In this document: positions 1-64,000 of the stretch, one piece after another
How positions within the stretch are numbered: the first letter of the stretch is position 1
Layout of the letters: each line of letters begins with the position of its first letter
NCBI GenBank assembly: GCA_016839165.1
Contig: CP069300.1
Span: 7,473,888-7,537,887 of the forward strand
Origin: Bradyrhizobium sp. PSBB068
GTDB taxonomy: Bacteria; Pseudomonadota; Alphaproteobacteria; Rhizobiales; Xanthobacteraceae
DNA length: 64,000 bases
Direction of reading: 5' to 3'
Position numbers and translations under genes: made by a program
The notes under the pieces: generated by a model
Database searches by the model: none
The model's input: the letters and a program-made list of their open reading frames with translations, nothing else
Told to the model about the DNA's origin: nothing

Positions 1-651
1 GACCTACAGCAAATCGTCGGTACGCCGGTTGCCCGAGCGGCCTTGGGATCGTTCGTGACGGCGTGGCAGGATACTGCGTTGTCCGGAGACGTCGTGGCCG
101 GAATGCTGTTGGCCGCGGCCCATACTCGGCAGCGGGTGCAACGAGATTCTAACGTCGAACTCGTCTGGACGGGGCCGACGACACCGTTCGTTGCGACCCG
201 CCGCACTGAGCAGGTGCTCCTGGACCTCATTCAGCATGCGACGCGAGAACTCTTCATCGTGAGCTTCGTCGCCTACGACGTTCCGTCAGTCATAGTCGCG
301 ATCAACGCGGCCATCGAACGAGGGGTCGACACTCGCATCCTCGTCGAAGCGTCACTGACTCAAGGTGGCAGTTTGCTCGTCAATCCGGTTTCGACAATGA
401 AAAACGCCGTTCCTTCAGCCAAATTGTATGTTTGGACCGATCGCCCGCATCCGTTCACCAATGGTCGGGTTCACGCGAAAGTGGCCGTTGCTGACGACAA
501 CGCTGCGTTCTTGACGAGCGCCAACCTTACTGGCCACGCGCTCGAAAAGAACATGGAAGCAGGAGTTCTGATCACAGGTGGCCATGTCCCTTCGAATTTG
601 CGCAACCACCTGCACGCATTGATCGAGACGAAGGTCATCTGCCCGACTTGA
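1..651 (+). CDS. Phospholipase D-like protein, DrmC-like (5' end outside window)
   Basis: The reading frame is open from the first base, so the true start lies upstream of the window; an internal TTG at 43 is unlikely to be the start. The visible part (216 codons) ends with a PLD-superfamily half containing one HxK(x)4D motif (HAKVAVAD) followed by the usual NLT-type segment (SANLTGHALEKNMEAG). Size, single HKD motif and the stretch VELVWTGP followed by a TEQVLLDLI helix resemble DrmC, the accessory PLD-like subunit of DISARM anti-phage systems. The family assignment is from memory of DrmC proteins, not from a search. In class 1 DISARM loci drmC is usually last, which would put the rest of the system left of the window. 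Confidence 0.6.
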   Translation, partial: DLQQIVGTPVARAALGSFVTAWQDTALSGDVVAGMLLAAAHTRQRVQRDSNVELVWTGPTTPFVATRRTEQVLLDLIQHATRELFIVSFVAYDVPSVIVAINAAIERGVDTRILVEASLTQGGSLLVNPVSTMKNAVPSAKLYVWTDRPHPFTNGRVHAKVAVADDNAAFLTSANLTGHALEKNMEAGVLITGGHVPSNLRNHLHALIETKVICPT

Positions 652-1116
652 AACGCCAATCGCCAATTCGACGGAGATTGGTCCATCCGGACGACAGCCG
701 CTCTCCCGCGCGGATGGAATGTGTAGACCCGTCGGACCGATCGGCTGATTGGTAGTCGTCGCGCCGCCAATTGGTAGTCACCTGGAGGTTTCGATCCAAT
801 AGACCCTTGAGGGGAAAGCCTTGTATGGGGAATTCCTTGTCAAGGCTCGCTGGGCGGTCGTCCGATCTGAATCCGAGGGGAGCTCGCTGTCGGGCACGAT
901 AGTCGCACCGCAACCTTGTATTCGGTTGGCCTTGCGGGCCTGGACCATGAAGCAGCCATTCGCTTCGAGTGCGAGGCTCCGAGGCGGCGGGCACATTCTT
1001 CCCTCGGCATATTGGCCACGGCGTTCCTCGTGTCACCGCCACCTCGGATCTGATCGACGACGTCCGCGCCTGCGATCGCCGTCAAACTCTGTCGTTCCTG
1101 GGGGTCTGCGCCTCCC
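652..1116. other. Non-coding gap between PLD gene and IS110
   Basis: No convincing gene is seen. Short reading frames on both strands lack recognisable domains. Two direct copies of ATTGGTAGTC lie at 748-757 and 770-779, a 22-bp period, and an inverted repeat AGCCTTG/CAAGGCT lies near 815-845. Part of this gap may be the downstream end of the IS110 element, which has no terminal inverted repeats that would show its border. Confidence 0.4.
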
Positions 1117-2274
1117 TCAAGCCGCGCGCAGGACTATGCCGTCCGGCACGGCGCCGGTGGTCACCAATCGCCAGAAGGCGATCAGCAGCTTGCGGGCCAG
1201 GGCGACGATCATCTTTTTGCGCCCTGTCGGCGCTGCCTCGGTTCGGAAGCGATACCAGGCCGCCAGACCGCTGCCCTTCTGGAACATCAGGAACCGCCAG
1301 GCCAACTGGATGAGGCCGCGGCGCACGCGGGCGTTGCCGGACTTGGCCAGGCCCTTCTCACGTCGTCGGGCGCCGCTCTCGTCCGGCGAGCCGGTCAGAC
1401 CGGCGTAGCGCGCGACGGCCCGCCGATCGCGCAGCGGCCGCGACAGGACCTCCTGGACCAGCATGTCGGCGGTCTCAAGCCCGACGCCGACGACACGGGC
1501 CAGAAGCACAACCATGGCGTTGGACCGCGACTGCGGTGCTTGCTGTAGGCGGGCCAGCCGATCGCGCTCAATAGCCTCGATCTGCTCGCGCACTACGGCC
1601 AGGCGGGCGAGATCACGGCGGATCTCGTCCAGCGTGTTGGGCGGCAGGGCACTGCCCTCCGGCGTGACCAAGGTCTCCAGCTGCTTGGCCGCCCGACGCA
1701 GCGCCGGGTTAAAGCCGCGCACGCCGAGCCGAAGTAGGCCAGACTTGACGCTGTTGATGATCCGGGTCCGCTCGCCGACGAGGCTCTCGCGCTCGCGGCT
1801 TGGCCGCTTGGCGTCCTCCTCCTCGAGGCTTGGGATAGCGACCATGCTGCAGTGGCCGCGCTCGCCGCGCAGCCAGCCGAAGAACACCCGCATGAGCATG
1901 GCCGAGTCCAACCGGTCGGTCTTCGAGCGGCGATGCTCGCGCGACACTGCCACGCTAGTCGGATGGATGACGTGGGTTTCAATGCCTCGAGCCTGCAACC
2001 ACCTGGCCAACCAGAACCCGTCGCGGCCGGCCTCGTAGGCAACGATCATCCGACCGATCTGTCGACCGGCGGCCTCGGCCTCGATCCGCCATCGCGTCAG
2101 CAACTGCCCCAGCGCCGCCGGATCGGGGTCCAGCTTCTTCAGCGGCCGGCGGGCGACGCCCGGTAATGTGCCGGCGACCAACCAGCTCGTGTTACTCAGC
2201 TCGATCACTGCGACCACTGCGGACTCTTGGTCAAAGGCCACAAGCGAGCGGCTCAGATCATCGACCGGCTTCAT
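1117..2274 (-). CDS. IS110-family transposase
   Basis: 385 residues, a normal length for IS110 transposases. The N-terminal DEDD RuvC-like domain is visible: VIELS (a Glu where many members have the first Asp), then YEAGRDGFWLARWL, then KTDRLDSAML with two Asp. The C-terminal Tnp_20 domain carries the serine region GLAKSGNARVRRGLIQLAW. IS110 elements use a structured non-coding (bridge) RNA from the flanking non-coding end to choose donor and target; that RNA is not identifiable here by eye. The gene looks intact, and it separates the DrmC-like gene from the rest of the element. Confidence 0.92.
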   Translation of the reverse strand: MKPVDDLSRSLVAFDQESAVVAVIELSNTSWLVAGTLPGVARRPLKKLDPDPAALGQLLTRWRIEAEAAGRQIGRMIVAYEAGRDGFWLARWLQARGIETHVIHPTSVAVSREHRRSKTDRLDSAMLMRVFFGWLRGERGHCSMVAIPSLEEEDAKRPSRERESLVGERTRIINSVKSGLLRLGVRGFNPALRRAAKQLETLVTPEGSALPPNTLDEIRRDLARLAVVREQIEAIERDRLARLQQAPQSRSNAMVVLLARVVGVGLETADMLVQEVLSRPLRDRRAVARYAGLTGSPDESGARRREKGLAKSGNARVRRGLIQLAWRFLMFQKGSGLAAWYRFRTEAAPTGRKKMIVALARKLLIAFWRLVTTGAVPDGIVLRAA

Positions 2275-2417
2275 CGGGGGCGTCTCCGTGGGGGTGAAAG
2301 ATGCGACGATGCTCTCAGATCTTCAGCACCGGCCCCATAGCTTCTTCCCCTGCGGCCGAGCCGAGGTCTCTGCCGACCCCTTCTGCGGGGCAGGCCGCCC
2401 CGCAACGCCCCGCCGAG

Positions 2418-2490
2418 AGTGAGAGTGCGGACGGGATTTGCCGTGACGGGTTGAGGGCTGGGAGAGAGGCTCCCGGCGCCCGTCGCGGAG
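2418..2490 (+). promoter_or_regulatory. Structured leader before ardC (copy A)
   Basis: A purine-rich segment (gagagtgagagtgcgg) precedes a nested hairpin. GACGGG (2445-2450) pairs with CCCGTC (2479-2484), enclosing GGGAG paired with CTCCC around an agagg loop. The Shine-Dalgarno GGAG follows immediately (2487-2490), 7 nt before the ATG. The same arrangement lies before parB and, more diverged, before the helicase gene. Role unknown: a cis-acting RNA regulator or a single-strand promoter are both possible. Confidence 0.6.
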
Positions 2491-2497
2491 ACCCGCG

Positions 2498-3448
2498 ATG
2501 TCCAAGCACCGCCACGAGGCCGGCCCTGGCCGCGCCAGCCTGTACGACGAGATCACCACAAAGATTATCAGCGAGTTGGAGGCTGGCTCCCTGCCTTGGG
2601 TCCAGCCCTGGGGAACGGCGGCGGCGAAGGCGCCGCTCGCCATGCCTAAGAATGCCGTTACCGGCAGACAGTATTCGGGGATTAACGTCTTGATCCTCTG
2701 GGGCGCCGTGATCGAGCACGGCTTCTCCGCCCAGAGTTGGCTTACCTTTCGCCAGGCGCTTGCGCTCGGCGGCAACGTGCGCAAGGGCGAACACGGCACC
2801 ACCGTCGTCTATGCCGACCGCTTCACGCCCCAGGACGAAAAGCGGCGCGCCCGCGAGACCGGCGAGGAGGCGGCCGCGATCCCGTTCCTGAAGCGATTCA
2901 CCGTCTTCAACGCTGCCCAATGCGAGAACCTGCCGGCCGAGATTGCTGCCGCTGCGCCACCGCCGCCACCGGACCTGATCGAACCGAGGGTCGAGGCGCT
3001 GATCCGGGCGACCGGCATCGACTTCCGCATCGGCGGCAACCGCGCCTTCTACGCGCCGGGCCCGGACTTCGTGATGGTGCCGCCGCCACAGGCCTATTTC
3101 GAGCCGATCAACTGGCACCGGACGGCCCTCCACGAAGTCGGCCACGCCAGCGGCCATTCCTCCCGCCTCAATCGCGACCTGACCGGGTCCTTCGGCACCA
3201 AGAAGTATGCGTTCGAAGAGTTGATCGCCGAGATGAACGCCGCCTTCTGCTGCGCCTCGCTCGGCATCATCCCGACCGTGCGCCATGCCGACTATATCGG
3301 CTCATGGCTCGAGGTGCTGCGCGAGGATAACCGCGCCATCGTGCGCGCGGCGTCGCAGGCGAGCAAGGCGGCTGACTGGATCCTGAGCTTTCTGCCCGAT
3401 CACGACCGCGTCCTCGGCGAGGCTGATAGTGAACGAGCGGCGGCGTGA
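2498..3448 (+). CDS. ardC: ArdC-like antirestriction protein / zincin metallopeptidase
   Basis: 316 residues. The N-terminal ssDNA-binding domain (DUF1738/ArdC-N) starts YDEITTKIISELEAG, and the C-terminal zincin-like domain carries the metal site HEVGH at residues 212-216. ArdC proteins, first described on plasmid pSa, bind single-stranded DNA and protect incoming conjugative DNA from restriction. The ATG at 2498 has GGAG 7 nt upstream and sits directly behind the structured leader. It is the leftmost recognisable core gene of the element and converges tail-to-tail, 4 bp apart, with the TIR-like gene. Its stop codon lies inside another GTGACGGGTTA string (3445-3455), the first part of the leader motif. 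Confidence 0.9.
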   Translation: MSKHRHEAGPGRASLYDEITTKIISELEAGSLPWVQPWGTAAAKAPLAMPKNAVTGRQYSGINVLILWGAVIEHGFSAQSWLTFRQALALGGNVRKGEHGTTVVYADRFTPQDEKRRARETGEEAAAIPFLKRFTVFNAAQCENLPAEIAAAAPPPPPDLIEPRVEALIRATGIDFRIGGNRAFYAPGPDFVMVPPPQAYFEPINWHRTALHEVGHASGHSSRLNRDLTGSFGTKKYAFEELIAEMNAAFCCASLGIIPTVRHADYIGSWLEVLREDNRAIVRAASQASKAADWILSFLPDHDRVLGEADSERAAA

Positions 3449-3452
3449 CGGG

Positions 3453-4706
3453 TTAGCGCGGGGGCAGTTGGTTCGCCGCAACGATGGCGTCCGTGAGAAC
3501 CTTCGACCGGTCCACCGCCGCCAGGTCATAGAAGTCGATGAGAAAATCTCTGAGGGCGGACGTCCACTCCGTCGCGTCGAAGCTGCCTAGTTGGAACGAC
3601 CGGCAAAAGCTGTCCTTTCGGATCGGTCCCGCATATTCCCCCGAAGGAAATTCGACACTGGGCACAAGCAGGTGCTGATTCGTCAGGCCGACTGCTCCGA
3701 ACTCGACGGTAAAGGGCGGGCGGAGCTTGAGTTCTCTCTCGTAAACAAGACGGTGGTTCTCCAAAGCCGCCACGAACGCCTTTTCCACGCCGATCGCCGC
3801 GACAAATGACGGGTTGCCCGTTCTGAACGGCTCTTCGCTCGCGCCCCAAAGTTCGCCGGTCTCGAAGATCTGGGTGAAGCTTGTAATACCGTCGCCATGT
3901 GGCTGGAGATTGATAGCGCCCCAGTCGTTGCGGTTGTGCGGGGACGTGATCACGCGCTGCAGCGGCATCAATCGCTGGGCGACCTCAATTGCCCGGCTCA
4001 AGCCGACACGTGGCTGATCCGCATAGGTCGGATAGAGCCGCAGAAAGATGGCCCGATTTCTTTTGAACCGCATCTCCTGCTCGCCGGGATAGCCGAAATT
4101 CACCAGCACATCGCCGGGCTGAAAGAAAAAGGCGGGCGGCCGGACCGGTGCGGTGGGCACAAACGGATTATCCGTGCGCGCTTTGCTGAGAATATTCTGG
4201 GCCATCAACCTCATGATGGCTTCAAACTTTTCGGAGAGGACCGCCCGGGCTGCACGCCGTGCTCCGTCGGGGCTAGCGGGCGGCAAATCATACTGGGTGG
4301 GATGGCGAACATGACCCAGGTCGAACGGCAGCTCAGTTGGCGCGCCATAATGTGTGTTCATGACCGGCATCATCGCCTCGAACGTCAGCGCGCGAAGCGC
4401 GTAGCCATATTCGGCCATGACGTTGGGGTTGGGGGTCAGCTTACCCGCGTCGGTTTGCGCGATGAAGGTCAGGTCCGGCACGAAAATGTCTGATGCGCCA
4501 ATCTTTTTGAGGATCGTTTCAGTCACCGGGGGCGTGCCCAGGATGCCCTCCGTATCCGCATCGACCTTAATCTCAACCGCCAGGGCATCATCGTCATTGA
4601 TGCGCTTGGCGGCTTCGTCGAGAGCGCGACGGATGAAGTGTCGATTTCCTTTCTGATCCCGGTCGCTCTGCCAAGCGTAGAAGACCGTGATGATCCGTTT
4701 TGCCAT
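3453..4706 (-). CDS. TIR-like domain protein, putative defence effector
   Basis: 417 residues. The N-terminal about 140 residues look like a TIR-like nucleotide-binding domain: ITVFYAWQSD at the first strand, FIRRALDEAAKRI helix, DIFVPDLTFI strand, then NPNVMAEYGYAL with Glu99 at the position of the catalytic Glu in the NVxxExG helix of many bacterial TIR NADases. The C-terminal about 270 residues match no family I recognise. It is the only gene on the minus strand between ardC and parB and has its own upstream region (4707-4850), so it looks inserted into an ancestral ardC-parB order. Defence function is inferred from the domain and location only. Confidence 0.55.
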   Translation of the reverse strand: MAKRIITVFYAWQSDRDQKGNRHFIRRALDEAAKRINDDDALAVEIKVDADTEGILGTPPVTETILKKIGASDIFVPDLTFIAQTDAGKLTPNPNVMAEYGYALRALTFEAMMPVMNTHYGAPTELPFDLGHVRHPTQYDLPPASPDGARRAARAVLSEKFEAIMRLMAQNILSKARTDNPFVPTAPVRPPAFFFQPGDVLVNFGYPGEQEMRFKRNRAIFLRLYPTYADQPRVGLSRAIEVAQRLMPLQRVITSPHNRNDWGAINLQPHGDGITSFTQIFETGELWGASEEPFRTGNPSFVAAIGVEKAFVAALENHRLVYERELKLRPPFTVEFGAVGLTNQHLLVPSVEFPSGEYAGPIRKDSFCRSFQLGSFDATEWTSALRDFLIDFYDLAAVDRSKVLTDAIVAANQLPPR

Positions 4707-4850
4707 TACGCTTCATCCCCGACGAACGTGCCCTGACGCCATCTTAGCAATGGAGCGGCTCTTTAAGGGAGGTCCCGCGCGCCGCCTGTTCCTGCGGGCA
4801 CCGGCGGCCGGGGGCTTCTACCGCGGCGCCAGGGCCCGCGCGGCGGTCCG

Positions 4851-4923
4851 AAAGGAAGAGGGCTGCGCCGGTCTTCGTGACGGGTTGGAAGCCGAGAGAG
4901 AGTCTCCCGGCGCCCGTCGCGGA
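4851..4923 (+). promoter_or_regulatory. Structured leader before parB (copy B)
   Basis: aaaggaagagggc is followed by GTGACGGGTTG. GACGGG (4879-4884) pairs with CCCGTC (4913-4918), and inside it gccgagaga pairs with tctcccggc apart from one mismatch. The SD ggag follows at 4921, 9 nt before the ATG at 4934. Relative to copy A the loop region varies while both stems are kept, which argues for RNA or ssDNA structure being selected. Confidence 0.6.
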
Positions 4924-4933
4924 GTACATCCCG

Positions 4934-7075
4934 ATGGCTATCGCTGTTCAGAAGATCACCCTGTCGTCCTCGCGCGACATCCCCTTCAACAAGCTGGTTC
5001 TGTCCCAGTCCAACGTCCGGCGCGTGAAGGCCGGCGTCTCCATCGAGGAGCTGGCCGAGGACATCGCAAGGCGCACCCTGCTTCAGAGCCTCAACGTCCG
5101 GCCGGTTCTCGACGCCGAGGGCGCCGAGACCGGCATGTTCGAGATTCCGGCCGGCGGCCGCCGCTACCGGGCGCTCGAGCTGCTGGTGAAGCAGAAGCGG
5201 CTGGCGAAGACCGCGCCGGTTCCGTGCGTGGTCCGCGATCCTGGCACCGACATCCTCGGCGAGGACGATTCACTGGCCGAGAACATCCAGCGTGCGCCGT
5301 TGCATCCGCTCGACCAGTTCCGCGCCTTCCAGGCCCTGCGTGAGAAGGGGCGCTCCGAGGAAGACATCGCCGCTGCATTCTTCGTCGGCGTGAATGTCGT
5401 GAAGCAGCGCCTGCGCCTGGCGTCGGTCTCGCCGACCCTGCTCGACCTCTACGCCGAGGACGGCATGTCGCTGGAGCAGTTGATGGCGTTCACTGTCACG
5501 TCCGACCACACACGCCAAGAGCAGGTTTGGCAGGCCGTCTCCGGATCCTGGCAGAAGGAACCCTATCAGATCCGCCGCATGCTGACGGAGAAGACGGTGC
5601 GTGCCTCGGACCGCCGGGCAGTGTTCGTCGGTCTCGATGCCTACGAGGCGGCCGGTGGCGTAGTGCTGCGCGACTTGTTCCAGTCCGACGACGGCGGCTG
5701 GCTCGAAGACGTGGCGCTGCTCGATGGCCTCTTCACTGAGAAGCTGAAGACCGAGGCCGAGAAGATCGCGGCCGAAGGCTGGAAGTGGATCGAGGTCGCG
5801 GCCGACTTCCCCTATGGCCACACGCGCGGACTCCGCGCGTTGGAGGGAGTTGCCGCCGATCTTTCGCCCGAGGAACAGGCGACGATCGACGCGCTCAACG
5901 CCGAATATGCCAAGCTCGAAGCCGAGTATGACGGGGCAGACGAGCTGCCCGACGAGGTGGACGAACGGCTCGGCGAAATCGAAACGGCGCTCGCCGCCTT
6001 CGACGATCGTCCCGTCACTTTCGACCCCACCGACACCGCCCGTGCCGGCGTCTTCGTCAGCATCGATTCCGAAGGTGCTCTGTCCGTCGACCGTGGCTAC
6101 GTCCGTCCCGAGGATGAGGCGCCCATCGTGGAGCCCGGACAGGAAGGCGATGATGAAACCGGCGCGGCAAGCCCAGATGGCGTGGAACCCGGCGCGCCGG
6201 TGATCCAGCGCGCGGTCATCACTATCGGCGGCCAAGTTTCCGAACCGGAGGACGAGGACGACGACGTGGTGAAGCCGCTGCCGGACCGCCTTGTGACCGA
6301 GCTGACTGCGGAACGGACGCTGGCGCTGCGCGACAAGCTCGCGACCACGCCGTCGGTCGCGTTCCAGGCGGTTCTGCACAAGTTCTGCCTGGATGTCTTC
6401 TCGCGCTACTTCGCCTCCGGCAGCGCCATGGAGGTCGCCATTCGCAGCGTCACCTTCCCGATCCAGGCGCAGGGTCTGAAGGATACGCCGACGGCCAAGA
6501 CGATCTCCGAACGCCACAAAAGCTGGGAGGAACGGCTGCCGAAGGATCGAGCCGATCTCTGGGACTGGCTCACCACCCTGACCGGCGACGACCAGGCCGC
6601 CCTCTTCGCGCATTGCGCCTCGTTCGGGGTCAACGCGCTCTACGAGAAGGCCGACCGCTACGGTGCCGGCATTTCGTCCCACGGTGTCGAGCATCGCATC
6701 GGCGAGGCCAACCGCATCGCCCGGGCCGTCGGTCTCGACATGGTGGAGGCCGGATGGCGTCCGACCGTCGAGAACTATCTCGGCCGCGTGCCGAAGCGCC
6801 GCATCCTGGAAGCGGTTCGCGAAGGCGCAGGCGAGCGTGCCGCCCAGCTCATCGACCATCTGAAGAAGGGCGACATGGCCAAGGAGGCCGAGCGGCTTCT
6901 CGCCGACAGCTTCTGGCTGCCTGAGCCGCTGCGCACCGTCGACGACGACGCGCCGTCGGTCGATCAGGTCGGCGACGAAGGCGAGGCCGAGGCGCTGCCG
7001 GAATTCCTCGCCGGAGACGACGACGAGCCTTCAGAGCAAGCAGAAGACGAGCCGCAGACGATCGCGGCTGAGTAA
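4934..7075 (+). CDS. parB: Large ParB/RepB-family partition-like protein
   Basis: 713 residues from the ATG at 4934. A GTG at 4877 in the same frame would translate the leader hairpin and is rejected. The ParB N domain is clear: PFNKLVLSQSNVRR, the CTP-binding motif GGRRYRA (74-80) and ENIQR (116-120), then an HTH-containing region around 120-170. The long C-terminal half, with an acidic stretch DEDDDVVKP and an acidic tail, is typical of the extended ParB-like proteins of alphaproteobacterial ICEs and plasmids. It is far from parA (22.9 kb), so it may not be that ParA's partner; binding elsewhere, such as in establishment of incoming DNA, is possible. Confidence 0.88.
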   Translation: MAIAVQKITLSSSRDIPFNKLVLSQSNVRRVKAGVSIEELAEDIARRTLLQSLNVRPVLDAEGAETGMFEIPAGGRRYRALELLVKQKRLAKTAPVPCVVRDPGTDILGEDDSLAENIQRAPLHPLDQFRAFQALREKGRSEEDIAAAFFVGVNVVKQRLRLASVSPTLLDLYAEDGMSLEQLMAFTVTSDHTRQEQVWQAVSGSWQKEPYQIRRMLTEKTVRASDRRAVFVGLDAYEAAGGVVLRDLFQSDDGGWLEDVALLDGLFTEKLKTEAEKIAAEGWKWIEVAADFPYGHTRGLRALEGVAADLSPEEQATIDALNAEYAKLEAEYDGADELPDEVDERLGEIETALAAFDDRPVTFDPTDTARAGVFVSIDSEGALSVDRGYVRPEDEAPIVEPGQEGDDETGAASPDGVEPGAPVIQRAVITIGGQVSEPEDEDDDVVKPLPDRLVTELTAERTLALRDKLATTPSVAFQAVLHKFCLDVFSRYFASGSAMEVAIRSVTFPIQAQGLKDTPTAKTISERHKSWEERLPKDRADLWDWLTTLTGDDQAALFAHCASFGVNALYEKADRYGAGISSHGVEHRIGEANRIARAVGLDMVEAGWRPTVENYLGRVPKRRILEAVREGAGERAAQLIDHLKKGDMAKEAERLLADSFWLPEPLRTVDDDAPSVDQVGDEGEAEALPEFLAGDDDEPSEQAEDEPQTIAAE

Positions 7076-7178
7076 CCCGATCGCGCGGGGCGGTTTCGGC
7101 CGTCCCGCGCATCCTTTCCCCTCAACCAATCCGACAGCCCCGCCCACGCGCCGGGCGCTTTTGTTTCAGGAAACCACC

Positions 7179-7658
7179 ATGACCAACACATCCGACACCA
7201 CGTCTGAATCCCAGGCTCCGCTTTCCGAATGGGAGATGAAGGCCGCGGCCCGAGCCAAGCTTGATGCCGAACTGTTTGCCCTCAACAAGACCGCGCTACT
7301 CGACGCACTGGCGTTCGCCGGCATCACCCGCGTCGTCGTCAGCTTCGACGGCTACGGCGACTCCGGTCAGATCGAAAATGTGGAAGCTCAGGCCGGCGAC
7401 GATTCCGTCACCATGCCTGGCGCGACCATCGAATTCGCCGAGGCCGTCGGGGACCAGACCGAGCCGAAGCGCTCGTCGGTGAGCATCTCCGACGCCGTCG
7501 AGAGCCTGGCCTATGACGTTCTCGAAAAGACGCATTGCGGCTGGGAGAATGGCGACGGCGCTTATGGCGACGTCATCTTCGATGTCGCGGAAGGCGCGAT
7601 CACGCTCGATTACAACGAGCGCTACACCGCCTCCGAAAACCACACCCACACCTTCTGA
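7179..7658 (+). CDS. DUF6878-like small protein
   Basis: 159 residues, acidic, soluble, no signal peptide. The sequence pattern (SEWEMKAAARAKLDAELFALNKTALLDAL, then VVVSFDGYGDSGQIE) matches the small uncharacterised DUF6878 proteins found in conjugative elements; the assignment is from memory. The ATG at 7179 is preferred over an in-frame TTG at 7161 because caggaaa lies just upstream. First of seven or eight small genes in one direction between parB and the helicase. A weak GCCC/GGGC hairpin lies ahead of it at 7137-7156. Function unknown. Confidence 0.7.
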   Translation: MTNTSDTTSESQAPLSEWEMKAAARAKLDAELFALNKTALLDALAFAGITRVVVSFDGYGDSGQIENVEAQAGDDSVTMPGATIEFAEAVGDQTEPKRSSVSISDAVESLAYDVLEKTHCGWENGDGAYGDVIFDVAEGAITLDYNERYTASENHTHTF

Positions 7659-7668
7659 GGAGGCGGCC

Positions 7669-8046
7669 ATGGGACACTGCTATCACCACGCCCTCTCGTC
7701 GGTCAGGAAATGGGGCGGGACCGCTGAAGACTACCTGCCGCTGCACCAATGGTTCGATGAGTCGAAGGCGATCACCGCCGACTTCCGCCACCGGGCGCTG
7801 CGGCATCACGCCGAAGGCATTTTCATGCTGGAACGCTTCTTCGGCCCGACGATCACGATCTCGACCGGCCGCGTCGTGCCTGTGCGCCTGATCGGCGAAC
7901 AGCACGTCGTTGAGGATCTTGGTTTCATTCCGAGCTTCGCCGACTGGGTGCGCTGCATCCGACCCGAACCCTGGATGGGCCGCGCGCAGCCGATCCACAA
8001 ACTCGTCGATCCGTTCGCGGTGGTCGGCTCAGCCGCCGGAGGCTGA
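7669..8046 (+). CDS. DUF6915-like small protein
   Basis: 125 residues beginning MGHCYHHALSSVRKWGG, His-rich at the N terminus, with HQWFDESKAITADFRHRALRHH typical of the DUF6915 family (recalled, not searched). No membrane segments. SD GAGGAGG starts at the stop codon of the previous gene and the ATG is 10 bp beyond that gene's end, so the two are co-transcribed. Function unknown; conserved in this class of mobile elements. Confidence 0.7.
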   Translation: MGHCYHHALSSVRKWGGTAEDYLPLHQWFDESKAITADFRHRALRHHAEGIFMLERFFGPTITISTGRVVPVRLIGEQHVVEDLGFIPSFADWVRCIRPEPWMGRAQPIHKLVDPFAVVGSAAGG

Positions 8047-8047
8047 G

Positions 8048-8242
8048 ATGTACGGAACCTATCTCCGCCTCGACGTCACGGTTCATGACGGATGGCGGGC
8101 CGTCGTGCGCGCCGCTGCGCGCAAGCTGAAGCCGCGCGCCCGCCGTGATCCGGCGCTCAGAGGCGAGCGTCATCGTTTCTATCGCCAGATGCTCGCCTAC
8201 CACGATCAGGCCCAGGAGATGGTTCGAGCCTGGCGCCTCTGA
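8048..8242 (+). CDS. Small hypothetical protein (64 aa)
   Basis: 64 residues, strongly basic (MYGTYLRLDVTVHDGWRAVVRAAARKLKPRARRD). The ATG overlaps the end of the preceding gene (TGAGATG), so translation is probably coupled. No family recognised. Basic charge would suit nucleic-acid binding, but nothing else supports that. Confidence 0.6.
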   Translation: MYGTYLRLDVTVHDGWRAVVRAAARKLKPRARRDPALRGERHRFYRQMLAYHDQAQEMVRAWRL

Positions 8243-8270
8243 CGCCGCATTACATGCTTCGTTTCCACCC

Positions 8271-8294
8271 AAAGCCCGCCCCAGCCGGGCTTTT
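8271..8294 (+). terminator. Hairpin with T-run between small genes
   Basis: AAAGCCCG (8271-8278) pairs perfectly with CGGGCTTT (8286-8293) around a 7-nt loop, ending in TTTT. It looks like an intrinsic terminator but lies only 20 nt before the next start codon, so it may act as an attenuator. An almost identical structure is at 9025-9048. Confidence 0.6.
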
Positions 8295-8313
8295 CGCATT
8301 TCTGGAGGTCATC

Positions 8314-8730
8314 ATGCCAATCTTCACGATCGAAGCTACCTACCGGATTCCGATCTACCGCCAGCGCGGCTACGAAGCCGATACACTCGCGGAAGCCTGC
8401 CGCCTCGCCATCGAAGACGATGATTGGGAAGGGCAGAAAGAGGACTACGAAACCGCCGGCGAGACCTATGTGACCGGCATCTGGCCGGGCGACGTATCGC
8501 CATACAGCGTCCCGGCGCTCCCCGTTCCCTCGCACCTCGGCGAGAGCCTCCAGCGCAAGGCCGAGCACTTCGAAGTCCTGCTCGGCTTGCTCAAGATCTT
8601 CGCCCACGCACCCGAGGGTGATCCGGCGGACGATCTGGCCTGGCGACAACGCGCGCACGCCGCGATCACCAAGGCCGAAGCGATCCTCGCCGGGGCGCGC
8701 GATCCCGACGGTGATGGAGGCACGTCGTGA
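8314..8730 (+). CDS. Hypothetical protein (138 aa)
   Basis: 138 residues. ATG at 8314 has SD tGGAGGtc at a good distance; an upstream in-frame ATG (8254) would run through the hairpin and is rejected. The N-terminal half (MPIFTIEATYRIPIYRQRGYEADTLAEACRLAIED) has an alternating strand/helix pattern with a DDDWEGQKEDYE acidic stretch. The next gene shows a similar sensing-type pattern (TVKI, then AATDAEAIEKA), so the two may be distant relatives. Function unknown. Confidence 0.65.
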   Translation: MPIFTIEATYRIPIYRQRGYEADTLAEACRLAIEDDDWEGQKEDYETAGETYVTGIWPGDVSPYSVPALPVPSHLGESLQRKAEHFEVLLGLLKIFAHAPEGDPADDLAWRQRAHAAITKAEAILAGARDPDGDGGTS

Positions 8731-8999
8731 CCGAATACATCGTCAAGATCACCTTCTGGCTGCGCGCCTTCGACAGCGTGACGCTCGAAGCCGCGACTGA
8801 CGCCGAGGCCATCGAGAAGGCGAAGGCCTCCGCACGGATCGCGATGGAATCCATCGCATACCCCGAGCACATCGACACTGACGAACGGCGCGAGGGCGTC
8901 ATCGCCTACATCGACCGGATCGATCCGGACGGTCATGAGCCCGTCATCGAGGATGCCGAGTTCGACGACGACCGTATCCACGGTCCGCCCGCCGCCTGA
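8727..8999 (+). CDS. Hypothetical protein (90 aa)
   Basis: 90 residues from a GTG start that overlaps the preceding stop (GTGA), with SD GGAGG 6 nt upstream. The coupled start decides the choice. Begins MTEYIVKITFWLRAFDSVTLEAATDAEAIEKAKA, a strand-strand-helix pattern like the preceding gene product; acidic C terminus. No family recognised. Confidence 0.65.
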   Translation: MTEYIVKITFWLRAFDSVTLEAATDAEAIEKAKASARIAMESIAYPEHIDTDERREGVIAYIDRIDPDGHEPVIEDAEFDDDRIHGPPAA

Positions 9000-9024
9000 T
9001 CCCAAACACACACAAACCCACCCG

Positions 9025-9048
9025 AAGCCCGGCCCCGCGCCGGGTTTT
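9025..9048 (+). terminator. Second hairpin with T-run between small genes
   Basis: AAGCCCGGC (9025-9033) pairs with GCCGGGTTT (9039-9047) with one G-U pair and a 5-nt loop, followed by further T. Shape and loop sequence are nearly those of 8271-8294. It lies 21 nt before the next start codon. Confidence 0.6.
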
Positions 9049-9068
9049 CGCCTTTTACGGAGACTGCC

Positions 9069-9479
9069 ATGGCCGACTATTTCACCCATTTCTCGTGCCT
9101 TCTCGATGTCGGCACGCCCGAGAACGCGGCCCGCGCCCTCGACCTCTACGCCAACGCACCCGAGGACGAAGATGGCCTTGGCTTCTCGGACGGCTTCGAC
9201 CTTTCCATCCAGAGCGATGGCGGAGCAGAGCTTTGGATTCACGACGACTGCTCGGGCGATCCCGAGCGGGTGATCGAATTCGTCCTGCTCTGCGCGGAGC
9301 AATTCGACCTCAAAGGTCTTTGGGGGTTCGAGTACGCCAACACATGCTCGCGTCCGCGCCTGGACGCCTTCGGTGGTGGCGCGCATGTCATCGACCTCGG
9401 CGTCCGCGAGACCATCTGTTGGGTCAGCACCAACGAATGGCTCGTCATCGCTCTCGACGGAGGCGATCCCGATGCCTGA
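9069..9479 (+). CDS. Hypothetical protein (136 aa)
   Basis: 136 residues, very acidic, beginning MADYFTHFSCLLDVGTPENAARALDLY. The pattern (FSDGFDLSIQSDGGAELWIHDDCSGDPERVIEFV) is familiar from small uncharacterised proteins of plasmids and ICEs, but I cannot name the family. The ATG at 9069 follows ttttacGGAGactgcc. Its end overlaps the next gene by 8 bp. Confidence 0.65.
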   Translation: MADYFTHFSCLLDVGTPENAARALDLYANAPEDEDGLGFSDGFDLSIQSDGGAELWIHDDCSGDPERVIEFVLLCAEQFDLKGLWGFEYANTCSRPRLDAFGGGAHVIDLGVRETICWVSTNEWLVIALDGGDPDA

Positions 9480-10116
9480 GATCATAGAAACCACCGTCTA
9501 TCGCCTGGACGAACTTTCCGACGAGGCGAAGGACAAAGCCCGCGCATGGTATCGGCAAGTCGGCCTCGACCATGACTGGTTCGAGTTCGTCTATGACGAT
9601 TTTGAACGGATCTGCGCCATCCTCGGCGTCGACCTAAAGACCGTGCCGGTCCGTCTCTATGGCGGCGGCACGGGGCAAAAGCCCTGCATCTGGTTCTCGG
9701 GCTTTTGGAGTCACGGCGATGGTGCCTGTTTCGAGGGGCGCTACAGCCACGCGACCGGCGCGCCGCGGGCGATCCGCGATCATGCGCCGAAGGACAATGA
9801 GCTCCATCGGATCGCCGATGTCCTTCAGGCAATCCAGCGCCGGAACTTCTACCAGCTCCACGCCACCGTGACGCATCGCGACCGCTACTACCACGAATAC
9901 AGCATGGCGATCTCGGTCGAACGCGACAGCCCGACCCGGCAAGACATGACCGCTGACACGGAGGAAATCGTCATCGAGGCGCTGCGCGATCTCGCCCGTT
10001 GGCTCTATCGCCAGCTCGAGCGCGAATACGACTATCTCGCCTCGGACGAGTCCGTCGACGATGCCATCACCGCCAACGCTTACACCTTCGCCGCAGCCGG
10101 CCACCGTTTCGGCTGA
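9472..10116 (+). CDS. Conserved hypothetical protein, often labelled toxin-antitoxin-associated
   Basis: 214 residues beginning MPEIIETTVYRLDELSDEAKDKARAWYR, with YGGGTGQKPCIWFSGFWSHGDGACFEG. Relatives in mobile elements are often annotated as antitoxin of a toxin-antitoxin stability system, but I see no toxin gene beside it and would not rely on that label. The start overlaps the preceding gene by 8 bp (ATG inside gatccCGATGCC), which supports coupled translation. Confidence 0.65.
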   Translation: MPEIIETTVYRLDELSDEAKDKARAWYRQVGLDHDWFEFVYDDFERICAILGVDLKTVPVRLYGGGTGQKPCIWFSGFWSHGDGACFEGRYSHATGAPRAIRDHAPKDNELHRIADVLQAIQRRNFYQLHATVTHRDRYYHEYSMAISVERDSPTRQDMTADTEEIVIEALRDLARWLYRQLEREYDYLASDESVDDAITANAYTFAAAGHRFG

Positions 10117-10229
10117 TCGTCGGCATTTCGCTCTCCGAACCTTGTGACGCAGCCCACGACCCTCGGGCGTGTCTTGCCTGGACGTCGCGCTGCGCCGGTC
10201 AACGGGCAAGCCGTTTCCGCGCGGGGCGC

Positions 10230-10601
10230 GTGACCGTCGCCGCTCTACGCCGTCCGTCGCCGAGACCGCCCAACGGATCGGAGGCGAAGCAGATCTGCAA
10301 GGTTCTCAACAAGCGAGTGACTGGCGTTCCAGCCGGAGCCGTCTACATCGGTCGCGGCAGCAAATGGGGCAATCCGTTTCGGATTGGCCCCGACGGCGAT
10401 CGGGCCGCCGTCATCGTGAAGCACGAACGCTGGCTCGCAGATCAGCACCATCTGCTGCGCGCGCTCGACGAGCTGCGCGGTCGCGACCTCGTCTGCTTCT
10501 GCGCGCCGCTCCCCTGCCACGGCGATCTCCTATATCGGCTGGCCAACGCCAGCCGCGACGAGCGGATCGCGTGGTGGCGGTCCGTGAAGGTGGCGGCGTG
10601 A
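10230..10601 (+). CDS. DUF4326 domain protein
   Basis: About 123 residues if the GTG at 10230 is the start. The DUF4326 core is clear: AVYIGRGSKWGNPFRIG, then LRGRDLVCFCAPLPCHGDLL with the conserved CFCxPxxCHGD segment that may bind metal. Relatives occur in phages and conjugative elements; function unknown. The start is uncertain because there is no good SD and the frame stays open further upstream. The reading frame ends just before the third structured leader. Confidence 0.7.
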   Translation: MTVAALRRPSPRPPNGSEAKQICKVLNKRVTGVPAGAVYIGRGSKWGNPFRIGPDGDRAAVIVKHERWLADQHHLLRALDELRGRDLVCFCAPLPCHGDLLYRLANASRDERIAWWRSVKVAA

Positions 10602-10602
10602 T

Positions 10603-10690
10603 GAGAGGAAGAGGGCGGCCGGGACGGGTTTGAGCCGGTGCGGTCGAAGAGAGAGCGCCGACCGGCTCGTCCGCTCCCGCTCTCCCGAGG
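10603..10690 (+). promoter_or_regulatory. Structured leader before the helicase gene (copy C)
   Basis: gaggaagagggcggccgg leads into GACGGGTT (10623-10630). GAGCCGGT (10632-10639) pairs with ACCGGCTC (10661-10668) around a loop containing gaagagagagcg, then GTCC pairs with the GGAC of the motif. Order and key words (ggaagaggg, GACGGGTT, GAGAGAG loop) match copies A and B, but the stem sequences differ. The downstream gene starts at 10699 with gagg upstream. Confidence 0.5.
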
Positions 10691-10698
10691 CTCCCTTC

Positions 10699-13600
10699 AT
10701 GAACGACCTTTCTCCGATCGCGGCCGACCAGGCCGCGCCACTGTCGCCTGTTCCTCATCCTGACGCGGCCGGCGCGATCATCGCCGCCGCAGAGCGACTC
10801 CTACCTTACCTCGAGCGCGGCCAGCGCATCGATGCCGCGATCCTACGCGCCGCCATGGAAGCGGCCTTCGGCGCTTCCGACGCTTCTGGCGCCTGGGACT
10901 GGAAAACGGCCTACGAATCCTGCGAGGCGGCGACCATCCTCTTCCTGCGCAAATACGGAAAGGCGCTGTTCCGCAAAGCCGACTCTCCGGGTTTGCGTCT
11001 TTCCGCCCTGGCCAAGATCACCGGCCTGCTTCCCGCCCACACCCGCCGCTCGTCCGAGAGCGAGGCTTTCCAACAGTTCTCGACGCCGACCCCCCTCGGC
11101 CTGGCGGCCCTGACTGCGGCCGCCATCGGGCCGACGGATCGCGTGCTTGAGCCCTCGGCCGGCACCGGACTCCTCGCCATCCTGGCCGAGATCGCCGGCG
11201 GCGCACTCGTCCTGAACGAGCTGGCCGAGGTCCGGGCGACGCTGCTTTCCTCTCTCTTTCCGGCCGTCACCGTCACGCGCTTCGACGCCGCCCAGATCGA
11301 CGATCACCTCGATCCGGCCATCGTCCCGAGCGTCGTGCTGATGAACCCGCCCTTCTCGGCGATGGCCAATGTGGCTGGCCGTATGGCCGATACCACCTAT
11401 CGCCACATCGCCTCGGCCCTCGCGCGCTTGGCCGAGGGCGGGCGGCTGGTGGCGATCAGCGGCGCGAACTTTTCCCCCGACGCTCCGGCTTGGCGCGACG
11501 CCTTCGCCCGACTGCAGGAGCGCGGCCGCATCGTCTTCACCGCCGCGATCGATGGGGCGGTCTATGCCAAGCACGGCACGAGCATCGACACGCGGCTGAT
11601 CGTCCTCGACAAGGTGCCGGCTGACGACCCGTCCGCGTTACCGGCGTCACGGGGCATGGCGCCCGACGTCGCCACGTTGCTGAGCTGGATCGCGGAGCAC
11701 ATTCCGGCGCGTCTGACGCTCGCGCCCAGCCTCGCCATCCCCGTGTCGGCCGCCGCCGCACCGCGGACGGTGCGCGGCTATCTCGCCCGTGTTGCAGCGG
11801 CGCAGCCGGCCAAGCCGTCTGTCGCCGATCCGGAGGCGGTCGATCTCGCCTACGAGACCATCGACTGGACGCCGCCCGAGGGCGCGCATCTCAGCGATGC
11901 GATCTATGAGGAATACCGGCTCCAATCGATCCGGATTCCCGGAGCCCAGGCCCATCCCACCAAGCTGGTGCAATCCGCCGCCATGTCCTCGGTCGCGCCG
12001 CCGAAGCCGAGCTACCGGCCGCGCCTCCCGATCAGTCTCGTCAGCGAGGCCGTCCTGTCCGACGCCCAGCTCGAGACGGTGATCTATGCCGGCGAGGCAC
12101 ATGGCGACTATCTCGCCGGCGCGTGGACAGTGGACGAAACCTTCGATCTCGTCGCCGCCGCCCGTGACGATGCGCTGAATGCCGTCCGCTTTCGCCGGGG
12201 CTTCATGCTGGGCGACGGCACCGGGGCCGGCAAAGGCCGCCAGTCGGCCGGCGTCATCCTGGACAACTGGCTGAAGGGCCGCCGCAAGGCAGTCTGGATC
12301 TCCAAGTCCGACAAGCTGCTCGAGGACGCGCAACGCGACTGGTCGGCCCTCGGCATGGAGCGCCTGCTCATCACGCCGCTATCGCGCTTCCCCCAAGGCA
12401 AGCCGATCCGGCTGACCGAAGGCGTCCTATTTTTAACCTACGCTACGCTGCGGTCCGACGACCGCGGCGAGAAGCTTTCGCGCGTCCGCCAGATCGTCGA
12501 ATGGTTGGGCGTCGACTTCGACGGAGTGATCATTTTCGACGAGAGCCATGCCATGCAGAACGCCGGTGGCGGCAAGGGCGACCGCGGCGATGTCGCGCCC
12601 TCGCAACAGGGCCGCGCGGGCTTGCGCCTGCAGCACGCGCTGCCCGACGCGCGCGTGGTCTATGTCTCGGCCACTGGCGCGACCACCGTCCACAATCTCG
12701 CCTATGCCCAGCGGCTCGGCCTCTGGGGAGGCGAGGACTTCCCCTTCGCCACCCGAGCCGAGTTCGTCGAGGCGATCGAGGATGGCGGTGTCGCCGCCAT
12801 GGAAGTGCTCGCCCGCGATCTGCGTTCGCTCGGTCTCTACACGGCCCGCTCGCTCTCCTATGACGGCGTCGAATACGAGCTGGTCGAGCACTCGCTCACC
12901 GACGAGCAGCGCCGCATCTACGACGCCTATGCCGGCGCGTTCGCCATCATCCACAACCATCTCGACGCCGCGATGCAGGCCGCCAACATCACCGGCGAGA
13001 CCGGCACGTTGAACCGGCAGGCGAAGTCGGCGGCCCGCTCGGCTTTCGAGAGCGCCAAGCAGCGCTTCTTCGGCCACCTGCTGACCTCGATGAAGACGCC
13101 GACGCTGATCCGTTCGATCGATCAGGACCTCGCGAACGGCCACGCCGCCGTCATCCAGATCGTCTCGACCGGCGAGGCGTTGATGGAACGCAGGCTCGCC
13201 GAGATCCCGACCGAGGAATGGAGCGACGTTCGCGTCGACATCACACCGCGCGAGTACGTCCTCGACTATCTGGCCCATTCCTTCCCGGTGCAGCTCTACG
13301 AGCCGTTCACCGACAGCGAGGGCAACCTCTCGTCGCGGCCCGTCTTCCGCGACGGCCAGCCGGTCGAGAGCCGCGAGGCCGTTGCCCGTCGCAACGAGCT
13401 GATCGAGCGGCTTGCTTCGCTGCCGCCAGTGCCCGGCGCGCTCGACCAGATCGTCCAGCGCTTCGGCACGGACCTCGTGGCCGAAGTGACCGGACGCTCG
13501 CGCCGCGTGGTGCGCAAGGGCGACCGCCTCGTCGTCGAGAACCGCGCCGCCTCCGCCAATCTCGCCGAGACCGCCGCCTTCATGGACGACCTGAAGCGCA

Positions 13601-15033
13601 TCCTCATCTTCTCGGAGGCGGGCGGGACGGGCCGCAGTTACCACGCCGAGCTGTCGGCGCGGAACCGTCGCCTGCGCGTCCACTATCTGCTCGAACCCGG
13701 CTGGAAGGCCGACGCAGCGATCCAGGGCCTCGGGCGCACGAACCGCACCAACCAGGCGCAGCCGCCGCTCTTCCGGCCGATCGCCACGGATGTGAAGGCC
13801 GAGAAGCGCTTCCTCTCGACCATCGCCCGTCGCTTGGACACGCTGGGCGCCATCACCCGCGGTCAGCGCCAGACCGGCGGACAGGGATTGTTCAGGCCCG
13901 AAGACAATCTGGAATCGCACTACGCCCGCGACGCGCTGCGCCAGCTCTATCTACTGCTGGTGCGCGGCAAGATTGAAGATTGCTCGCTCCAGATGTTCGA
14001 GGACGCCACCGGCCTCAAACTGATGGACGCCAACGGCATCAAGGACGAGCTGCCGCCGATAACGACCTTCCTCAACCGCCTGCTGGCGCTCACCATCGAG
14101 CTTCAGGGCGTGCTGTTCACGGCGTTCGAGCAGTTGTTGAACGCCAAGATCGAGGGCGCCATCGCCAGCGGCGTCTATGACGTCGGCCTGGAGACGCTGC
14201 GGGCCGAGAGCTTCGTCGTCACCGATCGCCGCGCGATCTACACCCATCCCGCGACGGGCGCAGAGACCCGGTTGCTCACCATCACCGAGCGCCGGCGCAA
14301 TCATCCGGTGACGCTGGACGACGCGCTCGATCACCTTGCCGATCCCCGCGCGATGCTGCTGATCAACGAGCGCTCGGGCCGGGCCGCCGTGCAGATCCCG
14401 GCGCCGAGCATGATGCTCGACGACGGCGAGATCGAACGCCGCGTTCGGCTGATCCGGCCGATGGAGCATCATCACGCCTCGCTTAAGATGATGGACGAGA
14501 GCCGTTGGCAGGCGGCCGACCGCGAGGCTTTCGCCGCGACATGGGCTCGCGAAGTGTCGGAGGTGCCCGAGTTCGCCGACAGCACGATCCACATCGTCGC
14601 CGGCTTGCTGCTCCCAATCTGGAAGCGCATGCCAAACGAGTCGACGCGCGTCTATCGGCTACAGACCGACGCAGGCGAACGCATCATCGGCCGCAGGGTC
14701 TCAGCCGTTTGGGCAGCGAACGCCTCGTTGACCGGGGCGACCACCCTGACGCCGGATGCGGCCTTCGCGGCGCTGATCGAGGGGCGGACCGTCCTCGACC
14801 TTACCGACGGCCTGCAACTCCATCGGGTGCGCGTCATGGGCGCTCACCGCATCGAGCTGTCTGGCTTCGCCGACGCGATGCGCGACCGCCTGCGCGCCTA
14901 CGGCCTCTTCAGCGAGATCATCTCCTGGAAGCTGCGCATGTTCGTGCCGACCGATGCGAACGGCGCCGGGGTGCTCGCGAAGGTGCTCGACCACTATCCG
15001 GTCGAGCGTATCGGCGAGCGGGCGGCTGCGTGA
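10699..15033 (+). CDS. Methylase-fold / Strawberry-notch helicase fusion
   Basis: 1,444 residues from the ATG at 10699; an upstream in-frame TTG would translate the leader hairpin. The N-terminal part is an adenine-methyltransferase-like fold with VLEPSAGTG (149-157) and NPPF (216-219). The middle is a Strawberry-notch superfamily 2 ATPase with Walker A GDGTGAGKGR (505-514) and DESH (614-617), followed by the SNO helicase C domain (GLGRTNRTNQAQPPLF). Proteins of this type are common in ICEs, plasmids and phages of Proteobacteria; their role is not established, with DNA processing or protection on entry a reasonable guess. It overlaps the Toprim gene by one base (TGATG). Confidence 0.9.
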   Translation: MNDLSPIAADQAAPLSPVPHPDAAGAIIAAAERLLPYLERGQRIDAAILRAAMEAAFGASDASGAWDWKTAYESCEAATILFLRKYGKALFRKADSPGLRLSALAKITGLLPAHTRRSSESEAFQQFSTPTPLGLAALTAAAIGPTDRVLEPSAGTGLLAILAEIAGGALVLNELAEVRATLLSSLFPAVTVTRFDAAQIDDHLDPAIVPSVVLMNPPFSAMANVAGRMADTTYRHIASALARLAEGGRLVAISGANFSPDAPAWRDAFARLQERGRIVFTAAIDGAVYAKHGTSIDTRLIVLDKVPADDPSALPASRGMAPDVATLLSWIAEHIPARLTLAPSLAIPVSAAAAPRTVRGYLARVAAAQPAKPSVADPEAVDLAYETIDWTPPEGAHLSDAIYEEYRLQSIRIPGAQAHPTKLVQSAAMSSVAPPKPSYRPRLPISLVSEAVLSDAQLETVIYAGEAHGDYLAGAWTVDETFDLVAAARDDALNAVRFRRGFMLGDGTGAGKGRQSAGVILDNWLKGRRKAVWISKSDKLLEDAQRDWSALGMERLLITPLSRFPQGKPIRLTEGVLFLTYATLRSDDRGEKLSRVRQIVEWLGVDFDGVIIFDESHAMQNAGGGKGDRGDVAPSQQGRAGLRLQHALPDARVVYVSATGATTVHNLAYAQRLGLWGGEDFPFATRAEFVEAIEDGGVAAMEVLARDLRSLGLYTARSLSYDGVEYELVEHSLTDEQRRIYDAYAGAFAIIHNHLDAAMQAANITGETGTLNRQAKSAARSAFESAKQRFFGHLLTSMKTPTLIRSIDQDLANGHAAVIQIVSTGEALMERRLAEIPTEEWSDVRVDITPREYVLDYLAHSFPVQLYEPFTDSEGNLSSRPVFRDGQPVESREAVARRNELIERLASLPPVPGALDQIVQRFGTDLVAEVTGRSRRVVRKGDRLVVENRAASANLAETAAFMDDLKRILIFSEAGGTGRSYHAELSARNRRLRVHYLLEPGWKADAAIQGLGRTNRTNQAQPPLFRPIATDVKAEKRFLSTIARRLDTLGAITRGQRQTGGQGLFRPEDNLESHYARDALRQLYLLLVRGKIEDCSLQMFEDATGLKLMDANGIKDELPPITTFLNRLLALTIELQGVLFTAFEQLLNAKIEGAIASGVYDVGLETLRAESFVVTDRRAIYTHPATGAETRLLTITERRRNHPVTLDDALDHLADPRAMLLINERSGRAAVQIPAPSMMLDDGEIERRVRLIRPMEHHHASLKMMDESRWQAADREAFAATWAREVSEVPEFADSTIHIVAGLLLPIWKRMPNESTRVYRLQTDAGERIIGRRVSAVWAANASLTGATTLTPDAAFAALIEGRTVLDLTDGLQLHRVRVMGAHRIELSGFADAMRDRLRAYGLFSEIISWKLRMFVPTDANGAGVLAKVLDHYPVERIGERAAA

Positions 15034-16088
15034 TGGCGCGCCACGAGGCGTCCGAACTGACACAGCGTCTCGCGCGCGAGGCCGAGGCGGTGTGTCGCCA
15101 CTACCTCTCTGCTGGACGGCGGGAGGGCCGTTACTGGCTGGTGGGCGATGTGCGCAACACGCCTGGCCGCTCGATGTTCGTCCGGCTCAAGGAATCGGTG
15201 AAAGGACCGGCCGGAAAATGGACTGACGCGGCGACCGGCGAGCATGGCGACCTGCTGGACGTGATCCGCGAAAGCTGCGGCCTGATCGACTTCAAGGACG
15301 TTGCCAACGAGGCGCGAACCTTCCTCAGCCTCCCGCACCCAGAGCCGGAACCGGATCGCTCCCGATTACGCGCACCAAGCGCCCCTACCGGATCGCCGGA
15401 GGCGGCACGTCGATTGTTCGCCATGTCGGAGCCGATTTCTCGGACTCACGTAGAAACGTATCTCCGTAATCGCGGCATTACGGCTTTGCACGGAACCGGA
15501 AGCCTGCGCTTCCACCCGCGCTGCTACTATCGGCCGGATGAGCACAGCCCCACCGAGACCTGGCCGGCGATGATCGCCTCCGTCACCGATCTCGCGGGCC
15601 ATCTCACCGGGGCGCATCGCACCTGGCTCGATCCGGGCGGCTTCTCCGAGGCGACGCTCGGCAAGGCGCCGATCGACACCCCGAGGCGGGCGATGGGCGA
15701 ACTGCTCGGTCACGCTGTTCGCTTCGGTGTGGCGGGCGAGGTGATGGCGGCTGGCGAGGGCATCGAGACGATGCTGTCGCTCAGGTGCGTGCTGCCCGCA
15801 ATGCCAATGGTCGCAGCCCTCTCGGCGGCGCATCTCTCGGCCATCTTGCTCCCGGACACATTGCGCCGGCTCTACATCGCCCGCGACGACGATCCTGCCG
15901 GTGACGGCGCGATGGCGACGTTGATCGAACGCGCGCAGGAGGCCGGCATCGAGGCGATCGTGATCTCGCCACGGCTCGGGGACTTCAACGAGGATCTCCG
16001 CTTGCTCGGGATCGATGCGCTTCGGGCGGCAAGCCGCGTGCAGATCGCGGCGCAGGATGTCGCCCGCTTCATGGATCTGGCGGCATAG
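15033..16088 (+). CDS. Toprim-domain primase-like protein
   Basis: 351 residues. The N-terminal part resembles DUF7146/CHC2-like primase modules (RYWLVGDVRNTPGRSMFVRL) without an obvious zinc-finger Cys set. The C-terminal Toprim fold shows the conserved Glu in AAGEGIETMLS and the Asp cluster in LYIARDDDPAGDGAM. Translation is coupled to the helicase (ATG overlaps its TGA). Proteins like this may prime the complementary strand of transferred DNA; that is inference from domain and neighbours. Confidence 0.85.
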   Translation: MARHEASELTQRLAREAEAVCRHYLSAGRREGRYWLVGDVRNTPGRSMFVRLKESVKGPAGKWTDAATGEHGDLLDVIRESCGLIDFKDVANEARTFLSLPHPEPEPDRSRLRAPSAPTGSPEAARRLFAMSEPISRTHVETYLRNRGITALHGTGSLRFHPRCYYRPDEHSPTETWPAMIASVTDLAGHLTGAHRTWLDPGGFSEATLGKAPIDTPRRAMGELLGHAVRFGVAGEVMAAGEGIETMLSLRCVLPAMPMVAALSAAHLSAILLPDTLRRLYIARDDDPAGDGAMATLIERAQEAGIEAIVISPRLGDFNEDLRLLGIDALRAASRVQIAAQDVARFMDLAA

Positions 16089-16226
16089 CCGAAACGGGGA
16101 TGGGGCGCGGCAGCGTCGTCGCCATAGGGTCGGCGGTCATGCTTTCCGTCAGCGTCGGAGAGGACCACGCCCACGGCCTTCTGAGAGGGCGATCGGGCGG
16201 CAAGCGGCCTGGACCGGCAACCTTGT

Positions 16227-16290
16227 GGGCCGACTATTTTCCGTCGGCGGCCGAGGCCGCCTTTACATCGCGAGACAAAATAGTCGGCCC
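16227..16290 (+). promoter_or_regulatory. Long perfect stem before the DUF2493 gene
   Basis: GGGCCGACTATTTT (16227-16240) and AAAATAGTCGGCCC (16277-16290) are a 14-bp perfect inverted repeat. The loop holds a second hairpin (GGCGGC/GCCGCC) and ends cgcgagacaaa before the right arm. A CCGC/GCGG hairpin follows at about 16321. The structure before the DUF736 gene at 19.06 kb has the same plan with different stem bases. Confidence 0.65.
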
Positions 16291-16413
16291 TCTTCGGTCC
16301 TCCGCCGAGGCTCCGGCCCTCCGCTTCGCTGCGGGTGCAAGTCCATTCCGCCCGCCGCCTTCGTCGCCATGAAGGCCGCGATGGGCGCGGCCGATCCGAC
16401 GAGGAAAGCCGCG

Positions 16414-17343
16414 ATGACCACCGACCACGACGACCAATTCGAGCCGCACCACAGCTCATCCCCGACCGACCAGGTCCTCCACGAACTCCAGCTCTATGGC
16501 TACCGCCCCTTCCACGACGAGCCCGACCCCAGGCCGCTTCCCGAAGCACAGATCCTCGCCGGCAGCATCTCCGACATCTTCGACGCCCTCGTGGTGGCGC
16601 TTGCTGACACCCGCCTCGAACCCGACCTCGAGGACCTGCTCTGGTCCACGGTGAACGTCTTTCACCGGGCCATCGACCGGATCGAACGCGACCTCGACGA
16701 TAACGAGCTGGCGCAGCAACGGTCCCAGCGCGAACAGGACGGCAGTGAGGTCAAGTCCGTCGAACTGGAGCGCCTGACGGCGGAAGGGCAGACGCTGATC
16801 GAACGCCGCAACGCCTTCGAGCTGATGCGCGACCAGGCCGCCGACCAATTCGAGCACCACACCCACTCAGCTTGGCGGCCCCGCAACGGGTCGAAGGTCA
16901 ACCATCGCAACCTCACCGCGGCGATGATCGACAGCCGCGACTTCCTGGCGGCGAAGAGGCGCGCCGACAACCAGGTGCTTCTGCCCGCGGGGCCGAAGGT
17001 GGCTCTGACCGGCGGGCTCGACTTCAACGATTACCGGCTGGTCTGGGCCAAGCTCGATCAGGTCCACGCCAAGCACCCGGACATGGTGCTGCTGCACGGC
17101 GGCTCGCCCAAGGGCGCCGAGCTGATCGCCGCCAAATGGGCCGACAACCGCAAGGTCCCGCAGATCGCCTTCAAGCCCGACTGGACGAAACACGCCAAGG
17201 CCGCGCCGTTCAAGCGCAATGACGCCTTGCTGGAGGTCCTGCCGATCGGGTTGATGCACTTCCCCGGCACCGGCATCCAGGACAACCTCGCCGACAAGGC
17301 CAAGAAGCTCGGCATCCCGGTCTGGAAATTCGGCGGCGCGTGA
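16414..17343 (+). CDS. DUF2493 (SLOG-superfamily) protein
   Basis: 309 residues from ATG 16414, preferred over in-frame ATGs at 16369 and 16381 because GAGGA lies about 9 nt upstream. The C-terminal about 115 residues are a DUF2493/YpsA-like SLOG domain (KVALTGGLDFNDYRLVWAKLD, then LLHGGSPKGAELIAAKWA), a Rossmann-like fold thought to bind nucleotides or nucleotide derivatives. The N-terminal part is helical and partly coiled (residues about 80-130). Conserved neighbour of the helicase/Toprim pair in this type of ICE; function unknown. Confidence 0.85.
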   Translation: MTTDHDDQFEPHHSSSPTDQVLHELQLYGYRPFHDEPDPRPLPEAQILAGSISDIFDALVVALADTRLEPDLEDLLWSTVNVFHRAIDRIERDLDDNELAQQRSQREQDGSEVKSVELERLTAEGQTLIERRNAFELMRDQAADQFEHHTHSAWRPRNGSKVNHRNLTAAMIDSRDFLAAKRRADNQVLLPAGPKVALTGGLDFNDYRLVWAKLDQVHAKHPDMVLLHGGSPKGAELIAAKWADNRKVPQIAFKPDWTKHAKAAPFKRNDALLEVLPIGLMHFPGTGIQDNLADKAKKLGIPVWKFGGA

Positions 17344-17869
17344 GCGCCGCCTTACCCTTCATGCGTAGTGACGTGGATCCGCCGAGACGGATTATCGGCT
17401 TTCCGTAACGCCGCCTTTCATTCCGGTTCACCCGTGACGGCGTCCGGGCCGCACGAGCATAGTGCGCCAACTCCGTATCGTTCTCGATCAGGCCGTCGAG
17501 GAGCGCCTTCTTCACCTGGTGCAGGTCGCGTCCCGTGAACTCCGCCATGCCGCATGCCTCAACCATCATGTCGACTCGTTAGGGCAGCTTAGCCGATCGG
17601 TCAGCGCACCGTGAGGACAACGAAGTTCCGCGCACGGTCATCGAAGGGCTCCGAGAGGCGACTCCTGCGGGCGGGCGCCACCCCGCGTCTATCTGCGCTG
17701 ATCCTTGGTCCGGCCAAGGGCCTGACGCCATCAACCCGTGAAGGGTCGGCTTACGCTGAAGCGTGCCGCCGCTCTGTCTTCGCCTTCGCGGTGATTGCGG
17801 CCCTCGGCCGGACACATCGGGCGCCTGTCGCGCGGGGATGGCCCCCGCCTCAGCACAGGAGCCGGATCA
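17344..17869. other. Mostly empty gap with one weak minus-strand frame
   Basis: A minus-strand frame from an ATG at 17548 (MAEFTGRDLHQVKKALLDGL, about 112 codons to 17210) has some helix-like character, but it runs 134 bp antisense into the DUF2493 gene and its C-terminal half looks like random basic sequence. I do not call it a gene. No strong hairpin, repeat or promoter pattern is seen. Confidence 0.35.
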
Positions 17870-18037
17870 ATGTCTCAAACCCTCGCACTCGCCAACGGCT
17901 GGAACCTCGCCACCACCCTCATGGTCTGCGTCGTCGTCTTTCATGCTGACACTGGCAACTACGGCGTCATGCTGGCCGCCGAGTATGACGGCGATCCTGC
18001 CGCCGTCGTCCACGAATTCGACCCCTTCCAATCATGA
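17870..18037 (+). CDS. Small hypothetical protein (55 aa)
   Basis: 55 residues, MSQTLALANGWNLATTLMVC at the N terminus, with an AGGAG SD at 17857-17861 placed well before the ATG. One weakly hydrophobic segment (residues 12-25). No family recognised. The SD and isolation make it a plausible but unproven gene. Confidence 0.4.
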   Translation: MSQTLALANGWNLATTLMVCVVVFHADTGNYGVMLAAEYDGDPAAVVHEFDPFQS

Positions 18038-18074
18038 AGGGGCGAACCGCCACGAATGCTGAACCTCAGAGCGC

Positions 18075-18155
18075 CAGCGGGATTTCTGCTCCCGCTGACG
18101 CCCGTTTGCGGCTATATTCGCGGTCGCGCCGTGGTGGTGGTGGAAGGCGCGACCG
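18075..18155 (+). promoter_or_regulatory. Two consecutive hairpins before a membrane-protein gene
   Basis: CAGCGGG/CCCGCTG (18075-18081, 18091-18097) and CGGTCGCGCC/GGCGCGACCG (18121-18130, 18146-18155) are perfect 7-bp and 10-bp stems. The second is followed by tcagactttta, a weak T-run, then the SD-like acGGAG. It could be a terminator for the small gene upstream or a leader for the gene at 18186. Confidence 0.5.
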
Positions 18156-18185
18156 TCAGACTTTTATCTCACGGAGCGCACCGCC

Positions 18186-18626
18186 ATGATCATCTTTGGA
18201 CCACTGCTCGTCATCGTCGGCATCGGCTTCTTCTGCTGGCTGCTGTTCAACCTCGCTGTCTTCGCACTGCCCTTTTTCGCCGGCCTGACGATCGGCGTCT
18301 GGGCCTTCCACACTGGAGCCGGCGTGCTCGGCGGCATCGCGGTGGGTGTCGTGGCCGGCGGCATAACCTTTGGCCTTGGGCAACTCGCGCTCGCCTTTGT
18401 GCCGTGGACTTGGCTTCGGCTTTTGATCGTCCTCCTCTACGTCGCGCCCGCCACCGTCGCCGGCTACTGCGCCACGCATGGAATCGCCCAGATGGCGATG
18501 CCTTCACCCACCTGGCAGACTATCTTCGCCATCGTGGGCGCGATCGCCGTCAGCGTCACGGCGTTCGTCCGTTTCACCGGAATGGCCGCGCCCGGACCGG
18601 CCGGACAGGGCTTGGCGCGGGGCTGA
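18186..18626 (+). CDS. Small multi-spanning membrane protein
   Basis: 146 residues with about four or five hydrophobic segments (MIIFGPLLVIVGIGFFCWLL, VLGGIAVGVVAGGITFGL, LRLLIVLLYVAPATVAGYC, IFAIVGAIAVSVTAFVRF). No enzymatic motif. The SD ggag lies 8 nt upstream of the ATG. Family not recognised; conserved hypothetical inner-membrane proteins are common at this position in ICEs. Confidence 0.6.
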   Translation: MIIFGPLLVIVGIGFFCWLLFNLAVFALPFFAGLTIGVWAFHTGAGVLGGIAVGVVAGGITFGLGQLALAFVPWTWLRLLIVLLYVAPATVAGYCATHGIAQMAMPSPTWQTIFAIVGAIAVSVTAFVRFTGMAAPGPAGQGLARG

Positions 18627-19055
18627 CACCGTCGCGTCGGCGGGGCTGGGTCAGATCAGGCATCCGGCACGCCCGCAGTCCCCGTCATCGAAGCTGACCA
18701 GAGAGCGGCTTCGGCGGTGAAGTTCAGCCCGCCATCGCAGAGTGGCCGGAGTCATGGCGGTCGTCTGGGCACTTGGACCAGATGGCGACGCCTGCGAAAC
18801 CCGGTCAACGGGTCGCATGAAATGGAGCGTGCAGCCTGAGCTTGGGCTTCGAAACGGAAAATCCGTTGGCAGCCAGGACAGGGCTCGGATCGCCGTCGCT
18901 TTCACCGGCCGGAGCTTGCGGCGGCTCGATAATCGCCATGTTCCCCTTGATGTCGGCTCTGTCAGGCCGAGCGCACCCAACGGCCTCTTCGATGGACTGA
19001 TCTGGCCGAAGGCCGGCTAAAGCCTCGACCGCCTAAGGCGCAACAGCGGCGTCAC
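18627..19055. other. Gap with no recognisable gene
   Basis: About 430 bp lie between the membrane-protein gene and the leader of the DUF736 gene. Open frames on both strands (for example 18742-19020 plus, 18651-18980 minus) show no domain, no good SD and no hydrophobic pattern. I see nothing further that can be supported. Confidence 0.4.
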
Positions 19056-19107
19056 AACTTTCTTCCCCTGCCGGCTGCGCCGTCATTCCTCGCGAAACAA
19101 GAAAGTT
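19056..19107 (+). promoter_or_regulatory. Stem before the DUF736 gene
   Basis: AACTTTCTT (19056-19064) pairs with AAGAAAGTT (19099-19107). The right arm is preceded by cctcgcgaaacaa, almost the same string (atcgcgagacaaa) as in the 16.2-kb structure, and is followed by a CCCC/GGGG hairpin at about 19124-19134. The plan is shared with 16227-16290 while the arm bases differ, as compensated change would produce. Confidence 0.6.
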
Positions 19108-19220
19108 CCTCCTTTGCTGTCGAGCCCCTTCGGGGTGCGCCGTCGATCGCCCCCGGCCTGTCGATCACCATCGAGGCCGCAATGGTGCGGGCTCGGAAAC
19201 AGAGATCAAGGAGAACCGCC

Positions 19221-19547
19221 ATGGCGACCATCGGCACCTTCAAGAAGACCGGCTCGAACGAATTCACCGGCGAAATCGTCACCCTCTCGCTCCAGGCCAA
19301 GAACGTCCGGATCGTCCCCGAAACCACCCGCTCAGGCGACAACAGCCCCAGCCATCGCGTCTATGTCGGCCGGGTCGAGATCGGCGCCGCCTGGGCCAAG
19401 CGCTCCAACGAAGGCCGCGACTATCTGGGCCTCAAGCTCGACGATCCGAGCTTCACCGCCCCGATCTTCGCCAACCTGTTCGATGACGAGGACGGCGAGG
19501 GCTACAGCCTGATCTGGTCCCGCCCCAACGGCCGCCGGAGCGACTGA
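19221..19547 (+). CDS. DUF736 family protein (first copy)
   Basis: 108 residues, ATG with AAGGAGAAC upstream. Typical DUF736: MATIGTFKKTGSNEFTGEIVTLSLQAKNVRIVPE, then GAAWAKRSNEGRDYLGLKLDDPSF, and IFANLFDDEDGEGYSLIWSRP. Small single-domain proteins of this family are almost a marker of alphaproteobacterial conjugative elements; the role is unknown. A second copy at 24882 shares the plan but is diverged (IGHFTRDKSGFTGRIQTL). Confidence 0.9.
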   Translation: MATIGTFKKTGSNEFTGEIVTLSLQAKNVRIVPETTRSGDNSPSHRVYVGRVEIGAAWAKRSNEGRDYLGLKLDDPSFTAPIFANLFDDEDGEGYSLIWSRPNGRRSD

Positions 19548-19557
19548 CCTCCCTACA

Positions 19558-19597
19558 ATGCCCCGTCCGGCCGATCCGGGCGGGGCATCGACTTTTT
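19558..19597 (+). terminator. Strong intrinsic terminator between DUF736 and qseC-like gene
   Basis: ATGCCCCGTCCGG (19558-19570) pairs with CCGGGCGGGGCAT (19576-19588), a 13-bp stem with one G-T wobble, followed by TTTTT at 19593-19597. It begins 10 bp after the DUF736 stop and lies ahead of the convergent regulator gene, which fits termination of the rightward operon. Confidence 0.8.
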
Positions 19598-19657
19598 CGA
19601 GAGTTCCTGGGCCGCCATCGGCCCAGCTCGAACCCAGCGGCGCACGGGGCGAAGGCG

Positions 19658-19909
19658 CTATTCTTGAGGCTCGGCCGAGTTCGCCAAGTCGCCATTGCGA
19701 TGAGGAGCTCGCACCAACTCGGCCGCCTCTAACTCCAGCGCTTCGGCCACCTGGCCCAGCACGGTGACGCTCGCCGACACGTCGGCGCGCTCGATCGCCC
19801 CGATATACCGGGCACTCAACCCGGCCCGCTCGGCCAACTCCTCTTGCGTCATCCCTTTCGCATGACGCAACCGACGCAGATTGATCGCCATGACCTCCTT
19901 GAGATCCAT
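19658..19909 (-). CDS. qseC: XRE-family repressor, QseC-like
   Basis: 83 residues, a single Cro/C1-type HTH: NLRRLRHAKGMTQEELAERAGLSARYIGAIERA. ATG 19909 is used; a second in-frame Met at residue 7 has AAGGAG very close to it and could be the real start. In ICEMlSymR7A the repressor QseC is divergent from qseM, which encodes a DUF2285 antiactivator, and controls it through operators in between. The same arrangement is seen here (divergent DUF2285 gene at 20141 and palindromes between), so the name rests on layout plus domain, not on a search. Confidence 0.75.
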   Translation of the reverse strand: MDLKEVMAINLRRLRHAKGMTQEELAERAGLSARYIGAIERADVSASVTVLGQVAEALELEAAELVRAPHRNGDLANSAEPQE

Positions 19910-19930
19910 GGCGATGATGGAGCCGAGGTC

Positions 19931-19959
19931 GGAACCATCGTTCCAGGAACGATCATTCC
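19931..19959. promoter_or_regulatory. Overlapping palindromic operator between qseC- and qseM-like genes
   Basis: ATCGTTCC-A-GGAACGAT (19937-19953) is a perfect 8+1+8 palindrome. It overlaps GGAAC-CATC-GTTCC (19931-19944) and GGAA-CGATCA-TTCC (19946-19959), so half-sites of the TTCC/GGAA type occur four times in 29 bp. It lies 22 bp upstream of the XRE gene start. It is the obvious binding site for that repressor, by analogy with XRE-type operators. Confidence 0.7.
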
Positions 19960-20140
19960 GATTCGTCCGCGGGTTATGCTATCCATCCCCGGTCTCGAGT
20001 GCCTCTACATCGTCAACTTGAGCAACGTGATGCGCCATAAGCATCACGACACCGGCTCAATCAGGCGCGAAGTCTGTCAAAATTTGCGGTAAATGAATCC
20101 CTACTCCATTGCTTTGATCTCGACGGGGGGAAAGATCGCA

Positions 20141-20404
20141 ATGACCGAGGCGCCCTTCTGTGACCGGCCGCCGCTTACCGACAGCGTGAACGCCTATGAT
20201 GAGCAACATCTGGCGATATACCTACGGTTGCTGATGGCCGAGGAAGAGGGCGCCGACTGGCGAGAGGTCGTGCTGGTGCTCTTCGGACTCGATCCGGCGC
20301 AAGAGCCCTGCCGTGCCAAAATCGTCCATGAAAGCCACCTGGCGCGCGCCCGCTGGATGACCGAAACCGGCTATCGGCACCTGCTTCAGCCACGAGCGCA
20401 GTGA
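20141..20404 (+). CDS. qseM: DUF2285 protein, QseM-like antiactivator
   Basis: 87 residues from the ATG at 20141, which has gggggaaag upstream; an in-frame ATG at 20093 without a good SD would add 16 residues. The DUF2285 fold is visible: AYDEQHLAIYLRLLMAEEEGADWREVVLVLFGLDP, then HESHLARARWMTETGYRHLL. QseM of ICEMlSymR7A is a stand-alone DUF2285 protein that blocks the activator FseA (and TraR). Size, domain, and position between the XRE gene and the fseA-like gene all fit. Confidence 0.75.
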   Translation: MTEAPFCDRPPLTDSVNAYDEQHLAIYLRLLMAEEEGADWREVVLVLFGLDPAQEPCRAKIVHESHLARARWMTETGYRHLLQPRAQ

Positions 20405-20530
20405 GTCGCCAAGACGTGTGTTGTACGGGTTGTCGTCGCGCGCGATGCAATCATAAGGTCTAGCGCAAAGCCTGCGTTTCCGGATGGTCTGAGGCTCCCC
20501 GAATAGGGGTGCAAGACGAGAGGAAACGCC

Positions 20531-21317
20531 ATGCCCACAGAGTATTGGCGCTCGCCGGAGACGATCGATCACTTGAATCGCCTCGAACGTCCCGGCTTCG
20601 CCGTCGAATTCCTGCGCCGCAACGCCGAATATCGGCGCGAATACGCCCAAATCCAACGCCAGATCGCACGCGATCACGTCGATGCGGAGTCCGCTCGCGC
20701 GGATTTCGCCCGACGATGGGGGTTGCGGTTTCGCCCACGACCCGAGCATTCCGGTCGGCGACGAACCCGCTACCTGGCTGCCGGAACTGTCGCCCGGCAC
20801 GCTGCTGCTCGATGCAGCGCCGAGCGGATTCGCGCCTGTGGCCCTCGACCCATCCCAACTCGGCTCGATCGTCGCTGACCGGACCGATGATGAGGGTCGC
20901 GAGGTCGTAATCGTCGATGGGTCCGGCGAGCTTCACATCCGGATCAACAGCGATCTGGCCGTTCGGCGCCCCGTGATTCTCCTGCCGCTCGGCGCCGTGT
21001 CGGTCGATCTCCGACTCGATGTCGCGGCGCGTTTCATCCGCAAGGTGGGCGGCCAAACCATCGGCCTTCTCCCACGGGCGTTGCGACTGACCAAGCAGCG
21101 CAAGCGCCGTCTCGTTCAGCTTCTTCACGCCTTCGACGTTCACGACATGGGCGGCGGTCCTCGTGACGTCGCAGAGATCATCCTGCATTCGGACCAGGCC
21201 CAACTTCCATCTGTCGAGTGGAAAGACTCCCACGCGCGACGCGCGGCCAACCGTCTGATCCACGACTCGATCGCGCTCGTCGAACGCGGCTATCTCAAAT
21301 TTCTGCGCGGCGACTGA
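20531..21317 (+). CDS. fseA: FseA-like excision activator made by +1 ribosomal frameshift
   Basis: Two overlapping frames encode one protein. The first (ATG 20531, SD gagaggaaa) gives a DUF6499-type N-terminal domain (YWRSPETIDHLNRLERPGFAVEFLRRN) up to RRWGLRF at 20731. The second (from 20733, +1 frame) gives the DUF2285 domain (AHDPSIPVGDEPATWLPEL to the stop at 21317). Joined at the TTT, the product is about 261 residues; without shifting, frame one ends at 20878 with a basic nonsense tail (115 residues). In ICEMlSymR7A the same domain pair (msi172-msi171) is fused by programmed frameshifting to make FseA, which activates rdfS. Confidence 0.8.
20729..20732 (+). other. Inferred +1 frameshift site (TTT C)
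   Basis: Frame one reads CGG-TTT-CGC at 20726-20734. Slipping from TTT to TTC (20730-20732) keeps Phe-tRNA pairing and brings GCC-CAC-GAC into frame, restoring the conserved RWGLRF-AHDP junction expected of the fused domains. This is inferred from protein continuity; no stimulatory structure was identified. Confidence 0.65.
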
Positions 21318-21531
21318 TCAGCCACAGAACCTGATTTCAGCGCGCACCGCTCTTCCATCCATTTCCGTCTCGGCGGTGATGAATTGGACCATCGCCGGCT
21401 CATGGTCGCGCGAAGGGGGACGCTCCCTTCCGAAAATCTTCGTCCACCCCCAACGCCTGAGCTCTCCGCCACCGTGACCCCGACATGCCGCGACTTGGCC
21501 GCGGCGCTTCGAGGCAAGACGGAGGCTTCCC

Positions 21532-21783
21532 ATGCTCGACAGGTCCGCGCAGCTCGCCACCCGGTACGTCCGAACCCATGAGGCGGCGCGCATCCTCGGC
21601 ATCTCGCCGCGCACCCTGGAAAAGTATCGCTGTCACGGCAGCGGCCCGACCTTTCGCAAGCTCGGCGGTCGCGTGGTGTACGCGGTCGGCGATCTCGAAG
21701 CCTGGGCCGACCAGGCCGCCTGCCGTTCGACCTCGGACCCCCGCTACGTCGAGGCCCGCGCCGCCGGCCACGCGCATCGCTGA
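21532..21783 (+). CDS. rdfS: Excisionase-type HTH protein, RdfS-like
   Basis: 83 residues with a MerR/excisionase-type winged helix: YVRTHEAARILGISPRTLEKYRCHGSGPTFRKLGGRVVYAVGDLEAW. ATG with GGAGG 7 nt upstream. Position directly after the fseA-like gene and before repA/parA/traF matches rdfS, the recombination directionality factor of ICEMlSymR7A, which works with the integrase IntS to excise the ICE and lies upstream of traF and the relaxase. The 214-bp gap before it would hold the FseA-dependent promoter. The integrase gene is not in the window. Confidence 0.75.
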   Translation: MLDRSAQLATRYVRTHEAARILGISPRTLEKYRCHGSGPTFRKLGGRVVYAVGDLEAWADQAACRSTSDPRYVEARAAGHAHR

Positions 21784-21794
21784 GGCGCTCGCCG

Positions 21795-22904
21795 ATGTCG
21801 TCGCGCCGCCTCATCTCCAACATCGAACGGAGCAAGCTCGAACCGTTCATCGTCGCCACCGGCGACGCCAGTCCGCGCGACCAGCGCGACCTGATGGAGC
21901 GGCCCTTCTTCTCGTTGGCCAAAGCCAGGCGCACGGCCCCCATTCTCTATGAAGCCGGCGACGTCCGCGTCGAGGTCTACGCGGCGCCCGAGTTCGGCAT
22001 GGCCACCATCTGGGACGCCGACGTCCTGATCTGGGCGGCGAGCCAGATCGTCGAGGCCGAAAACCTTGGCTTCAAGACATCGCGCTTTCTGCGCTTCACG
22101 CCCTATCAGCTCCTGACGGCGATCGGCCGCCAAACCGGCTTCCGCGACTACAAGCTCTTGAAGGGCGCGCTCGCGCGCCTGCAATCGACCGTCATCCGCA
22201 CGACGATCCGCAACGGCGAGCACTGGCGGCGACACCAGTTCTCCTGGATCAACGAGTGGGAGGAATGCACGACGCGCGATGGTCGGGTCGAGGGGATGGA
22301 GTTCGTCCTTCCCGACTGGTTCTATCGCGGCGTCGTCGACCGCTCGCTCGTTCTCACGATCGACCCGGCCTATTTTCGCCTCACCGGCGGTATCGAGCGG
22401 TGGCTCTATCGCGTCGCCCGCAAACACGCCGGCCGCCAGCCCCGAGGCTGGCTGTTCGAGTTCGCGCACCTACACGAAAAATCCGGAAGCCTCGCCAAGG
22501 TCGCAGACTTCGCCTTCGATCTGCGCCGGATCTCCGCCCGCCAACCGCTTCCCGGCTATCGGCTCAACATCGAGCGCGATGGGCGGCGCGAGATGCTGCG
22601 CATCCTGCCGGCCGGTTTATCCACAGGGCCTGTGGATATCGCTGTGAATGCGGTCGGGACTTCGGGCGTTCCCGCTATCGGGACTTCAGGCGTGCGCCTA
22701 TCGGGACTTCGGGCGTGCAAACCGCAGCTAACCCTCTGGCCTGAAACCGCGATTCCAGGCCTTAACTTAGAGTCTAACTCAGAATCTAACTCTTGTTGTT
22801 GGCCTGCGGGCTCTGCGGACAAACGCGGCGCCGGGCGGATTTCCAGCCATCCAGAACGACAACCATCGCTGCCCCTCAACCGCAAGCCGGGAGGGAAGCG
22901 ATGA
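21795..22904 (+). CDS. repA: Replication initiator RepA-like protein
   Basis: 369 residues. Matches the alphaproteobacterial replication initiator protein A family: PFFSLAKARRTAPILYEAGDVRVEVYAAPEFGMATIWDADVLIW, winged-helix region FTPYQLLTAIGRQTG, and GGIERWLYRVARKHAGRQPRGW. The last about 90 residues after LRILPAGL are low-complexity and reflect iterons and palindromes in the DNA (GTSGVPAIGTSGVRLSG). It follows the RdfS-like gene by 11 bp and overlaps parA (TGATG-type junction). A functional initiator would allow the excised circle to replicate. Confidence 0.85.
   Translation: MSSRRLISNIERSKLEPFIVATGDASPRDQRDLMERPFFSLAKARRTAPILYEAGDVRVEVYAAPEFGMATIWDADVLIWAASQIVEAENLGFKTSRFLRFTPYQLLTAIGRQTGFRDYKLLKGALARLQSTVIRTTIRNGEHWRRHQFSWINEWEECTTRDGRVEGMEFVLPDWFYRGVVDRSLVLTIDPAYFRLTGGIERWLYRVARKHAGRQPRGWLFEFAHLHEKSGSLAKVADFAFDLRRISARQPLPGYRLNIERDGRREMLRILPAGLSTGPVDIAVNAVGTSGVPAIGTSGVRLSGLRACKPQLTLWPETAIPGLNLESNSESNSCCWPAGSADKRGAGRISSHPERQPSLPLNRKPGGKR
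22617..22792. other. Candidate replication origin inside the 3' end of repA
   Basis: TTATCCACA (22617-22625), a consensus DnaA box, and its inverted partner TGTGGATAT (22631-22639) form the perfect palindrome ATCCACAGGGCCTGTGGAT. Three iterons of TCGGGACTTCRGGCGT follow at 22654, 22678 and 22701 (24- and 23-bp spacing). Then comes an A+T-richer segment with two TCTAACTC copies (22773, 22785) that could be the unwinding element. Iterons, DnaA boxes and an A+T-rich repeat together are the standard parts of an iteron-type origin; function is inferred. Confidence 0.65.
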
Positions 22905-23539
22905 TCGTCGCACTGCTCAATCAAAAGGGCGGCGTCGGGAAAACGACGCTCGCGCTGCATCTCGCCGGCGAATGGGCGCTGCACGGCATGCGCGTCACGC
23001 TGATCGACGCCGATCCCCAAGGTTCGGCGCTCGACTGGTCCCAACAGAGGGCGCGGGAGAATGTCTCGCGGCTGTTCGGCGTCGTGGGTCTCGCGCGCGA
23101 CACGCTCCACCGCGAAGCGCCGGAACTGGCCGCAACCTGCGACCACGTCGTCATCGATGGCCCGCCCCGCGTCGCTGGGCTGATGCGCTCGGCCCTGCTC
23201 GCCGCCGACTTGGTGCTGATCCCCGTGCAACCGTCGCCGCTCGATGGCTGGGCGTCAGCCGAGATGCTGGCTCTCCTGCGTGAGGCGCGCATCTATCGCC
23301 CGCAGCTTGCCGCGCGCTTCGTGCTGAATCGTTGCGGCGTCCGTACCGTCATCGCCCGCGAGACGGCCGAGACCTTGGCCGACCACGATCCGCCGGTGCT
23401 GTCCAGCACCATTGGTCAGCGCGTCGTCTTTGCCGACGCTGCGCAGTCGGGCCGCCTGGTCTTCGAATTGGCGGAGCAAAGCGCTGCGGCGCGCGAGATC
23501 GCCGCGATGGCCGCCGAGGTCGCGAGGATCGCGCCATGA
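22901..23539 (+). CDS. parA: ParA-family ATPase
   Basis: 212 residues. Deviant Walker A NQKGGVGKTT at residues 7-16, Walker A' region LIDADPQGSALDW, and Walker B DHVVIDGPPR. Length and lack of an N-terminal HTH place it with small type Ib-like ParA/MinD proteins of plasmids and ICEs. The ATG overlaps the repA stop. It partitions the element or acts with the small protein encoded next (overlap of 4 bp). Confidence 0.92.
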   Translation: MIVALLNQKGGVGKTTLALHLAGEWALHGMRVTLIDADPQGSALDWSQQRARENVSRLFGVVGLARDTLHREAPELAATCDHVVIDGPPRVAGLMRSALLAADLVLIPVQPSPLDGWASAEMLALLREARIYRPQLAARFVLNRCGVRTVIARETAETLADHDPPVLSSTIGQRVVFADAAQSGRLVFELAEQSAAAREIAAMAAEVARIAP

Positions 23540-23790
23540 GCGAACGGTCCACCAGACGTGGCTTCGTATCCCGACCCGGCGGCGCCGAGAGTTGGATCAA
23601 GGCTCCCGAAGCGAACGGCAGACGGTCGGATGACACCTCCGCCTTCAGCGCACGACTGACGATCGACGTCACTCCGGCGCTACGCGGCCGCATCAAGGTC
23701 GCCGCCTTCCGTCGCGGCATCACCGTCGCCGACATGCTCCGCGACCTCCTCTCCCGCGAATTTCCCCCCGATCCCGGAGAGTCCTCATGA
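23536..23790 (+). CDS. Small ribbon-helix-helix-like protein, possible ParA partner
   Basis: 84 residues. A disordered basic N terminus (MSERSTRRGFVSRPGG) is followed by FSARLTIDVTPALRGRIKVAAFRRGITVADMLRDLLSREF, which reads like a ribbon-helix-helix domain. This architecture is that of ParG/Omega-type centromere-binding partners of small ParA proteins. ATGA overlap with parA and with the next gene supports co-translation. Role as partition partner is inferred. Confidence 0.65.
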   Translation: MSERSTRRGFVSRPGGAESWIKAPEANGRRSDDTSAFSARLTIDVTPALRGRIKVAAFRRGITVADMLRDLLSREFPPDPGESS

Positions 23791-24305
23791 ACGACAACGA
23801 GCAGTCGCCGCCGTGCGTCGTGCCTCCGTCGCATCGGCGCACCGTCGCACTGACCCATGTCGAGCTGACCTGGATCGAGAAGACAATCGAGCATTGGCTG
23901 CGCTTCGGCCGACGCGCCGAGGAGAAAATCCTCGATCGCCGCCGCAGCATCTCCAGCTTCAAGCCGGGCAGCGTCTTCGCCTTCGTCCGCTGGGCGTCGA
24001 ACGACTTCGGCACGGTCGTCTCGCGCATGGACATCGTGCGCGCGGTCGAGCCCGGCGTCCGCTACCAGACGCTGCCTTTCGTGCGCCCCGGCGGCGAAAT
24101 CCTGCTGCGCGTCGATGGCTGGCCGAAGGTCGAGCGCGTGCTGCAGGCGATCGATGCGGTCGAAGCGCTCGACATCGATCCTGCCGATGCTGCGCCGGAA
24201 TATTGGCGTCACCTCCACAACCGCCTCGCTGCTGGGCATGAGCCACGCGCCTACACGCGCGAGCAACATGCGGCCTGGCTCAAGCGCCGGAGCGTCGCGC
24301 CATGA
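23787..24305 (+). CDS. DUF2840 family protein
   Basis: 172 residues with the DUF2840 pattern TLVELTWIEKTIEHWLRFGR-like start (here THVELTWIEKTIEHWL), FAFVRWASNDFGTVVSRMDIVRAV and LLRVDGWPKVERVLQAIDAVE. Known only as a conserved gene between parA and traF in alphaproteobacterial conjugative elements. No signal peptide or membrane segment. Overlaps both neighbours by 4 bp, so it belongs to one translationally coupled string from repA to traF. Confidence 0.85.
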   Translation: MNDNEQSPPCVVPPSHRRTVALTHVELTWIEKTIEHWLRFGRRAEEKILDRRRSISSFKPGSVFAFVRWASNDFGTVVSRMDIVRAVEPGVRYQTLPFVRPGGEILLRVDGWPKVERVLQAIDAVEALDIDPADAAPEYWRHLHNRLAAGHEPRAYTREQHAAWLKRRSVAP

Positions 24306-24847
24306 CCCGCTTCGGCTACGTCATGACGACGTACTTCGCGATGCTCGGCGTCGGCGCCCTCGCGTTCTTCCACCCGGCCCCACGGTTGATCTGGAACGCC
24401 ACGGCGAGCACCCCGACCGGGCTCTATGCGCTGCATGCCGTTGGTACGCTCCATACGCTCGAACTCGTCGTCGTGCGTCCACCCGAACCGATCGCGAGCT
24501 ACCTCGCCGACGGCGGCTTCCTGCCCAAGGGCGTGCCGCTGCTGAAGCATGTCATGGCGCTACCCGGACAGATCGTGTGTCGGGCCGGCGACCTCGTCAC
24601 CGTCGATCAGGTCGAGGTCGGCGTCGCTCATGACCGCGATCACCTTAACCGTCCACTGCCGCGCTGGAGCGGCTGTCGGGTGCTTCGGTCGGACGAGGTC
24701 TTCCTCATGAACCCGACCGTCCCGGACAGCCTGGATGGCCGCTATTTCGGCCCGCTCCCCGCAGCTTCGATCGTCGCGCGCGCAGTCCCGCTGTGGACCG
24801 ACGAGGCCGGCGACGGCCGCTTCGTCTGGCGCGCCGCCACCGATTGA
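24302..24847 (+). CDS. traF: S26-family signal peptidase, TraF-like
   Basis: 181 residues. One N-terminal membrane segment (YFAMLGVGALAFF), then the catalytic serine region ATASTPTGLY (Ser36) and the lysine region LLKHVMALPGQ (Lys82), the Ser-Lys dyad of S26 peptidases. TraF of RP4 processes and cyclises the TrbC pilin, and trbC is present at 34.5 kb. Gene order with rdfS upstream and relaxase downstream matches ICEMlSymR7A-type elements. Confidence 0.9.
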   Translation: MTRFGYVMTTYFAMLGVGALAFFHPAPRLIWNATASTPTGLYALHAVGTLHTLELVVVRPPEPIASYLADGGFLPKGVPLLKHVMALPGQIVCRAGDLVTVDQVEVGVAHDRDHLNRPLPRWSGCRVLRSDEVFLMNPTVPDSLDGRYFGPLPAASIVARAVPLWTDEAGDGRFVWRAATD

Positions 24848-24881
24848 TCCGCTTCTCAACCCGCCAACCCAGGAGGTTCCC

Positions 24882-25217
24882 ATGGCGCAGATCGGTCACT
24901 TCACCCGCGATAAATCCGGCTTCACCGGACGCATTCAGACGCTCTTCTTCACCCACGACCTCTCCCTCGTTCCGGCCGAATCTTCCGATGCCGAGAATGC
25001 GCCCGACTATCGCATCCACCGGGGCGATGCCGACGGCCCGGAGATCGGCGCGGGCTGGAAACGCACCGGCGAGAAAGCAGGCGAATACGTCTCGCTCGTC
25101 ATCGATGACCCGGCGCTGCATCAGCCGATCCGCGCCAATCTCTTTCAGTCCGGCGACGACAAGTCTGCGTGGGTGCTGAACTGGAACCGCCCGCCCAAGC
25201 GCGCCCAGCGGGATTGA
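24882..25217 (+). CDS. DUF736 family protein (second copy)
   Basis: 111 residues, SD AGGAGG before the ATG. MAQIGHFTRDKSGFTGRIQTLFFTHDLSLVPAE and GPEIGAGWKRTGEKAGEYVSLVIDDP are DUF736 hallmarks. Only distant identity to the 19.2-kb copy, so the two are old paralogues rather than a recent duplication. It lacks the long leader stem found before the first copy. Function unknown. Confidence 0.9.
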   Translation: MAQIGHFTRDKSGFTGRIQTLFFTHDLSLVPAESSDAENAPDYRIHRGDADGPEIGAGWKRTGEKAGEYVSLVIDDPALHQPIRANLFQSGDDKSAWVLNWNRPPKRAQRD

Positions 25218-25221
25218 GCGC

Positions 25222-25938
25222 ATGCGGACCGCTTTCATCATGCTCGTCGGGGCGACGGCGTTCGGCATGCCCGCCGCCGTCGCTCACGCCCAGACCGCGC
25301 GGATCGACCTGCACGCGCCGAGCGATCCCTATGCCGGTCTCATTGCGGAGGCGGCGCAACGCTTCGGCATTCCGGCGGCGTGGATACGGGCGATCATGCG
25401 AGTCGAGAGCCGCGGCGATCGGCGCTCAATCTCGCCCAAGGGGGCGATCGGCTTGATGCAGCTCATGCCCGACACCTGGGCGGCGCTGCGCGCTCGGTAC
25501 GGCCTTGGTCGCGATCCGTTTGATGCCCACGACAACATCCTGGCGGGCGCGGCCTTCCTGCGCGAAATGCACGACCGCTACGGATCGCCGGGCTTCCTCG
25601 CGGCATACAATGCGGGGCCTGGTCGATACGAAGACTATCGTGATCGGCATCGGCCCCTACCGCCCGAGACCGTCGCTTACGTCGCCGCGCTCATCCCTTT
25701 TGTCGGGGCCGGCGCGATCGATGGGCCTGTTCTCGTGGCGGCCTCCGATCCGTCGTCCTGGACGCAAGCGCCGCTGTTCATAACGCGGCCGGCAAGCGCT
25801 GAACCCGCTGATCGCACGTCGGCCAAGCAGCCTCCGAGCGACACGCCGGCCGTCGTCGCGGTGCGCGATCTCTCCGCCATCGCGCCGCAGTCCACGGGTC
25901 TGTTCGTCTCAGTTGCAGCAGCGGGACCGAAGCCATGA
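25222..25938 (+). CDS. Lytic transglycosylase, VirB1-like
   Basis: 238 residues. Signal peptide (MRTAFIMLVGATAFGMPAAVAHA) and a soluble lytic transglycosylase domain: IMRVESRGDRRSISPKGAIGLMQLMPDTW with the catalytic Glu in VES, then LREMHDRYGSPGFLAAYNAGPGRYEDY. It would act in the periplasm, opening peptidoglycan for the type IV secretion channel. Placed just before the relaxase, as in related ICEs. The C-terminal about 70 residues are Pro/Ala-rich and probably disordered. Confidence 0.9.
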   Translation: MRTAFIMLVGATAFGMPAAVAHAQTARIDLHAPSDPYAGLIAEAAQRFGIPAAWIRAIMRVESRGDRRSISPKGAIGLMQLMPDTWAALRARYGLGRDPFDAHDNILAGAAFLREMHDRYGSPGFLAAYNAGPGRYEDYRDRHRPLPPETVAYVAALIPFVGAGAIDGPVLVAASDPSSWTQAPLFITRPASAEPADRTSAKQPPSDTPAVVAVRDLSAIAPQSTGLFVSVAAAGPKP

Positions 25939-26292
25939 CGGTGCTACTCCCCCGCAATCACGCCGCGCTCTTGCTTCGACCCGCATGCGCCTTCCTTGGC
26001 GTCGCGACGATGTTCGGGGTCTCGCTAGGCTATCTCGAGGCTCTCGGATGCGAATTCGCAGGCTGGCGCGGCGCAGCGTCCTTCCGGGAAGGAGGAAGGG
26101 CGGACAGGGGAGGCGTGCAGGAACCGACCGACAGAGGGCCAGATAAAAGGCCGCAAGGTGCGGCTCTGTCGGTCGGTTGTTTTTGCTTGTGTTTTTCGTT
26201 GATCGCGCAACGTGAGGCTCTGGAACGCACGGTGCGCGGCGCCGTCAACGCATTGCCCATCCTCTGTTTTTCGCACATTGCCGGGGCCGGCG
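25939..26292. other. Non-coding region upstream of the relaxase
   Basis: A frame from ATG 25935 (TGATG-type overlap with the transglycosylase gene) runs 121 codons to 26300 and starts with a hydrophobic segment, but it passes through the 15-bp inverted repeat at 26122-26178 and degenerates after about 45 residues. It may be a remnant of a small membrane protein. The rest holds a purine-rich stretch (26085-26115), the inverted repeat and a T-rich stretch. This is the expected place for oriT. Confidence 0.45.
26122..26178. other. 15-bp perfect inverted repeat, candidate oriT element
   Basis: AACCGACCGACAGAG (26122-26136) and CTCTGTCGGTCGGTT (26164-26178) are perfectly complementary, separated by 27 bp, and followed by gtttttgcttgtgttttt. 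Long inverted repeats beside a nic site just upstream of the relaxase gene are typical of oriT. The T-rich tail means a rightward intrinsic terminator for the traF operon is an equally simple reading. No nic sequence could be assigned. Confidence 0.5.
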
Positions 26293-28032
26293 ATGGCTGA
26301 GGAGAACGACTTCCAGCCTCGGCCAGGCCGCATCCGCTCTTCGCGCAGTCAGCGGGCCAAGCCTTTCATCGCCCAGGCGCTCGCCGCCGCCCAGCGCGCC
26401 GGCGGCGGCGTATCGCGGCAAGGTCTGCTCAGAAGCTCCAGCCGCTCGACCTTCGGCCGCGGCCGTATCGCCGCTGTCCGGGCGAACCATCTGCTGACGA
26501 GCCGCTCGCGCCTAGTGACGGTGAAGGCCCGCGTCGTGCGCCACACCGCCCGGGCGGCGACGCTCGGCGCTCATCTCGGCTACCTCCGGCGCGAGGGCGT
26601 CACCCGGGACGGGGAGAAGGCGCGGCTGTTCGGGCCGGAGACCGAGGACGCCGACCCCCAGGCCTTCGCCGAACGGTGCGAAAAGGATCGGCATCATTTC
26701 CGTTTCATCGTCTCACCCGAGGACGCGCCGGAGATGGCCGACCTCAAGGGCTATGCCCGCGAGCTGGTCGGCCAGATGGAGAAGGACCTCGGCACCAAGC
26801 TCGATTGGGTCGCCGTCGATCACTGGAACACGCAGCACCCGCACGTCCACATTATCGTGCGCGGCGTTGCCGAGGACGGCCAGGACCTCGTCATCTCCCG
26901 CGACTACATCAAGGAGGGCATGCGCGCTCGCGCCCAGGATCTGGTCACGCGGGAGCTAGGGCTGCGTAGCGACCTCGTTATCCACCAAACGCTCGAGCGT
27001 CAGGTCGAAACCGAGCGCTGGACCCAGCTCGACCGGCAGCTCGTCCGTGACGGCGGCCGACATGGCGTCATCGACGTTGCACTCTCTCCGGGCCAGGAGC
27101 CGGATCCGTTCCATTCACTGAAGGTCGGCCGCCTGCGGCATCTGGAGAGCCTCGGTCTCGCCCATCAGATCGGAGCCGGCCAGTGGACGATGGACGAGGC
27201 GGCCGAAACCACGCTCCGTGAACTCGGCGAGCGCGGCGACATCATCAAGCGGATTCATCGGGGCTTACGAGGACGCGGTATCGAGCGCGCGGCCGCGAGC
27301 TATGTGCTCGCCGGCGAGAGCCTCGACGTGCCCGTCATCGGTCGTCTCGTTGATCGTGGGCTCGACGACGAGTTGAAAGGCACCGCCTATGCGGTCATCG
27401 ACGGCGTCGACGGCCGCACCCACCACATCAAATTCCCCGACCTCGACGCCACCGGCGACAGCGCGCCCGGCTCGATCGTCGAGCTGAGGAAGTTCGACGA
27501 CGCGCAAGGGCGTCGCCGCGTCGCGCTCGCCGTGCGGTCGGACCTCGCCATCGAGGATCAGGTGACCGCCAGCGGCGCGACTTGGCTCGACCGCCAAGCG
27601 GTCTCGCGTGATCCGGTCGACCTTAGCCAGACGGGCTTCGGCGCCGAGGTCCGCGATGCGCAGGAGCGGCGGGCCGACCAGCTCATCGAGCAGGGGCTGG
27701 CCGAGCGACAGACGCGGGGCATCACCTTCTCCCAGGGCCTGATCGGCACGCTCCGCCGTCGGGAAATCGAAGCCTTGGGCGAGCGGCTTGCGGCCGAGAC
27801 AGGCCAGACCTTCAACCAGGCCGCCTCCGGCGAGTACGTCGCCGGATCATACCGTCAGCGCTTCGCGCTCGCCTCCGGCCGCTTCGCCATGATCGATAAC
27901 GGCCTTGGCTTCCAGCTCGTGCCCTGGACCCCGTCGCTTGAGAAACAGCTCGGCCGCCACGTCTCCGGCGTCGCCCGCGATGATGGCGGCGTCGACTGGG
28001 GCTTCGGCCGCAATCGGGGGCTCGGCCTGTGA
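26293..28032 (+). CDS. rlxS: Relaxase with DUF3363 domain, RlxS-like
   Basis: 579 residues from ATG 26293; the frame is open further upstream but that part is oriT-like DNA. A basic N terminus is followed by the relaxase core with the metal-binding motif HPHVH (182-186) in DHWNTQHPHVHIIVRG, then the DUF3363 region. This is the relaxase type of ICEMlSymR7A (RlxS) and many alphaproteobacterial ICEs; it nicks oriT and pilots the strand into the secretion channel. The stop overlaps a GTG in frame with traG. Confidence 0.9.
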   Translation: MAEENDFQPRPGRIRSSRSQRAKPFIAQALAAAQRAGGGVSRQGLLRSSSRSTFGRGRIAAVRANHLLTSRSRLVTVKARVVRHTARAATLGAHLGYLRREGVTRDGEKARLFGPETEDADPQAFAERCEKDRHHFRFIVSPEDAPEMADLKGYARELVGQMEKDLGTKLDWVAVDHWNTQHPHVHIIVRGVAEDGQDLVISRDYIKEGMRARAQDLVTRELGLRSDLVIHQTLERQVETERWTQLDRQLVRDGGRHGVIDVALSPGQEPDPFHSLKVGRLRHLESLGLAHQIGAGQWTMDEAAETTLRELGERGDIIKRIHRGLRGRGIERAAASYVLAGESLDVPVIGRLVDRGLDDELKGTAYAVIDGVDGRTHHIKFPDLDATGDSAPGSIVELRKFDDAQGRRRVALAVRSDLAIEDQVTASGATWLDRQAVSRDPVDLSQTGFGAEVRDAQERRADQLIEQGLAERQTRGITFSQGLIGTLRRREIEALGERLAAETGQTFNQAASGEYVAGSYRQRFALASGRFAMIDNGLGFQLVPWTPSLEKQLGRHVSGVARDDGGVDWGFGRNRGLGL

Positions 28033-28073
28033 GCGGACACTCTCATCACAGATCTCAGGAAAGGACGGCCGGC

Positions 28074-30056
28074 ATGTCGGCGACGAAGATACTCTGGGGC
28101 CAGGTCATCACCGTCTTCGGGATCGTCCTCTTGACGATCTGGACCGCGACGGAATGGACCGCCTGGCGGCTCGGCTTTCAGCCCGAACTCGGCCGTCCCT
28201 GGTTCGAGATCCTGCACTTCCCGTTCTACCTGCCACCGGCCTTCTTCTGGTGGTGGTACGCCTACGACGCCTACGCTCCCTCGATCTTCATCGAGGGCGC
28301 CTATATCTCGGCGTCGGGCGGGATCATCGCCGCGGCCGTCGCCATTGGCATGTCGGTCTGGCGGGCTCGCGAAGCGAAGAATGCCGAGACCTACGGCTCC
28401 GCACGATGGGCGCAGCAACAAGAGATCGAGGAGGCCGGCTTGCTCGGTCCCGATGGCGTTGTGCTCGGCCGCTATCAACGCAGCTATCTCCGCCACGACG
28501 GCCCCGAGCATGTGCTGTGCTTCGCGCCGACCCGGAGCGGCAAGGGTGTGGGCCTCGTCATCCCTTCGCTGCTGACCTGGCCGGGTTCGGCGATCGTCCA
28601 CGACATCAAGGGCGAGAACTGGCAGCTCACCGCCGGCTTCCGCGCCCAGCACGGTCGCGTGCTGCTGTTCGATCCGACCAACGCCAGGTCGTCGGCCTAC
28701 AATCCGCTCCTTGAGGTGCGCCGTGGCGAGTGGGAGGTGCGCGACGTTCAGAACATCGCCGACATCCTGGTCGACCCCGAAGGCAGTCTCGAGAAGCGGA
28801 ACCATTGGGAGAAAACTAGCCACGCGCTGCTGGTCGGCGCGATCCTTCACGTTCTCTATGCCGAGGAGGACAAGACCCTTGCCGGCGTCGCTTCCTTCCT
28901 GTCCGACCCCAAGCGACCGATCGAGTCGACGCTCTCGGCCATGATGCGGACGCCGCATCTCGGTGAGGCCGGCGTCCACCCTGTTGTCGCCTCCGCCGCG
29001 CGCGAGCTGCTGAACAAGTCCGGCAACGAGCGATCCGGCGTGCTGAGCACGGCGATGTCGTTTCTCGGCCTCTACCGCGATCCCGTGGTCGCCGAGGTGA
29101 CGCGACGCTGCGACTGGCGGATCGGCGACATCGTGGCCGCCGATCGGCCGACGACGCTCTACCTCGTCGTGCCGCCGTCAGACATCAACCGGACCAAGCC
29201 GCTGATCCGCCTGATCCTCAATCAAGTCGGCCGGCGACTGACGGAGGACCTGCTGGCCAAAGCCGGGCGACGCCGGCTTCTCCTGATGCTGGATGAGTTC
29301 CCGGCGCTCGGTCGCCTCGACTTCTTCGAGTCCGCGCTCGCCTTCATGGCGGGCTACGGCATCAAGAGCTTTCTCATCGCCCAGTCGCTGAACCAGATCG
29401 AGAAGGCCTACGGCCCGAACAACTCGATCCTCGACAACTGCCATGTCCGGGTGAGCTTCGCGACCAATGACGAGCGGACCGCCAAGCGGGTGAGCGATGC
29501 GCTCGGCACCGCGACCGAGATGAAGGCGATGAAGAACTATGCCGGGAGCCGGTTGTCGCCCTGGCTCGGGCATCTCATGGTCTCCCGCTCGGAAACGGCG
29601 CGTCCCTTGCTGACGCCCGGCGAGGTCATGCAGCTCCCGCCCACCGACGAGATCGTAATGGTGTCGGGCGCCCATCCGATCCGGGCGAAGAAGGCCCGCT
29701 ACTATGAGGACGGACGCTTCCAGGAGCGGATCGTGGCGCCGCCCGTCCCGGCGCGGCCGAAGGAGGGCCGTCCCGACGACTGGAGTTCGTATCCGCTGCC
29801 TCCTCGCCCTCCGGCGTCGGTGGCGGCCGAAGGTGATGACGCCGACGACGAGGATCCGAAGAACGCCGATCGGCGGAAGCAGCCGGAGCTCAGCCAAGGA
29901 ACCGTCGAGAAGCAGGCGCCGATCGAGAATGAGTTCGCGCTCGATCCGGTCGACGACATGGAGGAGGAGGCGCCGCGGATCGGTCGCATGAACGATCTCA
30001 TGCAGGGTATCGCGCGGCAGGCGTCGCTCGATCCGGGCGACGACCTCGGCATGTGA
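28074..30056 (+). CDS. traG: Type IV coupling protein TraG/VirD4
   Basis: 660 residues from ATG 28074 (SD aggaaagg); an in-frame GTG at 28029 overlapping the relaxase stop is the alternative. Two N-terminal membrane segments (ITVFGIVLLTIWTATEW, FYLPPAFFWWWYAY plus GIIAAAVAIGMSVW), Walker A PTRSGKG (152-158) and Walker B LLLMLDEFPALGRLDFFESALAFMAGYG. It links the relaxosome to the Trb channel at the inner membrane. The acidic C-terminal tail (VDDMEEEAPRIGRMNDLMQG) is usual for the family. Confidence 0.95.
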   Translation: MSATKILWGQVITVFGIVLLTIWTATEWTAWRLGFQPELGRPWFEILHFPFYLPPAFFWWWYAYDAYAPSIFIEGAYISASGGIIAAAVAIGMSVWRAREAKNAETYGSARWAQQQEIEEAGLLGPDGVVLGRYQRSYLRHDGPEHVLCFAPTRSGKGVGLVIPSLLTWPGSAIVHDIKGENWQLTAGFRAQHGRVLLFDPTNARSSAYNPLLEVRRGEWEVRDVQNIADILVDPEGSLEKRNHWEKTSHALLVGAILHVLYAEEDKTLAGVASFLSDPKRPIESTLSAMMRTPHLGEAGVHPVVASAARELLNKSGNERSGVLSTAMSFLGLYRDPVVAEVTRRCDWRIGDIVAADRPTTLYLVVPPSDINRTKPLIRLILNQVGRRLTEDLLAKAGRRRLLLMLDEFPALGRLDFFESALAFMAGYGIKSFLIAQSLNQIEKAYGPNNSILDNCHVRVSFATNDERTAKRVSDALGTATEMKAMKNYAGSRLSPWLGHLMVSRSETARPLLTPGEVMQLPPTDEIVMVSGAHPIRAKKARYYEDGRFQERIVAPPVPARPKEGRPDDWSSYPLPPRPPASVAAEGDDADDEDPKNADRRKQPELSQGTVEKQAPIENEFALDPVDDMEEEAPRIGRMNDLMQGIARQASLDPGDDLGM

Positions 30057-30069
30057 GGCGCGCATAGCC

Positions 30070-30510
30070 ATGTCGAAGAAGAAGGCTCAGCTCTCCGTCT
30101 ATCTCGACGCGGATGTGATGCAGTCCCTGTCGGCCTATGCGGCGCGGCGAGAGCAATCGATGTCGCTCATCGCCGAAGCCGCCATCGCTTCGTTTTTGTC
30201 GCCGGACGCGGACGAACGGCGGGAAGCAGCCATCGCCAAGCGGCTCGACCAGCAGGATCGCCGCTTGGCGCGCCTCGAGCGTGACATAGGCATCAGCGTC
30301 GAGACGCTGGCCCTATTCATCCGCTTCTGGCTCAACACCACACCGCCGCTTCCCGAACCGGCCGCGAAGGCTGCGCGGGCACAAGCCGGCGCACGATACG
30401 ATAATTTCGTCGCCGCGTTGGGAAGGAGACTCAATGAAGGTCCGAAGTTGAGGCAAGAGATTCCGGAAGATCGTGCGCCTACTTCACAAAATTCCGTCGA
30501 ACCTGTTTGA
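30070..30510 (+). CDS. CopG-like ribbon-helix-helix protein
   Basis: 146 residues. An N-terminal ribbon-helix-helix (AQLSVYLDADVMQSLSAYAARREQSMSLIAEAAIASFL) is followed by a coiled-coil-like stretch (EAAIAKRLDQQDRRLARLERDIG) and a hydrophobic helix (ETLALFIRFWLNTTPP). This gene normally lies directly between traG and trbB in such elements and may belong to the relaxosome or regulate trb. Here the mer cassette begins about 100 bp after it. Confidence 0.8.
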   Translation: MSKKKAQLSVYLDADVMQSLSAYAARREQSMSLIAEAAIASFLSPDADERREAAIAKRLDQQDRRLARLERDIGISVETLALFIRFWLNTTPPLPEPAAKAARAQAGARYDNFVAALGRRLNEGPKLRQEIPEDRAPTSQNSVEPV

Positions 30511-30613
30511 GAACAAGCGACGGCGTAAGACAAGTGTGAAATCTCTTCTCCGACTCCTACCGCCCGTGACTGCTCTGGCGTCCGCTCTTCTCGGATTGGT
30601 TGCTGCTGCGAAT

Positions 30614-32044
30614 TCAACCCGCGCAGCATGAGAGTTTCGCCACTTCCTTGTCGAAGGCGAGCGCGGCGAGCTTCAGCCCCTCCACGGTGGTCAGGTAGGG
30701 GAAGATCGTTTCCGCGATATCGCGCACCGTCAGGCCGCCGCGGATCGCCATAACGGCCGTCTGGATGCTGTCCGCGCCCTCGGGGGCGAGGACATGCGCG
30801 CCGATGAGCTTGTCGCTGCCGGCGTCCGCCACAAGCTTGATGAGCCCGCGCGTATCGCGCGCGGCGAGCGCGCGTGGAACCTGATCGAGCGTAATCGTCG
30901 AAACGCGCGTCGTGTAGCCCGCCGCCCGCGCGGCCGCCTCCGTCAGCCCGACGCTCGCGACCTGCGGATCGGTGAACACGATGGCCGGCATGGCGGAATT
31001 GTCATAGGCGAGGCTGTCGCCGTTGAGCGCGTTTTTCGCCGCGAGCTTGGCGCCATAGGCGGCCATGTAGACGAATTCGTCCCGCCCCGTGACGTCGCCC
31101 GCCGCATAGACGCTCGGACGGCTGGTGCGCATGCGATCGTCGACGACGATGGCGCCGTTCGGCGTCAGCTTGACGCCGAGTTCGGCGAGGCCAAGACCCT
31201 CGGTGTTCGGCGCGCGCCCCGCCGCGCACAGCACCTTCTCCGCCTCGATGGTCGCCTCGCGGCCGTCGCGGACGAGCGCCAGCGCGACCCCTGTCTCCGT
31301 CTTGCGGATCGAGCGATAGGCGACGCCGGAGACGACCTCGACGCCCTCGTCGGCGAAGAAGCGCGTCAGCGCGATGCTGATCTCCGGCTCCGCTTCGGGC
31401 AGCAGCCGCGAACGGCAGACGAGCGTCACCCTGACGCCTGCGCGCGCGAACATCTGCGCCAGCTCCGCGCCGATGTAGCCACCGCCGATCACCAGAAGCG
31501 AGCTTGGCAGCTCCGCGAGTTCGAGCGCGGTCGTGCTCGTCAGATAGGGCACGGACTCGATCCCCGCGATCGCCGGAACGCCCGGCCGGGCGCCGGTGGC
31601 GACGATGATCCGCTCGGCGACGAGGCGCGCGGCGGCGACCTCGACGCCGCCTTCGACCAGCTTCGCCGTTCCCTCGCGATAGGCGATGTTGTTATAGGCC
31701 GGCAACAGGTCGACGTATTTGGCCTGCCGCAGGGCAGAGACCAACTCGTCCTTCTGCCTGACGGTCGCGCGCCAGTCACGGACCTCGGCGTGGGCGGAAA
31801 CGCCCCCGAACCGCGCCGCGGCGCGCGCATTGTGCAAAGTCTCGGCCGCGCGGATCAGCGCCTTCGACGGCACGCAGCCGATATTGACGCAAGTGCCGCC
31901 GATCGTGCCAGCCCCGATCAGCGCCACCTGCGCGCCTTGCTCGGCGGCAGTGATCGCGGCCGAAAATCCTGCCGATCCGGCGCCGACGACGACAAGGTCG
32001 TAACAGTCGGATTCCTTCGCCTTCGGCGTGCAGTAATCGCTCAT
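30614..32044 (-). CDS. merA: Mercuric reductase
   Basis: 476 residues from the ATG at 32044. FAD-binding GAGSAGFSAA, redox-active GGTCVNIGCVPSK with Cys52 and Cys57, NAD(P)-binding VIGGGYIGAELAQ, and the C-terminal Cys pair CCAG (473-474) that hands Hg(II) to the active site. It reduces Hg(II) to volatile Hg(0) in the cytoplasm. The N-terminal heavy-metal-binding domain found in Tn501-type MerA is absent, as in many short MerA proteins. Last gene of the merT-merP-merA operon; its frame is open further upstream through merP, which is not coding for MerA. Confidence 0.95.
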   Translation of the reverse strand: MSDYCTPKAKESDCYDLVVVGAGSAGFSAAITAAEQGAQVALIGAGTIGGTCVNIGCVPSKALIRAAETLHNARAAARFGGVSAHAEVRDWRATVRQKDELVSALRQAKYVDLLPAYNNIAYREGTAKLVEGGVEVAAARLVAERIIVATGARPGVPAIAGIESVPYLTSTTALELAELPSSLLVIGGGYIGAELAQMFARAGVRVTLVCRSRLLPEAEPEISIALTRFFADEGVEVVSGVAYRSIRKTETGVALALVRDGREATIEAEKVLCAAGRAPNTEGLGLAELGVKLTPNGAIVVDDRMRTSRPSVYAAGDVTGRDEFVYMAAYGAKLAAKNALNGDSLAYDNSAMPAIVFTDPQVASVGLTEAAARAAGYTTRVSTITLDQVPRALAARDTRGLIKLVADAGSDKLIGAHVLAPEGADSIQTAVMAIRGGLTVRDIAETIFPYLTTVEGLKLAALAFDKEVAKLSCCAG

Positions 32045-32067
32045 GGTTTCGTCTCGGTTTCGCCGCC

Positions 32068-32376
32068 TCAGCCCTTCGTCGACTTGGCGACCTCGGCCGG
32101 ATAGCCGTGATCGGTGGTCGCCTTGATCATCGCGCCCGGCGAGGTGACGGCGGCGTCGTAGGTGACGGTCGCGGTGACGTCGGCCATCGCGTCGGCCTGG
32201 CTGACCGTGACGCCGCTGACGCCTTTGACATGGGCGATCGTGCTCTTGACGATCGGCCCGCACAGCACGCAGCCAGCGTGATGGACATTGAGGACGACGG
32301 TGGCCTGGCCTGCCCAGGCGGCCATCGGGGCCGCGAACAAGCCGAGCGCGGCCAACAATCCAATTCCGTTCTTCAT
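32068..32376 (-). CDS. merP: Periplasmic mercury-binding protein MerP
   Basis: 102 residues. Signal peptide MKNGIGLLAALGLFAAPMAAWAG, then a heavy-metal-associated domain with HHAGCVLCGPIVKSTI, Cys36 and Cys39 forming the CxxC site (the usual MTC-x-x-C context is altered to AGCVLC). It binds Hg(II) in the periplasm and passes it to MerT. It lies between merT and merA. Confidence 0.92.
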   Translation of the reverse strand: MKNGIGLLAALGLFAAPMAAWAGQATVVLNVHHAGCVLCGPIVKSTIAHVKGVSGVTVSQADAMADVTATVTYDAAVTSPGAMIKATTDHGYPAEVAKSTKG

Positions 32377-32405
32377 GCTTCTCTCCATTTGGCGTAGCGG
32401 CGCGC

Positions 32406-32822
32406 TCACAGGAAATGGCGCGCGGCGTAGGGGAACCCGACCGCGATGACGACCAGCGTGATCGCGACAATGAGGCCGATCTTTGCGACGCGATCCGACC
32501 GGGGTGTGGCGCAATACCCGTCGGCGCACGCGACCTGCCGCTTCTTCCGCATCCGCCAGGCGCCAGCACCGATAAAAGCTAGCGAGACGGCGGCGAAAAT
32601 CGGCTGGTAGGGCTCCAGTGCGGTCAGGTTGCCAATCCAGGCGCCGCTGACGCCAGCAAGGAACAGCGCGAAAGGGATGACACAGCACGAAGCCGCGCCC
32701 AGCGCGCCCAATAAGCCGCCGACGGCGAGCCAATGCGACGCTGTCGTGCGCGCGTCCTGCGGCGGAACCGCGATGGCGCTTCCCTCGGACGCACCATGAG
32801 CCGAAGCCGTCGTTTCGCTCAT
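32406..32822 (-). CDS. merT: Mercuric transport protein MerT
   Basis: 138 residues from ATG 32822 (a GTG two codons earlier is possible). Three membrane segments: LAVGGLLGALGAASCCVIPFALFLAG with the vicinal pair Cys46-Cys47, PIFAAVSLAFIGAGAWRM, and IGLIVAITLVVIAVGFPY. A second Cys pair (Cys99, Cys104) lies in the cytoplasmic loop. The N terminus is about 20 residues longer than in Tn501 MerT. It moves Hg(II) into the cell for MerA. Confidence 0.93.
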   Translation of the reverse strand: MSETTASAHGASEGSAIAVPPQDARTTASHWLAVGGLLGALGAASCCVIPFALFLAGVSGAWIGNLTALEPYQPIFAAVSLAFIGAGAWRMRKKRQVACADGYCATPRSDRVAKIGLIVAITLVVIAVGFPYAARHFL

Positions 32823-32863
32823 AGCCACTACACTCCTGTTGCTTCCGAATCCAATCTGCGCCT

Positions 32864-32894
32864 ATCCTGAGGTCTGTAGCGACTACAGGGTCAA
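32864..32894 (-). promoter_or_regulatory. MerR-controlled mer promoter/operator
   Basis: On the minus strand, TTGACC (-35, complement of 32889-32894) and CAGGAT (-10, complement of 32864-32869) are separated by 19 bp, the over-long spacer typical of MerR-activated promoters. The spacer contains the palindrome CTGTAG-TCG-CTACAG (32874-32888). This is the textbook layout for MerR repression and Hg-dependent untwisting. Confidence 0.9.
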
Positions 32895-32905
32895 GGGCAT
32901 TTTTG

Positions 32906-33334
32906 ATGAGCGCCTCGAAGTCATCGAATGGCCTTCAACGCGCAGAGTTGGCCCGGCGGACAGGCGCCAATCTCGAAACCGTCCGATATTACGAAAAGGT
33001 CGGGCTCTTGCCGCCACCACCACGGACCGCCAGCGGTTACCGTAGCTATGATGGCGCCCATGAACGCCGTCTCGGTTTCGTGCTGCGCGCCCGCGAGCTC
33101 GGATTCTCGTTGGAAGAGATACGCGCTCTCTTACGCCTGGCGGACGAACGCGAACAGCCATGCGCGGAAGCGAGCGTCCTCGCCGCGACTCACCTTGCGG
33201 ATGTACGCGCGAAAATCGCCGACTTGAAACGCATGGAGCGCGTGTTGAAGGACGTGGTCGCGCAATGCGGCGATGGCACGCGGCTCGACTGTCCTCTGAT
33301 CGAAACGTTGTTCCGAGAGCGGCTCGCCAAGTAA
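32906..33334 (+). CDS. merR: Mercury-responsive regulator MerR
   Basis: 142 residues from ATG 32906, divergent from merT. MerR HTH (LARRTGANLETVRYYEKVGLLPPPPRTASGYRSY), dimerisation helix, and the three Hg-binding cysteines Cys86, Cys121 and Cys129, spaced as in known MerR proteins. It binds the 19-bp-spacer promoter between merR and merT and controls both directions. The start is 12 bp from the operator -35, so merR is probably self-repressed. Confidence 0.93.
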   Translation: MSASKSSNGLQRAELARRTGANLETVRYYEKVGLLPPPPRTASGYRSYDGAHERRLGFVLRARELGFSLEEIRALLRLADEREQPCAEASVLAATHLADVRAKIADLKRMERVLKDVVAQCGDGTRLDCPLIETLFRERLAK

Positions 33335-33464
33335 GGCCGCGCCGGCTGCCTTGACCGTTACATTCGAATACGCCCCCGCAAGTATTTTTTCTCCGCTCTA
33401 CGCCTGATCGCTACGCCGTGTGAATACTTGTTGAGGCGTCCCATTTCTTGCCTTTTCTAATCAT

Positions 33465-33505
33465 CCCCGTCGCCAATCGCATGTCGCGATTGGCCCAAGA
33501 CGGGG
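33465..33505 (+). promoter_or_regulatory. Nested hairpin over the trbB ribosome-binding site
   Basis: CCCCGTC (33465-33471) pairs with GACGGGG (33499-33505), and inside it GCCAATCGC (33472-33480) pairs with GCGATTGGC (33486-33494) around a 5-nt loop. The right arm GACGGGG contains the only SD-like sequence before the GTG start at 33512, so folding would hide it. An additional CAAGTATT/AATACTTG inverted repeat lies upstream (33379-33386, 33423-33430). Confidence 0.65.
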
Positions 33506-33511
33506 ACGATC

Positions 33512-34510
33512 GTGGCGGTTGCTCCACTCCATTCCGAGGCCTTCTCCCGCGGTGCGCGCATGCTGCGCACCGCCCTCGGGCCCGCCATCGCCGCCTTCCT
33601 CGAAGACCCGTCGATCGTCGAGGTGATGCTCAACCCCGACGGCCGGCTCTGGATCGACCGGCTGTCGGGCGGGCTGGAGGACACGGGCCGCACCCTGTCG
33701 GCCGTTGACGGCGAGCGGATCGTGCGCCTGGTCGCACACCATGTCGGCGCCGAGGTCCACGCGGAGCGGCCGCGCGTTTCCGCCGAACTGCCCGAGACGG
33801 GAGAGCGGTTCGAGGGGCTGCTGCCGCCCGTCGTCACCGCGCCGGCCTTCGCCATACGCAAGCCCGCCATCGCCGTCTTCACCCTCGACGACTATGTCGA
33901 CGCTGGCACGATGACCGCTGGTCAAGCGGCGTTGCTGCGTGGGGCAGTCGCGTCGCGCAAGAACATCCTCGTCGCTGGCGGCACCGGCACGGGCAAGACG
34001 ACGCTCACAAACGCGCTCCTGGCCGAGATCGCAGGCACGAGCGACCGCGTGGTGCTAATCGAGGACACCCGCGAACTGCAATGCCGCGCGCCGAACCTGG
34101 TCGCGATGCGCACCAAGGACGGCGTCGCCTCGCTGTCGGACCTTGTCCGGTCCTCGCTGCGCCTTCGGCCCGACCGCATCCCGATCGGCGAGGTCCGCGG
34201 CGCCGAGGCGCTCGATCTCCTGAAGGCCTGGGGCACTGGCCACCCGGGTGGGATCGGCACGATCCACGCCGGCACTGCGCTCGGCGCGATTCGCCGCCTC
34301 GAACAGCTCATCCAGGAAGCCGTCGTCACCGTCCCCAAGGCGCTGATCGCCGAGACCATCGAACTCGTCGCGGTGCTGCGCGGCCGCGGCAGCGAACGCC
34401 GCCTCTCCGAACTCGCCCTCATCGCCGGCCTCGATCCCGCCACCGGCGACTACCGCATCCAGTCCGCCGAGGTGGGCGGCGATTCCTTGCACCCAGGAGA
34501 CCCCTCATGA
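33512..34510 (+). CDS. trbB: Conjugal transfer ATPase TrbB (VirB11-like)
   Basis: 332 residues from a GTG. N-terminal domain ([29 protein letters not shown]), Walker [11 protein letters not shown], Asp box EDTRELQC, Walker B region [25 protein letters not shown], and a His box (GTIHAG). Hexameric traffic ATPase at the inner membrane that powers pilus assembly and substrate transfer. First gene of the trb operon; its GTG start and hidden SD suggest restrained translation. ATGA overlap with trbC. Confidence 0.95.
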
Positions 34511-34848
34511 TCCGTGCTCTCGCCGTCGCCAGTCGTGCGCGCCGCCGCCTGGCCGAATTCGTAGCCCTGACGACGCTCACCCTGGCCTTCGCCCCGGCCG
34601 CCTACGCCTCCGGCTCCTCCATGCCGTGGGAGACGCCGCTCAACTCGATCCTGGAGTCGGTGCAGGGCCCGGTCGCCAAGATCATCTCGGTCATCATCAT
34701 CACCGTGACCGGGCTGACGCTCGCCTTCGGCGACACCTCGGGCGGTTTCCGCCGGCTGATCCAGATCGTGTTCGGTCTGTCGATCGCCTTCGCGGCGTCG
34801 AGCTTCTTTCTGTCCTTCTTCAGCTTCTCCGGCGGGGCGCTGGTCTGA
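34507..34848 (+). CDS. trbC: Pilin precursor TrbC (VirB2-like)
   Basis: 113 residues. Signal peptide (LAEFVALTTLTLAFAPAAYAS) followed by two hydrophobic helices (IISVIIITVTGLTLAFGD and LIQIVFGLSIAFAASSFFLSFFSF), the usual VirB2/TrbC pilin plan. The conjugative pilus subunit; in RP4 it is cyclised by TraF, whose homologue is at 24.3 kb. Overlaps both neighbours. Confidence 0.93.
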   Translation: MIRALAVASRARRRLAEFVALTTLTLAFAPAAYASGSSMPWETPLNSILESVQGPVAKIISVIIITVTGLTLAFGDTSGGFRRLIQIVFGLSIAFAASSFFLSFFSFSGGALV

Positions 34849-35123
34849 TGGCCACGATCGTCGATCCCGACGTGCCCGGCTTCTTCGCTCCGGTCCATCG
34901 CGCGCTCACCGACCCGATCCTGATGGGCGGGGCGCCGCGGACCGTCGCGATCGCCAACGGCACCTTGGCGGCGGCGATCGCGCTCGGCCTCCGGCTCTGG
35001 ATCCCCGGCGCGCTCATCTGGGCAGTTGGCCATTCCGCCGCCGTCTGGGCGGCGAAACGGGACCCGCAATTCGTCGACGTGGTGCGCCGGCATCTTCGCT
35101 ACCCCGCACATCTGGGGGTGTGA
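34848..35123 (+). CDS. trbD: TrbD (VirB3-like) inner-membrane protein
   Basis: 91 residues: PGFFAPVHRALTDPILMGGAPRTVAIANGTLAAAIALGLRLWIPGALIWAVGHSAAVWAAKRDPQFVDVVRRH. Two short membrane segments and the TDPIL/GAPR motif of VirB3/TrbD proteins. Works with TrbE in pilus biogenesis. The start overlaps the trbC stop by one base. Confidence 0.93.
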   Translation: MATIVDPDVPGFFAPVHRALTDPILMGGAPRTVAIANGTLAAAIALGLRLWIPGALIWAVGHSAAVWAAKRDPQFVDVVRRHLRYPAHLGV

Positions 35124-35130
35124 GGCCACC

Positions 35131-37569
35131 ATGCTGAACCTTGCCGAATACCGCCATCGCCCCGCAGGCCTCGCCGACTTCCTGCCCTGGGCCGCTCTCG
35201 TCGGTGAGGGTGTCGTCCTCAACAAGGACGGCTCGTTCCAGCGCACCGCCCGTTTTCGCGGACCGGACCTCGACAGCGCGACGCCGGCCGAGCTGGTAGG
35301 CGTCACCGCACGGCTGAACAACGCGCTGCGCCGGCTCGGCTCCGGCTGGGCGATCTTCGTCGAGGCGCAGCGGATCGCCGCCCAGACCTATCCGCATTCG
35401 ACGTTTCCTGATCCGGCATCGGCCCTGGTCGATCTCGAACGGCAGGACGCCTTCGAGGAGGCAGGCGCCCACTTCGAGAGCCGCTATTTCCTGACCTTCG
35501 TCTGGCTCCCGCCGGCCGAGGACGCCTCACGGGTGGAAGGCTGGCTCTATGAAGGCCGGTCGCAGACAGGTGTCGATCCGTGGGAGCTGCTGCACGGCTT
35601 CGTCGATCGAACCAACCGCGTCCTGCAACTGGTCGAGGGCTTCATGCCCGAGGTCGTCTGGCTCGATGACGGCGACACGCTGACCTACCTTCACTCGACC
35701 ATCTCGACGCGGCAGCAACGCGTGCGCGTCCCCGAGACGCCGATGCACCTCGATGCGCTGCTCGCTGACGAGCCGCTCGCCGGCGGACTTGAGCCGCGGC
35801 TCGGCGCCCATCATCTGCGGACACTCACCGTGGTCGGATTTCCGACCACGACTCATCCCGGCATCCTCGACGAGCTGAACCGGCTCGCCTTCCCCTATCG
35901 CTGGTCGACCCGTGCGATCCTCCTCGACAAGACCGAGGCGGTGAAGCTGCTGACCAAGATCCGGCGGCAATGGTTCGCGAAGCGCAAGTCGATCACCGCG
36001 ATCGTCAAAGAGGTGATGACCAACGAGGCCTCGACGCTGGTCGATAGCGATGCGGCCAACAAGGCGGCCGACGCGGACTTGGCACTTCAGGAATTGGGCT
36101 CCGACGACGTGGGCCAAGCCTATGTCACCGCCACTGTCACCGTCTGGGACGAAGACGCCGGCCTAGCGGCCGAGAAGCTGCGCCTCATCGAGAAGGTGAT
36201 CCAGGGCCGCGACTTCACCTGCATGCCGGAAGGCGTGAACGCGCTCGAGGCCTGGCTCGGCTCCGTCCCCGGCCATGCCTACGCCAACGTCCGCCAGCCG
36301 CCGGTCTCGACACTGAATCTCGCCCACATGATCCCGCTTTCAGCGGTCTGGGCCGGGCCGGCACGCGACGAGCATTTCCAAGCTCCGCCGCTGCTGTTCG
36401 GCAAGACGGAGGGGTCGACGCCATTCCGCCTGAGCCTGCATGTCGGCGACGTCGGTCACACGCTGATCGTCGGCCCGACCGGCGCGGGCAAGTCCGTGCT
36501 GCTGGCACTGATGGCGATGCAGTTCCGGCGCTACCGCAACAATCAGATCTTCGCCTTCGACTTCGGCGGGTCGATCCGCACCGCCGCGCTCGCCATGGGC
36601 GGCGACTGGCACGACCTCGGCGGCAGCTTGTCCGCCGGGTCGGAGCACTCCGTCTCGCTGCAACCGCTGGCGCGGATCGATGACCAGGCCGAGCGCGCCT
36701 GGGCGGCGGAATGGGTGACAGCCATCCTTGCGAAGGAAGGCGTCACGATCGATCCGATCGCGAAGGAGCATGTTTGGTCGGCGCTGACGTCGCTGGCCTC
36801 GTCACCGGTGGGCGAGCGAACCATCACCGGCCTCGCGGTTCTGCTGCAATCCACCGCGCTGAAGCAGGCATTGCAACCTTATTGCGTCGGCGGTCCCTCC
36901 GGCCGGCTGCTCGATGCCGAGTCCGAGCACCTCGGTTCCAGTTCGGTTCAGGCCTTCGAGACCGAGGGACTGATCGGCGCCGGCGCGGCGCCCGCCGTGC
37001 TGACCTATCTGTTTCACCGCATCGAGGGCCGCCTCGACGGCCGGCCGACCTTGCTGATCATCGACGAGGGCTGGCTGGTCCTCGACGATCCGGCCTTCGC
37101 GCAACAGCTTCGCGAATGGCTGAAGACGTTGCGTAAGAAGAACGCCTCCGTCGTCTTCGCCACGCAATCGCTCTCGGACATCGACGGCAGCAACATCGCG
37201 CCCGCCATCGTCGAGAGCTGCCCGACCCGCATCTTCCTGCCGAACGAACGCGCGATCGAGCCGCAGATCACGGCGATCTACCGGCGCTTCGGCCTCAACG
37301 ATCGCCAAATTGAGATCCTCGCGCGGGCGACGCCGAAGCGCGACTACTACTGCCAATCCCGCCGCGGCAACCGGCTGTTCGAGCTGGGGCTCGGGCCGGT
37401 CGCGCTGACCTTCTGCGCCGCGTCCTCCAAGCAAGACCACGCCGCAATCGAGCGCGTCATCGCCGAGAGCGGCCGTGAGGCCTTTACGCCCACCTGGCTC
37501 GCCGATCGCGAGCTTCTCTGGGCCGCCGATCTCATTCCCGAGCTGACCAACCTGGAGACGTCATCATGA
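35131..37569 (+). CDS. trbE: TrbE (VirB4-like) secretion ATPase
   Basis: 812 residues. CagE/TrbE/VirB4 N-terminal domain, then a RecA-like ATPase with Walker A GPTGAGKS (448-455) and Walker B LLIIDEGWLVLDD, and the motif FATQSLSDID. The largest ATPase of the channel, essential for pilus assembly and DNA transfer. ATG 35131 chosen; the frame is open further into trbD. Ends with a 4-bp overlap with trbJ. Confidence 0.95.
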   Translation: MLNLAEYRHRPAGLADFLPWAALVGEGVVLNKDGSFQRTARFRGPDLDSATPAELVGVTARLNNALRRLGSGWAIFVEAQRIAAQTYPHSTFPDPASALVDLERQDAFEEAGAHFESRYFLTFVWLPPAEDASRVEGWLYEGRSQTGVDPWELLHGFVDRTNRVLQLVEGFMPEVVWLDDGDTLTYLHSTISTRQQRVRVPETPMHLDALLADEPLAGGLEPRLGAHHLRTLTVVGFPTTTHPGILDELNRLAFPYRWSTRAILLDKTEAVKLLTKIRRQWFAKRKSITAIVKEVMTNEASTLVDSDAANKAADADLALQELGSDDVGQAYVTATVTVWDEDAGLAAEKLRLIEKVIQGRDFTCMPEGVNALEAWLGSVPGHAYANVRQPPVSTLNLAHMIPLSAVWAGPARDEHFQAPPLLFGKTEGSTPFRLSLHVGDVGHTLIVGPTGAGKSVLLALMAMQFRRYRNNQIFAFDFGGSIRTAALAMGGDWHDLGGSLSAGSEHSVSLQPLARIDDQAERAWAAEWVTAILAKEGVTIDPIAKEHVWSALTSLASSPVGERTITGLAVLLQSTALKQALQPYCVGGPSGRLLDAESEHLGSSSVQAFETEGLIGAGAAPAVLTYLFHRIEGRLDGRPTLLIIDEGWLVLDDPAFAQQLREWLKTLRKKNASVVFATQSLSDIDGSNIAPAIVESCPTRIFLPNERAIEPQITAIYRRFGLNDRQIEILARATPKRDYYCQSRRGNRLFELGLGPVALTFCAASSKQDHAAIERVIAESGREAFTPTWLADRELLWAADLIPELTNLETSS

Positions 37570-38303
37570 TCAAGCTGCGCCATCTGGCGGCGGCAAGCGC
37601 CGTCGTGCTGTCCCTGGCCGTCGCCGTGCCGCCGGCTTCGGCGCAATGGATCGTCTACGACCCGACCAACTTCAGCCAGAACGTGCTGACGGCGGCGCGC
37701 GAGCTGCAGCAGATCAACAATCAGATCCAGATGTTGACCAATCAGGCGACGAGCCTGGTCAACCAGGCGCGCAATCTCGCCAACCTGCCGATGTCGACGC
37801 TGACCCAGCTTCAGTCATCGATCGCACAGACCCAGTCGCTCCTCGGCCAAGCGCAAAACATCGCCTTCAACGTCCAGCGGATCGAGCAGGCTTATTCGAC
37901 CAGCTATGGCAGCGCAGCGGGCACGGGCTCGACCACGACTATGGTCGCCAATGCTCAGCAGCGCTGGCAAAATTCGGTCGCGGCTTTCGAGGACAGCCTC
38001 AAGGTTCAGGCGGGCGTGGTCGGCAACATTCCGACCAATTCCAGCGCCATGACCTCCCTGGTCACAGCCAGCCAGAGCGCGACGGGTGCGCTGCAAGCGG
38101 CGCAGGCCGGGAACCAGCTTCTGGCCCTCCAATCCCAGCAGCTCTCCGACGTCGTCGCCGTGTTGTCGGCGAAAGGCCGTGCCGACGCGCTGGAGCAGGC
38201 GCGCGTCGCCGCCGCCGAGGCGCAAGGCCAGCAGAACTACAAGACCTTCTCGACACGCAGCGGCTACCAGCCCGGCAACGTCACCATGTTCAGCGGCAAC
38301 TGA
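37566..38303 (+). CDS. trbJ: TrbJ (VirB5-like) protein
   Basis: 245 residues. Signal peptide (AAASAVVLSLAVAVPPASA) and a long helical region (NVLTAARELQQINNQIQMLTNQATSLVNQARNLANLPMSTL) typical of VirB5/TrbJ. Probably at the pilus tip, acting in mating-pair formation. Tight coupling with trbE (ATGA). Confidence 0.93.
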   Translation: MIKLRHLAAASAVVLSLAVAVPPASAQWIVYDPTNFSQNVLTAARELQQINNQIQMLTNQATSLVNQARNLANLPMSTLTQLQSSIAQTQSLLGQAQNIAFNVQRIEQAYSTSYGSAAGTGSTTTMVANAQQRWQNSVAAFEDSLKVQAGVVGNIPTNSSAMTSLVTASQSATGALQAAQAGNQLLALQSQQLSDVVAVLSAKGRADALEQARVAAAEAQGQQNYKTFSTRSGYQPGNVTMFSGN

Positions 38304-38312
38304 GGCGCGCTG

Positions 38313-38639
38313 ATGCTGGGCCGGTCGGACATCTTCCGCGCCGCTGCGATCTTGGCCTTGATCGCGTGTTTCGCCGCGACCCTCTTCGCGATCAACCGGC
38401 ATCCCTCGGTGCCCGTTGTCGAGCCCCTTCCGACCGTCACCGCTCCAGCAACCGATGACCTCACGGCCGAGCTGCGCCGATGCGGCGCGCTCGGTCCCAA
38501 GGATGCCGTGGATGCGCGTTGCGAGGCGGTTTGGGAGGAAACCCGCCGGCGCTTCTTCGGTAGGCCGGCGCGGCCGCTGCCGCCATCGCCCCCGGGCGCC
38601 GTCGCGCCGGCCACCCCCGCTTCAGGAGATGCGCCATGA
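38313..38639 (+). CDS. trbK: TrbK-alt, putative entry-exclusion protein
   Basis: 108 residues with one N-terminal membrane segment (IFRAAAILALIACFAATLFAI) and the conserved ELRRCGALGPKDAVDARCEAVWEETRRRFFG. This is the TrbK-alt type, not the RP4 lipoprotein, and is generally proposed to reduce uptake of the same element by cells already carrying it. Between trbJ and trbL as usual. Confidence 0.88.
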   Translation: MLGRSDIFRAAAILALIACFAATLFAINRHPSVPVVEPLPTVTAPATDDLTAELRRCGALGPKDAVDARCEAVWEETRRRFFGRPARPLPPSPPGAVAPATPASGDAP

Positions 38640-39985
38640 ACAACGTCGGCGTCATCGACACCTTCCTCAACACGTTCACGACCTACATCGATTCCGGCTT
38701 CGGCCTGATCAAGGGCGAGGTCGCCTATCTGTCATCGACGCTGATCGTCATCGACATCACGCTGGCGGGGCTGTTCTGGGCCTGGGGCGCCGACGAAGAC
38801 ATCCTCCAGCGCCTGGTGAAGAAGACGCTCTACATCGGCTTCTTCGCCTTTATCATCACCAACTTCAACAACCTGTCGGCCATCGTCTTCAACAGCTTCG
38901 CGGGCCTCGGCCTGAAGGCCGGCGGCTCGACGATCTCGACCGCCACCTTTCTTCAGCCCGGCCATCTCGCGCAGGTCGGTCTCGACGCCGGCCAGCCGCT
39001 GCTCGACGCGGCGAGCCAGATGATGGGCTTCACCAGCTTCTTCGCGAACTTCGTCCAGATCGCGGTCCTGATGGTGTCGTGGCTCTTGGTGCTGATCGCC
39101 TTCTTCATCCTGGCGGTGCAACTCTTCGTCACGCTCATCGAGTTCAAACTGACGACGCTCGCCGGCTTCATCCTCATTCCCTTCGCCCTCTTCAACAAGA
39201 CCGCCTTCCTCGCCGAAAAGGTGCTCGGCAACATCGTCGCTTCCGGCGTGAAGGTCATGGTGCTCGCCGTCATCGTCGGCATCGGCACCGGGCTCTTCTC
39301 GCAGTTCACCCAGACCTATGCCGGCGGCCAGCCGACCATCGAGCAGGCGCTGTCCGTCGTGCTCGCGGCGCTGGCCATGCTCGGTCTCGGCATCTTCGGA
39401 CCCGGCATCGCTACGGGCCTCGTCTCTGGCGCGCCCCAACTCGGCGCGGGCGCTGCCGTCGGCACTGGCCTTGCCGTCGCCGGCACCGCCATGGCCGGGG
39501 CTGGCGCGCTTGGCCTGGCCGGAAGGGGAGCGATGGCGGCTGCGTCGGGGACGGCGGCCGCGGCCCGCGGTGGTGCTGCGATGGCCGGTGGCGCTTCGTC
39601 CGCCTACAGCCTGGCCTCCGCCGGCCGGTCCGGCGCTTCGGGCATGGCCGCTGGTCTTGGCGGTGTCGGTCGGGCCGCGGCGGCCGCGGCCTCAGCGCCA
39701 ATGCGGCGCGCGGCAGCTCAGGCCGCGGGCTCGATGCGCGACAGCTTCGCCGCCGGCGCGAGGTCCAGTTTCGCGGCCACGGGCGGCTCCTCGACGAAAG
39801 GAACGGTCGGCGGCGGCGAGCCGGCCGCCCCTGCGCCGAGTTCGAGCGGATCCAGTCCTCCCGCTTGGGCGCAGCGGATGCGACGCAATCAATCGATCCA
39901 CCAGGGCGCGACCACCGCGGCGCACGTCCTCAGGTCCGGTGACAGCCACGGCGGCGGCCATTCCGTCGATCTTTCGGGAGAATAG
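38636..39985 (+). CDS. trbL: TrbL (VirB6-like) channel protein
   Basis: 449 residues. Five to seven membrane segments in the first 280 residues (for example AVLMVSWLLVLIAFFILAVQLF), the conserved FNKTAFLAEKVLGN region, and a long Gly/Ala/Ser-rich, low-complexity tail. Polytopic core of the inner-membrane channel. The low-complexity C terminus is common in TrbL. Confidence 0.93.
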   Translation: MNNVGVIDTFLNTFTTYIDSGFGLIKGEVAYLSSTLIVIDITLAGLFWAWGADEDILQRLVKKTLYIGFFAFIITNFNNLSAIVFNSFAGLGLKAGGSTISTATFLQPGHLAQVGLDAGQPLLDAASQMMGFTSFFANFVQIAVLMVSWLLVLIAFFILAVQLFVTLIEFKLTTLAGFILIPFALFNKTAFLAEKVLGNIVASGVKVMVLAVIVGIGTGLFSQFTQTYAGGQPTIEQALSVVLAALAMLGLGIFGPGIATGLVSGAPQLGAGAAVGTGLAVAGTAMAGAGALGLAGRGAMAAASGTAAAARGGAAMAGGASSAYSLASAGRSGASGMAAGLGGVGRAAAAAASAPMRRAAAQAAGSMRDSFAAGARSSFAATGGSSTKGTVGGGEPAAPAPSSSGSSPPAWAQRMRRNQSIHQGATTAAHVLRSGDSHGGGHSVDLSGE

Positions 39986-39988
39986 ACA

Positions 39989-40678
39989 ATGGCGCTCTTT
40001 CGCCGATCCACGGTCCGCTACGGCCGTACCCCCGAACCCGAGACCCCCTACCAGCGCGCCGCCCAAGCTTGGGATGAGCGAATTGGTTCGGCCCGGGTGC
40101 AGGCGAAGAACTGGCGGCTGATGGCCTTCGGCTCACTCGCGCTTTCGATGGGTTTGGCCGGTGGCCTGGTCTGGCAGTCCACCCACGGCAGCATCGTCCC
40201 CTGGGTGGTGCAGGTCGACAAGCTCGGCCAAGCGCAGGCTGTCGCGCCGGCCACGGCCGACTATGCCCCGAGCGATCCGGAGATCGCCTGGTATCTCGCC
40301 CACTTCATCGAGATGGTCCGCTCGCTGCCGGCCGATCCGATCATCGTGCGGCAGAACTGGCTGCAGGCCTACGACTTCACCACGACCTCGGGCTCGCAGG
40401 CGCTCAACGACTACGCCCGCGCCAACGACCCCTTCGGCAAGCTCGGCCACCAGCAGATCGCCATCGACGTCTCGAGCGTGATCCGCGCCTCCCCGTCGAG
40501 CTTCCGCGTGGAATGGGTCGAGCACCGCTATCAGGACGGCGCGCTCGCCGAGACCTCACGCTGGACCGCGATCCTCACCGTCGCGATCCAGCCGCCAACC
40601 TCTGCCGACGTGCTCCGCAAGAATCCGCTCGGCATCTACGTCACTGCCATCAACTGGTCGAAGGAGCTGGGACAATGA
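39989..40678 (+). CDS. trbF: TrbF (VirB8-like) protein
   Basis: 229 residues. Short cytoplasmic N terminus with ETPYQRAAQAWDERIGSARVQAKNW, one membrane segment (LMAFGSLALSMGLAGGLVW) and a periplasmic VirB8 domain (VPWVVQVDKLGQAQAV, QNWLQAYDFTT). Assembly factor of the channel. The last bases overlap trbG (ATGA). Confidence 0.94.
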   Translation: MALFRRSTVRYGRTPEPETPYQRAAQAWDERIGSARVQAKNWRLMAFGSLALSMGLAGGLVWQSTHGSIVPWVVQVDKLGQAQAVAPATADYAPSDPEIAWYLAHFIEMVRSLPADPIIVRQNWLQAYDFTTTSGSQALNDYARANDPFGKLGHQQIAIDVSSVIRASPSSFRVEWVEHRYQDGALAETSRWTAILTVAIQPPTSADVLRKNPLGIYVTAINWSKELGQ

Positions 40679-41748
40679 CCCCGCCGATTTCCATGGAAGC
40701 CGGCGGTCCGGCTTCACGCCTTTCGGGTTTTGCACATGGCCGAGAGGGCGGACATACGCCTTTCCGTAAAGCCGGGCTCGCCGCTCTGCTCCTGTCGGTT
40801 ACTGCCCTCGCGGGCTGCGCGCACCCGTTCATCCCACCCGACATCAACTACGACAACGCCGTGCCGGCGAAGCTCTCCGTCGATCCACCGCCGCCGGTGA
40901 AGATCGTCGAGCTTCCGAAGCCTCTGCCGCTGCCGGGCCAGTTGAAGCCGCTCGATACCGGCAAGCCCGCGCCGGAAGCAACGGATCCCACCGTGCGCGT
41001 CAACCAGGCCAATGCGGCCGCCCGCATCCAGCCGGTTCGCAACGGCTTCATCAACGCCGTGCAGGTCTATCCCTATTCGGCGGGCGCGCTCTATCAGGCC
41101 TACACGGCGCCCGGCGAGATCACCGACATCGCGCTGCAGGAAGGCGAACAGCTCGTCGGCACGGGGCCGGTCGCCGCCGGCGACACCGTGCGCTGGATCA
41201 TCGGCGACACGGAAAGCGGCGCGGGTCCGACCAAGAAGGTCCACATCCTGGTCAAGCCGACCCGGCCGGACCTCATGACCAATCTCGTCATCAACACCGA
41301 TCGGCGGACCTATCTCCTGGAGCTGCGCTCGACCGAGAAGACCTATATGGCGTCGGTCTCCTGGCAATATCCCGAAGACCAGCTCATCGCGCTGCGTCAG
41401 CAGAATGCGGCGGCCGAAACAGCCGCGCCGATCGCCACCGGCGTCGATCTCGCCGCGATCAACTTCCGCTATGCGATCGAGGGTGACAATCCCGCTTGGC
41501 GGCCGCTGCGCGCCTTCGACGACGGCCAGAAGGTCTACATCGAATTCCCGTCCGGCATCCGCCAGGGCGAAATGCCGCCGCTCTTCGTCATCGGTCCGGC
41601 CGGCGGCTCCGAGCTGGTGAACTATCGCGTTCGCGCCAACTACTACATCGTCGACCGCCTGTTCGCCGCGGCCGAACTTCGTCTCGGCGACAAGGATAGC
41701 GAGCGTCGCGTCCGCATCGTGCGCACCGATGGAAGGCCGCGGTCATGA
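40675..41748 (+). CDS. trbG: TrbG (VirB9-like) protein
   Basis: 357 residues. A lipoprotein-type signal with the lipobox LAGC, preceded by an unusually long N terminus (about 45 residues; a later start is possible but no better SD was seen). VirB9/CagX domain: PYSAGALYQAYTAPGEITDIALQEGEQL, and TYLLELRSTEKTYMASVSWQYP. Outer-membrane-complex component with TrbI. Confidence 0.94.
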   Translation: MTPPISMEAGGPASRLSGFAHGREGGHTPFRKAGLAALLLSVTALAGCAHPFIPPDINYDNAVPAKLSVDPPPPVKIVELPKPLPLPGQLKPLDTGKPAPEATDPTVRVNQANAAARIQPVRNGFINAVQVYPYSAGALYQAYTAPGEITDIALQEGEQLVGTGPVAAGDTVRWIIGDTESGAGPTKKVHILVKPTRPDLMTNLVINTDRRTYLLELRSTEKTYMASVSWQYPEDQLIALRQQNAAAETAAPIATGVDLAAINFRYAIEGDNPAWRPLRAFDDGQKVYIEFPSGIRQGEMPPLFVIGPAGGSELVNYRVRANYYIVDRLFAAAELRLGDKDSERRVRIVRTDGRPRS

Positions 41749-42947
41749 CGGACGAACCGGAAGAGCAAGCGCCGGCGCCAGCGCCTGTCGTGCCGCCCGA
41801 TTTGCGGCTCCGGGGCGAGCGACCGCGCGTCACGCGCCTCTCGCGCAAGGTGCTGATCACGCTCGGCGCGGTGTCGGCCCTCGCGGTCGCGGGCGCTCTC
41901 GGCTACGCCCTTCAGACCCGGAACAAGTCGCAGACGGGGCAGGAGTTGCTCAGCACCCAAAGCCGGCCCTCGGCCGAGGGGCTGGCCGGGCTGCCGAAAG
42001 ACTATACCGGCCTTCCACGCCAGGCGCCGCAGCTAGGGCCGCCACTCCCGGGCGACCTCGGCAAGCCCATCCTCAATGCCGGCGCCGCGCCAAATACCAG
42101 CGTTTCGGCAACCACGCCCGATCCTGCGGCGCAACGGCTGGCTCAGGAGACCGAGGCAGCGCGTGTAAGCCGCCTGTTCGCCCAGACCAACCAGCAGCCG
42201 CAGCCGGTCGGCCTCGTTGCTCCGCCGGCGACGGCGACGCAGGGCGGTCCGACACCCACGCCACCCGTCGATGCTGGGTCCGCGCAGAACATGCAGGATC
42301 GCAAGACTGCGTTTCTCAACGCCGCGACGGACAAGCGAACGGTCAGCCCCGACCGTCTCGAAGCCAAGGCTTCGCCCTATGTCGTGCAGGCGGGAACCGT
42401 GATCCCTGCGGCGCTCATCACAGGCATCCGCTCCGATCTTCCGGGCCAGATCACTGCCCAGGTGACGGAGGCCGTCTACGACAGCCCGACCGGGCAATAC
42501 CTGTTGATCCCGCAGGGCGCGAAGCTGATTGGCCAATACGACAGCTCAGTCGCCTTCGGTCAGAGCCGCATCCTTCTCGTCTGGACGCGCATCATCATGC
42601 CGGACGGCAATTCCATCGTGCTGGAGCGGCAACCGGGCGCCGATACCCAAGGCTATGCGGGGCTCGAAGACGAGGTCGATAACCATTGGGGCATGCTGTT
42701 CAAGGCCGCCGTCCTCTCGACCCTCCTCAGCGTCGGCGCCGAAGCCGGTACGAGCCAGAACGAGAACAATCTCGTCCAGGCGATCCGCTCGGGCGCTTCG
42801 AACTCGATCAGCCAGACCGGCTCGCAGATCGTTCAGCGCCAACTCAACATTCAGCCGACGCTGACCATCCGGCCGGGCTTCCCGGTCCGCGTTATCGTCA
42901 CGCGCGACCTGGTGCTGGCGCCCTACGGCCACGGAGGCACTCCATGA
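41745..42947 (+). CDS. trbI: TrbI (VirB10-like) protein
   Basis: 400 residues. Cytoplasmic Pro-rich start, one membrane segment (VLITLGAVSALAVAGALGYAL), a Pro/Thr-rich linker and the VirB10 beta-barrel domain (VQAGTVIPAALITGIRSDLPGQITAQVTEAVYDSPTGQYLLIPQGAKLIGQYDS). Spans the envelope and connects energy from the ATPases to the outer complex. ATGA overlaps on both sides. Confidence 0.95.
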   Translation: MTDEPEEQAPAPAPVVPPDLRLRGERPRVTRLSRKVLITLGAVSALAVAGALGYALQTRNKSQTGQELLSTQSRPSAEGLAGLPKDYTGLPRQAPQLGPPLPGDLGKPILNAGAAPNTSVSATTPDPAAQRLAQETEAARVSRLFAQTNQQPQPVGLVAPPATATQGGPTPTPPVDAGSAQNMQDRKTAFLNAATDKRTVSPDRLEAKASPYVVQAGTVIPAALITGIRSDLPGQITAQVTEAVYDSPTGQYLLIPQGAKLIGQYDSSVAFGQSRILLVWTRIIMPDGNSIVLERQPGADTQGYAGLEDEVDNHWGMLFKAAVLSTLLSVGAEAGTSQNENNLVQAIRSGASNSISQTGSQIVQRQLNIQPTLTIRPGFPVRVIVTRDLVLAPYGHGGTP

Positions 42948-43201
42948 CGAAGCTCAAACTCGGGCCGCTGACCGACGACAAGCCGGTCAAGATGAGCGTC
43001 GAACTGCCCGCCGCCGTGCATCGCGATCTCGTCGCCTATGCTCAGGTGCTCGGCCGGACGAGCGGCCAAACGGCGCCCGATCCTTCGAAGCTCATCGTGC
43101 CGATGATCGAGCGATTCATGGCGACCGATCGCGCCTTCGCCAAGGCGCGTCGCGATCGGGCCGCTCAGGTCGCTGGCGGTTCGGCCGAGAAATCGGGATA
43201 G
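42944..43201 (+). CDS. DUF2274 family protein
   Basis: 85 residues: LKLGPLTDDKPVKMSVELPAAVHRDLVAYAQVLGRTSGQTAPDPSKLIVPMIERFMATDRAFAKARR. The family is found at the end of trb operons and has a ribbon-helix-helix-like pattern, so it may bind DNA. Role unknown. Its last 37 bp overlap the 3' end of the convergent LysR gene. Confidence 0.9.
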   Translation: MTKLKLGPLTDDKPVKMSVELPAAVHRDLVAYAQVLGRTSGQTAPDPSKLIVPMIERFMATDRAFAKARRDRAAQVAGGSAEKSG

Positions 43202-44094
43202 TTTTCGCGCAACATCGCCAGGAACGATCCCAGCGCGGGATTGCTGTTCGCATCTCGCCAACAGGCCATGAATTTGACTTGGGTCGGACCGTCGTCGTCC
43301 CAGACTTCCCGGTAGACGACGCCTTCGTAGCGGCCCCCCGTCGCGCCCTCGAACATCAGGAGCGTTCCATAATTCGCACTGACCAGGCTCAGCAGCCTGT
43401 CCAGTGACGAGTCCTGATGGACGATCCGCTGAGAGCCGACGGCATGACGAAGCTTCGCCATGAGCAGCCCCTCCAACTCCGGCCCAGGGCCTTGCTGTGG
43501 GACGAGAAATTTTTCGTTTGCGAGATCCGCCCAGCGAATCCTCGAATTCTGACCAAGCGGATGATGCTGCGGGAAAGACACGATCACCCGTTCGCTCCAG
43601 AGCGGGAGCATCCGGCCGTCCCAGGTGGTCGCATGGCCGGTCATGATCGCAATATCGACAGCGTTCCCCGCCAGAGCGCATAGCAGCCGATCCTGGCTGC
43701 CGTCGACGGTGCGCACATCCACATCCGGAAAACGCCGATGGTATTCGACCAAAGTCGCGTGCATGTGTCCCGCCGAGGGAGAGGCATGCACGCCGATCGT
43801 CAGGAGGCCGAGTTCGCCACGGCTTCTGCTTTTGATCCGTCGGAGCTCCGTGTCCACGTCATCGAGGATCCGTTTGGCGCTCGCGACGAACTCCAATCCC
43901 ACCGTGGTGAGGTGAGTGCCGCCATTCGTCCTTTCGAACAATACCACGCCAAGCTGGCGCTCGATCTCGTGCAGCCGGCGGCTCAAGGTCGATTGGCGTA
44001 TGTTCAGAGCTTCCGCCGCCTGCCGCAGGCTGCGGTGCTGTGACGTCACGACAGCCAAACGCAGATCACTAAGCTCTACATCCACACGACTCAC
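43165..44094 (-). CDS. LysR-family regulator at the end of the trb operon
   Basis: 309 residues. N-terminal winged HTH (FRQAAEALNIRQSTLSRRLHEIERQLG-like, here LRQAAEALNIRQSTLSRRLHEIE) and a LysR substrate-binding domain (LGLLTIGVHASPSAGHMHATLVEYHRRFPDVDVRTVDG). Similar LysR genes are common directly after trbI/DUF2274 in this ICE type. Target and effector unknown. Convergent with the trb operon with a 37-bp tail overlap. Confidence 0.88.
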   Translation of the reverse strand: MSRVDVELSDLRLAVVTSQHRSLRQAAEALNIRQSTLSRRLHEIERQLGVVLFERTNGGTHLTTVGLEFVASAKRILDDVDTELRRIKSRSRGELGLLTIGVHASPSAGHMHATLVEYHRRFPDVDVRTVDGSQDRLLCALAGNAVDIAIMTGHATTWDGRMLPLWSERVIVSFPQHHPLGQNSRIRWADLANEKFLVPQQGPGPELEGLLMAKLRHAVGSQRIVHQDSSLDRLLSLVSANYGTLLMFEGATGGRYEGVVYREVWDDDGPTQVKFMACWRDANSNPALGSFLAMLRENYPDFSAEPPAT

Positions 44095-44205
44095 TTCATC
44101 GGCCTGGACGGGCCGCCTTTCACAACTTCGCCCCCTCCTGCGTCCCCCTTTCGTGATCGACTCTACCCAAACGAATGTGTCGAGAGCTTGGTTCGATCCA
44201 ATGTC

Positions 44206-45381
44206 TCAGGCCGGCAATGGATCGGTGCCGCGATCGAGCAGGGCCAGGTAGTCCGAATAGGCGTAAATCCGGCCGCGCTGCCGTCCCGTGGTCTCGCGCA
44301 CGACACCGATCTTGGCGAGATTTTCCAGCGCCGTGCTGGCGGTCGGGAAGGAGACCGCAAGTCTCTCGGAGACAGTCTGGATGGTGACGATCGGGCTGGC
44401 TTGAATCAATTCGTGGACCCGGAGCGCCGACGGGGCCGCACGGCCGAGGCCAGCGATCTGCTGCCTATGGACGTCGAACATGGCGATCAGATCGCGCGCG
44501 GTCGCGGTAGCCTGATCAGCGGTCTCTGCGACGCCGGTCAGGAAGAATTCCATCCAGGTTTCCCAGGTCCCAGCCTGGCGGACCTCCTGCAGGAGCCGGT
44601 AATAGTCGTCGCGTCGGGATTTCAGGAACAGGCTGAGATAGAGGATCGGCTCGCGCAGCACCCCAGCCTCACACAGGATCAGCGTGATGAGCAGCCGGCC
44701 GAGGCGCCCGTTGCCGTCGAGGAAGGGGTGGATCGTCTCGAACTGGACGTGGGCCAGGCCCGCCCGGATGAGCGGGGGCAGCGCCGCATCCTCGCTGTGC
44801 AGGAAGCGCTCGAGCGAATCGAGACATTCGTCCAGCCGGTTCGGCGGCGGGGGCACGAACAGGGCGTTGCCGGGCCGGGTTCCGCCGATCCAGTTCTGCG
44901 AGCGGCGGAACTCGCCCGGCTGCTTTGCGGCGCCCCGTCCCGACTTGAGCAGGATGGCGTGCATTTCGCGGATCAGCCGCAGCGACAACGGAAATCCGCC
45001 GCGCATCCGGGAGACGCCATGCTCGATCGCCGCGACGTAGTTCGAAACCTCGGTCACGTCGTCGAGTAGGGCTGCCGGCGCCTCATGATTTTCGAACAGC
45101 AGCAGATCCGACAACGAGGATTGCGTCCCCTCGATCTGCGAGGACAGGAGGGCTTCCTTGCGGACGTACATGTAGAGGAACAAAGGCGTCGAAGGCAGGA
45201 TCGTCGTCACGCCGTCGAGGCGCCCGACCGCGGTGATGGCGCGTTCATAGACCTGCATGAACCGTCCGAGTTCAAGCGGCGGATTCGGCGGCAGTGGGGC
45301 AGGCACATAGGCCCGCACGCGCTCGCCTCCCGCGCTCGTTTCGACATAGGCGCCGAGCCGTTGGTTCTCTCCGTCCGCCAC
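44206..45381 (-). CDS. Fic-domain protein with C-terminal winged helix
   Basis: 391 residues. Fic_N region, Fic core HPFLDGNGRLGR (218-229), the complete AMP-transferase motif, and an N-terminal inhibitory motif SSQIEG (80-85) that marks a class II self-inhibited Fic enzyme. The C-terminal wHTH (QASPIVTIQTVSERLAVSFPTASTALENLAKIGVVRETTG) resembles the DUF4172/Fic-HTH family. Expected to AMPylate a protein target; the HTH suggests self-regulation. No separate antitoxin gene is beside it. Confidence 0.92.
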   Translation of the reverse strand: MADGENQRLGAYVETSAGGERVRAYVPAPLPPNPPLELGRFMQVYERAITAVGRLDGVTTILPSTPLFLYMYVRKEALLSSQIEGTQSSLSDLLLFENHEAPAALLDDVTEVSNYVAAIEHGVSRMRGGFPLSLRLIREMHAILLKSGRGAAKQPGEFRRSQNWIGGTRPGNALFVPPPPNRLDECLDSLERFLHSEDAALPPLIRAGLAHVQFETIHPFLDGNGRLGRLLITLILCEAGVLREPILYLSLFLKSRRDDYYRLLQEVRQAGTWETWMEFFLTGVAETADQATATARDLIAMFDVHRQQIAGLGRAAPSALRVHELIQASPIVTIQTVSERLAVSFPTASTALENLAKIGVVRETTGRQRGRIYAYSDYLALLDRGTDPLPA

Positions 45382-45389
45382 GCGCGATC

Positions 45390-45416
45390 CTTTAATTAGC
45401 TTCGCCGTTATTAAAG
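45390..45416. promoter_or_regulatory. A+T-rich inverted repeat upstream of the Fic gene
   Basis: CTTTAAT (45390-45396) and ATTAAAG (45410-45416) are a perfect inverted repeat ending 9 bp before the Fic start codon, in an A+T-rich island (45390-45450) unusual for this GC-rich region. It may be promoter plus operator for the Fic wHTH; inferred from position. Confidence 0.5.
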
Positions 45417-45482
45417 TATAATCCCATATATATTAATAGTGGGCGGGACTAATTCAAGGCTCCGCAGCGGTCGCTCCCTCGT

Positions 45483-46364
45483 CTAGAGCTTCCCGACCGG
45501 GAGAAGCTCGTTCAGCAGCCGATTGGGGAACCGCCGCTTCTGCACGATGGCGTAAAACGTCTCCGTGACCTCGGGTATCCGGCAGTGCTCGACAAGAACG
45601 CCCGCCTCAAGTTCGTCGCGGACGACAATCGGAGGCACGAGGGTCACGCCCTCCCGTTCACGGGCGAGCAGACGCAGCATCGCCATGTCGTCGACTTCGG
45701 CCAGGATGATGGGTCTTATCCCGGCTAGCTCGAGCACCCGATCGAAGGCGACGCGAATATCGCTGTCTAGGCTCGGCAAAAGAATTGGCTCCGACCGGAG
45801 ATCATCGGGAAATTTGAACTTGCGGCCATCGGGACGCGGATGACCGACCAAGCTCACGGGCTGCTCGTTCAGCAAATGATTGCGCAATGACGAGCGGGCG
45901 TCGCGCGGCGCGGCGCTGTTCGCCAGGACCACGTCGATGGCGTGCGCCTCCAATTGCGCGAGCAGATCGCGAATATTGCCTGAGCGGACGATCAATTCGA
46001 CATCCGATCGGCCGATCAAGGGCCGGAGGAATTCGAGCTGGAAATTTCGCGAAAGCGTCGTTAGCGCGCCGACGCGGAGAACCTGACGGGTAGCCAGCGG
46101 CTGCCCCCGCAGGGTGCTCATGAGTTCATCGCCGGCCTTGAACACCGTATCGGCGTAATCGAGCGCGATCTGGCCAGCTTCTGTCAAAAGGAGCTTCCTG
46201 CCGACTCGCTCGAAAAGCGGATGGCTCATCTGGTGTTCAAGCTTCTGAATTTGAACAGAAAGAGCCGACTGGGACAGGTTCATGCGCTCGGCCGCCCGCG
46301 TGAGGCTGCCCTCGTGAGCCACCACCCAGAAGTAGCGCAGGTGATTGTAGTTCAGGTCTCTCAT
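45483..46364 (-). CDS. LysR-family regulator divergent from dabBA
   Basis: 293 residues. HTH (LTRAAERMNLSQSALSVQIQKLEHQMSHPLFERVGRKLLLTEAG) and LysR substrate domain. Overall pattern (MRDLNYNHLRYFWVVAHEGSLTRAAE) is NhaR-like. Divergent from dabB across a 107-bp gap with a T-N11-A site at its own start, so it most likely controls the dab cluster. Effector unknown; in other bacteria LysR genes sit beside dab loci. Confidence 0.88.
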   Translation of the reverse strand: MRDLNYNHLRYFWVVAHEGSLTRAAERMNLSQSALSVQIQKLEHQMSHPLFERVGRKLLLTEAGQIALDYADTVFKAGDELMSTLRGQPLATRQVLRVGALTTLSRNFQLEFLRPLIGRSDVELIVRSGNIRDLLAQLEAHAIDVVLANSAAPRDARSSLRNHLLNEQPVSLVGHPRPDGRKFKFPDDLRSEPILLPSLDSDIRVAFDRVLELAGIRPIILAEVDDMAMLRLLAREREGVTLVPPIVVRDELEAGVLVEHCRIPEVTETFYAIVQKRRFPNRLLNELLPVGKL

Positions 46365-46366
46365 GT

Positions 46367-46385
46367 CGTTCTATTAAAACGAACG
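46367..46385. promoter_or_regulatory. LysR-type operator (T-N11-A) between lysR and dabB
   Basis: CGTTC-N9-GAACG (46367-46371 and 46381-46385) is a perfect inverted repeat containing TTC-N9-GAA, the T-N11-A form of LysR binding sites. It abuts the lysR start codon, which fits autorepression, and lies about 87 bp before dabB, where an activator recognition site is expected. Confidence 0.7.
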
Positions 46386-46471
46386 ACTTTGCCAAAACAA
46401 TGAATTTTTTTCGGATTTCGTGATCAGGTACCAACGTCCCCGAACAGTCATTGTCTTAAAAGGGGGCTCTC

Positions 46472-48031
46472 GTGCAGCACTTCCTCGCGCCGCTGTCGGC
46501 GCCCGTTCCGCTGCTTCTCGCCGGAGCAATCGGCTTCCTCCATCGTGGTCGGCGGCCGAAACTCAGCCCCTTGCTGGCCGAAACCGCTTCGCTCATCGCG
46601 TTGCTTGCGGCGATCCTATCAGCCGGGGGCCTGATCCTCTTCGGCGCTGTCGAAAGTCCCGTCCTCGGGTTCAGGGGACTCGGTACTTCGGTCAGGCTCG
46701 ACGCCGTCAGCGCGACCATGTTGCTGCCGGTGACGTTCGTCGGCTGGATCGTCGTCCGCTATGCGCGGACCTACCTGGACGGCGAGGCCCGCCAAGGCGC
46801 CTTCACCGGGTGGCTTTGCCTGACACTGGCGTCGGTGGCGCTACTCGTGACCGCCGGCAATCTGTTCCAGCTGGTGATCGCCTGGATCGCCACCAGCCTG
46901 TTTCTGCACCGGCTCCTGCTGTTCTATCCGCAGCGCATTGCCGCGCAGCGGGCGGCGCGGAAGAAGTTCATCACCGCGCGGCTTGGCGATGCCGCGCTCC
47001 TTGGTGGCGCGTTTTTGCTGGCCGCCGCTTACGGGACGTCGGACATCGGCACTATCCTTGCCGCCGCGAAGTTGGGTGCGGGTGGAGGGCTCGCCATCGC
47101 CGCCGCCGGCTTGCTGGCGATCGCTGCGGTGCTCAAGTCGGCTCAGTTTCCAGCCCATGGCTGGCTCACCGAGGTGATGGAGACGCCAACGCCGGTATCG
47201 GCTCTCCTCCACGCCGGCGTGATCAATGCCGGCGGCTTTCTGCTGATCCGCTTTGCTGACGTCATGCTGCTAGCGCCCGGCGTGCTTGCCGCGCTGGTCA
47301 TGATTGGCGGGTTCACCGCGCTGTTCGGCAGCCTGGTCATGCTGACCCAGCCCTCGGTCAAGACCTCGCTCGCCTGGTCGACGGTAGCCCAGATGGGGTT
47401 CATGATCTTCGAGTGCGGCCTGGCGCTCTTCCCTCTGGCGCTTCTGCACATCGTCGCCCACTCGCTCTACAAGGCGCACTCCTTTCTCGCCTCCGGCGGC
47501 GCCGTTGAGCGCGTGGCTGCGATCCGCAGGCCCGGCCCAGTCGCCGTGCCAAAGGCCGGCGCCGTCGCGCGCGCCTTTCTCTCGGCGCTCGCCATCTATG
47601 TCCTTGTCGGGGCTTGCTTCGGCTTCGAGCACAAATCGCCTCAGGCGATCGCGCTCGGCGCCATATTGATCTTCGGCGTCGCCTACATGCTGGCGCAAGG
47701 GTTCGCCGACGCAGCGCCCAGAGCGCTGACACGGCGCACGGCCGTCTATGCCGTGGCGACCTCGGTCGGCTACTTCGCCCTTCAGTGGGCGGCGACCGCG
47801 ATCACCGCGAATGTCCTGCCGCCGCCGCCGGCGCCTGGTCCGCTCGAATGGGCGCTGATCGCACTGACGGCCGCGAGCTTCGGCATCGTCGCCATCGTGC
47901 AGGCCATGTTTCCCCTCTGGGCCAACCATCCCGCCGCCGCCGGCCTGCGCGTGCATCTTTCGAACGGATTTTACGCCAACGCCGTTTTCGACCGGCTGAT
48001 CGGCGGCTGGTCCGTCCGCAACCCATCCTAA
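46472..48031 (+). CDS. dabB: DabB, NuoL-like membrane subunit of DAB inorganic-carbon transporter
   Basis: 519 residues from a GTG with an AGGGGG SD. About 13-14 membrane segments with the proton-pumping NADH dehydrogenase/Mrp antiporter core ([45 protein letters not shown]). No other complex I genes are near, and dabA follows 19 bp later. DAB complexes (DabA plus DabB) accumulate dissolved inorganic carbon using a cation gradient, DabB being the ion-translocating part. Confidence 0.92.
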
Positions 48032-48050
48032 CCGACCAGGAAGACCGATC

Positions 48051-50477
48051 ATGAACAACGAAATCCTCTCGACCTGGCCCGCCCCGCAAGCGTTGACGCT
48101 GGCCATGGATCGCGCCGCCCGCGCGGTCCCGCCCGCTTGGCCCTTGGCGTCCAGCGTCGCGGTCAATCCGTTTCTTGGGCAAACCGACGAGCCCCTCGCC
48201 AAGGTCGGCGCGCGGCTCGCAAGGGTCGCCGGCGCCGCCGTCACGATGCCCCGGAGCTGGTATGGCCAGAAGATCGCCGCAGGCGTGATCAGTGACGCTG
48301 ACCTTTCGGACGCTCTGGCGAGCGTCTCGACGGGGCCGAGACCTGCGGATGTAACGGCTTTGAAGGCCGCTGCCGGCGTCGAAGCGCCGCCCCCAAAATC
48401 GCTTCCGACCGTCGCCGACCTGGCGGCGCGCGCGTCCGGCGTCGACTGGCCGGGGATGATCGCCGAACGCTTCGGAGCCTGGGCCGCCGGCTATTTCGAC
48501 CAAGGGCAGGCGCTGTGGGCCGCACCGAAAGGCAAGGGCGCCTACGCCGCCTGGCGGGCGATCGCCACCCACGACCTCACGCCCGAAATCGCCGGGCTCC
48601 CTAACTTCGCCCTGCACGTATCGGAGGCGCCGGAGACCGCCTCAGCTGTGGTTGAACGCGTCGTCACTCGGCTGGGATTGGAGGCGGGCGCCGCCGAAAC
48701 ATACTTCCATCAGATGCTCATGACCCTTGGCGGCTGGGCGCAATATGCCCGCTACAGGCTTTGGCAGGCCGAGCTCGCCGACGGCGCGGATGAGACGATC
48801 ACCGATTTCCTGGCGATCCGGCTGATCTGGGAAGAAGCACTCTTTCTGCATTTCGGCGTCGAGATCGCCGAGGCTTGGGCAAGCGTGCGGAAAGCGCACG
48901 CCACGCCCCTCGCGCCGACGCTCGATTGCGCCATCGACGCCATCCTGCAGGAGGCTGCCGAGCGCTCTGCGCAGCGAGCGTTGGGGCAGACTCTAGCCGC
49001 GCAGTCTCCTCCAGCGCTTGATGATAGACCCGCGCTCCAGGCCGCCTTTTGCATCGATGTTCGCTCCGAGGTTTTTCGCCGAGCGCTCGAAAGTATCGAT
49101 CCCAGGATCCAGACCATAGGCTTTGCCGGCTTTTTCGGTCTTACCACCACGCACCGGCGCTTCGCCTCGGACGTCGAGGAACGGCGGCTGCCAGTTCTGC
49201 TCAATCCCGCGCTCAGGTCGTGCTCCGGCGGCCCGGCTCTCCACGCGGAGGATCAGTCGACGCGGTTCAAGGCGCGCGCAAAGCGCGCCTGGGGCCGGTT
49301 CAAGCTCGCCGCCGTCTCATCTTTCGCCTTCGTCGAGGCGACCGGTCCCGTCTATGTCGGCAAGCTGCTGACTGATGCGTTGAGATTGGACGGCGCTCGG
49401 CCGCCCGGCGATCCGGCGCCTCGGCTCGATCCCGCGCTCGACGCGACCGCCCGGGCGAAGGCCGCCGAGACCGTGCTGCGCGCGATGTCCCTGACCCGCG
49501 ACTTTGCACCGCTGGTGCTTCTGGCCGGTCATGGCGCCAACGTCGTCAACAATCCTCATGCCAGCGCCCTGCATTGCGGCGCCTGCGGCGGCTATTCCGG
49601 AGAGGTCAACGCCCGACTGCTCGCCTCACTTCTGAACGATGCCGAGGTGAGAGATGGGCTCTCGCAGAGTGAGATCGAAATTCCAGACGACACGCTGTTT
49701 GTGGCGGCGCTCCACGACACCACCACGGACGACCTGACCCTCTATGACGAGGATCATCCCTCCGCCGCCCACAAGGGCGACCTCGATCAGGCGAGAACCT
49801 GGCTGGCTTCGGCGGGCAAGATGGCGCGGACCGAACGCGCCCTTCGCTTGCCCCGGGCCGCAAGCGAGGCCGCCCTTCATCGCAGAAGCCGCGACTGGTC
49901 CGAGACCCGGCCCGAATGGGCCCTCGCCGGATGCCAGGCCTTCATCGCCGCCCCGCGCAGGCGCACGGTCGGCAAGAGCCTGGAAGGCCGGGCCTTCCTG
50001 CATGACTACGATTGGAAGCAGGACAAGAGCTTCAGCGTTCTCGAGCTGATCCTGACCGCTCCGGTCGTCGTGGCGAGCTGGATCAGCCTGCAATATTATG
50101 GATCGACCGTCGCGCCCGATGTCTTCGGGGGCGGCAACAAGCTCCTACACAATGTCACCGGCGGGATCGGTGTGGTCGAGGGCAATGGCGGGCTCCTGCG
50201 CGTCGGCTTGCCATGGCAGTCGGTCCACGACGGCGAGCGCTATGCGCACGATCCGCTGCGGCTGTCGGTCTGCGTCGAGGCCCCGCGTGAAGCGATGTCG
50301 GAGATCCTTGGCCGGCACGCGGGCGTGCGCGCCCTGTTCGACAATGGCTGGCTGCATCTGTTCGCCCTGGACGAGGCCGGGCGCATGGCCTGGCGTTACG
50401 CAGGCGATCTCAAATGGTCGGCGATGGGAGACCGCGAGGCCTCTCATGCGTCGCCGCAACTCACAGTGGCGGTCTGA
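48051..50477 (+). CDS. dabA: DabA (DUF2309), carbonic-anhydrase-like subunit of DAB
   Basis: 808 residues, standard for DUF2309. The beta-carbonic-anhydrase-like zinc site is complete: Cys334 and Asp336 in FCIDVRSE, His494 in [11 protein letters not shown], and Cys509 in LHCGACGG. The 2- and 15-residue spacings match Halothiobacillus DabA (C351, D353, H524, C539). It is thought to hydrate CO2 unidirectionally when coupled to DabB. The N-terminal [12 protein letters not shown] is also conserved. Confident family call; activity untested. Confidence 0.95.
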
Positions 50478-50528
50478 CACCATGCCCCGCCAGCCCCGCA
50501 GTGCGAATTCCGGTCAGGAGCCAAGGTC

Positions 50529-51434
50529 ATGACCCGAGCCGCAAACCATCTCGCCGCGCTGGAGTCCGAGGCGATCCACATCATCCGTGAAGTGGTCGCC
50601 GAAGCGCGAAACCCGGTGATGCTGTTCTCGGCCGGCAAGGACTCGACGGTGATGGCGCATCTCGCCATCCGAGCCTTCTATCCGGGTACGCCGCCGTTTC
50701 CCTTGCTCCATGTCGACTCGACCTGGGAATTCCGATCACTGATCGAATTTCGGGACGCTTTCGCCAGCAAGCACGGCTTGCGTCTCATCGCGCATGCCAA
50801 TGAGGAGGGACGAGCCGCGGGCATCAACCCGTTCGACCACGGGGAGCGATACACGACGGTCATGCGCACGGAGCCGTTGAAGGCGGCGCTCGATGCCGGC
50901 GGGTACGACATCATCTTCGGCGGGGCTCGCCGCGACGAAGAGAAGTCACGCGCCAAGGAGCGTATCGTCTCGATCCGGAACGCGGCGCACGCTTGGGAGC
51001 CGCGCCAGCAGCGCCCCGAGCTCTGGAAACTCTACAACGCCCGCCTCGCCAAGGGCCAAAGCGCGCGGGTCTTCCCCCTGTCCAATTGGACCGAGACGGA
51101 TATTTGGGCTTACGCCCTGCTCAACGATATCGAGCTCGCGCCGCTCTACTATGCCGCTCCACGCCCTGTGGTCGAACGCGGCGGCGCCTTCATCGTGGTC
51201 GATGACGAAAGCCGGATGCGGTTCCTCCCCGGCGAGCAGACGTCCATCCGCAAGGTGCGTTTTCGCACGCTCGGCTGCTGGCCAGTGACGGGAGCCATCG
51301 AATCCGATGCCTCCGACCTGCGGTCCGTCGTGGACGAAACCCTCAGAGCATCCTCATCCGAGCGGCAAGGACGCATCAGCGACGGCGAGGATGGCGGCTC
51401 GCTCGAACAGAAAAAGCGCGAAGGCTATTTCTGA
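50529..51434 (+). CDS. cysD: CysD-like sulfate adenylyltransferase subunit 2, without cysN
   Basis: 301 residues, full length. PP-loop SAGKDS (34-39; canonical CysD has SGGKDS), [49 protein letters not shown] and the diagnostic C terminus [11 protein letters not shown]. CysD makes adenosine phosphosulfate with the GTPase CysN, but no cysN is near. The ATG lies 51 bp after dabA with GGAG upstream, and its stop overlaps the next start, so it belongs to the dab cluster. Its job there is unknown; it could work with a chromosomal CysN or have a different substrate. Confidence 0.9.
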
Positions 51435-52303
51435 TGGCTGGCTCAAGTCCGTGGAACTATCTCGACATCCAGGCGGTGCTGACCACGATGCACGCCAAGG
51501 AGCGTGTCATTGCTCCAATCCTGCGAGAAGGGCTGGGTCTGCGCGTTGAATTGGTCCGGTCTGTCGATACGGATCGATTTGGTACGTTCAGTCGCGAGGT
51601 CGAACGGCTCGGCTCGCAACTGGACGCAGCGAAGGCGAAGATAGCCGCGGGTTTTGAACGGGCTCCCGGCGCGCGCGTGGGATTGGCGAGCGAGGGAAGC
51701 TTCGGACCCCATCCCCACATCCCCTTCCTGGCGCTCGGGCGCGAACTCGTTCTGATGGTCGACCGCGACAATGGTCTTGAACTCATCGGCTACGACGCTA
51801 GCCCGGAAACCAATTTCGCGCATGCGATTGCGCGCGATTTCGATGAAGCAATTGCATTCGCTGAACGCGTCAGGTTCCCCGAGCATGGTCTGATCGTCAT
51901 GGGATGCCACGACGATCAGCCGGCGCCGGAGATCCTTCTGCGGAAGGATGTCACGGACCGTGACATGTTCGGGTCTGCGGTGCGGGAGGCGTGTAGCCGG
52001 TGCGGCGCCGCCTTTGTCGAAACCGACATGCGCGCCCATCGGAACCCAACCCGAATGGCCGCGATCGCACGCGCCACAAATGACCTCGTGCGCCGCTTTC
52101 ACAGCCGATGCCCGGAGTGCGACTACCCGGGTTTCGACGTAACCGAACGTGTTCCCGGCCTGCCGTGCGCTTGGTGCGGCGAGCCGACGCGCGTTGTCAT
52201 GACCAACGTTCTCACGTGCCGACCATGTGGTCACAGGCTTGAGCGACCGGCCTCCGATCAGACGACGGCAGATCCCGGACAATGCGATGGATGCAATCCC
52301 TAG
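51434..52303 (+). CDS. DUF6671-like protein with C-terminal zinc ribbons
   Basis: 289 residues. N-terminal alpha/beta domain (TTMHAKERVIAPILREGLGLRVELVRSVDTDRFGTFSREVERLGSQ-type start), a middle with ASEGSFGPHPHIPFLALGRELVLMVDR, then Cys pairs CSRC, CPEC, CAWC and CRPC in the last about 110 residues that can form two zinc ribbons. I recognise it as the DUF6671 family (recalled, not searched); function unknown. ATG overlaps the cysD stop (TGATG), so expression is coupled to cysD. Confidence 0.75.
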   Translation: MAGSSPWNYLDIQAVLTTMHAKERVIAPILREGLGLRVELVRSVDTDRFGTFSREVERLGSQLDAAKAKIAAGFERAPGARVGLASEGSFGPHPHIPFLALGRELVLMVDRDNGLELIGYDASPETNFAHAIARDFDEAIAFAERVRFPEHGLIVMGCHDDQPAPEILLRKDVTDRDMFGSAVREACSRCGAAFVETDMRAHRNPTRMAAIARATNDLVRRFHSRCPECDYPGFDVTERVPGLPCAWCGEPTRVVMTNVLTCRPCGHRLERPASDQTTADPGQCDGCNP

Positions 52304-52339
52304 GCGTCGTTGCGCCAATTTATCATCGGAGTGAGTCCA

Positions 52340-52564
52340 ATGGTTGAAAGTGTTGCAGAAGGTACTTCTGGGGATGACCCTCAGTTCGATGCTGACGCGC
52401 ATATTGCTTTCATCCTCAAACATCCCGGCATGAGTGATTGGTTGAAGACGGCTTTGCAGGAGGCATTGCCGCGCGACCCCACAGCCGTGCTCAACGACCT
52501 CGAAATCCTCAATCTCGTTTTGCGGAAACGGTCAGAGGCCTTGATTGCCGGGATGTTTGCCTAA
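52340..52564 (+). CDS. Small helical protein, last gene of the dab cluster
   Basis: 74 residues from ATG 52340 with GGAGTGAG upstream; a TTG at 52310 would extend it by 10. Acidic N terminus, then two predicted helices (HIAFILKHPGMSDWLKTALQEAL and PTAVLNDLEILNLVLRKRSEALIAGMF). No Cys, no signal peptide, no family recognised. It lies 36 bp after the DUF6671 gene in the same direction. Confidence 0.6.
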   Translation: MVESVAEGTSGDDPQFDADAHIAFILKHPGMSDWLKTALQEALPRDPTAVLNDLEILNLVLRKRSEALIAGMFA

Positions 52565-52693
52565 GTAGGTGCCGATCAGGACCAACAGGACACCCCAGGA
52601 GCCAGGCCAAACCCCATGCTGATCGCTGAGTTCTGAACCTGGCGTTACGTGAGATAAGGCGGAGCAGGCCGGTTTGCCCGGGTAGACCGCTCG

Positions 52694-53344
52694 TTATCCG
52701 GACGAAAGAGCGACCATGACCTCGTTCCGGCGCATGAACCAAGGCGTCCAAGGCGGATTGTATTGGGCCAGCGTAACCGGTCCGATTGGCTGCAAATGAC
52801 GAGATCTGACTGCGTCAAGAAGTTCTGCGTCTTTGGCTTCGACTTCACTTCTGCGCGCTAAGCCTGAGAAACGCAGTACCGCGACACGAGTCGCCGGCAG
52901 CGAACGCAGTGTCACTCGCGGATCGTTGGGCTCGGGAAGCATCTCGATTGTCGTGAAGGCGCTCGGCATGGTGAACCTGACGACCCAATTGTCGGCGACC
53001 TTCGTTTGGGTGACGGGAGCCGTCATCGCGATCTTCTCGCTGACTGGCTGTTGAGCCACAGGAGCAGTCATGGCGATCGTTTGACGGCCCTTATTTCCAC
53101 CGAATATGTAGCCAGCTAGCAACCTAAATCCTTTGCTGGCTGCTTCTTTCTGCTCTCCCGATACAGTGACTTCGGCCACGATCAGCCGGGGATAATCCCT
53201 GACCTCGAACGCGCCATCATGCATGACGGTTTGGAAAGAGGGTTCTTCGACAGCCATTGCGGGACTTCCGATCGCCACGATCGCCAAGGCGACCAACAGC
53301 CCAAATTGTCTCAAGCTCATCGCGCCAGATTTTTCTCGCGGCAT
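52694..53344 (-). CDS. SOUL-family haem-binding protein, exported
   Basis: 216 residues. N-terminal signal peptide (LLVALAIVAIGSPAMA), then the SOUL domain: EPSFQTVMHDGAFEVRDYPRLIVAEVTVSGEQKEAASKGFRLLAGYIFGGN, two IAMTAPV repeats, and YNPPWTPWFMRRNEVMVAL. SOUL proteins bind haem or related tetrapyrroles. A second Met at residue 9 may be the start. It is the last gene before the tRNA; whether it belongs to the element or the chromosome is unclear. Confidence 0.88.
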   Translation of the reverse strand: MPREKSGAMSLRQFGLLVALAIVAIGSPAMAVEEPSFQTVMHDGAFEVRDYPRLIVAEVTVSGEQKEAASKGFRLLAGYIFGGNKGRQTIAMTAPVAQQPVSEKIAMTAPVTQTKVADNWVVRFTMPSAFTTIEMLPEPNDPRVTLRSLPATRVAVLRFSGLARRSEVEAKDAELLDAVRSRHLQPIGPVTLAQYNPPWTPWFMRRNEVMVALSSG

Positions 53345-53577
53345 CCACCCATTGAGATCGGAAATGGCTACTAGGGAGCCAAGTCGCTACCGCTTTCACC
53401 AACCCGCCGACCTTGGCGGTCGAGACGGCTAACGCCGTTCTCTCGCTCGCTACCTGCGATGTAGTGCTCGAAAGCTGGCCGCCATAATCAACCTACGATT
53501 TGGCGGGCCGAGTCGTCGCCATTCAAAATAGGAACGCGGCCCAAGCTGACCTCACGGTCGACGGCAATTTTTAGAAA

Positions 53578-53654
53578 TGGCGCACCCGACACGATTCGAA
53601 CGTGTGGCCTCCACCTTCGGAGGGTGGCGCTCTATCCAGCTGAGCTACGGGTGC
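53578..53654 (-). tRNA. tRNA-Arg (anticodon CCG)
   Basis: 77 nt including CCA. Acceptor stem GCACCCG/CGGGTGC, D arm GCTCAGCTGGATAGAGC, anticodon stem CCACC/GGTGG with loop CTCCGAA (anticodon CCG, reads CGG), T arm with CGTTCGAATCG, and encoded CCA. All stems pair, so it should be functional. A 41-nt 5'-half relative lies 252 bp upstream of it (53906-53946). Confidence 0.95.
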
Positions 53655-53905
53655 ATCTCAATTTCGCCTAGCCCGACCGACCTATGAGGGTCAACGGATT
53701 CGGCCGTCACAAACCAATCCTGCATCGCGGTCGCTGGGCGACTACGCCCCGCTACCCGCTGTTCCGCCCCCGTTCTCCGAAAACTGCTTACGCGGTGCTT
53801 ACGCGAAAATTCTTCGGGGTTTGGCGGCGTTTGCAGGACCACTCAAGCTACTGTTTTCACGACCCTTTCTTCAGTTACTCACTAGTAGAACACCCTTGAC
53901 ATCAG
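53655..53905. other. Segment between intact and truncated tRNA-Arg
   Basis: 251 bp with no credible gene. TGCTTACGCG occurs twice in tandem around 53786-53806 (tgcttacgcggtgcttacgcg), a spacing like that of arm-type integrase sites. The plus-strand frame 53684-53899 has no recognisable domain. Taken together with the flanking tRNA copies it could be an attachment region or the remains of an excised element. Confidence 0.4.
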
Positions 53906-53946
53906 CCTTCGGAGGGCAACGCTCTATCCAGCTGAGCTACGGGTGC
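53906..53946 (-). repeat. Truncated tRNA-Arg 5' half, probable attachment-site scar
   Basis: The first 27 nt (GCACCCGTAGCTCAGCTGGA and on) are identical to the intact tRNA-Arg; then TTG replaces CCA and CCCTCCGAAGG is again identical, after which homology stops inside the anticodon region. A break at the anticodon loop is a common crossover point for tyrosine recombinases. It marks the chromosome-side border of foreign DNA. Confidence 0.7.
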
Positions 53947-54077
53947 GTGCAGGGCTTCATTTAGCTGATTGGTCCTCCGTCGGCAACGGCCTTGGCTGGC
54001 CGGGACCAGGCTGTAAACTGTCTGCGCCAATATGACAGGTCCAAGCAAAAAGGGCCGTCTTTCGAGGGAGTTTGCCC

Positions 54078-55157
54078 ATGCGCCCGCTGGAATTCGGCTG
54101 GTATCTGCCCACGCATGGCGACACCACGGCCTATGGGCTGATGGAGGCGCAGGTCGCCGGGTCGCCGGAACTCTGCGAGCGCGTGGTCAAGGCGGCCGAG
54201 GATGCCGGGTTTGAATATCTGCTGATCCCGGTCGGCTCCGTGTGCTGGGAGGCCTGGATATCAGGCGCTTTCATGGCGGCGCGCTCCAGCCGGATCAAGC
54301 CGCTGATCGCGGCAAGGCCGGGCTACATCAACCCGGTCTTGATGGCGAAGATGATCTCGACCTTCGACCAGATGTCGGGCGGGCGGATCTGCATCAACCT
54401 GATCGCCGGGCAGAACGAGAGCGAGGTCGAGGCCGAAGGCGTACGTCAGCCCAAGGAGGAGCGCTACGCGCTGATGGAGGAGGAGGTCTCGATCCTGAAG
54501 GCGCTGTGGACGACGCGCGGGCCGGTGACCTTCCGGGGCAAGTTTCACACCATCTCGGGCGCGCATATCCGGCCACGTCCGCTGCAGCAGCCGTTTCCGA
54601 AATTCTATCTCGGTGGCGGCTCGCGGCAGGCCTGGGAGGTCTCGGCCAGGCATTCCGACGTCCATCTGTTCTGGGGCGATCTGCCGGAGCGCATCGCGGA
54701 GAATATCGCCGAGATCCGGCGGATGGCGCGCGACCACGACCGCGAGGACGGGATCGGCTTCGGCATGCGGCTGCAGGTGATCTGCCGCGAGAACGAGGCG
54801 GATGCCTGGGAGGTGGCCGACCAACTGGTGCGCCACGCCACCGAGCGGCAGAAGCAGGAGATGAAGACGCTTTACAACCGCTCGGAGGCCAACCAGCGCG
54901 TGCAGCAGCTCGCGCGCGACTACGGCGACCTGCTGATGCCGCATCTGTGGACCGGAATCACCAAGGTGCGGCCCGGCGCCGGCATCGCCGTGGTCGGCAA
55001 TCCCGAGCAATGCGCCGCGACCTTGCAGCAGTTCATCGATGCCGGCTGCCACTCGTTCTGCCTGTCCGGCTATCTGCATGACGAGGAGGCCGAGCGGTTC
55101 GGCCGCCTGATCCGCCCGATCCTCGCTGCGAACAATCGCGGGCGCCTCGCGGCGTGA
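54078..55157 (+). CDS. LLM-class flavin-dependent monooxygenase, SsuD-like
   Basis: 359 residues. (Beta/alpha)8 luciferase-like fold of the SsuD group: EFGWYLPTHGDT, LLIPVGSVCWEAWI, MISTFDQMSGGRICINLIAGQ, RHSDVHLFWGD and FLSGYLHDEEAERFG-type C terminus. It would use FMNH2 and O2, typically on alkanesulfonates or related compounds. No ssuABC or flavin reductase gene is next to it, so substrate is open. SD gaGGGAGtt lies before ATG 54078. First chromosomal gene right of the tRNA scar. Confidence 0.88.
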   Translation: MRPLEFGWYLPTHGDTTAYGLMEAQVAGSPELCERVVKAAEDAGFEYLLIPVGSVCWEAWISGAFMAARSSRIKPLIAARPGYINPVLMAKMISTFDQMSGGRICINLIAGQNESEVEAEGVRQPKEERYALMEEEVSILKALWTTRGPVTFRGKFHTISGAHIRPRPLQQPFPKFYLGGGSRQAWEVSARHSDVHLFWGDLPERIAENIAEIRRMARDHDREDGIGFGMRLQVICRENEADAWEVADQLVRHATERQKQEMKTLYNRSEANQRVQQLARDYGDLLMPHLWTGITKVRPGAGIAVVGNPEQCAATLQQFIDAGCHSFCLSGYLHDEEAERFGRLIRPILAANNRGRLAA

Positions 55158-55249
55158 GGCGCGATCCGAAAACTTTCCGAAAATTCACGGGTGAAACGGC
55201 GCCTGACGCGGCATGATCCCGCCGGGCTTGCAGCACAACGGAGTTGAAC

Positions 55250-56290
55250 ATGCATCATCGGGGCTGGCTTGCGGCATTGGCGCTGCTCGCCTTGACGGCA
55301 GCACACGCACCGGTCGCGTTGGCCACGCCGGCGCAGACCGAGCGCGACATGAAGCCGGTCAAGGAGATCGCGAGCGGGCGCATCGCCGTCGGCAACGCGA
55401 CGTTTCCGCTTTATCTTTCGGCCGACTGGTCCAATCCGCTGCCCGACGTCACCCGCGCGGTGCTGGTGCTGCACGGCGTGCTGCGCAATGCCGACGACTA
55501 TTTCCGCGCGGCGCTGAGCGCGCAGGCGGCGGCCGGCGATGTCGGCAAGCGCACGCTGATGATCGCGCCGCAGTTTTTGATCGAACCCGATGTCGAGGCG
55601 TTCAAGCTGCCAGCGGCGACGCTGCGCTGGAGCATCTATGGCTGGCAGGGCGGCGAGCCCGCGATCGCACCCGGCCCGGCGAGCTCGTTCGACGCACTCG
55701 ATGCGATTTTGGCCAGGCTCGGCGACCGCAAGCTGTTTCCGAACCTGAAAGAGGTCGTGGTGTTCGGTCATTCCGGCGGCGGCCAGGTGGTGCAGCGCTA
55801 TGCGATCGCGGTGAAGGGCGATCAGGTGCTGCTGCGCGAAGGCATCGGCGTGCGCTACGTCGTCGCCAATCCGTCCTCTTATGCGTATTTCACCAAGGAG
55901 CGTCCGGAGCCCGCGATCGCGGCGAAGTGTGAAGGCTATAACAGCTGGAAATTCGGCATGGACGACCGTCCGCCCTATCTCGCCGAGCCGACCCCGGCCG
56001 CGCTGGAGCAGGCCTATGTCGGGCGCCGCGTGATCTATCTCCTGGGAACGCTCGACACCAACCCCGATCATCCCGCGCTCGACAAATCCTGCATGGCGGA
56101 AGCCGAAGGCCCGTATCGTTACGCACGCGGCCATTCCTATGTCGCGGCGATGGCCGCCCGCGACGGCGGCACGCCGAACCACAGCGTGTGGGACGTGCCC
56201 GGCGTCGGCCACGAGGGCGGCAAGATGCTCAACTCACCCTGCGGCCTGACCGCGGTGTTCGACATCCCCGGCTGCGAAGCGGCGCGCTGA
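55250..56290 (+). CDS. Exported alpha/beta-hydrolase-fold protein
   Basis: 346 residues. Signal peptide (LAALALLALTAAHAPVALA), then LVLHGVLRNADDYF (oxyanion region), nucleophile elbow GHSGGG and a C-terminal His in VPGVGHEGGKM, consistent with a hydrolase triad. Likely periplasmic. Substrate unknown. ATG 55250 has CGGAG upstream. Confidence 0.85.
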   Translation: MHHRGWLAALALLALTAAHAPVALATPAQTERDMKPVKEIASGRIAVGNATFPLYLSADWSNPLPDVTRAVLVLHGVLRNADDYFRAALSAQAAAGDVGKRTLMIAPQFLIEPDVEAFKLPAATLRWSIYGWQGGEPAIAPGPASSFDALDAILARLGDRKLFPNLKEVVVFGHSGGGQVVQRYAIAVKGDQVLLREGIGVRYVVANPSSYAYFTKERPEPAIAAKCEGYNSWKFGMDDRPPYLAEPTPAALEQAYVGRRVIYLLGTLDTNPDHPALDKSCMAEAEGPYRYARGHSYVAAMAARDGGTPNHSVWDVPGVGHEGGKMLNSPCGLTAVFDIPGCEAAR

Positions 56291-56398
56291 TCACGCACAC
56301 CGGAATGTGTGCGGCGGCGCGGTGGCCAGCGGCATCGAGATCGCCTACGCTCTCTTCGCGACTGGGGCATCACGACCGACAGCTTGATGGAGAGCATC

Positions 56399-56656
56399 AT
56401 GAGAGCAAGCTTGCTCGCGGTTCTAACGGCAGGTGCGTTGCTCGGCCTGACCCCGGCTAACGCCGCGGACGGCTGTGGCACAGGCTGCCACAGCACCGTC
56501 AACGGCGCCTGCGTGGTTGATGGCTGGGGCACCAGCGCGCGGCTCAGGAACGAATGTCCCGCCACCACGCGCCCACGGCCGCCCTGCGGTGGTCAAGGGT
56601 ACATTTGGCGCCGCGATTTCCAGGCCTGTTCGCAGACGACGAAGGATTGGCTCTAG
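56399..56656 (+). CDS. Small secreted cysteine-rich protein
   Basis: 85 residues. Signal peptide (LLAVLTAGALLGLTPANA), then a Cys-rich mature part (CGTGCHSTVNGACVVDGWG, NECPATT, PPCGGQGY, FQACSQ) with six or more Cys, likely disulfide-bonded. GGAGAG precedes ATG 56399; an in-frame ATG at 56387 is possible. Similar small exported proteins are frequent in Bradyrhizobium; function unknown. Confidence 0.7.
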   Translation: MRASLLAVLTAGALLGLTPANAADGCGTGCHSTVNGACVVDGWGTSARLRNECPATTRPRPPCGGQGYIWRRDFQACSQTTKDWL

Positions 56657-56780
56657 AGCGTCTTCAAGCGAAGTGGACCGCGGGAGCGCCTGAAGAAAAC
56701 GCGTCAAATAAGAATCCGGAGCTTCGGTTCTGCTTCGATCAGACCGAAGTTCTGGCCGCCCACGACGTGATGCCTCGGCT

Positions 56781-57185
56781 TCACGCCGGCACGATCACCT
56801 TGCCGATCGGCCACAGCGCGATGCCGGCAAGTTTGAGATGCGCCCAGGCGAAGGGAATGCCGATGATGGTTACCGCCAGCAGGATGGCCGTGATCACGTG
56901 GCCGATCGCGAGCCACCAGCCGGCCAGGATGAACCAGATCAGATTGCCGATCACCCCGAGCGGCCCGGTTCCGAGGTCGGACATGCCGGTGACCTCGTCG
57001 CGGCGGACCGCGCGTGAGCCGAACGGCAGCAGCGTGTAGACCGCGATGTTGAAGGCGGCGCGCGCCCAGGGCAGCCCGATAATGGTGATCGCCATGATGA
57101 CCGCAGCGATCAGCCAGCCGAACGCCATCCACGCGCCGCCGATCAGGATCCAGAGGACATTCAGGAGGATAGAGACAGGCTGCAT
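56781..57185 (-). CDS. YccF-family inner-membrane protein
   Basis: 134 residues from ATG 57185. Two YccF domains: LLNVLWILIGGAWMAFGWLIAAVIMAITIIGLPWARAAFNIA and IGNLIWFILAGWWLAIGHVITAILLAVTIIGIPFAWAHLKLA. Four membrane segments. Conserved in Proteobacteria; no established role. Confidence 0.9.
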   Translation of the reverse strand: MQPVSILLNVLWILIGGAWMAFGWLIAAVIMAITIIGLPWARAAFNIAVYTLLPFGSRAVRRDEVTGMSDLGTGPLGVIGNLIWFILAGWWLAIGHVITAILLAVTIIGIPFAWAHLKLAGIALWPIGKVIVPA

Positions 57186-57285
57186 GGCTGACACCTTCGC
57201 GTAAGACCGGCCTCAATATAGGCCGGTGCGCGCCACCGCGGTAGGGTGCGGGCGAGGCGCGTCGCGCCTCAAAGGGAGAACGACA

Positions 57286-57465
57286 ATGAGAAAAAGATTT
57301 GGGGCAAGGATTTTCTCGGCTGGGAGTTCGGTGCTGCTGGCATTTTCGATGCAGGCCGCGCGCGCCGATGACGCCGTGCGTTTCGCGTCGGCGTTCCTAG
57401 GGGACGGCCGCGGGAGCCGGGCCCATGCCTCCTCCTGCACGCGACAAGGCAATCGCACAAGGTGA
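57286..57465 (+). CDS. Possible small exported peptide
   Basis: 59 residues with a signal-peptide-like N terminus (MRKRFGARIFSAGSSVLLAFSMQAARA) and GGGAGAA upstream of the ATG. The mature part is short and basic. It may be a genuine small protein or a truncated remnant; no family recognised. Confidence 0.4.
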   Translation: MRKRFGARIFSAGSSVLLAFSMQAARADDAVRFASAFLGDGRGSRAHASSCTRQGNRTR

Positions 57466-57529
57466 CCGCCACAGAGAGGGGTGAGGTCTGTGATATTTCT
57501 GAATAATAGAATAATACCGTTGATTGCCC

Positions 57530-57566
57530 GACATGTCAAGCTGACATGTCAAGCTTTCATGTCGAG
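57530..57566. repeat. Short tandem repeat of GACATGTCAAGCT
   Basis: Two perfect 13-bp copies (57530-57542, 57543-57555) and a degenerate third (ttcatgtcgag, 57556-57566). Each contains the palindrome GACATGTC. It lies in the roughly 200-bp gap downstream of the GGDEF/EAL gene (minus strand); function unknown. Confidence 0.7.
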
Positions 57567-57667
57567 TACCGGCGCACCGCCGGCTCCTTTGCATGGGGTT
57601 GTTTTCGATGTTTTGGCTGCGCGTCGCTGCGCAGGCGGGCTGTATGCGACAGCCCTGCCACAAGCGC

Positions 57668-59440
57668 TTACCGCCGAAAGCCGTTGGCGCGCGAATAGCT
57701 CTGGCGGCTGTCCTGGGACGCGCGTGCCGCCATGCTGGCGCGGCTCTCGCTGGCGACCGGCGTCGCGGGCTTCAGGTCTTCGAGGAAAATCGGCCTGGCG
57801 AAGTAATAGCCCTGCGCATAGCGGATCTTGGTTGCCGCCTGCAGGTAGGTGAGCTCTTCGTAGGACTCGATGCCCTCGGCGATCACGGTCATGCCGAGCG
57901 CTTCGCTCAGCGATTCGATCGCACGCAGGATGCCCTGGCTGCGCGGCCGCTGATGGATGTCGGTGATGAAGGAGCGATCGATCTTGATCTCGTCGGCGGT
58001 GATGTCGGCGAGCGCCGACAGCGACGAATAGCCGATACCGAAATCGTCGATCGAGATGCCGACGCCGATGCCGCGCAGGATCGGCAGGATCTGGTCCTGG
58101 AAATGCGTCCGGGTCACGAACGCGTCTTCGGTGACCTCGATCATGAAGCGCTTCGGGAAGCCGGTCTCCTCGAGCGCACGCGCGAAGCGGCGCATGAATT
58201 CGAGATTGCCGGCCTGCTTGGCGGCGACATTGATGCTGATCGTTGCCGTGGGGCCGAACGTGTCGTTGATCAGGTCGATCGACTTGACGATCTCCGCCAG
58301 CACCAGGAAGGTCAGCTCGTCGATCAGGCCGAGCTCCACGGCGAGATTGATGAAGGTGCCCGGCGCCTGGATCACGCCCTCGTCGTCGCGCAGTCGCACC
58401 AGCGCCTCGATGCCCTTGACCTCCTGGGTGCGGATGTCGACCTTGGCCTGGAACGCGCAGCAGAACCGCTTCTCCAGGATCGCCAGCCGCAGCGACTGCT
58501 CGATCTTCATCCGCGCCAGCGCCTCACGCTCCATGCTGTTGTCGAAGAACGCGGTCGAGCCCTTGCCGTTGTTCTTGACGCGATACATCGCGATGTCGGC
58601 GTTCTGGCGCAACGCCTCGTAGCTCCTGCCATGGACGGGATAGAGGCTGACGCCGATCGAGGTCGAGGCGAAGATCTCGGATTCCTCGATGAAGAACGGC
58701 GCCTTCAGACGCTCCTGCATCACATGGATGAATTCGGCCACCTCGTCATTGCTGCTGATCGGGTTCAGCAGCAGCAGGAATTCGTCGCCGGAAATTCGCG
58801 ACAGGATATCGGTCTCGCGCAACGCGTGGCCGAGCCGCTTGGACAGTTCGACCAGCAGCGCATCGCCGATCGCGTGGCCGTAATAGTCGTTGATGTGCTT
58901 GAAATTGTCGACGTCGAGGAAGGCGAGCGCGAAATGGCTCTGCGCGGAGTCGCGGATCAGGTCGTTGACGCGATGCTCGATCACGCGCCGGGTCGGCAGG
59001 CCGGTCAGTTCATCGTAATAGGCCGAGCGAAACAACTGGTCCTCGAACGCCTTCTGCTCGCTGATGTCGGTCGAGGTCGAGATCAGGAGATTGCGGCCGG
59101 CGATCTGGACCGGCCGGTGCGAGGTGAGAAACACGTATTTGGCCGCGCCGCAGGACAGCACTTCCTCGAGCACCACCGGACGGCCGCTGCGCAGCATGTC
59201 CAGATTGGCGGCGTGGCGGTCGTCGACCGGCGCCGGCTGGCTCGCGCTCGCCGCCAGCTGCAGCTGGCTCGCTGCCGCTTCGTTCACCAGGATGAACTGG
59301 CCCTGCTCGTCCTGGACCGTCACGCCCGCCGGCAGCAGCTGGAGTAGATCGCGCAAGATGCGCAGTTCATTTCCGGAAATGTCGTCCTGTCCGGTCGCTG
59401 CCGCGCCCGCCTGAAAATCGTCTTTCGTGAAACTATGCAT
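57668..59440 (-). CDS. PAS-GGDEF-EAL cyclic-di-GMP signalling protein
   Basis: 590 residues from ATG 59440 (the frame is open further upstream). PAS-like domain (LLPAGVTVQDEQGQFILVNEAAASQL), diguanylate cyclase domain with SGDEF in place of GGDEF, and an EAL domain with EALVRL, DDFGIGYSSL and the KIDRSFI segment, so phosphodiesterase activity is likely. A Ser at the first GGDEF position is tolerated in some active cyclases. Cytosolic, no membrane segment. Confidence 0.92.
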   Translation of the reverse strand: MHSFTKDDFQAGAAATGQDDISGNELRILRDLLQLLPAGVTVQDEQGQFILVNEAAASQLQLAASASQPAPVDDRHAANLDMLRSGRPVVLEEVLSCGAAKYVFLTSHRPVQIAGRNLLISTSTDISEQKAFEDQLFRSAYYDELTGLPTRRVIEHRVNDLIRDSAQSHFALAFLDVDNFKHINDYYGHAIGDALLVELSKRLGHALRETDILSRISGDEFLLLLNPISSNDEVAEFIHVMQERLKAPFFIEESEIFASTSIGVSLYPVHGRSYEALRQNADIAMYRVKNNGKGSTAFFDNSMEREALARMKIEQSLRLAILEKRFCCAFQAKVDIRTQEVKGIEALVRLRDDEGVIQAPGTFINLAVELGLIDELTFLVLAEIVKSIDLINDTFGPTATISINVAAKQAGNLEFMRRFARALEETGFPKRFMIEVTEDAFVTRTHFQDQILPILRGIGVGISIDDFGIGYSSLSALADITADEIKIDRSFITDIHQRPRSQGILRAIESLSEALGMTVIAEGIESYEELTYLQAATKIRYAQGYYFARPIFLEDLKPATPVASESRASMAARASQDSRQSYSRANGFRR

Positions 59441-59644
59441 GTGCCGACCTTGGCAAAGTCCGTTGTAGTTTTGGTTAAGCGGACCTGAGAAATGCCGTGA
59501 CAGAAAGAGACCCGGGCTGCTTTCGCAAGCCGTCGCGGCAATCGTCATTAACAGAGTATCAATGGCGGGCTCAGTCGTCGGTGAAAGCGATTGCGGCGCG
59601 CGCGGTTGCACCGGAAAATGCGGCTGTGCCGGAAAGCCGACTTA

Positions 59645-60607
59645 TCAACAGTTGGGAAGCTTGCACTGCATGGTGCAGTGAACGCCGGTCTTCAGGTAAC
59701 TGATCTCGGTCTTGCCGTCGAACGGCCGCAGCGCCGACTTCAGGAGCTTGCTGCCGAAGCCGGGTTCGCCGAGCACCTCGACCACCGGCCCCTCGGTTTC
59801 GTCCCAGATCACGTTGAGACGCCCATCGTCCACCGTCCACGACACCTGCAGAAACCCCCGCGGCGAGGAGAAGGCGCCGTATTTTCCTGCGTTGGTTGCG
59901 AGCTCATGGAAGATCAGCGCCAGCGAGACCGCGAGCTTGGCCGGCAGGAACAATTGCTCGCCGTTGAGATTGAACCGTACGTGGCCGTAAGGTCCGAGCT
60001 CCGAGCGCAGCAAATCCCTGATATCGCAGCCATAGCCGTCGACCCGTGCGATCAGATCGTCGGTCGCCGAAAGCGCGCGGATGCGATGGTCGATGCGCTG
60101 CCAGACATCGGGCCGGTCCTGCAGCGCCTGATGCAGCACGGCGTGAATGGTCGATGACTTGTTCTTCAGCCGGTGCTGCAATTCGTCGACCACGATCTTG
60201 CGGTACTGCTCCTCTTCGAGCAGCCGCTTGGACACCTCGCGCTGCTGCGCGACCAGGGAGCGGTAGTGCTCCACGCCCCAGATCGCGATGCCGCACACCG
60301 CCCAAAAAATCATCAGCAGCGCAAAGCGCGCCGGATCGGCATGCCCGCTGCTGAAATTGATGATGACGCCGAGCAGGCCGCTCGCCAGTGCGGATGCGAT
60401 CCCGATCCGGAAGCCGCCAAGCGCGGTCGCGAAGAATACCGCCGGGAAATACGGCGTGAAGAACACGTCCGGTCTGATCTGGGCGAGTCCGAAGCGGGCG
60501 GCCGTGGCCAAAACGAGACAGAGCACGGCGAAACCGGCCGCAAGCGGCATCGAAGGCTGGGAATCGCCCCGCCAACCCGCCCTGAATTCGTCGATCCATT
60601 TCGCCAT
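59645..60607 (-). CDS. Membrane sensor kinase, HWE/HisKA_2 type
   Basis: 320 residues. Three or four N-terminal membrane segments with the DUF4118-like FTPYFPAVFFATALGGFRIGIASALAS, then HisKA_2 (VVDELQHRLKNKSSTIHAVLHQAL, phospho-acceptor His) and a compact HATPase (HELATNAGKYGAF N-box). Orphan kinase: no response regulator adjacent. ATG 60607 is chosen because it starts at the membrane domain; upstream in-frame sequence is antisense to the SDR gene. Confidence 0.88.
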   Translation of the reverse strand: MAKWIDEFRAGWRGDSQPSMPLAAGFAVLCLVLATAARFGLAQIRPDVFFTPYFPAVFFATALGGFRIGIASALASGLLGVIINFSSGHADPARFALLMIFWAVCGIAIWGVEHYRSLVAQQREVSKRLLEEEQYRKIVVDELQHRLKNKSSTIHAVLHQALQDRPDVWQRIDHRIRALSATDDLIARVDGYGCDIRDLLRSELGPYGHVRFNLNGEQLFLPAKLAVSLALIFHELATNAGKYGAFSSPRGFLQVSWTVDDGRLNVIWDETEGPVVEVLGEPGFGSKLLKSALRPFDGKTEISYLKTGVHCTMQCKLPNC

Positions 60608-60785
60608 CCGTCGTTCCAGTTCACGTGAACAGGCGAACCAAAATAAGGCCGCTGCGACCGAAAAACCGCAGTTGTGGCCTTCTGGCCACAGGCGGACCTC
60701 GCCAGCCGTTAACCGTGCCCGCGCTTGCGTTGCAGGAAGAGGCTGAGGAATATCCGCAACATCAAACGTGGGTTTGGAGACCGGC

Positions 60786-61628
60786 ATGGGACGGCTAGAC
60801 GGCAAGGTCGCGGTGATCACGGGGGCGACCAGCGGCATCGGGTTGCGAACGGCTGAAGTGTTTGTTGCCGAGGGCGCGCGGATCGTGATCGCCGGGCGTC
60901 GTGCGCCGGAAGGCGAGGCGCTGGCACAGCAGCTCGGCAGCAATTGTGTGTTTCGGCAGACCGACGTCACGGTCGAGGAACAGATGCAGGCGCTGATCGC
61001 GCTTGCGGTCGAGAAGTTCGGCCGGATCGACTGTCTGTTCAACAATGCCGGCGGCCCGGCGCAGACCGGCGGCATCGAGGGCCTCGACGTCGAACGCTTC
61101 GACGCCGCGATGGCAACCCTGGTGCGCAGCGTGATGCTCGGCATGAAGCATGCCGCGCCCACCATGCGCAAACAGGGCTTTGGCAGCATCATCAACAATG
61201 GCAGCATCGCCGGGCGCCTCGCGGGTTTCTCCTCATCGATGGTCTATGGCGCCGCCAAGGCCGCGGTAATTCATTTCACCAAATGCGTGGCGATGGAGCT
61301 TGGCGAGTCCGGCATCCGCGTCAACTCGATCTCGCCCGGCGCGATCGCCACCGGCATTTTCGGCAAGGCGCTCGGGCTGCCGACCGACGCCGCCGAGAAG
61401 ACCGCCGCCGTGATGCGCGAGGTCTACAAGGCGGCGCAGCCGATCCCGCGCGCCGGTCTGCCCGACGATATCGCACATGCCGCGGTGTTCCTGGCGAGTG
61501 ACGAATCGAGCTTCATCAACGGCCACGACCTCGTCGTCGACGGCGCCATCACCGGCGGCCGCAACTGGAGCCAGCAGCAGGCCGGCTACGTCACGCTGCG
61601 CAAGGCGTTCGATCAGGGGACGGGTTAG
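60786..61628 (+). CDS. Short-chain dehydrogenase/reductase
   Basis: 280 residues. Rossmann motif TGATSGIG (12-19), NNAG, catalytic YGAAK and the cofactor/loop segment SPGAIATGI. NAD(P)-dependent oxidoreductase of the classical SDR type; substrate unknown. ATG 60786 is the start next to the conserved RLDGKVAVITG. Confidence 0.92.
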   Translation: MGRLDGKVAVITGATSGIGLRTAEVFVAEGARIVIAGRRAPEGEALAQQLGSNCVFRQTDVTVEEQMQALIALAVEKFGRIDCLFNNAGGPAQTGGIEGLDVERFDAAMATLVRSVMLGMKHAAPTMRKQGFGSIINNGSIAGRLAGFSSSMVYGAAKAAVIHFTKCVAMELGESGIRVNSISPGAIATGIFGKALGLPTDAAEKTAAVMREVYKAAQPIPRAGLPDDIAHAAVFLASDESSFINGHDLVVDGAITGGRNWSQQQAGYVTLRKAFDQGTG

Positions 61629-61649
61629 ACGCATTCGTCGAGGCGAGGC

Positions 61650-62669
61650 ATGAACGCGAAGCTCGAGCGGAAGCTGCGCACTCTCGGTGCTATTATCGTC
61701 GCCGGCGCGGTGGCGAGCGTCGTGAATAATCTCTCGCAAGGCCATCACTCCATGGCGGCGATGATTGCGGGATTTGCCTACGCCTTTGTAACCTGCGTGG
61801 TGCTTGGCGGGATCGAATTATTCGTCTTTCAGGGCCCGCTGTCGGAGCGGCTCAATCGTCTGTCTTTCACTGCCCTTCTGGCGGTTCGCAGCGCCGTATA
61901 TGCGGTCATTATCATTGCCATCCAGCTGCTCCAGGTCGGCGAGCGCGTGGCCGGGTTGCCGTATCAAACCTCGATCACGGATTTTTGGTTCAGCATCGCC
62001 TATTCCGCCGCGATCTCGCTGGTGCTGAACTTCGGCTTCAGCATCGCGACCCTGATCGGCCCGCGTGTCTTCATGAACTTCGTCACTGGCCGCTATCATT
62101 CTCCGGTCGAGGAGGACCGCTTTGTGCTGTTCGTCGATATCGCGGGATCAACCGGACTGGCCGAGCGGCTTGGCGGTGTAGGTATTCACCGCTTTCTCGA
62201 CCGCACGTTTCGCTTGCTCACGGAATCAGTCGTCGACTATCGCGGCGAGGTGCTGAATTATGTCGGCGACGAGGTGATCGTGACCTGGCCGGAGCGGCTC
62301 GGCGCGGTCGATTGCCGGCCGCTGCGCTGCTTCGTGGCGATGCGCAACGCACTGCAGAAGGCGGCGCCGCAGTTCGAACGCGAATTCGGCGCCGTGCCGC
62401 AGATCCGCGGCAGCCTGCATTTCGGGCCCGTGATCGTCGGTGAGATCGGCGACGTCAAGCCGGCCATTGTGTTCAATGGCGACGTCATGAACACCGCTGC
62501 GCGGCTGGAGGAACTGAGCCGCAAGGTCGATGGCGGCTTCCTCGCCTCACGCGCGGCGATGGCCCGCTTCACCGCGCCGCCGCCATTTCCGGTGAGCGAT
62601 CTCGGCCGACTGCCGATCCGCGGCCGCGTCGACGGCATCGATGTCGTCGGGATCGGCGCGGTGGCGTAA
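61650..62669 (+). CDS. Membrane-bound class III adenylate/guanylate cyclase
   Basis: 339 residues. About five membrane segments in the first 145 residues, then a class III cyclase domain: RFVLFVDIAGSTGLAERLG (metal-binding Asp), YVGDEVIVTW (second Asp), LHFGPVIVGEIGDVKPAIVFNGDVMNTAARLEEL. Makes cAMP or cGMP in response to an unknown membrane signal. Confidence 0.9.
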   Translation: MNAKLERKLRTLGAIIVAGAVASVVNNLSQGHHSMAAMIAGFAYAFVTCVVLGGIELFVFQGPLSERLNRLSFTALLAVRSAVYAVIIIAIQLLQVGERVAGLPYQTSITDFWFSIAYSAAISLVLNFGFSIATLIGPRVFMNFVTGRYHSPVEEDRFVLFVDIAGSTGLAERLGGVGIHRFLDRTFRLLTESVVDYRGEVLNYVGDEVIVTWPERLGAVDCRPLRCFVAMRNALQKAAPQFEREFGAVPQIRGSLHFGPVIVGEIGDVKPAIVFNGDVMNTAARLEELSRKVDGGFLASRAAMARFTAPPPFPVSDLGRLPIRGRVDGIDVVGIGAVA

Positions 62670-62727
62670 GCTTTCGGCTTTGCTGCAAGCGGGGAGCAAA
62701 GACGATTCAATCCAATCTCATCGCGCT

Positions 62728-63360
62728 TTAGGCAATCATGCTGGGGCGCGAAGCGATGGAATTGTACCATCGGCGCGTAGCGCCGTGTTCGTCTGGCGTG
62801 GATAGTCCCAGCGCCTTGCTGGCGAAGTCGATTGCGACGATCGCCGTGATGTCGGCGACACTGAACGTGTCACCCGCAACGAACGGCGTCTCAGACAACC
62901 GTACGTCGAGGTCGCCGTAGAAATCGGCGATCCGGCGCCGGCCACGGACGACCAGTTCGGGGATCTGATCGTAGCCGTGAAGACCTGCGATCGCCCGCCC
63001 CTTGAGGCCGGGGGCTCCGTTGCGCACGGTCTCCATGACCGAAGCGAAGCCCTCCAGTTCCATTCGGCGCTCCCACATGGCGATGGTCGCTTTCTCCTTG
63101 GGCGAACCTCCGAGTAACGGCGGGATCGGATGCAGTTCTTCGAGATAGCGGATGATCACCGGTACTTCCGCTATGGTTGTCCCATCGTCGAGCATGAGAG
63201 CCGGCACGACGCGTCGCGGGTTGATTGCCGCATAAGCGTCGGAGAACTGTTCGCTCGAAGCGAGATCGACGGGGACAAAGGGCATCGTGATGCCCTTCTC
63301 GGCGAGATAGATTCGGACGCGGCGCGAGTTGGGCGAGGCAGAGGACTGATAGAGCTTCAT
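62728..63360 (-). CDS. Glutathione S-transferase family protein
   Basis: 210 residues. Thioredoxin-like N domain (MKLYQSSASPNSRRVRIYLAEKGI, RRVVPALMLDDGTTIAEVPVIIRYLEE, with VPAL cis-Pro and the ES/EV-type glutathione site) and an all-helical C domain with FSVADITAIVAIDF. Lies 16 bp from an SDR gene in the same direction, so probably co-transcribed with it. Confidence 0.9.
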   Translation of the reverse strand: MKLYQSSASPNSRRVRIYLAEKGITMPFVPVDLASSEQFSDAYAAINPRRVVPALMLDDGTTIAEVPVIIRYLEELHPIPPLLGGSPKEKATIAMWERRMELEGFASVMETVRNGAPGLKGRAIAGLHGYDQIPELVVRGRRRIADFYGDLDVRLSETPFVAGDTFSVADITAIVAIDFASKALGLSTPDEHGATRRWYNSIASRPSMIA

Positions 63361-63376
63361 GGCTGATCTCCCGAAG

Positions 63377-64000
63377 TCAAAGCTTTGAGCCGCCGCCGAC
63401 CTGGATGGTGTCGCCGGTCACCCAGCGGGCGGAATTCGAAGCGAGAAAAGTCACCGCGTCGGCGACGTCGTCGGCATGGCCGATCCGCTGCAGGGCTTGC
63501 ATCTTGAGCGCATAATCGCGGCCCCCATCCGTCTTGGCGAATTCCGACATGTCGGTGTCGATGATGCCCGGTGCCACGGCATTGACGCGGATGCCGCGCG
63601 GTCCGAGCAGCGAGGCAAAGTGCTTCACCATCGTGTCGATCGCGCCCTTGGTGGCGGAATACGCCGACAACTGCCCGACGGCGGCCCGCGCCGCCAGTGA
63701 CGACGTCATCACGATGCTGGAGCCGTCGCCCAGCATCGGGAGCAACTGCTGCACCAGGAAGAACGGCGCGCGGACATTGACCGCGAACATGCGATCGAAA
63801 TCCTCGATGGTCTGCGCTTCGATGGTGGCGGGCACCGCAATTCCGGCGTTGGCGACGAGAATGTCGAGTTGGCCGACGAGCTTGCGGACCTCGGCGGCGA
63901 GCCTCTGCGCGCCATCGGATGCTGACAAATCGGCGCCGACGGCGTCGGCCTGCCCACCGGCTTCGCGAATCTCCGCGACCAAGGAATGCGCATCCTCGGC
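63377..64000 (-). CDS. SDR-family oxidoreductase (5' end outside window)
   Basis: The frame is open to the window edge, so the N-terminal Rossmann motif is missing. Visible: DILVANAGI (NNAG-type), SSIVMTSSLAARAAVGQLSAYSATKGAIDTMVKHFA with catalytic Ser and YSATK, and VTGDTIQVGGG at the C terminus. Fits a 3-oxoacyl-reductase-like or xenobiotic SDR. Upstream of the GST gene in the same operon. Confidence 0.9.
   Translation of the reverse strand, partial: AEDAHSLVAEIREAGGQADAVGADLSASDGAQRLAAEVRKLVGQLDILVANAGIAVPATIEAQTIEDFDRMFAVNVRAPFFLVQQLLPMLGDGSSIVMTSSLAARAAVGQLSAYSATKGAIDTMVKHFASLLGPRGIRVNAVAPGIIDTDMSEFAKTDGGRDYALKMQALQRIGHADDVADAVTFLASNSARWVTGDTIQVGGGSKL

Follow-up and report, generated by a model that had tools for sequence, protein, structure and literature searches.

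The window (the whole stretch of DNA analysed, 64,000 nucleotides of Bradyrhizobium sp. PSBB068) carries between positions 45483 and 52564 a gene for a LysR-family regulator followed by dabB, dabA, cysD, a DUF6671 gene and a small gene, the last five being separated by 19, 51, -1 and 36 bp. This order, the coordinates and the spacings had been proposed in an earlier reading made without database searches (hereafter the sequence-only reading) and were confirmed, each named gene being backed by family models. The regulator gene (45483..46364, minus strand; PF00126 and PF03466) is divergent from dabB. Its product scored 130.6 bits against the NhaR model, under the cut-off of 219, and LysR proteins more than 40% identical to it are present in 58 of 80 DabA-bearing loci, which makes LysR a common partner of DabBA. 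The 107-bp intergenic region (46365..46471) is presumed to be a divergent promoter/operator, and a T-N11-A operator had been announced in it. Such a word does exist, the best palindrome being TCTATTAAAACGA at 46370, but the operator claim is weak because T-N11-A words are so frequent in this region (eight in 107 bp); the most palindromic of them, at 46370, matches at 8/13 positions.

On the plus strand, dabB (46472..48031) encodes a Complex I/Mrp-type membrane subunit of 519 aa (PF00361, 134.6 bits; PF00662, 35.1 bits) and dabA (48051..50477) a protein of 808 aa (PF10070, 883.7 bits), which scored 582 bits against the solved DabA2 chain 9rd0_A and is homologous to it over residues 19-784. Residues C334, D336, H494 and C509, previously put forward as the DabA zinc ligands, are present and fall in segments conserved with 9rd0; they are the putative ligands. 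The operon was considered as encoding a DAB complex, having a PF10070 DabA with the Cys/Asp/His/Cys site residues and an adjoining Complex I/Mrp-type DabB, a pair that it has in common with DAB2 (DabA2-DabB2, 9rd0) of Halothiobacillus neapolitanus. In the available text of the source, DAB2 is described as a two-subunit complex and DAB1 as a three-subunit one, with a small transmembrane protein as third subunit (PMC13144422). Unlike DAB2, the DAB of the window is the cargo of an integrative and conjugative element (ICE) and is accompanied by three further genes, also on the plus strand. These encode a CysD-like PP-loop protein of 301 aa (50529..51434; TIGR02039, 438.5 bits; 1zun_A, 383 bits), a DUF6671 protein of 289 aa (51434..52303; PF20376, 180.4 bits for a cut-off of 23.8) whose start overlaps the cysD stop, and a 74-residue conserved protein (52340..52564) with three predicted helices and without Pfam or NCBIfam match.

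The ICE is about 73.0 kb long and inserted at a tRNA-Arg; both its ends were located, and the DAB operon lies near one of them. The attR core (53578..53624) corresponds to the 3' end of tRNA-Arg(CCG), as indicated by a direct repeat and by the end of the homology with locus L119 at 53624. The repeat (29 bp exact, about 45 bp imperfect) is found at the far end of the element, outside the window (G000:C1:7454525), where it is adjoined by a tyrosine-integrase gene (L104:731-2107). The tRNA-Arg itself (53578-53654) is intact; the tRNA scar of the sequence-only reading does exist, as a separate 5'-half copy at about 53908-53946. The conjugation block (25222..42947, plus strand; PF01464, PF03432, PF02534, PF00437, PF04610, PF03524 and PF03743, with other ORFs interspersed) comprises lytic transglycosylase, relaxase, coupling protein and T4SS/Trb genes. 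The element was classed as an ICE on its genes, namely an integrase with att repeats at a tRNA, a relaxase, a coupling protein and a T4SS, which bears out the proposal that the operon is ICE cargo. The operon had been placed directly after the trb genes, and this was incorrect, as two genes intervene, one for a second LysR protein (43165-44094) and one for a Fic protein (44206-45381); only a SOUL-family gene lies between the module and attR.

Window positions 43367-53624 (about 10.3 kb) have a 93.4% identical counterpart in locus L119 of genome G474, which came from the Mesorhizobium-order survey; the match stops inside the tRNA core. In loci L043 and L125 this module adjoins trb genes that are about 71-75% identical to those of the window. 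Judged from these alignments, the L043 and L125 modules sit in other elements than that of the window. All three loci belong to ICEs with a Trb-type T4SS that carry the window's module, but in other genomes. A component of carbon uptake is found here on conjugative elements and plasmids.

DUF6671 was found near DabA or SbtA, a bicarbonate carrier unrelated to DAB, in 14 of 15 loci of the Mesorhizobium-order survey, in 11 of 14 loci of Dokdonella's class (a sub-threshold match in G944 being left out, which would have made 15) and in 10 of 12 plasmids, the contigs of the other two (L003 and L007) ending upstream of or inside cysD. In the host's class the figure was just 8 of 17 loci: of the 18 places found, the two in G332 lie at contig ends, look like a single gene split in half and were counted once, and a DUF6671 fragment with internal stops (L055, in G109) was scored as unlinked. 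DUF6671 is an accessory and not a core part of DAB, because, of the 52 genomes with DabA in the host's class, no more than 4 have it next to DabA. The cysD gene is sometimes absent from DUF6671 loci and may precede or follow DUF6671, and only a subset of the loci has the small gene. The idea of a fixed set of partner genes was consequently not upheld, since DUF6671 also accompanies SbtA and the other members vary; the partners nonetheless recur in many elements and genomes, and not beside the dabA of this one element alone. We conclude that the DAB operon is real and mobile, and that its accessory module is a recurrent one whose range extends past DAB. The term DUF6671 was not found in the literature searched, nor was a paper linking cysD with DabA or with an inorganic carbon transporter.

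The 74-residue ORF is a conserved gene: it matches 23 database entries, among which P0260 is recorded as belonging to the window, and it follows DUF6671 in 16 other loci. Its AlphaFold2 model is helical (pLDDT 84.7); searches of the PDB gave nothing better than E 4.1 by sequence and nothing better than E 2.5 by fold (none at E <= 0.001).

The best-supported, but unproven, reading of these associations is that of a module that handles nucleotides and acts as accessory to, or regulator of, two carbon-uptake systems, DAB and SbtA, and we would be as little surprised to see it fail as to see it hold. Its main rival starts from the other neighbours. Compared with 42 DabA loci without DUF6671, the 68 DUF6671 loci contain more often cysD (21 vs 1), ilvD (10 vs 0), pyrC (10 vs 0), terC (9 vs 0) and tsaC (7 vs 0), enrichments whose p-values were obtained with query genes taken from these same DUF6671 loci and with loci that are in part non-independent (L108 and L109 come from one strain, L006 and L007 from one genus). 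The enrichment of BioA, BioD, MurF, carbonic anhydrase, trpB, photolyase and other occasional neighbours was not significant in the same comparison (68 vs 42 loci). According to the rival, DUF6671, CysD, IlvD, PyrC and TsaC would be enzymes hurt by a shortage of CO2 or bicarbonate, co-inherited as spare parts with the supplier and forming no complex with it. TsaC uses bicarbonate, and the ilvD gene is an extra copy in 6 of the 6 genomes checked (in G632 it lies just beyond the locus). The enrichment of ilvD, pyrC and tsaC hints at such a CO2-shortage theme, into which cysD and terC do not fit; we know of no CO2 dependence for either. A carbamylated lysine is described, in the accessible parts of the respective sources, for the IlvD/EDD family (PMC5770437) and for dihydroorotase (PMC8659124). 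Variants of IlvD and PyrC independent of CO2 were sought in these carbamylated-lysine motifs, and ordinary motifs were found (CDK in 10/10 IlvD, K-x-YPA in the readable PyrC copies), hence no low-CO2 variant. Moreover, the E. coli-type PyrC is often the sole such copy over the cut-off, and these genes are missing from most of the 68 DUF6671 loci, so that we consider this explanation unlikely.

The AlphaFold2 model of the DUF6671 protein (pLDDT 94.1) is predicted by fold searches to have an ITPase/YjjX-like fold, with an ATP-grasp-like insert (about residues 127-200) and a cysteine-rich C-terminus. On this predicted fold the protein would belong to the ITPase/YjjX/Ham1 superfamily. Its sequence identity to the ITPase/YjjX/Ham1 (RdgB) pyrophosphatases and to the HcgB guanylyltransferase is about 8-17%, and unlike them it has the insert and the cysteine-rich tail. 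A profile search of the PDB with DUF6671 gave E 0.03 at best, over short stretches of zinc-ribbon proteins and others. Both sites of the model could be taken as those of an enzyme for which the imported bicarbonate, or a nucleotide derived from that bicarbonate, is the substrate and to which CysD delivers an adenylylated intermediate; this is improbable, as a single ATP-grasp subdomain was matched with a Z little above chance, and as no product or pathway gene is constant in the loci, where the commonest neighbours are transporters.

The gene neighbourhoods of DUF6671 also include P-II proteins. In protein P0134 a P-II domain (43.8 bits) is naturally fused to DUF6671 (174.5 bits); locus L011 has the order sbtA, P-II-like gene, DUF6671, its P-II protein being 75% identical to the P0134 domain; and P-II genes adjoin SbtA in Arthrobacter plasmids and DabA in Mycolicibacterium. 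The P-II domain PF00543 is absent from the Pfam matches of the window's DUF6671 (E <= 0.1). In the cyanobacterial CCM the P-II-like regulator is SbtB, which binds adenyl nucleotides and shows ATPase/ADPase activity (PMC10991534). DUF6671 resembles the SbtA-SbtB system in adjoining SbtA, in L011 directly behind the P-II-like gene, and in its one P-II fusion; it differs from SbtB in its predicted fold and in accompanying DAB as well, and the window operon has no P-II gene.

The CysD of the window is over the NCBIfam cut-offs (451 vs 413 bits) and shares with the CysD of the CysDN ATP sulfurylase (1zun) homology over its whole length, the PP-loop and the GGARRDE motif, from which protein it differs by having no adjoining CysN and an E for K at residue 67. 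Twenty module CysD copies with a readable residue 67 were compared with 16 CysD from the same genomes, plasmids and other islands; L007 was left out, its sequence stopping short of this residue, and L003 was included though its contig starts inside cysD, a transporter being present in the locus for 19 of the 20. Within the sequence available, a CysN neighbour was found for 0/20 module copies (only 1.3-1.6 kb being available past cysD in L004 and L116) and for 16/16 comparison copies, four of them on weaker evidence: a partial gene at the contig end in L148, two overlapping pieces (possibly a broken gene) in L111, a motif in L159 and the annotation “GTP-binding protein” in L160. Residue 67, in the motif HVDTTWKF, is acidic in all 20 module copies (19 E, 1 D) and a lysine in 15 of the 16 cysN-paired copies, L160, with an N, lying on a very long branch and being possibly misaligned. 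This lysine, adopted here as a marker on the strength of the paired copies, is absent from the window's CysD. The catalytic motifs of the module copies are kept, the PP-loop is intact and 82 columns of the alignment show no variation in either group. Since these motifs are kept, cysN is missing and residue 67 is acidic, module CysD is probably active on a substrate other than sulfate, and the module “cysD” has probably ceased to be a sulfate enzyme.

On the best CysD tree the module label needs four changes, two of them forced by strongly supported branches, with a program that scores gains and losses alike and that warned of long branches meeting (L128 with the rest). Repeated gain of the module CysD would be the simplest reading, and L128, which groups with the lysine-bearing L102 and L152 (100/100), is the clearest separate case. 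A previous tree placed 18 of 21 module copies together in a single cluster of moderate support (89/85), apart from the canonical copies, with L123, L128 and L091 outside. No CysD relatives were found in the viral contigs scanned. The window's CysD might instead be a spare sulfate adenylyltransferase subunit using the CysN of the host, its position in the operon being incidental: it passes the curated cut-offs with its PP-loop intact, elsewhere in its genome the host carries a distant CysD, behind which lies a CysN-like gene, and no other full CysD was found in genome G003 (in G387-G391 and G031 another, higher-scoring CysD does lie elsewhere). The acidic residue and the separate clustering count against this, and we regard it as distinctly doubtful. 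The suggestion of a link to sulfur metabolism was judged unlikely, CysN being absent and residue 67 acidic, and was dropped as leading reading, staying as this rival. Sulfate assimilation should not be assumed without test for a “cysD” beside dabA, and the change from lysine to acid in a CysN-less CysD amounts to a one-residue prediction of altered function.

A loose stress or metal set of DUF6671, terC, carbonic anhydrase, pyrC and raiA, whose Ci transporter would replace a failing zinc carbonic anhydrase, could account for the terC enrichment and for two plasmids (carbonic anhydrase, dabBA and TerC in Mycolicibacterium; raiA, TerC and pyrC in Pseudomonas), but it is very unlikely, carbonic anhydrase being unenriched (3/68 vs 1/42), DabA itself being a presumed zinc enzyme and the ilvD, cysD and tsaC products not being zinc enzymes.

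In the preferred reading of an accessory module handling nucleotides, DabB would conduct protons and DabA would hydrate CO2 to bicarbonate in one direction, by analogy with the solved DAB2 homologue, and the module would not be bound to one transporter. As to regulation, substrate and direction of control, we infer that DUF6671 most likely acts in the cytosol, binding or hydrolysing nucleotides, as a partner that tunes carbon uptake to the nucleotide state of the cell; despite its other fold, its role would be comparable to the one SbtB plays for SbtA. The cysD-like gene would encode a former ATP-sulfurylase catalytic subunit, with no CysN GTPase next to it and an acid where a lysine is otherwise conserved, whose ATP-pyrophosphatase chemistry may now adenylylate, or make a ligand for, DUF6671 or the transporter, sulfate not being activated. 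A bolder version, which we put forward tentatively and with clearly less confidence, is that DUF6671 and CysD (recruited more than once) constitute an undescribed general control module of Ci uptake, spread by ICEs and plasmids, in which an ITPase/ATP-grasp-like nucleotide enzyme and a PP-loop adenylyl enzyme that has given up sulfate would make, read or erase an adenylate signal (or a protein AMPylation) gating DAB and SbtA, transporters without common evolutionary origin. How the regulation of DAC/DAB prevents futile cycling is given as an open question in the accessible text of PMC13144422, and DUF6671, common to DAB and SbtA, with its predicted nucleotide-pyrophosphatase-like fold and its P-II fusion, is a concrete candidate for this regulation. 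Imported bicarbonate could feed CO2 fixation in the host through its RuBisCO operon, which comprises genes for transketolase, aldolase, both RuBisCO subunits (large and small) and an AAA protein.

DAB operons at two other loci (L082 and L130) were found near further stretches homologous to the backbone of the tRNA-Arg ICE (window 4.9-7.0 kb, and 5.3-14.1 kb as separate pieces), a proximity which suggests that DAB may be a repeated cargo of such elements. In the window, a second LysR gene (43165-44094) and a Fic/DOC gene (44206-45381) are located between the trb conjugation genes and the DAB module, and a gene of the SOUL heme-binding family (52694-53344), present too in the related loci L003 and L004, lies between the module and attR.

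The partners of DabA differ among loci. P-II-like genes adjoin DabA in four loci without DUF6671 according to tblastn searches (L063, L080, L083 and L086), and the same searches detected a P-II-like gene in only one DabA locus with DUF6671 (L118); judging from this distribution, the P-II-like gene and DUF6671 may substitute for each other beside DabA. A CysD without CysN, carrying an aspartate at position 67, is likewise encoded beside DabA in a locus that is devoid of DUF6671 (L091:6066-6953).

DUF6671 islands with other neighbours, namely ilvD, pyrC, cysD(N), terC or tsaC, which replace or accompany a carbon transporter, were found in L044, L121, L111, L115 and L144. Photolyase-like genes, recognized by eye, occur near DUF6671 in L039, L040, L005 and L137, i.e. 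4 of the 68 DUF6671 loci versus none of the 42 DabA-only control loci (p = 0.14; loci partly non-independent). A DUF6671 branch with lower scores (about 79-116 bits) comprises L046, L048, L050, L052, L049, L051 and L054, and no carbon transporter was found in these seven loci. Several of them contain nearby genes that resemble, by eye, those of peptide ABC transporters.

In the window, a copy of the tRNA-Arg 5' half (53908-53946) stands beside the intact tRNA-Arg gene and is perhaps the scar of another integration event. The left end of the ICE (L104:3265-7875) carries genes whose products, by visual assignment, resemble a cytosine methyltransferase, a nuclease of the Vsr type and a large helicase, and this segment is a possible defence or modification island.
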